A DNA stretch of 22,216 bases, taken from the IMG/VR virus record IMGVR_UViG_3300025118_000176, positions 1 through 22,216 of that record. One strand, 5' to 3'. The position numbers were made by a program, and so were the translations under genes. Below, one piece after another: positions 1-22,216 of this stretch (the stretch's first letter is position 1; each line of letters begins with the position of its first letter). Origin of the DNA: a virus. Under the pieces are notes generated by a model, which searched no databases, was not told where the DNA came from, and worked only from the letters and a program-made list of their open reading frames with translations.

Positions 1-948
1 ATATAGGTCTGTAAATAACTTCGGATTATAAGATAATTTTTTTGATTTTACAAACTCACTTAAATATTTTTTTTCATTTTCATCCATCATTGGGTTACTT
101 AAATCCATTATTTTATAATTTTTCTCTAATTGGTCTACTTCTTGGATAACCCTTGCATAAATGATATGATCTTTAAATTTTTTCTCACAAATATCTAAAA
201 TATCATTCCATGAAACCTCCCATTTAGTTAATTCAGGAAATAATTTAAATAATTTTTTCTCACCCAACCCTTTTACTCCCCTTATTTTATCCGAATTATC
301 CCCCATAAGTGTTTTATAAATAATATAATTTTGAGTGGGCATATTATATTTTTCCTTAAAGAATTTATCAGTATAAAACTTTTTTTCTATTGGTCTATAA
401 ACGACAACTTTGTCGCTTACCAATTGGAGAAAATCCTTATCGCTAGATATTATGAATGCTCGGTCACCTGGTTGTTTTAGCGCTATATGACTTAAATATG
501 CGATGATATCATCCGCTTCTACCTTATCTATTGATACGGTTTTAACTGGTAGGGTTTTTAGGTATTGTATTAACCTTATTATTTGGTCTACTTTAGAATC
601 ATGTTCTTCTTCTAAATTTTCAAATACTTCCCAATTAGTAATTCGTTGAGTTTCTCTACCCGATTTATATTCAGGAACTATATTTTTTCTATTCATTGAA
701 GACCCTGCTCCATCAAATATTACATAAACTTCATGAGGTTGAATTTGCCTAATTAAGGCACCTAAAGATCTTAAAAAACCACCTAACCCCCCAATATGAA
801 CTCCTTTTGGGTTAACCATTTTTAACATAGCAAAGTTTCTAAAGAACAAATTTAAACCATCTATTAAAAGAATTCTATTACTTTGGGACATACCCTTATC
901 ATTCCCTTGATCATCATTCAAGAGGGCAAGTAATTCTTTTTTTCTCAT
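1..948 (-). CDS. rnh: 5'-3' exonuclease of the FEN / T4 RNase H family (3' end beyond window)
   Basis: The reading frame is open from the ATG at 948 to the window edge (316 codons, no stop), so the C-terminus is missing. FEN-family motifs appear in order: LLIDGLN with an acidic residue near D30; VIFDG near residues 76-80, followed by a basic arch-like stretch (R87, K88, K95, R98); VEADD at residues 143-147; SSDKDF at 168-173; and LMGDNSDKIRGVKGLGEKK at about 214-232, which joins the last metal-binding aspartates to the helix-hairpin-helix DNA-binding loop. In T4 this enzyme removes RNA primers and flaps during lagging-strand synthesis. It starts 3 nt after the recombinase stop, so the two are probably co-transcribed and coupled. 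Family assignment is firm; RNase H-like role rather than another FEN-type nuclease is inferred from the SSB/recombinase context. Confidence 0.9.
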   Translation of the reverse strand, partial: MRKKELLALLNDDQGNDKGMSQSNRILLIDGLNLFFRNFAMLKMVNPKGVHIGGLGGFLRSLGALIRQIQPHEVYVIFDGAGSSMNRKNIVPEYKSGRETQRITNWEVFENLEEEHDSKVDQIIRLIQYLKTLPVKTVSIDKVEADDIIAYLSHIALKQPGDRAFIISSDKDFLQLVSDKVVVYRPIEKKFYTDKFFKEKYNMPTQNYIIYKTLMGDNSDKIRGVKGLGEKKLFKLFPELTKWEVSWNDILDICEKKFKDHIIYARVIQEVDQLEKNYKIMDLSNPMMDENEKKYLSEFVKSKKLSYNPKLFTDLY

Positions 949-951
949 AAT

Positions 952-2025
952 TTATTCTGGTTCTTCAGTATAAGAAGAAATATCGTTATATTCAAATTCT
1001 TCTTCTACAACTTTAAAATCGATTCCGCCTAAAATTTCCTTCCAAGCTTTGGCGTTTTGGGTTTTATAATCTTTTAATTCTTTATCATCATCATTTATGA
1101 AACCATGAGGAGTCATAATAATTCTTCCTCTAGATTGTATACCATTAATATGGTTTTTATCAATTTGAAGATTAACACGTTTAGCAAATTCAACTTGTTT
1201 ACCATCTTTAATTGCTTTAATTTTAGATGTTCCTGCATTTGAAATATTACCAAATGTAACTACAAATGTAGAATCAAACCACATTGCAAACCCCCCTTTA
1301 TTCATTAATTTTGGTTTACCCATAGGTGATTCTGCTTTTGCAGTCCATACCTTATTAATACAAACTAATGTGTTTGTATATTTAGATGATTCTTTTCTTG
1401 ATAATGTAATACGTTGATTAACATTATTTCCAAATTGAGTTGACATAGCCCCTGCATTCCATTCATTGTTGTTTTTATTTGATTTTATAGACATTTCGCA
1501 AGGTACTGAACCTATACTGTCCCATAAAAACAATAAATCATAAGGTAAATTACCTTTTTTCTGTTCATCAATTAAATCCAAAATAAAGACAGCTACATCC
1601 TCTATAGTACTAATAGTTTCTCTATCAACATAAATAAATTGACCTTCATAGTTAACAATTTCTCCAGTTTCTTTATCTATAGTCTCTTTAAATTTTAAAT
1701 CCATTTGTTTAGCATATTTCCAATTCCATTTCATTTCAGTAATAATGAAAACAGGTAAAATATTTCTTTTTTGAGCTGAAACTGCTGCTTCTAATAAAGC
1801 GGTTGTTTTACCTGTATCGGAATGGCCTCTAAGTAAACTAATATGGCCCATAGGAATACCTGGAACTGAAGTTACATCTTGGAAGGCTTTAGAAAGTGGG
1901 ATCCATTCTTGTTCTTTAAATTTAACATTTTGTTTTAAACCTTTTTTATCTTTAAAAGCATTTAAATCAAATTTAGATTTAATTTCTTTGGAGACTGCCT
2001 CCTGTAGCGATTTTTTTCTTGCCAT
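952..2025 (-). CDS. uvsX: UvsX-like RecA-family recombinase
   Basis: A 357-aa RecA/UvsX ATPase core. Walker A is GHSDTGKTT at residues 67-75; the catalytic glutamate is probably E97 in FIITEMKW; Walker B is DLLFLWDS at about 153-160. The segment MNKGGFAMWF (241-250) and the preceding INKVW fit the L2-adjacent region of phage UvsX. The C-terminus is acidic (EEEF...EEPE), as in many RecA-type proteins. Length is close to T4 UvsX (about 390 aa). UvsX forms filaments on single-stranded DNA and catalyses strand exchange for recombination-dependent replication and repair. It lies 13 nt downstream of the SSB gene and 3 nt upstream of the exonuclease. The upstream sequence is A/T-rich with no Shine-Dalgarno motif. 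Confidence 0.92.
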   Translation of the reverse strand: MARKKSLQEAVSKEIKSKFDLNAFKDKKGLKQNVKFKEQEWIPLSKAFQDVTSVPGIPMGHISLLRGHSDTGKTTALLEAAVSAQKRNILPVFIITEMKWNWKYAKQMDLKFKETIDKETGEIVNYEGQFIYVDRETISTIEDVAVFILDLIDEQKKGNLPYDLLFLWDSIGSVPCEMSIKSNKNNNEWNAGAMSTQFGNNVNQRITLSRKESSKYTNTLVCINKVWTAKAESPMGKPKLMNKGGFAMWFDSTFVVTFGNISNAGTSKIKAIKDGKQVEFAKRVNLQIDKNHINGIQSRGRIIMTPHGFINDDDKELKDYKTQNAKAWKEILGGIDFKVVEEEFEYNDISSYTEEPE

Positions 2026-2038
2026 GTAACTTTAAAAT

Positions 2039-2893
2039 TTAAAATGGTAAACCATCATCATCCCCCTCAAACATTTCATCAAACTCAGTAGCTTTAGAAG
2101 TTGCTTTTTTACCTTGAGTATCAAGATTAAAATTGGTTTTAGATGAATTATTCTTTACTTCTTTAGTATCCCCATCAAATTCACTTGCAGGTTCGGATTG
2201 GATTGAATCTTCATTATCTTCCTCTCCATCAATAAACTTTTGAAGTTCTTCTTTTAACTTATCATAAGTATACTTAAATCTCTCCTTTAATAATGAAGGC
2301 TGATTAGCTAACCAATTTTCAACTTCCTTAGCATCTTTACTTAAAGGTGTTGTTTTTGGTTTTGGTCTTAAACTTAGGTTAAAACCTAGTCTATCTTGTA
2401 CTTTAGTAGCGTTAACTACAAAGTCATGTCCTTCAGCTACATCAGTGAAGTCACCATAATCCTCATCATCAGCAATTGATAATAATTCTAGATAAATAGT
2501 TTTGCTAAATTCAAATAGTCTAACTCCTTTATCTTCTTCACCCCTAACAATAACAGGAGCAAATACTCTCAATTTTGGGGATAACTTTTTAGCTAACCTC
2601 CAATTTTCAGGATCACTTGTTTTCCTTAACTTAGCAGTGAAATCAACTACAGGATCATCTTCTCCCCAATTAGTTAAAGCCATAATTGGAAATTTTCCTA
2701 CCCCATAATGCATCATAACCTCGTGAAAAGGATTTGTTGGATAATCATAGGCCGAAGGAACAAATCTAATTTGATATTTTCCTTCTTGTCTTGGTTTCCA
2801 ATAAATTAAGGTGTAATCCTTTTTTTCTTTGTTTTGCGGACTAGACTGTTTATTTAAGGTGTCTAATCTCGACTTAATAGCGTTTAAATCCAT
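2039..2893 (-). CDS. gp32-like single-stranded DNA-binding protein
   Basis: A 284-aa protein starting MDLNAIKSRLDTLNKQ, which resembles the basic N-terminal cooperativity arm of gp32. A mixed basic/aromatic core follows (residues about 27-180, including YWKPRQEGKYQIRFVP), then a long acidic tail. The last residues are GDDDGLPF, the acidic-plus-PF tip seen in bacterial SSBs, where it binds partner proteins. There is no cysteine in the whole protein, so the zinc site of T4 gp32 (one His, three Cys) cannot be present. Role: coating single-stranded DNA during replication and recombination with UvsX and the polymerase. Its own TTTG-N20-TATATTTA promoter lies upstream. Assignment rests on the arm, the tail and the position next to UvsX; the core match is by eye. 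Confidence 0.82.
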   Translation of the reverse strand: MDLNAIKSRLDTLNKQSSPQNKEKKDYTLIYWKPRQEGKYQIRFVPSAYDYPTNPFHEVMMHYGVGKFPIMALTNWGEDDPVVDFTAKLRKTSDPENWRLAKKLSPKLRVFAPVIVRGEEDKGVRLFEFSKTIYLELLSIADDEDYGDFTDVAEGHDFVVNATKVQDRLGFNLSLRPKPKTTPLSKDAKEVENWLANQPSLLKERFKYTYDKLKEELQKFIDGEEDNEDSIQSEPASEFDGDTKEVKNNSSKTNFNLDTQGKKATSKATEFDEMFEGDDDGLPF

Positions 2894-2917
2894 TTAGTTT
2901 GTTTTTTAATTAATAAT

Positions 2918-2949
2918 TAAATATAATAAGAGTTAATACGGGAGCCAAA
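2918..2949 (-). promoter_or_regulatory. Bacteroidota-type promoter for the SSB gene
   Basis: On the minus strand TTTG (2949-2946), then exactly 20 nt, then TATATTTA (2925-2918). This fits the -33 TTTG / -7 TAnnTTTG pattern with one mismatch at the last base. The ATG is 24 nt below the -7 box, leaving a leader of roughly 18 nt. The same arrangement with identical spacing occurs before two other genes in the window. The -33 box lies just past the stop of the upstream 156-aa gene. Confidence 0.7.
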
Positions 2950-3420
2950 CTAAAGTTCAATTATTTTATGAATTTTTGTATTGAGCTGTTTTAACTCGTT
3001 ATGTTGGGTTAATAAAACACAGTTTTTATAATGTTGCCAATCTATGGGGAATTTTGTATCTACAACTCCACCATTAAGACTTTTTATAAGTTCATTTAAA
3101 GCGTTTATTGTGTATAAAGTATTTGTTTCTTTTTTTCTATGAACTAAAATAGTATTATCAGGAATCTCTTGTACGTTACCTTGATCGACATTATAAGTGA
3201 TAACGTATTCATCATTGCTCTTAATATAAAGAACAAACATCTTATTATACATTATAGAATATTGGGATGATAAATCTTTTACTAACCCATCAACCCCTTC
3301 TAATGATGTGAAGGTACAAAATAATTTGTTATTCAAGTCTCCTATATTTAATGAGTTTTCAAAATCGTATTTCTCCTGATAAATACTGTCTATGTTATTC
3401 AAAATCGTAGTTTGTTCCAT
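2950..3420 (-). CDS. Unknown 156-aa protein between polymerase and SSB
   Basis: I do not recognise this protein. It is mixed alpha/beta, has two cysteines and shows no signal peptide or membrane segment. The C-terminal third (TLYTINALNELIKSLNGG at about 102-119, then the PIDWQHYKN region) is the most structured-looking part. Its ATG at 3420 lies inside the end of the polymerase gene: the two overlap by 26 nt in different frames, so translation is probably coupled. With PolA-like, SSB, UvsX and exonuclease genes on either side, a replication accessory role is plausible, but this is inference from position only. Confidence 0.75.
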   Translation of the reverse strand: MEQTTILNNIDSIYQEKYDFENSLNIGDLNNKLFCTFTSLEGVDGLVKDLSSQYSIMYNKMFVLYIKSNDEYVITYNVDQGNVQEIPDNTILVHRKKETNTLYTINALNELIKSLNGGVVDTKFPIDWQHYKNCVLLTQHNELKQLNTKIHKIIEL

Positions 3421-4663
3421 GTTTAAGTTTTACTTTTAATCCATATCTTTTAAATATGTTTTTTATATCTTCTATTAAATATTCTTCATCATCTGCTAAA
3501 TCAAATAAAAACGCATCATACGTGTATAATACTAATTTAGATTTTTTAGCTATTATTCTTTTTATTATATGTTTTAATATACGAACATTAAGTGACGTCT
3601 CCAAATTTTGTAGCAGATAATTAAATAATTTTTGTGGATTCATGTTATCCAATTTATCTTTTTCAAATCTATGTTTAGAAATCATACACTCAATATAACC
3701 TTCAGTATTAAATTTTTTCCATAATTCATCTACATATTTTTGTATTTTTTGGAAAAATTCTAAATCCTTGTACTGTTTAAACACTCCCCCATAAAGTTGT
3801 TTGAATGTTAACTCTTTAGCTTTTTTATAATCCACCTTATACATTTTTGCAAAGGAAGCATGAATATCATCCGTATCGAATTTATAATCCACAAGATGGG
3901 CAGCAAGAGTAGGATGATAAGCAGAAATATCAATTTCAACAAACCTATCATTTTCTGGTATAAAAGCTTTACGACACCCATTTTCTTTATTTAAGGCTGC
4001 AAAATTGATTCCTCCAAATCTGTTAGAGGGTCTTGTGGTGGTTGTATTGAAATTGTATTGTGTGTACACTCTATCTGTGCTATCACAGTCGAAGTAGTCT
4101 TCGAAGAGTTGGGGATCCACTCGTATACCACTTTTTTCGATAAATTGGAATACCATTGGTATTGATTGGTTGTAAAATTTGTTGACGGGTTCATCTTTAT
4201 ATTGTTTTAAATTATTATAATTTTTTTCACAAGCTTCATAATGTTTAACGAGAGGGATAATTCTATTAATATCTAGTTTACCCTTATATCTTTTATAACT
4301 ATTGAATAATTTATGTGTTTGGGTTGTTTCTTTTTCATAATTAGGGGAGGCTAGAGATAAATCAATTACCTCATTAGTCCACCAGTAAAAATGCCTAAAT
4401 TCTTTTCTACCCCAAACGTATAACTTATCGAATTTATTAATTGATTCTTCAATGTACTCGTTGTTTAACGGCATAGCTTCGCTATGGTCTATAGTTAAAA
4501 TGTATCCTTTAGTTGATTCAAAGGGTCTAATATAAACTAAACTAACATCTGTAATTGTAGGGTGGGTTTTATAAGAGTATGGGATAACTTCTATGTAAGC
4601 TTCTTTATAACCCTTTTTATTAAACTCGTTTAATTGTCTTTTAGTTTCTACTATATAGAACAT
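3395..4663 (-). CDS. Compact family-A DNA polymerase-like protein
   Basis: This 422-aa protein aligns by eye with Pol I/Taq. YTQYNFNTTTTRPSNR (200-215) corresponds to the region ending in TGRLSS; RKAFIPEN (231-238) to the RRAFIP-type segment; EIDISAYHPTLAAHL (243-257) is motif A with catalytic D245; DIH is at 266-268; KAKELTFKQLYGG (281-293) is motif B (K283, F287, Y291, G292); NYLLQN (348-353) matches the region before the O-helix partner motif; YTYDAFLFD (380-388) is motif C with D383, but the usual HDE reads YDA. Only about 20 residues separate GIRVD (179-183) from YTQYN, where a thumb of around 100 residues normally sits. The N-terminal 150 residues resemble a 3'-5' exonuclease fold, yet the first strand reads YIEVIP rather than DxE, so proofreading is probably lost. 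Role: a replicative, repair or priming-associated polymerase; which one cannot be told. Confidence 0.8.
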   Translation of the reverse strand: MFYIVETKRQLNEFNKKGYKEAYIEVIPYSYKTHPTITDVSLVYIRPFESTKGYILTIDHSEAMPLNNEYIEESINKFDKLYVWGRKEFRHFYWWTNEVIDLSLASPNYEKETTQTHKLFNSYKRYKGKLDINRIIPLVKHYEACEKNYNNLKQYKDEPVNKFYNQSIPMVFQFIEKSGIRVDPQLFEDYFDCDSTDRVYTQYNFNTTTTRPSNRFGGINFAALNKENGCRKAFIPENDRFVEIDISAYHPTLAAHLVDYKFDTDDIHASFAKMYKVDYKKAKELTFKQLYGGVFKQYKDLEFFQKIQKYVDELWKKFNTEGYIECMISKHRFEKDKLDNMNPQKLFNYLLQNLETSLNVRILKHIIKRIIAKKSKLVLYTYDAFLFDLADDEEYLIEDIKNIFKRYGLKVKLKHGTNYDFE

Positions 4664-4667
4664 ATAG

Positions 4668-4699
4668 TAAATATAACATCAATATTTTAAGAAGCCAAA
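4668..4699 (-). promoter_or_regulatory. Bacteroidota-type promoter for the polymerase gene
   Basis: TTTG (4699-4696), 20 nt, TATATTTA (4675-4668). The -7 box ends only 4 nt before the ATG (4663-4661), so a start about 5-7 nt below the box would fall at or beside the A of the ATG. The -33 box touches the stop codon of the preceding late gene. Six bases before the -7 box (TGATGT) are shared with the promoter at 18807-18838. Confidence 0.68.
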
Positions 4700-5485
4700 T
4701 TAATAATTATTATTTGATTTTTTATTAGGGTAATAATTCCACCAAATAGTTTGGGGGGTGCTTATTTTATTGGGGTTTTGGTTAGGATCCCAATTTTGGT
4801 TAAGTCTTGTCAAAGGTTTTTGATTATTAGCAGCATTTTTATTACCACCTATCCCTTGAGAAGCACACCATAAATTAAATCCTTTCCAATTATGGTTTTT
4901 TTCAATGCTTTCTATTTGTTTAGTATTAGTTTCAGCAGGATTACTTCCAGGAGCACCACTTCCAGGACCACCCGTTTGAAATGAAAAAAAAGATACTTCA
5001 TATAATTCATGAGCTACTGTAGAATCCTTATTTTTAAACAATGAATAAGTGTCTTTAGATATTTCATTAAAAATATTATCATTTGCTTTTTTTGCAAAAT
5101 ATCTATTATAACTTCCTCTTTTTATATCTTTATCTGTGGGGAGGGATTGGATATTATTTGGAATGGATCTAGAGGTAAAATTATCATAAATTTTATGATA
5201 TTTATCAACTTCATAATTACTTCCCATATGTGGATCATCAGCAGTTTGATCTAGAGTTGTTATAATTTCTTTTAATGAAGGGGGAATTGGGGGTTGGTTT
5301 ATTTCTAGATCTAAAGGTAAAAGTTGACGATTATTTATATTAGGTTTTTTACCTACGAAACATTTATTTTTCGAAGTTTTATAATAAGGACCTATATAAG
5401 GTTTTTTATTTTTATCTCCCTTAACATAAAATTCATCACCATTAGTAAATAAATCTGTTTTTATTTGGGATTTTGGATAATACAT
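4700..5485 (-). CDS. Unknown 261-aa protein, probable tail or baseplate accessory
   Basis: I do not recognise the whole protein. Its N-terminus has a pattern I associate, from memory, with baseplate or tail proteins of environmental phages: a TNGDEFYV segment (14-21), then YIGPYYKT (30-37) and a CFVGKKP turn (42-48). A Gly/Pro-rich linker (about 171-180, GGPGSGAPGS) separates the N-terminal part from an Asn/Trp-rich C-terminus ending KKSNNNY. The gene is the last of the tail block, 24 nt downstream of the hub/hydrolase gene with no terminator between, so it is presumably co-expressed with the hub. There is no Shine-Dalgarno; the leader is almost entirely A/T. No catalytic motif is visible. 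Confidence 0.72.
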   Translation of the reverse strand: MYYPKSQIKTDLFTNGDEFYVKGDKNKKPYIGPYYKTSKNKCFVGKKPNINNRQLLPLDLEINQPPIPPSLKEIITTLDQTADDPHMGSNYEVDKYHKIYDNFTSRSIPNNIQSLPTDKDIKRGSYNRYFAKKANDNIFNEISKDTYSLFKNKDSTVAHELYEVSFFSFQTGGPGSGAPGSNPAETNTKQIESIEKNHNWKGFNLWCASQGIGGNKNAANNQKPLTRLNQNWDPNQNPNKISTPQTIWWNYYPNKKSNNNY

Positions 5486-5509
5486 TTTTTTTAATTTTTA
5501 TTAAAATAT

Positions 5510-8500
5510 TTAAACAACGGGGGCTGGGGGTACAACCCATCTTGGATCATCATTTAAAAATACTTTACAGAATCCCTTAACCTTCTTTTTAACAGTATTA
5601 TTGGAGACAGTGATTCTTTTAACTCTTGAACTATCAGTAGTATAATTTGCATTATCATTATGTCCTATATTTCCTTCTATTGTTACTATAGAGGCATCTT
5701 TAACATTAATACCAATATAAATTCCTATATGTCCCCCATTGGGATAACCATCCCCCCAATTATAATGGGGTTTATTATAAATAATAAGATCCCCAGGAAG
5801 AATTTCAGCATCAGCAATTTTCTGCCACATAGTATTACTATTACCTGAAATTTCTACCCATTGGTTGACGTTTTTAAAGGATTGCATTGTATAACCTGGG
5901 TTGGGGGTATTTAACCCATACTTAACATCATAAGCATATATCTCTTTAGATTCTGCATAGGTTCCTCCTCTTATTTTTAAAGGTTGAAAGGGGTACATTC
6001 TCTTATTAGAAATATCTATATAATTATTTGTATTAACTTCAAATTTATCCTTAACATATCTGTTCCCAGTAGTATATGCCTCCCCCCAAACTGTATTACA
6101 AAATTGATTACACCAATGAGATCCACCATTTGGGTTACCTTTTGATGTTTGAACACCATTTTCAGATTTAGGTGCTGAGTATCCTTGAGGCCAAGCTCCT
6201 CCTCTAGCTGTTAATGTTTTATTCCATCTTGAGTCTAACATTTTCCATGCTGGGTATCCACCCTTTCCTATTGTTTCTACACTTTGACGACTATTTGAGG
6301 TTTGGACTCTACCATCTGATTCTTGTCCTACATAACTTGCTGCAATCAATATAATTCTTGATCTTAATAAATAGTAGGTTTTTACTAAATTGGCTGTCAT
6401 ACCAACGTGGGTTTTCTGTTTCCAGGCATATAATATATCAAGACCGGGTTTTATTGCAGCTTTTAATTCATCACCATCTTTATATGCATTTTTGTTTTTG
6501 ATATCTGTATCTTGAGTACCTAAGGTTCCAACTTCTAGTACATCAGCAGATGTTGATGTTTCAGCTGTATCAATTGCTGTATAACCACTTCCAAATGCTC
6601 CTAGTAATTTTTTAGTATTAATAGTTTGTGTTATTTTTGCATTAAATTGGCCTTGAGAAGTTGCTAAAGTTTTTAACTCTGTTATCCATTGATTTTTGGA
6701 AATTTTATGGTTTACTCCAGTTATAAGAAAAGATAAGGTATCACCATAATTTACGGGTAAAAAAGAGGTATTAACTTCAACTTTATTATAAATTTTTATA
6801 CCTGATAAACCATCCATTGTTAATTTAAGATTAAAAGGTAAAAATCCTACACCAGTACTAGTTGTTCCTTTATTATCATTTTTAGCATACCACGCTATAG
6901 CATATCTATAGAAATTGGTTATAGATGATAAATTTAACTCAATATAAGGATCATATAATTGGTTTGTTCCATCAACCCCTAATTTTTCTGATCCACCAGA
7001 TGCAAAATTAGTATAAGCAGATTTTACATTTTCGTTTTGATCTTCAAGAGATTCATCAGCCTCAGCAACAGCATCAACTATATTATTTTTAAATCTATCA
7101 AAAATTCCAAAATTCCATTTAGAAAAAGCAGTTGCCTCAAATCCTGGAATTGATCCATTAGCTGTTGCCCCTATAGCTATCATAGAAGAAAAGTTTTTGT
7201 TTATTTCAGTTGTAATACCTGCTTTATGAATGAAATTAGATCTAGAATCTTTCCCCTCTTCACCATTATATCCATAAATTTCAAGTACTGTTTCCTCTAC
7301 TTTAAAACGGGGGATATCTAAATATTTGCAAATTTTACGGATACCGGGAATTGGGGTTTGGTCTATTAATCGGATTGCATTGTCTTGATCTATTACAGGT
7401 TCTAAAGTATTAATTCCTCCTAGACTTCTATTAATATCATTACATATAGTTTTTAATACATCAAAAATCATTATATTATTATGATTATCCGTATCACCAA
7501 GTAATTTTTCTAAGTAATCACAATTCATCATTATAGCCATTACCCTTCCATAATAATAATTATTCATAATTGGTTCACCAAAATCATCTTTTCTACCTGA
7601 ATCTTCTTTATAGTAATTGATGAATTTAGGAAAATATTCATATAAATCATCTTGTCCTTGACCATTATAAAAAGAATCATTTCTTACTAAACATACCCTA
7701 GGATCTGCGGAAATAGAATTGTCAATAGCAAAGCATATATTATCATTGGAGTTTGTATGAATGGAAAGCATAGGGACTTTTTTACTTCCTTTAGTCATTT
7801 TAGGAATAACATGGGTTTCAAGGAATTCTAAAAAACACCCAAGCCTAACATACAGTTTTTTAGCTGTATTACCATTATACGCTATTTCAAAAAAATCAAA
7901 TCCTTCAGATTTTCCTTTCTCATCCCCCCCCTGAGTATATTTTTCAACATCCTTATGTGTGGTCTTTAAATAAGTACTATTCCAATCACTTATTTCATAT
8001 TTAGGAAATATAACACCATCATTCCATACATTAAAGTTCTCAGAAGCCAATCTTGGGGAAATTCTTTTAACTCCATTTTTCCATACCATGTCACTAGAAC
8101 GAAGAGTAGAAGTCCATCCGGCTAATTTAACATTTCTAACTTCATAAAACCATTTTTGAATTCTATTTGCATCTTTTGTTTCAGCAGAGGATTGTTTATA
8201 CTTCTCTGCGTCTGTTATAAACCCATCTGGATCCTCTGCCATTTCTGGTTCTTTATATGAAGAAAATCTTGGGTCCATCTCCCCTCCTGCTCTATTTACT
8301 CTGACACAGGCATTATAAAAATTTGTATAAAATTCATCGACATCTTTTCCTAATAGAAGATGAAAATTTTTATATGATGTAGGCATAATTGTATTTAAAT
8401 AAAGATAACATCTTAAATATGAAGCATCATCATTAAAATTAGTATAAAAGTGAACATGTCCACTATCGGGTTTATATTGTTTACCTATTTTTTTTTGATA

Positions 8501-10333
8501 ATCATAATCACCAAAAAATTGGTTTGAATCACCCACATATTTCATTCCAATTAAATTAGGGTTAGAAGTTGAGGATGATAATTTTAAAGCTTTAAATTTC
8601 TCAGTGTAAGTAACACCTTCATTTCCAACTTCTTCACTTCCTATATGATATAGATTTCCGGGAATCCACTTACTATCAGATTCTTTAACCTTTTGTACCC
8701 CAGTCTCTTCCATATCCCACCTATATGTTTTAAGATGAAACTGTAAATATTGGAGCATACCTGTATTCTTTAATTTATCTTCACGTGTTTCAGATGTCCA
8801 ATATGTATGTACATTTTTCTCCTTTTGATCATCATAATGTTCCGCATCATCTCCATCATAACCTTTTTCATTATCAGTAAAGGTTTGGTTATTAAAATTA
8901 CCAAGCCATGTAAACCATTTTGTAATAATTTTATTATCTGGATTATCTTGATAACCGCTTAATACAGCATCAATAGGTTTGAATCTTTTTCCATTTCCTA
9001 TACCTCCTTTATCTTTTTGACCCCTATTACCAAAATTTGTAGCTAATCTCATATTGTATATAGTGTCCATTGCTACTGCAAAAATTTCTTCTTGGTATAT
9101 TGCTTCTGTTGAAAATTCATTTAAACCTCCGGGTATATTACCATAATTAACTCCTTCTACTTTCTCTCCTACATTATGAGGGGGTGGTAGAGTACCCGTT
9201 CCTGTATCTTGTCCTATTTTATCAAAATCTATAGCATCCCCAACCCCTTTAAATCCTTTTGTTTTCATACTCCTAATACATTCATCATTATACCAAGTAT
9301 CATGTTGTCTATCATGAACAGTCCAGTCAATATTTTCCTGATAGTATTTAACATAATACCAAACCTGAGATGTATTCTGTATTATATATTTTTGAGCACC
9401 TTCAACTCTTATTTTATTATACCATTTTTTTAAAGCATCTTTAAAATGTGGATACATTTCACCATAAAATTTTGCTTCTGTTGCTGCTTGACCACTAAAT
9501 TCATTTATATGTAGTGTTGTTTTGGCTGCATGATAAGTATTGCCAATTTTCCCTATTGGGGGTAAATTTGCTTTTAAAGATTCAATAACATCCCCTAAGC
9601 TCATAATTTCCATTTTAATTTTATATGAACCATCATCTTCAAAAGTCCAGGAAAAATTTGTTATAGTTCCATAAACCCCATCATAATTTCCTTGATACTT
9701 TTTTCTATTTTTTTCAATTTCTGGTAAAACATCCTCATAAGTATGATTATTATATCTCCAAAATTTATCATCAATTAAAGTTTCACCAACATATTCAAGA
9801 CCACCACTTTTATTTAAATATTTATCATTACCCCATTCTACTAATACTGTAAATCCTAATCTTAAATAAAGAACATCAATTATATCAAATTGTTCCCTAT
9901 TATGGCAAATAAGGTTTAATTTGGTTTTTTTAACAGAACCTTTATTAATACATTCATGGGTAAGATCTATAATACCCGGCATTGGGACTGGGCCAAAATC
10001 TAACCCCCCTATTCCATAAGCAGGATTACGACTTTCACCTAAAACACCATATTTATTTCCTTTTCTTAAATCTGAAGTTCCATTAAATAAAATATATTCT
10101 TTAGCTAATTTCCCCCCATCATTAGTACCACCTGTTGTTTTATTAGTTACACTTTTATATTTTGTTGAACTTAAGATAACAGAAGAAGCCATTTTTATCC
10201 AAGCATTCCTTGAATTTAAATATGATATTTGATCTGCAGATCTTTCTGATAAAACCCCATGTGTTTTTTGACGAATATTTATTTCATCATTTACATATTT
10301 TTGAAAATTTTCTCCTATTAGATTTCCGGGCAT
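5510..10333 (-). CDS. Giant baseplate hub protein with C-terminal CHAP-like peptidoglycan hydrolase
   Basis: 1607 aa. Residues 1 to about 1240 have the character of a myovirus hub/structural protein; GLSGIKIYNKVEVN (about 1175-1188) and the ITGVNHKISKNQWITEL stretch match the late segment of hub proteins I know. The C-terminal ~300 residues carry a cysteine-histidine peptidase arrangement: GSHWCNQFCNTVW with likely nucleophile C1408 (C1412 nearby), then LPGDLIIYN, GGHIGIYIG with H1535, and TIEGN at 1551-1555. That order (Cys, His, then EGN) fits CHAP/NlpC-P60 amidase-endopeptidases. Likely role: central baseplate spike/hub that locally opens peptidoglycan during injection, analogous in function to T4 gp27-gp5 although gp5 uses a lysozyme. 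It is 6 nt downstream of the gp53-like gene. The exact hub fold is inferred; the hydrolase domain is well supported. Confidence 0.8.
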   Translation of the reverse strand: MPGNLIGENFQKYVNDEINIRQKTHGVLSERSADQISYLNSRNAWIKMASSVILSSTKYKSVTNKTTGGTNDGGKLAKEYILFNGTSDLRKGNKYGVLGESRNPAYGIGGLDFGPVPMPGIIDLTHECINKGSVKKTKLNLICHNREQFDIIDVLYLRLGFTVLVEWGNDKYLNKSGGLEYVGETLIDDKFWRYNNHTYEDVLPEIEKNRKKYQGNYDGVYGTITNFSWTFEDDGSYKIKMEIMSLGDVIESLKANLPPIGKIGNTYHAAKTTLHINEFSGQAATEAKFYGEMYPHFKDALKKWYNKIRVEGAQKYIIQNTSQVWYYVKYYQENIDWTVHDRQHDTWYNDECIRSMKTKGFKGVGDAIDFDKIGQDTGTGTLPPPHNVGEKVEGVNYGNIPGGLNEFSTEAIYQEEIFAVAMDTIYNMRLATNFGNRGQKDKGGIGNGKRFKPIDAVLSGYQDNPDNKIITKWFTWLGNFNNQTFTDNEKGYDGDDAEHYDDQKEKNVHTYWTSETREDKLKNTGMLQYLQFHLKTYRWDMEETGVQKVKESDSKWIPGNLYHIGSEEVGNEGVTYTEKFKALKLSSSTSNPNLIGMKYVGDSNQFFGDYDYQKKIGKQYKPDSGHVHFYTNFNDDASYLRCYLYLNTIMPTSYKNFHLLLGKDVDEFYTNFYNACVRVNRAGGEMDPRFSSYKEPEMAEDPDGFITDAEKYKQSSAETKDANRIQKWFYEVRNVKLAGWTSTLRSSDMVWKNGVKRISPRLASENFNVWNDGVIFPKYEISDWNSTYLKTTHKDVEKYTQGGDEKGKSEGFDFFEIAYNGNTAKKLYVRLGCFLEFLETHVIPKMTKGSKKVPMLSIHTNSNDNICFAIDNSISADPRVCLVRNDSFYNGQGQDDLYEYFPKFINYYKEDSGRKDDFGEPIMNNYYYGRVMAIMMNCDYLEKLLGDTDNHNNIMIFDVLKTICNDINRSLGGINTLEPVIDQDNAIRLIDQTPIPGIRKICKYLDIPRFKVEETVLEIYGYNGEEGKDSRSNFIHKAGITTEINKNFSSMIAIGATANGSIPGFEATAFSKWNFGIFDRFKNNIVDAVAEADESLEDQNENVKSAYTNFASGGSEKLGVDGTNQLYDPYIELNLSSITNFYRYAIAWYAKNDNKGTTSTGVGFLPFNLKLTMDGLSGIKIYNKVEVNTSFLPVNYGDTLSFLITGVNHKISKNQWITELKTLATSQGQFNAKITQTINTKKLLGAFGSGYTAIDTAETSTSADVLEVGTLGTQDTDIKNKNAYKDGDELKAAIKPGLDILYAWKQKTHVGMTANLVKTYYLLRSRIILIAASYVGQESDGRVQTSNSRQSVETIGKGGYPAWKMLDSRWNKTLTARGGAWPQGYSAPKSENGVQTSKGNPNGGSHWCNQFCNTVWGEAYTTGNRYVKDKFEVNTNNYIDISNKRMYPFQPLKIRGGTYAESKEIYAYDVKYGLNTPNPGYTMQSFKNVNQWVEISGNSNTMWQKIADAEILPGDLIIYNKPHYNWGDGYPNGGHIGIYIGINVKDASIVTIEGNIGHNDNANYTTDSSRVKRITVSNNTVKKKVKGFCKVFLNDDPRWVVPPAPVV

Positions 10334-10339
10334 AACTTT

Positions 10340-10639
10340 TTATGAATTTATTTTATTATAAGAAGCAATTATGGGTGTTGGGTTTGAAGGGATTCTAAGT
10401 TGAACACCTGGAGGGGGGATTAATGAATTTTGGTTTAAATCCCCATTAGAAATTGATATAATCCACCATAAAGATGAATTTTTATAATATGTTAAAGCTA
10501 AAGTATCATATCTATCCCCAACTGTTGAATAAACATAAATATCAGAAAATAACCTAGGTATTTCAGGATAACGAACCGTTTTATACATTTGTTTACCTGT
10601 AGGTGATTTTGTTTCTTCTATATTATTATAACGATACAT
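10340..10639 (-). CDS. gp53-like baseplate wedge protein with LysM-like fold
   Basis: 99 aa. The core GDRYDTLALTYYKNSSLWWI (41-60), followed by an SNGD turn and PPPGVQLRIP (75-84), is the LysM-like signature shared by T4 gp53-type wedge proteins and small baseplate LysM proteins. It contains the expected RYD..A..YY..S..WW pattern and the closing LRIP strand. Such proteins clamp wedge or hub subunits rather than cutting peptidoglycan. It sits between the 627-aa baseplate protein and the hub, with spacers of 22 and 6 nt, a standard place for it. The name gp53-like is by motif, not full alignment. Confidence 0.78.
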   Translation of the reverse strand: MYRYNNIEETKSPTGKQMYKTVRYPEIPRLFSDIYVYSTVGDRYDTLALTYYKNSSLWWIISISNGDLNQNSLIPPPGVQLRIPSNPTPIIASYNKINS

Positions 10640-10661
10640 TTTTTATTCTCTTTTAATATTA

Positions 10662-12545
10662 TTATTGGTTTATATATATTTGTCTACCGCCCATACCAGA
10701 TTTAGGTTGAAGATCTTTATAAGGACTTCCAGAAGATTCTCCATCTGAGGTACTTGGTTCTAATTTTTGTTTTTCTACTCTAAAATTTTCTATAGGAGTA
10801 AAGCCCATTTTAACCGTAATATAATGAGGGAGTTTAGGTAAGGTTGAACCCCCTCCTTTAATACCATATGTATCACTTAATCCTATTTCCCAAGGTGAAT
10901 CTTTTATATCTAAAGAAATAGAGGGAATAAATCCAATTTGTTCAGATATCCAATCCCCTACAGTTAAGGCCACTAAACTCCCTCCCATATAACCCGCGTC
11001 ACTATAAGTTGGAGCTAAATTAGAAACTAAATAATTTAATTTATTATATTGAGGAAGTAATTCTTCCCTGGATTGGGCTGCTATTATAAAACTTAAAGAA
11101 ATGTCTCTATCAAAACTATCGTATTTATAAAAAGATTCTCCCCTACCTATATAATTAATTGGGTTCCATTTAGCTTTATAGGAATCCCCAAAACCTTTAA
11201 TATAAGCCCTAAAATGCATATAATCCTTTACTATTTTATTATCCTCCCAACTTAAAGATGCTATTCTAAAAGGAATTAAATCATCAGTTTTATCTGGGTT
11301 TTTTCCAGAAGTAGATCTATATATAGGTAAAGCATTTATTTTATCTACAGGACCTATTTTTCTACCATCATAATCTATTTTCCCTAATGAATAACTAATT
11401 ATATTTCCTCTTTGACCTGGAGAAACATAATTTATTCTGGAGTTAGTTAAACCATCTATTGTATTTAATTGATTAGAATAATTAGGAGCAATACCCGTTA
11501 TTGTAGATACTTTTACATCTACTTCTTCTGATGGTATTACCCTTGATTGAATTCCTTGGTTAGTTTCCCAAGTTTCAGTAGTACTAGTATCCTTATAAAG
11601 AAGTTTACGTCTAAAATCATAAATTTTAGCAAAACCTGATTGTTTATAGGTTTTTTCTAAAAAATTATTAAAAGGAAATTCAAATGATCTTTGTAATTCT
11701 TCAGAGCTATTTACCATAGGAAGACCTTTTGGTAGTTTTGGTTTTTTTATTAACCAACCCCCACCTTCTTCATCTCTTAATTTAATAGTTGGTCCTTTTG
11801 GAATTTTCTTAGAGTCTTTTACAATAAAATAAGCTGGGGAGTTTAATCCAGTTCCTAAAGTATTTCCTGCATTATTAGTAGCAAATCTAATTCTAGTTCT
11901 TCCTATCCCTAAAATAGAACCAGGACCCCCACTATAAGATAGAATATTTTGTTCATTTTTTGCTATTTGGTTTTTTCTAAAATTCTTATCCCAAGGAATA
12001 TTTTGATTGATTTTCCATTTAGTTAATTGTACTAATCTATTATCTTCTCCCAATTCCCCCCCAATTACTTTTTTCTCAACTATTGAAATCCCTGTAGGGT
12101 TTTTATTACTTTTAGGGCCATATATTCTTACTCCTACATAAGGAATTATACCTTGTTTTGGTAGATGAAGTCCTGTAAAACCTAATCCTGCTTGTCCTAA
12201 AGTAGTTAAGGGGGTATAAAGACCTTCATTTACTCCTACATCTATAAAACCACTAGCTTGAGTTCTAACTGCTATCCTAGATAATAAATTTTGTTTGGCT
12301 ATAAATAAAAACCCACTGGGGTTTTTAGTATCAAAAAACCATTTAGTTAATCTTTTAACATCTTTAATAGCATCAAGAGGAGCTTTAAGTCCTCCTCTTA
12401 AAAGAAAATCTTTATTAGCTAAATTAGATTTAATTTTTTCCGGGATAGGATTCTCTACATAAGGTTGACCACTATCCCCCATGTATATCCTATCTTTGCC
12501 ATATTTTAAGGATTTAAGATCTGTTTTAAGATTTACTATTCCCAT
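10662..12545 (-). CDS. Baseplate / tail-tube-initiator-like structural protein
   Basis: 627 aa, directly downstream of the tape measure (2 nt gap). The C-terminal half has features I associate with phage baseplate proteins near the tube-baseplate junction: MHFRAYIKGFGDSYKAKW (about 445-462), a DRDISLSFIIAAQSREELLPQYNKLNYL region, LVALTVGDWI and GFIPSISLDIKDSPWEIG. The N-terminal half contains Gly/Pro-rich loops (about 105-145). No catalytic residues or membrane segments are evident. Position after the tape measure and before the gp53-like and hub genes fits a tube-initiator or hub-adapter role, comparable to T4 gp48/gp54, but the family could be different. The start is the first ATG and has no Shine-Dalgarno. 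Confidence 0.65.
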   Translation of the reverse strand: MGIVNLKTDLKSLKYGKDRIYMGDSGQPYVENPIPEKIKSNLANKDFLLRGGLKAPLDAIKDVKRLTKWFFDTKNPSGFLFIAKQNLLSRIAVRTQASGFIDVGVNEGLYTPLTTLGQAGLGFTGLHLPKQGIIPYVGVRIYGPKSNKNPTGISIVEKKVIGGELGEDNRLVQLTKWKINQNIPWDKNFRKNQIAKNEQNILSYSGGPGSILGIGRTRIRFATNNAGNTLGTGLNSPAYFIVKDSKKIPKGPTIKLRDEEGGGWLIKKPKLPKGLPMVNSSEELQRSFEFPFNNFLEKTYKQSGFAKIYDFRRKLLYKDTSTTETWETNQGIQSRVIPSEEVDVKVSTITGIAPNYSNQLNTIDGLTNSRINYVSPGQRGNIISYSLGKIDYDGRKIGPVDKINALPIYRSTSGKNPDKTDDLIPFRIASLSWEDNKIVKDYMHFRAYIKGFGDSYKAKWNPINYIGRGESFYKYDSFDRDISLSFIIAAQSREELLPQYNKLNYLVSNLAPTYSDAGYMGGSLVALTVGDWISEQIGFIPSISLDIKDSPWEIGLSDTYGIKGGGSTLPKLPHYITVKMGFTPIENFRVEKQKLEPSTSDGESSGSPYKDLQPKSGMGGRQIYINQ

Positions 12546-12547
12546 TG

Positions 12548-15064
12548 TTATTGTATTTCACGTTCAGAAGTATTTATACCTTGTCCTACAGCATTACCAT
12601 TCATTTCTATTACTGTAGATTTTTTAGATATATCCTTTAATAAAGATACCATTTCACCATTATCTGATCCACCACCACCACCACCACCACCTAGGTCAGT
12701 CCCAACTACCATTGAGTCATTTTTATCTAATTGGATAGCTCCTTTTTCTCCAAACAATATTGGGTTACCACCAGGACCTATTATACCATCCTTCATAAAT
12801 GTTAAACCAAAAGCAACTGCGGCACCCGCGGCAGCTAGCCCTAAAGCCCAACCAATAAAAGGTATTGAAGATAAACTCTTCATTGCCCCCATAGCTGCCT
12901 GACCTATAGCTATCCATAAATCTTTTTTCATTAAAAAACTACCTGCTTTTATAAGAGCATTTCCAATGGCCTTTGTAGCATTCCAAGCTAATTGTAATGC
13001 CTTTTTTGCAATAAACCATGTTTTTTCAAATAATATTCTTCCTTTTTTCTTTATCCATTCCTTTGCATTATGCATTTTTTCCCATAGAAGTTTCTTTTTC
13101 TCATCAGACATATGTAATTTTTCTCGGGCCATTTGGGCTTTTTTCTTAGCCCAATGTCCTATTGATGCTATATACCCCCTTTGTCTAACTACATTTCCTT
13201 CTTCATCTAATATATTGGATCTCCATTTTTCAGCATTGATAAGCCCCATTTGCTCTAAAAATAGAAAACCTTTTTCAACCATTGACACCAAACCCCCAAC
13301 TAAAACAACACCTACAACATATTTAAGTTTATCAGCATGTGCATTAATAAATTCAAATAACCTTCCAATATTAACTAGAGAAGTTGCCATCTCCCCCATT
13401 TTATTTTTCATTTCAACCATAACAGCATTTGCATCTTCTTGGGCTGAATTTGCTTCATATGCAGCAAGGATTGAAGCTCCTCCATGTTTTAGAATTTTCT
13501 TTTTTATTTCCTCTATTTTCTGTTCTCTTTTTTCTTTGTCTTCAATTAGATTAGCTTCTGCTAAAGCTTGTTCCATAGTTTTACCACCTAAATCCTGTAA
13601 CATTTCCTTCTCTTTAACAGAAGCAATAAGTTCGTTTCTTGTCATCCCAATAGCTTTAGCTAAAGCCTCTGTTTGGACAACAGTCATTTCAGAAAGATCT
13701 GCAGAACTCCCCATTTGTTTCATTACTAAACCTGCAGCCTCCGCTGATTTACCCATCATTGCTAATTTTCTAGCTTCCTCTAGATTTAACTCTTTTCCTG
13801 TTAACATTTCAGCTTCCATTTCAGCCGCAATAGAAGATTCAAAATCAAGCATTGAAGCTGCAATTGATTCAGCTTGTGCCATGTTAATACCTAGGGATTT
13901 GGTTTTTACTACCATTTCGGCTAATAATTTATTGTCAAAACCATAAGCTGCTTTTAATCCTGCACTAGTTTCTGCAACCTCATTCATAATATTAGCCAAT
14001 TTGAAGGTAATACCAGTCATTGATTTTTGTTTGGCTATAGCATTAGCAATTTCTAAATTAATAACTTTTGAATCTTTACCAGTGGTCGCCATATATTTTG
14101 AGAACTTACCAGCATTTTTTTCACTCATTCCTAATCTTTTAGTCATGAATACAAAATTCTTAGTCATGTCTTCATTATATACATTTGCTACCCCTAATTC
14201 TTTTTGTAACCCCAGAACACCCTCTTGCATGTTTTCTACATGGTATAAAGAATTTCCTGTTTCTTCATAAACCTTATGCATCTCATCTTTTAATCCTTCT
14301 GCTTCACCTTTACTTATTTGAAGGCCCCTCATCATAGAATGTGTTTTATTATCTGCATCAAATAATAATCCTATCAGAGCAGGAAGACCAAAGGAGCCTA
14401 CTAAATCAAATGCCCCTGAAAGCATAGTTTCACCAAACCCTGCTCCTTCTACTCTTAATTCTCTCATTTTTTTAGCAGCATTTGCTATAGGTTTCCCTAT
14501 TAAAGGACCCAAAGCAGGAATTGAACTAAAAGTCTCTGCCATTTTATCAAAAACAGCAGTATTTGCATTTAGATCCTCATTGGCATTTTTTATTTCGTTA
14601 AATGTATTTAATAATTCTGAAGCAGTATCTTTAGAATTTCTTAATTCCATATTTTGCATAAGAAGAAGATTATATAATTCTATATTTCCTGCTTTCTTAG
14701 CTCTACTTAATTTTATTTCATTAATTGACATTTGGGAAGTAAGCTTTGCAACTTTACTAGTAAGTGCTTGTCCCTCATTAAGATATTTTTTTAATTTAGT
14801 TTTATTTTTTAGTTCTTCAGCTGTAAACCCTGCCATTTTTTTAGCAGAAGTATTTAACTCTTTTACAATAGTTTGTTGGTTTTTGAAGGAAGAGGTGAGA
14901 TCTTGAGCGGCTTGTGATCCTTCTTGTAATTCCTTTATAACTTCACCCATATCACTACTAATGCTAGTGAAAGTTTCTTGGGATACAGTACCCAATTCTC
15001 TCATGTCTTTTACATAACTATTGAGAGCATCTTTTCCTTTTTTTATTTCATCGGATAAACCCAT
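12548..15064 (-). CDS. Tail tape measure protein
   Basis: 838 aa. The N-terminal 200 residues are Lys/Glu/Leu-rich and probably coiled coil. Predicted hydrophobic or amphipathic helices lie at about 200-235, 575-600 and 700-755 (VVGVVLVGGLVSMV; GWALGLAAAGAAVAFGLTF), the usual membrane-active segments. The C-terminus has the tape-measure ending FMKDGIIGPGGNPILFGEKGAI, followed by an eight-glycine linker and a short helix. It is the longest helical ORF and lies between tail-chaperone-like and baseplate genes, the standard position. The protein sets tail length and is ejected ahead of DNA. A TATTTATAA motif is 22 nt upstream of the ATG. Confidence 0.88.
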   Translation of the reverse strand: MGLSDEIKKGKDALNSYVKDMRELGTVSQETFTSISSDMGEVIKELQEGSQAAQDLTSSFKNQQTIVKELNTSAKKMAGFTAEELKNKTKLKKYLNEGQALTSKVAKLTSQMSINEIKLSRAKKAGNIELYNLLLMQNMELRNSKDTASELLNTFNEIKNANEDLNANTAVFDKMAETFSSIPALGPLIGKPIANAAKKMRELRVEGAGFGETMLSGAFDLVGSFGLPALIGLLFDADNKTHSMMRGLQISKGEAEGLKDEMHKVYEETGNSLYHVENMQEGVLGLQKELGVANVYNEDMTKNFVFMTKRLGMSEKNAGKFSKYMATTGKDSKVINLEIANAIAKQKSMTGITFKLANIMNEVAETSAGLKAAYGFDNKLLAEMVVKTKSLGINMAQAESIAASMLDFESSIAAEMEAEMLTGKELNLEEARKLAMMGKSAEAAGLVMKQMGSSADLSEMTVVQTEALAKAIGMTRNELIASVKEKEMLQDLGGKTMEQALAEANLIEDKEKREQKIEEIKKKILKHGGASILAAYEANSAQEDANAVMVEMKNKMGEMATSLVNIGRLFEFINAHADKLKYVVGVVLVGGLVSMVEKGFLFLEQMGLINAEKWRSNILDEEGNVVRQRGYIASIGHWAKKKAQMAREKLHMSDEKKKLLWEKMHNAKEWIKKKGRILFEKTWFIAKKALQLAWNATKAIGNALIKAGSFLMKKDLWIAIGQAAMGAMKSLSSIPFIGWALGLAAAGAAVAFGLTFMKDGIIGPGGNPILFGEKGAIQLDKNDSMVVGTDLGGGGGGGGSDNGEMVSLLKDISKKSTVIEMNGNAVGQGINTSEREIQ
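12671..12691. repeat. (ACC)7 triplet repeat coding for the tape-measure glycine linker
   Basis: Seven perfect ACC units on the plus strand read as seven GGT glycine codons on the minus strand, joined to an eighth Gly codon (GGA). Perfect triplet tracts are prone to slippage, and any change keeps frame, so the linker could vary in length. Confidence 0.9.
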
Positions 15065-15086
15065 TTAATTATAATATTAGGTGTGG

Positions 15087-15095
15087 TTATAAATA
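15087..15095 (-). promoter_or_regulatory. TATTTATAA motif before the tape measure
   Basis: Minus strand reads GTATTTATAACC, 22 nt upstream of the tape-measure ATG and immediately after the stop of the frameshift ORF. One of six copies in tail-region gaps; candidate late promoter element. Confidence 0.5.
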
Positions 15096-15449
15096 CTACT
15101 TATATGAAGATTTCGTAGGTTTTGGAAACAATGAAGGATCAATTTTTCCATCTGGACCTATTGCTGTTTTATGGTTTGTGGAATTGGATTTGATTTTTTC
15201 GGTTTCTTCATTTTGTTTTTGATGATAATTTGAAATTTCTGAAAAAGTAAAATTTCTTAACCAAACAGGCATATTATAAACAGTATGCCAATCATATCCT
15301 CCATTACCATGAAAAACTATTTCATGGATATAAGTAAATAAATTTTTTCTACTAATAAGAGCTTGTTTAGATGTCAGGCCAAAAAAAGTTGAGGTTAATT
15401 GGGATTGGTTTAGAATCTTCACTGTCGGGGGGGAAAAAAGACAAATCAA
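15096..15449 (-). CDS. Second tail-chaperone-like ORF, probably reached by +1/-2 frameshift
   Basis: This ORF is in the +1 frame relative to the upstream gene and overlaps it by 83 nt. The frame opens after a TAG just upstream and has no ATG there; the only start-like codon is TTG at 15449. Downstream content looks like real protein: KQALISRKNLFTYIHEIVF, then GYDWHTVYNMPVWLRNFTF, then a polar Lys/Glu tail ending KPTKSSYK. The MPVWLRNF segment resembles, from memory, the C-terminal part of tail-assembly/gp26-type proteins in related phages. The likeliest expression is as a C-terminal extension of the upstream protein through slippage in the overlap, giving a fusion of about 333 aa if the shift is in the C7 run at 15427-15433. 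An assembly error in the homopolymer is the main alternative. Confidence 0.65.
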   Translation of the reverse strand: MICLFSPPTVKILNQSQLTSTFFGLTSKQALISRKNLFTYIHEIVFHGNGGYDWHTVYNMPVWLRNFTFSEISNYHQKQNEETEKIKSNSTNHKTAIGPDGKIDPSLFPKPTKSSYK

Positions 15450-16098
15450 TGTCTGGTTGGAATTCGTCTATATGTTTTCTTAATGCCCGAGCATCCCGGG
15501 CTAACATATACTTATCTACAAACTCTCTAATAGTTTTTTTCTCTGTATCGTTATCTACTGAAGTTATTGTATATTTTAATCTTGTAGAAAGTTCTGGGGA
15601 GTTTGTTTTAGAAACTTTTTTAAGTCCCTCTAATTCCCTTTTTATTGAATTTTCATCTTTATGGGTTAATAATTTAAATGTAATATCTACTTTAGTAGAA
15701 GGAAGAGTAAAATCAAAGGAATTATGTCCTTTTGTAAATTTAGATTCATCCAAAGGTTTGGGTTCTATTAAAGATAAATCAATATCTACTTCTTCTCCCT
15801 CATATGAAAAAGTATAATCCTTACCATAACCCAAAACTCTAGCCGCCACCATTAAAGCATTTTTATCTCCAATAATTAAATCATCATATTTAATATCCTT
15901 AGAAACAATTAAAGATTGTAACATTTTATCAATTACTGTTCCTTTTTTTATATAGGTTTGGTTTGTTAAAATATCCTCTTCTTTAGCTGTTAGATATTTT
16001 ATTTCCATTTTTCCACTTGATAAAGGATTATCTTCAGGATAAATTAAACCTTTCGATGGTAATTCTATGTCTTCTGTTGGGATTTTATATTCACTCAT
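15367..16098 (-). CDS. gp26-like / tail assembly chaperone-like protein
   Basis: 243 aa. The opening IELPSKGLIYPEDNPLSSG, then KMEIKYLTAKEEDILTNQTYIKKGTVID and a GDKNALMVAARVLGYGKDY segment (about 78-96), matches my recollection of the T4 baseplate gp26-type family (T4_baseplate, Pfam PF12322) in T4-related phages. The C-terminus ends in an aromatic FFWPDI. It sits between the tail tube and the tape measure, where tailed phages usually encode their pair of tail assembly chaperones. Near its end is an unusual TTTTTTCCCCCCC run (15439-15427), and a second ORF overlaps in the +1 frame. A strong terminator and a TATTTATAA motif lie upstream. Gp26-like versus chaperone is unresolved; the two ideas are compatible in position and overlap style. 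Confidence 0.68.
   Translation of the reverse strand: MSEYKIPTEDIELPSKGLIYPEDNPLSSGKMEIKYLTAKEEDILTNQTYIKKGTVIDKMLQSLIVSKDIKYDDLIIGDKNALMVAARVLGYGKDYTFSYEGEEVDIDLSLIEPKPLDESKFTKGHNSFDFTLPSTKVDITFKLLTHKDENSIKRELEGLKKVSKTNSPELSTRLKYTITSVDNDTEKKTIREFVDKYMLARDARALRKHIDEFQPDIDLSFFPPDSEDSKPIPINLNFFWPDI
15427..15439 (-). other. T6C7 slip-prone run, candidate frameshift site
   Basis: In the frame of the upstream gene the codons are TCT TTT TTC CCC CCC GAC. A P-site proline tRNA on CCC can re-pair fully after either +1 or -2 movement inside the C7 run, and both place the ribosome in the frame of the 15096-15449 ORF. A second run, T7 at 15387-15381 (AAC TTT TTT TGG), is a backup candidate just before the zero-frame stop at 15369-15367. 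Confidence 0.5.
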
Positions 16099-16139
16099 AA
16101 TTTTTATTAATTAAAACTTCTTTGTTTGTTTGCTTTCAG

Positions 16140-16148
16140 TTATAAATA
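16140..16148 (-). promoter_or_regulatory. TATTTATAA motif before the gp26-like gene
   Basis: Minus strand reads ATATTTATAACT, 41 nt upstream of the ATG at 16098 and directly below the terminator hairpin, a suitable place for restarting transcription. Confidence 0.5.
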
Positions 16149-16155
16149 TGAAGAT

Positions 16156-16188
16156 AAAAAAAGAGCTTGACATAGCCAAACTCTCTTT
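16156..16188 (-). terminator. Strong intrinsic terminator after the tail tube gene
   Basis: Reading the minus strand from 16188, AAAGAGAGTTTGGC pairs across a TAT loop (16174-16172) with GTCAAGCTCTTT: 14 base pairs including a few G-U pairs and no mismatch. It ends in a run of seven T (16162-16156). It lies 19 nt below the tail tube stop. The same bases also contain TTTG with a weaker -7-like TATCTTCA 20 nt downstream. Confidence 0.85.
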
Positions 16189-16207
16189 AGGGGAATATAG
16201 GGGGTTG

Positions 16208-16696
16208 TTAGAAATTCAATACAGCATAATCTATAGCTACAGTTACTGTAAGTTCAGTAGCGGCATCTGCTGAAGTCCAATCATAATCACCAAAATTAGC
16301 TTCTTTTATCCATGCTCCTTTTAATACCCATTCTGAAACTATATCACCTACAGGTCCTAAAATATTTACTGTTAAATCTTTTTTATAAAAATCAGAATAA
16401 CCATCTCTACCGGTTACTGATTCGTGATGTAATCTTACCCATTCCATTACTGCTTGAGCACCGGATGGGGTAATTGGATCATATAATGCTAGGGCTACAT
16501 CTCCCCATACGGATTTTCCTTTAACTTTTCTTTGAACGTTTATGTGATCAAGAACTACTTCTCCTTGGGTTAAAGTTACAGCCCCTGCTTTTTTAATCAT
16601 ATAACTAGGTATACCATCCATATAGAGGATAAACCTGTTTTGTTGTTTGGGTTCAAACGCTGTGAAAAATATTTCATTGGGATCTAATACTGCCAT
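16208..16696 (-). CDS. Tail tube protein, T4 gp19-like
   Basis: 162 aa, the same size as T4 gp19 (163 aa). The opening PNEIFFTAFEPKQQNRFILYMDGIPSYMIKKA, the hydrophilic KVKGKSVWGDVALALYDPI strand pair, and the C-terminal WIKEANFGDYDWTSADAATELTVTVAIDYAVL all match the gp19 tube family (beta-sandwich rings around the DNA channel). It lies directly downstream of the sheath gene (36 nt gap), as gp18-gp19 do in T4. A terminator follows, and a TATTTATAA motif is 11 nt upstream, consistent with high, separately tuned expression of an abundant tail subunit. Confidence 0.93.
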   Translation of the reverse strand: MAVLDPNEIFFTAFEPKQQNRFILYMDGIPSYMIKKAGAVTLTQGEVVLDHINVQRKVKGKSVWGDVALALYDPITPSGAQAVMEWVRLHHESVTGRDGYSDFYKKDLTVNILGPVGDIVSEWVLKGAWIKEANFGDYDWTSADAATELTVTVAIDYAVLNF

Positions 16697-16707
16697 TTTA
16701 TTGTTTA

Positions 16708-16716
16708 TTATAAATA
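16708..16716 (-). promoter_or_regulatory. TATTTATAA motif before the tail tube gene
   Basis: Minus strand reads ATATTTATAATA, 11 nt upstream of the ATG at 16696, inside the 36-nt sheath-tube gap. Confidence 0.48.
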
Positions 16717-16732
16717 TTTAATCATTTTCTTT

Positions 16733-18460
16733 TTATGCTGGGAAAGTAGCTCCAGTTGGTAATATATTGAAATCTAAATATATAAATTCAGCTGTTTTAG
16801 TAGGTTGTAAATAAATTTGACCTATTAACTGGTTTCTATCTATAACATCTGGTGTATTATTTGATTCATCCATTACTACTTTAAAAGCATATAATCCTTG
16901 TCTTTGTTGTACACTTTCTAAATATGGGTTAACTTGACTTAAGAAATTATTTCTTGTAGCTGTTGTGTTTTGTTCAAATACTAAATTATCCGCTATTTGT
17001 GAAATATAATTTTTAAGTGCTATTAATAATCTTCTAACATTAATTCTATCAAGGGCACTTGCTTTTTTCTGTAGTGTTTTTTGACCAAATACTACTACTC
17101 CTGTATTTGGGAAAGTAGCTATTGGGTTAACATTTGATTGATATAATGTATCTCTATTCCCATTTGTTAAATTTCTTTCTGCCCTAATTACTGTTGATAA
17201 TCCCCCTCTACTTAAACCCGCGGGTGCAAACCATGCTTCTCCTGATCTATCATTAAAGGCATAAACCCCTGGTATCATAGCTGAGGAAGGTATCCAAACT
17301 TGAGATCCTAAATCTGGATCAATAGTTTGTAACCAAGGCCAATATGCAGCACCATATGAAGAATCATAAGTAGAAGCTTGAGATGTAACTTGTAATATTT
17401 CAGAATCATATAATCTTAGATCTACTACGGCTAAATTATCCCCCCTTGTTTGGGCATTGTTAATTAATGAATTTATTTGAGTGGAATCTGTTTGAGCTGT
17501 TAAACCTGGGGCTGTAACTAAGTTATATTTAAATAAATCTCTATTTAAAAGTAAAGCTATAGAATTATCATAACTTTCTCCTACTAATCCTTGAGTATTG
17601 GCATTTGAAATATTTTCATAAAATTGTGCTGGACTGTTTGAAGCATTAAAATTTTCACCTGTAGCTCCTCCTAATGTACCTGAAGCAGCAAGTGGGATAG
17701 ATCCTGTAAATTCACTTTTAGCATTTCCAGCATTATCAAAATAATTTAATGTTGGAGTAGAAACAGATTTTACTCTTACAAGTCTACTTAAAGTATTATA
17801 AGTACCTGAATTTGCTATATACCATTCACCCGTTCCTAAATCTTGGGTTACTGTTTGAGTAGAATTTCCTATTACTTTTTCAATATAATTTACAGTATTA
17901 GGATCTAATGATACATTAGCCCAAGTTTCTAGTATAGTTTTAGAATTTGTAATATCATCTCCTCTTCTAATTAATAAGCTAAAATTACCTGAAGCTGTAT
18001 CTGGGGAAACAACTTCCCATCTTATATTGTCTACTGTACCATTTGCTAATTCACCACTTGTTCCTGTAGAACCAGAGCTATTTTGAGTAGTACCTTCAGA
18101 TAAAGTTTCTAATGTAAAAGAATTTACAGCATCGCTGTTTGTTATAGTTGAACTAGTTGCTGGGTTCCATTCTGCGGATGCACTTACAATTCTAGTTACT
18201 AATAATGAATCTCCACCTTGTTGGAAATAATTATAAGCTGAAATTGAAGTGAAATAAGTATATTCAGCACTTCCACTTTCAACTTTTGATCCAAACTTAC
18301 CAACAAAATCACTATAAGTTGTAACTAGTGTTGGGATACCTACAGGACCTTTAGCTGTTGGTCCTAATATAGCAGCTCCTGCCTGTATTGGTTGGGCTGT
18401 AAGGAATGATGAATCAGTTTCAGTTGCTACTACACCTGGGGATAATAATACTTCTGCCAT
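16733..18460 (-). CDS. Contractile tail sheath protein, gp18-like
   Basis: 575 aa. The N-terminus AEVLLSPGVVATETDSSFLT is the sheath signature that makes the extended arm linking subunits, followed by GAAILGPTAKGPVGIPTLVTTYSDFVGKFG. The C-terminal domain contains FNDRSGEAWFAPAGLSRG, NVNPIATFPNTGVVVFGQKTLQ and LDRINVRRLLIALKNYI, all strongly conserved in T4-like sheaths. The ending (IYLQPTKTAEFIYLDFNILPTGATFPA) is the C-terminal arm. Role: outer contractile cylinder that drives the tube through the envelope. A variable protruding domain (about 110-290) is Ser/Thr/Asn-rich. A TATTTATAA motif lies 20 nt upstream. Confidence 0.95.
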   Translation of the reverse strand: MAEVLLSPGVVATETDSSFLTAQPIQAGAAILGPTAKGPVGIPTLVTTYSDFVGKFGSKVESGSAEYTYFTSISAYNYFQQGGDSLLVTRIVSASAEWNPATSSTITNSDAVNSFTLETLSEGTTQNSSGSTGTSGELANGTVDNIRWEVVSPDTASGNFSLLIRRGDDITNSKTILETWANVSLDPNTVNYIEKVIGNSTQTVTQDLGTGEWYIANSGTYNTLSRLVRVKSVSTPTLNYFDNAGNAKSEFTGSIPLAASGTLGGATGENFNASNSPAQFYENISNANTQGLVGESYDNSIALLLNRDLFKYNLVTAPGLTAQTDSTQINSLINNAQTRGDNLAVVDLRLYDSEILQVTSQASTYDSSYGAAYWPWLQTIDPDLGSQVWIPSSAMIPGVYAFNDRSGEAWFAPAGLSRGGLSTVIRAERNLTNGNRDTLYQSNVNPIATFPNTGVVVFGQKTLQKKASALDRINVRRLLIALKNYISQIADNLVFEQNTTATRNNFLSQVNPYLESVQQRQGLYAFKVVMDESNNTPDVIDRNQLIGQIYLQPTKTAEFIYLDFNILPTGATFPA

Positions 18461-18480
18461 TTTCTATATGTTAATTTTGT

Positions 18481-18489
18481 TTATAAATA
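18481..18489 (-). promoter_or_regulatory. TATTTATAA motif before the sheath gene
   Basis: Minus strand reads ATATTTATAAAC, 20 nt upstream of the sheath ATG at 18460, in the 53-nt gap after the 82-aa gene. Confidence 0.5.
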
Positions 18490-18513
18490 TTATAAAATCC
18501 CTTAAAAATGCAA

Positions 18514-18762
18514 TTAAGCTTTAACAAATTCACCGCTCTCTAAATTCACAGTTCCTTTACCATATTTTTCTTCAAGTTGTTTAGCTAATTGAATTTGGTT
18601 ATTTTCAAATGATTCTATTTGTTGTTTAATTTGATGTTTTTGTTGGTCTAATAAATAAGCTTGATATTCAATTTGACCTAATTGAATTATAAAATTGTCT
18701 TGTTGTTTTTGTAACGAAGAAAGTTTATTAATTTCTTCTTTTGATAAAACTGTTTTTTCCAT
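18514..18762 (-). CDS. Small coiled-coil protein upstream of the sheath
   Basis: 82 aa. Residues about 6-66 are a nearly continuous Gln/Lys/Glu/Leu-rich helix likely to form a coiled coil (KEEINKLSSLQKQQ, then QIEYQAYLLDQQKHQIKQQI), followed by a short YGKGTVNLESGEFVKA tail. I cannot name the family; short helical proteins of this sort are common near structural genes in environmental phages. Its leader holds the third TTTG-N20-TATATT promoter, a palindrome, and a TATTTATAA motif ending 2 nt before the ATG. The gene is followed after 53 nt by the sheath. Possible roles are tail chaperone or scaffold-like helper; function unknown. Confidence 0.8.
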   Translation of the reverse strand: MEKTVLSKEEINKLSSLQKQQDNFIIQLGQIEYQAYLLDQQKHQIKQQIESFENNQIQLAKQLEEKYGKGTVNLESGEFVKA

Positions 18763-18764
18763 GG

Positions 18765-18773
18765 TTATAAATA
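18765..18773 (-). promoter_or_regulatory. TATTTATAA motif touching the start of the 82-aa gene
   Basis: Minus strand reads ATATTTATAACC then ATG, only 2 nt away. If it is a -10 element, transcription would begin inside this gene, so here it would have to serve the sheath or act at RNA level. Confidence 0.4.
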
Positions 18774-18794
18774 TTATATTTTTTTATTAAAATT

Positions 18795-18821
18795 ATGATG
18801 TTTTTATCAATATAACATCAT
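18795..18821. other. Inverted repeat overlapping the -7 region of a promoter
   Basis: Perfect 8-bp arms, ATGATGTT (18821-18814 on minus) and AACATCAT (18802-18795), with an 11-nt gap holding most of the -7 box. The run after it (AATTTTAATA) is too poor in T for a convincing terminator, so an operator is the better guess. Confidence 0.4.
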
Positions 18822-18838
18822 TTAGGTTAATTACCAAA
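18807..18838 (-). promoter_or_regulatory. Bacteroidota-type promoter before the 82-aa gene and sheath
   Basis: TTTG (18838-18835), 20 nt, TATATTGA (18814-18807). The -7 box is preceded by TGATGT, as in the polymerase promoter at 4668-4699. The predicted leader to the ATG at 18762 is about 40 nt. Confidence 0.62.
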
Positions 18839-18864
18839 CTACCTTTATTAGTTATATATATTTT

Positions 18865-19125
18865 TTAAATAATTGACCCTGAAGTCCAAGCTTCTGTTGA
18901 CATTAAAGTTAAACAATCAGCATGACTACCAGTCCAAGTAGGAACTACACTCCCAGAAGGAGTTATAAAGGATGGCCAATTTTTTGTATACCATTTTAAT
19001 ACAAATTCTGTTTTATCTATTGATTTTCTAACTGTTGCTGCTGATGTCTCCATTACTTGGGAAAAATCAACTTCTCCAATATCTGCTGTTAATGCTGTTG
19101 CATATGTTCTATTTGAGTAATCCAT
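18865..19125 (-). CDS. Unknown 86-aa protein downstream of the LamG array
   Basis: 86 aa. Residues 31-50 (TVRKSIDKTEFVLKWYTKNW) then PSFITPSG, a GSHADCLTLM segment and the final EAWTSG suggest a small compact domain. From memory, similar short proteins with RKS..T.FVLKW and a terminal EW/AW are found near structural genes of environmental phages, but I cannot name the family. It follows the last LamG gene by 22 nt and has a TATTTATAA motif 4 nt before its ATG. No membrane or signal segment. Confidence 0.75.
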   Translation of the reverse strand: MDYSNRTYATALTADIGEVDFSQVMETSAATVRKSIDKTEFVLKWYTKNWPSFITPSGSVVPTWTGSHADCLTLMSTEAWTSGSII

Positions 19126-19129
19126 TTTG

Positions 19130-19138
19130 TTATAAATA
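19130..19138 (-). promoter_or_regulatory. TATTTATAA motif before the 86-aa gene
   Basis: Minus strand reads ATATTTATAACA, 4 nt upstream of the ATG at 19125, filling the 22-nt gap after the LamG array. Confidence 0.42.
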
Positions 19139-19147
19139 TGTTAAAAA

Positions 19148-19816
19148 TTAAGTAAATCTATGTTTAAGTGCATTATAGTTTTGTTGGATTTCTTGAGAAG
19201 TAAGAGCTTTATTATAAGCTTGAAAAGATGTTATATAGCCCTCCATATCGTAAAAAGAAAAAGAAGATTCATATTGTCCTATATAAAAAGGTTCATTCCA
19301 ATTAATTTGGTCTAAGGGGGGTTTGGAATTGTTAAGTTCTCCATTTATGTAAAAATAATGGGTTGTATAATCAAAAACATAAGTAACATGACTCCATTCA
19401 TTCATTGGTGTAGATCCAATAGAAGAGGTGAAAAATTTGTAGTTTCCATGGTTCCAACTTACATATTCATTACTAGAATATACAAGCATTCTTTTAGTAG
19501 AACTCCATCCCGTTACTGTTCCAATACCAGAAGTTAAGGTTGGCTTAAACCACCATGATATTGAAAAGGGGGATGATCCACCAACAAGACCTAAACTAGA
19601 AGAAACTAATATAGCATCATCAATACCATCAAACTCCCAAGATCCTTTTTCTCCTAAACTTCCTGAAATATCATTTATTAAACTTCCCGTTATATCTCCA
19701 ACTAAACTATATGTAACTTCAGGGACACTACCACTAATGTAACTTCTTGGGTTAATAGCATCTAAATAAAATACTAACCCCTCTTCTACTATATTTGGTC
19801 CTCCTTCTACTGACAT
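19148..19816 (-). CDS. LamG/ConA-like lectin-fold protein (array member 5)
   Basis: 222 aa, a single LamG-type jelly roll. The shared N-terminal signature is NIVEEGLVFYLDAINPRSYISGS (about 8-30); SWEFDGIDDAI (about 59-69) is the family core turn; ISWWFKPT and WSHVTYVFDYTTHYFYINGEL are typical LamG strands; the ending LTSQEIQQNYNALKHRF is common to the whole array. There is no fibre-trimerisation or cleavage motif. Start ATG overlaps the previous stop as TAATG. Likely a carbohydrate-binding surface or fibre-tip protein; the ligand is unknown. Last of the five, followed by a TATTTATAA motif. Confidence 0.85.
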   Translation of the reverse strand: MSVEGGPNIVEEGLVFYLDAINPRSYISGSVPEVTYSLVGDITGSLINDISGSLGEKGSWEFDGIDDAILVSSSLGLVGGSSPFSISWWFKPTLTSGIGTVTGWSSTKRMLVYSSNEYVSWNHGNYKFFTSSIGSTPMNEWSHVTYVFDYTTHYFYINGELNNSKPPLDQINWNEPFYIGQYESSFSFYDMEGYITSFQAYNKALTSQEIQQNYNALKHRFT

Positions 19817-20556
19817 TATTGAAATCTCCCTTTTAATGCGTTATAGTTTTGTTGAATTTCATCTGCAGATAAAGCACGATTATATATTTGGGCTAGATAA
19901 AAATTACCATACATATCTAAGGACCAATCAGATCGAGTACCTATTAATAATTTTTTTTCAATTATAATAGAATTAAATCCTGTTATATCATTATCATCAG
20001 GGCCACCTTCACCGTCACCCCAACCATCATTACTTCCATCTAAATATCCCAATATTACATTATTAGTTCTGTCTATAACTAAAGTTACCATATAAATTTG
20101 ATCTTCATTTATTGGTATATTTTGACCTGCTCTTTGACTTACTGTATCATTTCCATTACATCTAACATATACCTTTTCACTTGCAGGGGAATACCATATA
20201 CTCCAACCTATATTTCCAGATCCTCTACATCCTTTACCTATAATCATACCAGTATTACTAGTATTACTATCAATTTCAAAAAAACAATTAACAGTAAAGC
20301 TATCTAATTGAGGGTCAAAGGAAGATGTAAATGCCCCAGTAGAAGCTTGGTAAAAATTTAAATAATCATTAATACCATCTAACTCCCAACAACCAGAAGA
20401 AGAATTTGAAAATTCTCCTCCATTTAAACTTCCAGAATATTCCCCCTCTAAACCATAGATTGTAGTACTACCCGAGATATATGATCTAGGGTTAGCAGCG
20501 TCAATATTGAAAATTAACCCATCTGTTACTATTTTAGGTGAATAACTTACTCCCAT
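19816..20556 (-). CDS. LamG/ConA-like lectin-fold protein (array member 4)
   Basis: 246 aa, LamG fold. Signature start YSPKIVTDGLIFNIDAANP plus RSYISGS, core CWELDGINDYLNF, FTVNCFFEID strand, VTLVIDRTNNVILGYLDG, and the ending ALSADEIQQNYNALKGRF. It contains an Asp/Gly-rich loop (GDGEGGPDDND, about 178-188) absent from its neighbours, which could bind calcium, as LamG domains often do, or be a divergent ligand loop. It is joined to the genes on both sides by one-base TAATG overlaps. Confidence 0.85.
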   Translation of the reverse strand: MGVSYSPKIVTDGLIFNIDAANPRSYISGSTTIYGLEGEYSGSLNGGEFSNSSSGCWELDGINDYLNFYQASTGAFTSSFDPQLDSFTVNCFFEIDSNTSNTGMIIGKGCRGSGNIGWSIWYSPASEKVYVRCNGNDTVSQRAGQNIPINEDQIYMVTLVIDRTNNVILGYLDGSNDGWGDGEGGPDDNDITGFNSIIIEKKLLIGTRSDWSLDMYGNFYLAQIYNRALSADEIQQNYNALKGRFQ

Positions 20557-21260
20557 TATTTAAATCTGTTTTTAAGTGCATTATAATTTTGTTGGATTTC
20601 TTGAGTGGATAATGATTTATTATAAAGTTGTATGCTTGATATTTTGCCCGTATGATGGTATTCAGAATTATTACTTCTACCTAAATAAATATGATTTATA
20701 TCAAATTGGGCTAAATGACCTATAGAACCTGTATATGTAGTTCTAGAGGTTCCATCTAAATACATATCATATTGAGAACCATTCCAATTAATTGTCAAAT
20801 TATGAAAATTAGAATCTCCTGTATCTTTTATATAAGTAAAATTATCTAAACCTTGTGAATCTTGGTATAAAAGAATTGTTTCATCATCTGCCGCCCCTGT
20901 AAAATCTCCAAAAGCAATTCCTGTTAAATTACCTGACCCCCCCCACCCTAATAGGTATCTATCCCCTGAAGTGTAACTAGTATTTATTCCAGAAGTTCTA
21001 GTGAACCATATACTTAAATGATATACAGGTTGAGTTGGTATTATAGTATCTATAGAATCATCAACCCCATCAAATATCCAAGAACTAGGATTTTCAGCTA
21101 TACTACCAGAAACATCATTATATAAACTTCCAGTAATAGAACCAACTAAACTATTAGTAATAGCAGGAATACTACCACTAATATAACTTCTTGAGTTAGC
21201 AATATCAAAATAAACAATTAATCCGTCTTGTACTATTTTAGGTGAATGAGTAAATGCCAT
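20556..21260 (-). CDS. LamG/ConA-like lectin-fold protein (array member 3)
   Basis: 234 aa from the ATG at 21260. The frame stays open upstream to 21362, but that extension reads through the end of the previous gene and has no LamG character, while 21260 gives MAFTHSPKIVQDGLIVYFD, matching its paralogues, and the TAATG overlap used across the array. Core SSWIFDGVDDSIDT, strands LSIWFTRTSG and LTINWNGSQYDMYLDGTS, ending LSTQEIQQNYNALKNRF. Probable ligand-binding jelly roll on the virion. Confidence 0.84.
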   Translation of the reverse strand: MAFTHSPKIVQDGLIVYFDIANSRSYISGSIPAITNSLVGSITGSLYNDVSGSIAENPSSWIFDGVDDSIDTIIPTQPVYHLSIWFTRTSGINTSYTSGDRYLLGWGGSGNLTGIAFGDFTGAADDETILLYQDSQGLDNFTYIKDTGDSNFHNLTINWNGSQYDMYLDGTSRTTYTGSIGHLAQFDINHIYLGRSNNSEYHHTGKISSIQLYNKSLSTQEIQQNYNALKNRFK

Positions 21261-21949
21261 TATATAAACCTCCCTTTTAAAGCGTTGTAGTTGTGTAGGA
21301 TTTCTGTTGCAGAGATGGCGCGGTTGTAGATTTGAGCATTTGCTATCTTTCCGGAATACCATTCTATATTATTTTGCATTCCAATTACTAATGGGTTATT
21401 ATTACCATTAATGGTATAGGGTCCAAAAGAACTATCTGTTTTTATTGCTACTCCATTCTTATATAAGATAAGAGTTGTTAATGAATTATCCCAAGTCATT
21501 CCAATACTTTGCCAGTCACCTGTAGTTAATACATTTGATGTTGATTGTACTGTTCTCCAATTAGAATCACCAACACCTCCTGATAAATAGCCTGATGGGT
21601 TAAGCCCCATGTGGTATGCCCCCCAAGTCCATTGTTTATTTTTATACATGATAGCATCCCACCCACTAACAGAAGATGGGTTTATCCAACAATTAAGTGT
21701 TAATGTTGATGTTAAATCTAAAGCTGTATTATCCATACAACTTATATAATCATCTATGCCATCAAAAACCCAAGTACCACCATTCTCAGAACTATACATC
21801 CCTGTATCTTGTAAACTTCCATTATTGGATAAGTCTAAGGTATTATAAGAAGTTGTAGCATTAGGGACATAACTTGCCCTATTAGCCGCATCCATATTAA
21901 AGATTAACCCATCTGCTATAATACCTGTTGTTATTGACCCGAATTTCAT
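21260..21949 (-). CDS. LamG/ConA-like lectin-fold protein (array member 2)
   Basis: 229 aa. Signature start GIIADGLIFNMDAANRASY, core TWVFDGIDDYISCMD, LTLNCWINPSS strand, IGMTWDNSLTTLILYKNGV, ending ISATEILHNYNALKGRF. The start codon overlaps the previous stop as ATGA. The codons for KGRF near the end (AAA GGG AGG TTT) place GGGAGG 8 nt before the next ATG, an ideal Shine-Dalgarno position, although the other genes of the window do not use such sites. Confidence 0.85.
   Translation of the reverse strand: MKFGSITTGIIADGLIFNMDAANRASYVPNATTSYNTLDLSNNGSLQDTGMYSSENGGTWVFDGIDDYISCMDNTALDLTSTLTLNCWINPSSVSGWDAIMYKNKQWTWGAYHMGLNPSGYLSGGVGDSNWRTVQSTSNVLTTGDWQSIGMTWDNSLTTLILYKNGVAIKTDSSFGPYTINGNNNPLVIGMQNNIEWYSGKIANAQIYNRAISATEILHNYNALKGRFI
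21266..21297. repeat. 32-bp direct repeat, copy 1 (LamG gene 3' end)
   Basis: Identical to 21955-21986. It covers the codons for the NYNALKGRF ending and the junction with the next start. The exact nucleotide identity exceeds what shared protein sequence requires and suggests recent duplication or conversion. Confidence 0.85.
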
Positions 21950-22216
21950 AATCCAAACCTCCCTTTTAAAGCGTTGTAGTTGTGTAAGACTTCTTGAGAA
22001 GTAAGAGCTCTATTATAACATTGTATATTAGCTATATTCCCATTTAAAAAATATGTTGGGTTATAAGCTCCTACACCAAATACGGTATTAGGCCATGTTG
22101 AACCTGCAAAGGTTCCTTCTATCACACCTGTGTCACTAGCATCCCCTCCTTCATATTCATTATTTATATATATCTTTGAACCATTAACTGAATCTTTTGT
22201 TAGTGTAAGATAATAC
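21946..22216 (-). CDS. LamG/ConA-like protein, C-terminal part (array member 1, runs off window)
   Basis: The frame is open from the window edge to a TGA at 21948-21946. The 89 visible residues (YYLTLTKDSVNGSKIYINN at the start; GNIANIQCYNRALTSQEVLHNYNALKGRFGL at the end) match the C-terminal half of the other LamG proteins, including the strand carrying the short linker peptide and the closing helix. The stop overlaps the next ATG as ATGA. The N-terminus lies outside the window. Confidence 0.85.
   Translation of the reverse strand, partial: YYLTLTKDSVNGSKIYINNEYEGGDASDTGVIEGTFAGSTWPNTVFGVGAYNPTYFLNGNIANIQCYNRALTSQEVLHNYNALKGRFGL
21955..21986. repeat. 32-bp direct repeat, copy 2 (LamG gene 3' end)
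   Basis: Second exact copy of 21266-21297, 689 bp away, one LamG gene length, so unequal exchange between copies would delete or duplicate exactly one gene. Confidence 0.85.

Follow-up and report, generated by a model that had tools for sequence, protein, structure and literature searches.

A Small divPolA1-Type DNA Polymerase with a Truncated Thumb and Its Conserved Gene Neighborhood in Phages

The window, a stretch of 22,216 nucleotides of viral DNA (IMG/VR record IMGVR_UViG_3300025118_000176), encodes a family-A DNA polymerase of 422 aa that is a member of divPolA1, a group named and described by Yutin et al. (2024, Virol J 21:200, PMC11348598), and that carries every feature of the divPolA1 description in that paper that is testable in a 22-kb record. 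Judged by its gene context, this small polymerase is probably not the replicase but an accessory enzyme without proofreading that carries out short synthesis linked to recombination or to the removal of primers. In the divPolA1 section of Yutin et al. (PMC11348598), the group is known from 14 phages (three immuto isolates among them, with immuto gp001 as a published divPolA1) and is described as having conserved palm residues, a truncated thumb, and replaced catalytic aspartates in the 3′-5′ exonuclease; it accompanies a regular polymerase (PolA, PolB, or PolC) and is followed downstream by conserved replication genes. The original prediction had taken this architecture to be undescribed, which was wrong. 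The source phage of the window is a marine, T4-like phage that probably infects Bacteroidota; the relationship to Flavobacterium phage immuto and matching contigs that occur in Flavobacteriia bins only suggest such a host.

Fold, Family, and Active Site of the Small Polymerase

The gene and the domains of its product are:

complement(3395..4663), minus strand: small polymerase, divPolA1-type family A, 422 aa, open reading frame from ATG to stop
residues ~1–160: degenerate exonuclease domain
residues ~162–209: thumb stub
residues 210–422: palm and fingers

The Pfam profile PF00476 (DNA_pol_A) matched the protein with E = 3.8e-6 and 26.5 bits, which does not reach the gathering cut-off of 34.3 bits that small polymerases of the immuto clade exceed, and phrog_17 (DNA polymerase family) matched with E = 1.9e-12. 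A fold search was needed because PDB sequence searches with the polymerase or its profile as the query returned nothing at E ≤ 0.01. The AlphaFold2 model, built from an alignment of 78 members, reached a mean pLDDT of 94.5 and a pTM of 0.91, and Foldseek identified 249 PDB matches at E ≤ 0.001, the top one being the Klenow fragment (1kfd, E = 1.1e-18, TM = 0.75 by query length), so that the structure prediction proposed earlier as a check for a polymerase palm came out in favor of one. The below-cut-off PF00476 score notwithstanding, the structural match and the motifs put the window protein in the family-A fold. Features of the T4 gp43 type were not found in this polymerase, which has a family-A fold and no Exo I aspartate.

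Complete homologues of 403–452 aa are present in hundreds of contigs, and immuto gp001 is 37.8% identical to the window polymerase over 98% of the protein (E = 4e-77), indicating that the open reading frame is not a product of chance or of a frameshift. A frameshift that masks a thumb-coding stretch, raised at the outset as a possible artifact, was ruled out by the equal length of the homologues. A scan of IMG/VR identified at least 591 relative stretches, and scans with the members of immuto and of Microcystis phage Mel-JY01 as queries identified 312 and 109 stretches that partly overlap; these and the following locus counts include related, overlapping contigs and do not represent independent events. 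A huge-phage member used as the query added no further relatives.

The thumb interval of the window polymerase (E176–T209) consists of 34 residues, and of 22–40 residues across 78 non-redundant members, compared with 126 residues in the E. coli PolA (E541–T666). One short helix (184–190) is all that the AlphaFold2 model shows in this interval, and the earlier estimate of about 20 residues for a near-absent thumb was close to the measured length. The exonuclease domain had been called degenerate, and the catalytic aspartate of Exo I is indeed missing in 78/78 members, where position 23 is F, Y, I, or V. Within the Exo II region there is no acid at position 89, position 86 is a lysine in 76/78 members (an arginine in the window), and K87 is present in 78/78, whereas the Exo III position was assigned by eye. 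Because the Exo I aspartate is missing and a near-invariant lysine pair replaces the Exo II acids, the domain retains the exonuclease fold yet cannot act as a normal metal-dependent nuclease. The invariant lysine or lysines suggest that a surface of the dead domain may have been re-used for binding.

A profile alignment of the window polymerase family with the E. coli PolA and the full PolA of immuto pairs D245 with D705 (motif A), K283 with K758 and Y291 with Y766 (motif B), and D383 with D882 (motif C). The initial reading of a 422-aa family-A polymerase with motif A (D245), D266-I-H268, motif B (K283, F287, Y291-G292), and motif C (D383) in this order was thereby confirmed. Each of D245, D383, K283, Y291, R211, N348, and Q352 is present in 78/78 non-redundant members and F287 in 77/78; because these residues persist despite identities to the window polymerase down to 25%, catalysis appears to be under selection. 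Other active-site positions depart from the E. coli PolA: H250 stands at the place of E710 (78/78), Y279 at that of R754 (74/78), Y382 at that of H881 (76/78), and A384 or S384 at that of E883 (78/78), so that motif C, noted originally as YDA instead of HDE, reads YDA or YDS across the family. E710 of Pol I is the steric gate that excludes ribonucleotides. Since this gate is a histidine in every member, an altered sugar selection is a prediction, not a result, of the comparison.

The Gene Block and the 156-aa Protein

The small polymerase gene is flanked by the following genes:

1..948, minus strand: 5′-3′ exonuclease (Pol I N-domain/T4 RNase H family), 316 aa, cut off at the end of the record (PF02739, 9.2e-34; phrog_107, 1.9e-38)
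952..2025, minus strand: UvsX/RecA-like recombinase, 357 aa (phrog_97, 2.2e-13; PF00154, 1.3e-5)
2039..2893, minus strand: gp32-like single-stranded DNA-binding protein (SSB), 284 aa (PF08804, 6.2e-11; phrog_1192, 1.1e-16)
2950..3420, minus strand: 156-aa protein of unassigned fold, 26 bp overlap with the polymerase gene
4700..5485, minus strand: conserved gene of 261 aa immediately upstream of the polymerase, where the tail gene block ends

The matches to PF08804 and phrog_97 in the adjoining genes bear out the setting with UvsX and a gp32-like SSB. The order 261-aa gene, polymerase, 156-aa gene, SSB, UvsX, and 5′-exonuclease was found across 132 partly overlapping locus entries, with gaps mainly at the locus ends, and is the same in a 190-kb Microcystis phage and a 484-kb uncultured phage. 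From the 156-aa gene to the 5′-exonuclease, the window block has the order of immuto and others. The 261-aa gene, whose product has no Pfam or PHROG match, is located upstream of the polymerase in 110/132 loci of this first locus set.

In a wider set, the 156-aa gene is the next listed gene after the polymerase in 253 out of 269 loci, often with an overlap of 20–26 bp, and the remaining 16 loci contain no block gene downstream of the polymerase. The reverse holds as well: among the best 80 matches to the 156-aa protein, the polymerase is located upstream in all 78 loci with room for it. The 156-aa gene is thus an obligate neighbor of the small polymerase. Its product, which had originally been put forward as a possible processivity factor, has only one domain, of alpha/beta type, in the AlphaFold2 model (pTM 0.71). 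Searches of Pfam, PHROG, and PDB sequences identified no match for the 156-aa protein, two fold searches gave nothing usable (the PDB search with the model returned nothing at E ≤ 0.1), and neither a two-domain clamp fold nor a gp45 profile match was found. The protein is likely a partner of the small polymerase and may in part substitute for the missing DNA grip. A more far-reaching version, which we consider rather unlikely, is that the two proteins are the subunits of one obligate enzyme, with the 156-aa protein acting as a thumb in trans; given the histidine at the steric gate, such an enzyme would have an unusual sugar selectivity and would serve synthesis that is coupled to UvsX or SSB. 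The strict reciprocal pairing of the two genes is compatible with this version.

Elsewhere in the window, the tail genes complement(15367..16098) and complement(15096..15449) overlap, the second being in the +1 frame, and both are located just upstream of a probable tape measure gene (838 aa, 12548–15064, assigned by size and place). The sequence TTTTTTTGGCCTGAC is found just before the stop of the first tail gene (expected number of occurrences in the window, 0.02) and is found again in most of some 36 related loci, nearly all of them with an equal +1 relation, which makes the pair a candidate for tail chaperone genes with a conserved programmed frameshift (+1 or −2). The span 19148–22215 holds similar genes in tandem that share a C-terminal sequence; they probably encode receptor-binding or adhesion proteins that vary by duplication, and a concanavalin/laminin-G-like domain (PF13385) was identified in the two of them that were scanned. 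No Pfam match was obtained for a tail or baseplate-like protein of 1607 aa (5510–10333), the C-terminus of which (around GGSHWCNQFC...GGHIGIYIG) resembles, by eye, a cysteine/histidine cell-wall hydrolase.

Regular Polymerases and Clamps in Related Phages

Each of the relative records of at least 150 kb (11/11) contains exactly one regular polymerase besides the small one. A full PolA (~780 aa) is carried by immuto (W01), G026, G027, G028, and G029, and a PolB, among the records of this length, by G013, G015, G036, G044, W02, and W03; no virus record contained both. Neither polymerase was found in two relative records of 114 and 120 kb, of which at least one is probably a fragment: the 120-kb record (G014) also lacks a detectable GroES gene. 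No family-C regular polymerase was identified in 17 records; Yutin et al. (PMC11348598) report such cases. The 22-kb window record contains no match to PolB and no second polymerase or clamp, and absence from an IMG/VR record, which may be incomplete, is weak evidence. The small polymerase as the sole polymerase was ruled out for the relatives by the presence of the regular one.

The full PolA of immuto contains an exonuclease domain (PF01612, 1e-10) with intact-looking YDTET/HNASFD motifs, and the PolB of G015, which belongs to the wider clade of the window, contains the exonuclease domain PF03104 (2e-17). A protein of 240–277 aa that is related to T4 gp45 is encoded downstream of PolB in G013, G015, G017, G018, and Mel-JY01. 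It was detected solely by a profile comparison of the PolB-adjacent gene (hhalign with the gp45 family, E = 5.7e-9 over 190 columns), with no match above the cut-off to the Pfam T4 clamp family PF02916, and was not found in immuto. By this comparison the PolB-adjacent protein, and not the 156-aa protein, is likely the clamp of the PolB-bearing relatives. That the relatives also carry a full, proofreading PolB (with the gp45-like clamp) or PolA supports the original suggestion of a specialized enzyme. The regular polymerases are surrounded by GroES/GroEL and nucleotide genes, with GroES near the polymerase in both PolB records and in immuto, a proximity that Yutin et al. (PMC11348598) noted as well.

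In a tree of 32 small polymerases, the full-PolA records form one branch (100/100) and the window falls within the PolB-bearing clade (97/96). Because the full-PolA records form a single branch, one switch of the regular polymerase family suffices for the tree rows labeled A or B, and the small polymerase and its block remained unmoved while this switch occurred. A PolB is encoded by G043 (93 kb), the long relative nearest to the window by the 156-aa protein, whose small polymerase has 66% identity. For the phage of the window, a PolB together with a gp45-like clamp is predicted in the part that was not sequenced. Of 14 relative records, 11 contain a DnaG-like primase that is related to immuto gp091; the records without a match (G033, G034, and G035) are 110–124 kb long and probably incomplete.

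The PolB gene is split into two adjacent open reading frames of ~560–610 and 306–318 aa in G013 (L141:5170-7769), G015 (L147:14955-17915), G017, G035, and G044, and is a single open reading frame of ~840–900 aa in other relatives.

Role of the Small Polymerase and Comparison with Known Systems

Without a thumb and proofreading, and with a PolB or full PolA present, the small polymerase is unlikely to copy the genome. Its neighbors bind single strands, pair strands, and remove 5′ ends, which makes the filling of short gaps or the extension of recombination intermediates the most economical role. Genome copying would be the task of the regular polymerase (PolB with the gp45-like clamp in the clade of the window), whereas the small polymerase would carry out short, distributive synthesis on SSB-coated or recombining DNA: it may fill gaps after the neighboring 5′-nuclease has taken off RNA primers or flaps, extend 3′ ends paired by UvsX, or both, so that polymerase and nuclease would act as a bacterial Pol I split over two genes. 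Several points speak against this accessory role: the regular polymerase could equally fill RNA-primer gaps, the changes of E710 to histidine and R754 to tyrosine are unusual in a DNA polymerase, a shared gene neighborhood is no proof of function and is read by Yutin et al. (PMC11348598) as a sign of a part in replication, and the 22-kb window record itself holds no second polymerase or clamp. The two substitutions (78/78 and 74/78) would fit a ribonucleotide-tolerant or primer-making polymerase that may start or extend primers with rNTPs, and family-A enzymes have turned into RNA polymerases before. Such a change is raised for divPolA2 by Yutin et al. (PMC11348598). We nevertheless regard this explanation as quite improbable, as 11/14 relative records have a DnaG-like primase and a bulky histidine may still exclude the 2′-OH.

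An enzyme for translesion synthesis or end joining, analogous to Pol theta or Pol nu and working on damaged templates or where UvsX-dependent recombination takes place, would agree with the lack of proofreading, the altered active site (A/S384 for E883 and Y382 for H881), and the adjoining UvsX and gp32-like SSB. Pol theta and Pol nu are, however, larger than the small polymerase, which could not accommodate their inserts, and lesion bypass has no direct support, making this role unlikely. The small polymerase could alternatively be the main replicase, with a regular PolA or PolB as the auxiliary enzyme and the 156-aa protein and SSB providing processivity. It shares its block with the SSB, the recombinase, the 5′-nuclease, and a DnaB-type helicase, and the regular polymerases have GroES/GroEL and nucleotide genes as neighbors; in the part of Yutin et al. 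(PMC11348598) that deals with divPolA1, the gene context is taken as evidence of an involvement of divPolA1 in replication and the role of the regular polymerases is called “less obvious.” Such a division of labor is distinctly improbable for an enzyme that has neither a proofreading site nor a thumb, with a gp45-like clamp downstream of PolB in five relatives and a regular polymerase in every record of at least 150 kb that has an exonuclease domain wherever it was scanned. Finally, the loss of the grip, the changed residues around the triphosphate, and the invariant lysine within the dead exonuclease domain might point to a catalytically inactive, polymerase-derived scaffold or primer-template binding protein. 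This is very improbable because an inactive scaffold would not need the catalytic residues that are conserved in 78/78 members, namely both metal-binding aspartates and the equivalents of K758, Y766, R668, N845, and Q849.

A large group of marine phages (at least 591 related stretches) keeps a second, thumbless, non-proofreading polymerase together with fixed recombination proteins, even where the main polymerase has been exchanged for one of another family, as has the clamp in the single PolA genome that was examined. On the favored reading, two polymerase jobs in T4-like phages are thereby separated, and immuto offers a cultured model for each.

Palm residues, truncated thumb, inactive exonuclease, and downstream replication genes are shared between the window protein and divPolA1 as described in the corresponding section of Yutin et al. 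(PMC11348598), including immuto gp001. The window member differs from that of immuto in belonging to a separate, PolB-associated clade, and no essential difference in architecture was found between the two. What the present analysis adds is the sampling, the finding that polymerase and 156-aa protein are reciprocally paired, the clamp adjacent to PolB and its absence in immuto, and the histidine at the steric gate; the supplements of that paper may show some of these points. The histidine gate and the obligate 156-aa partner, neither of which is mentioned in its section on divPolA1, pose concrete biochemical questions. The divPolA2 of barbaviruses likewise has a PolA palm without a normal thumb or exonuclease and occurs in phages that carry a PolB (PMC11348598), but, by its description there, is set apart by an unrelated N-terminal globular domain and a variable neighborhood, in contrast to the degenerate exonuclease domain and fixed neighborhood of the window protein. 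Rhodothermus phage RM378, a cultured far-T4 reference that is T4-related and has an unusual polymerase set, was ruled out as a close relative since its polymerase belongs to family B (PF00136, 1.2e-34), with the exonuclease-like part on a separate open reading frame, and a PF00476 search found no divPolA1. With bacterial Pol I (Klenow), the window protein has in common the exonuclease-palm-fingers order and the aligned catalytic residues, but it differs by about 92 fewer residues in the thumb interval, a dead exonuclease, the changes E710 to H, R754 to Y, and E883 to A or S, and a 5′-nuclease that is encoded by a separate gene.
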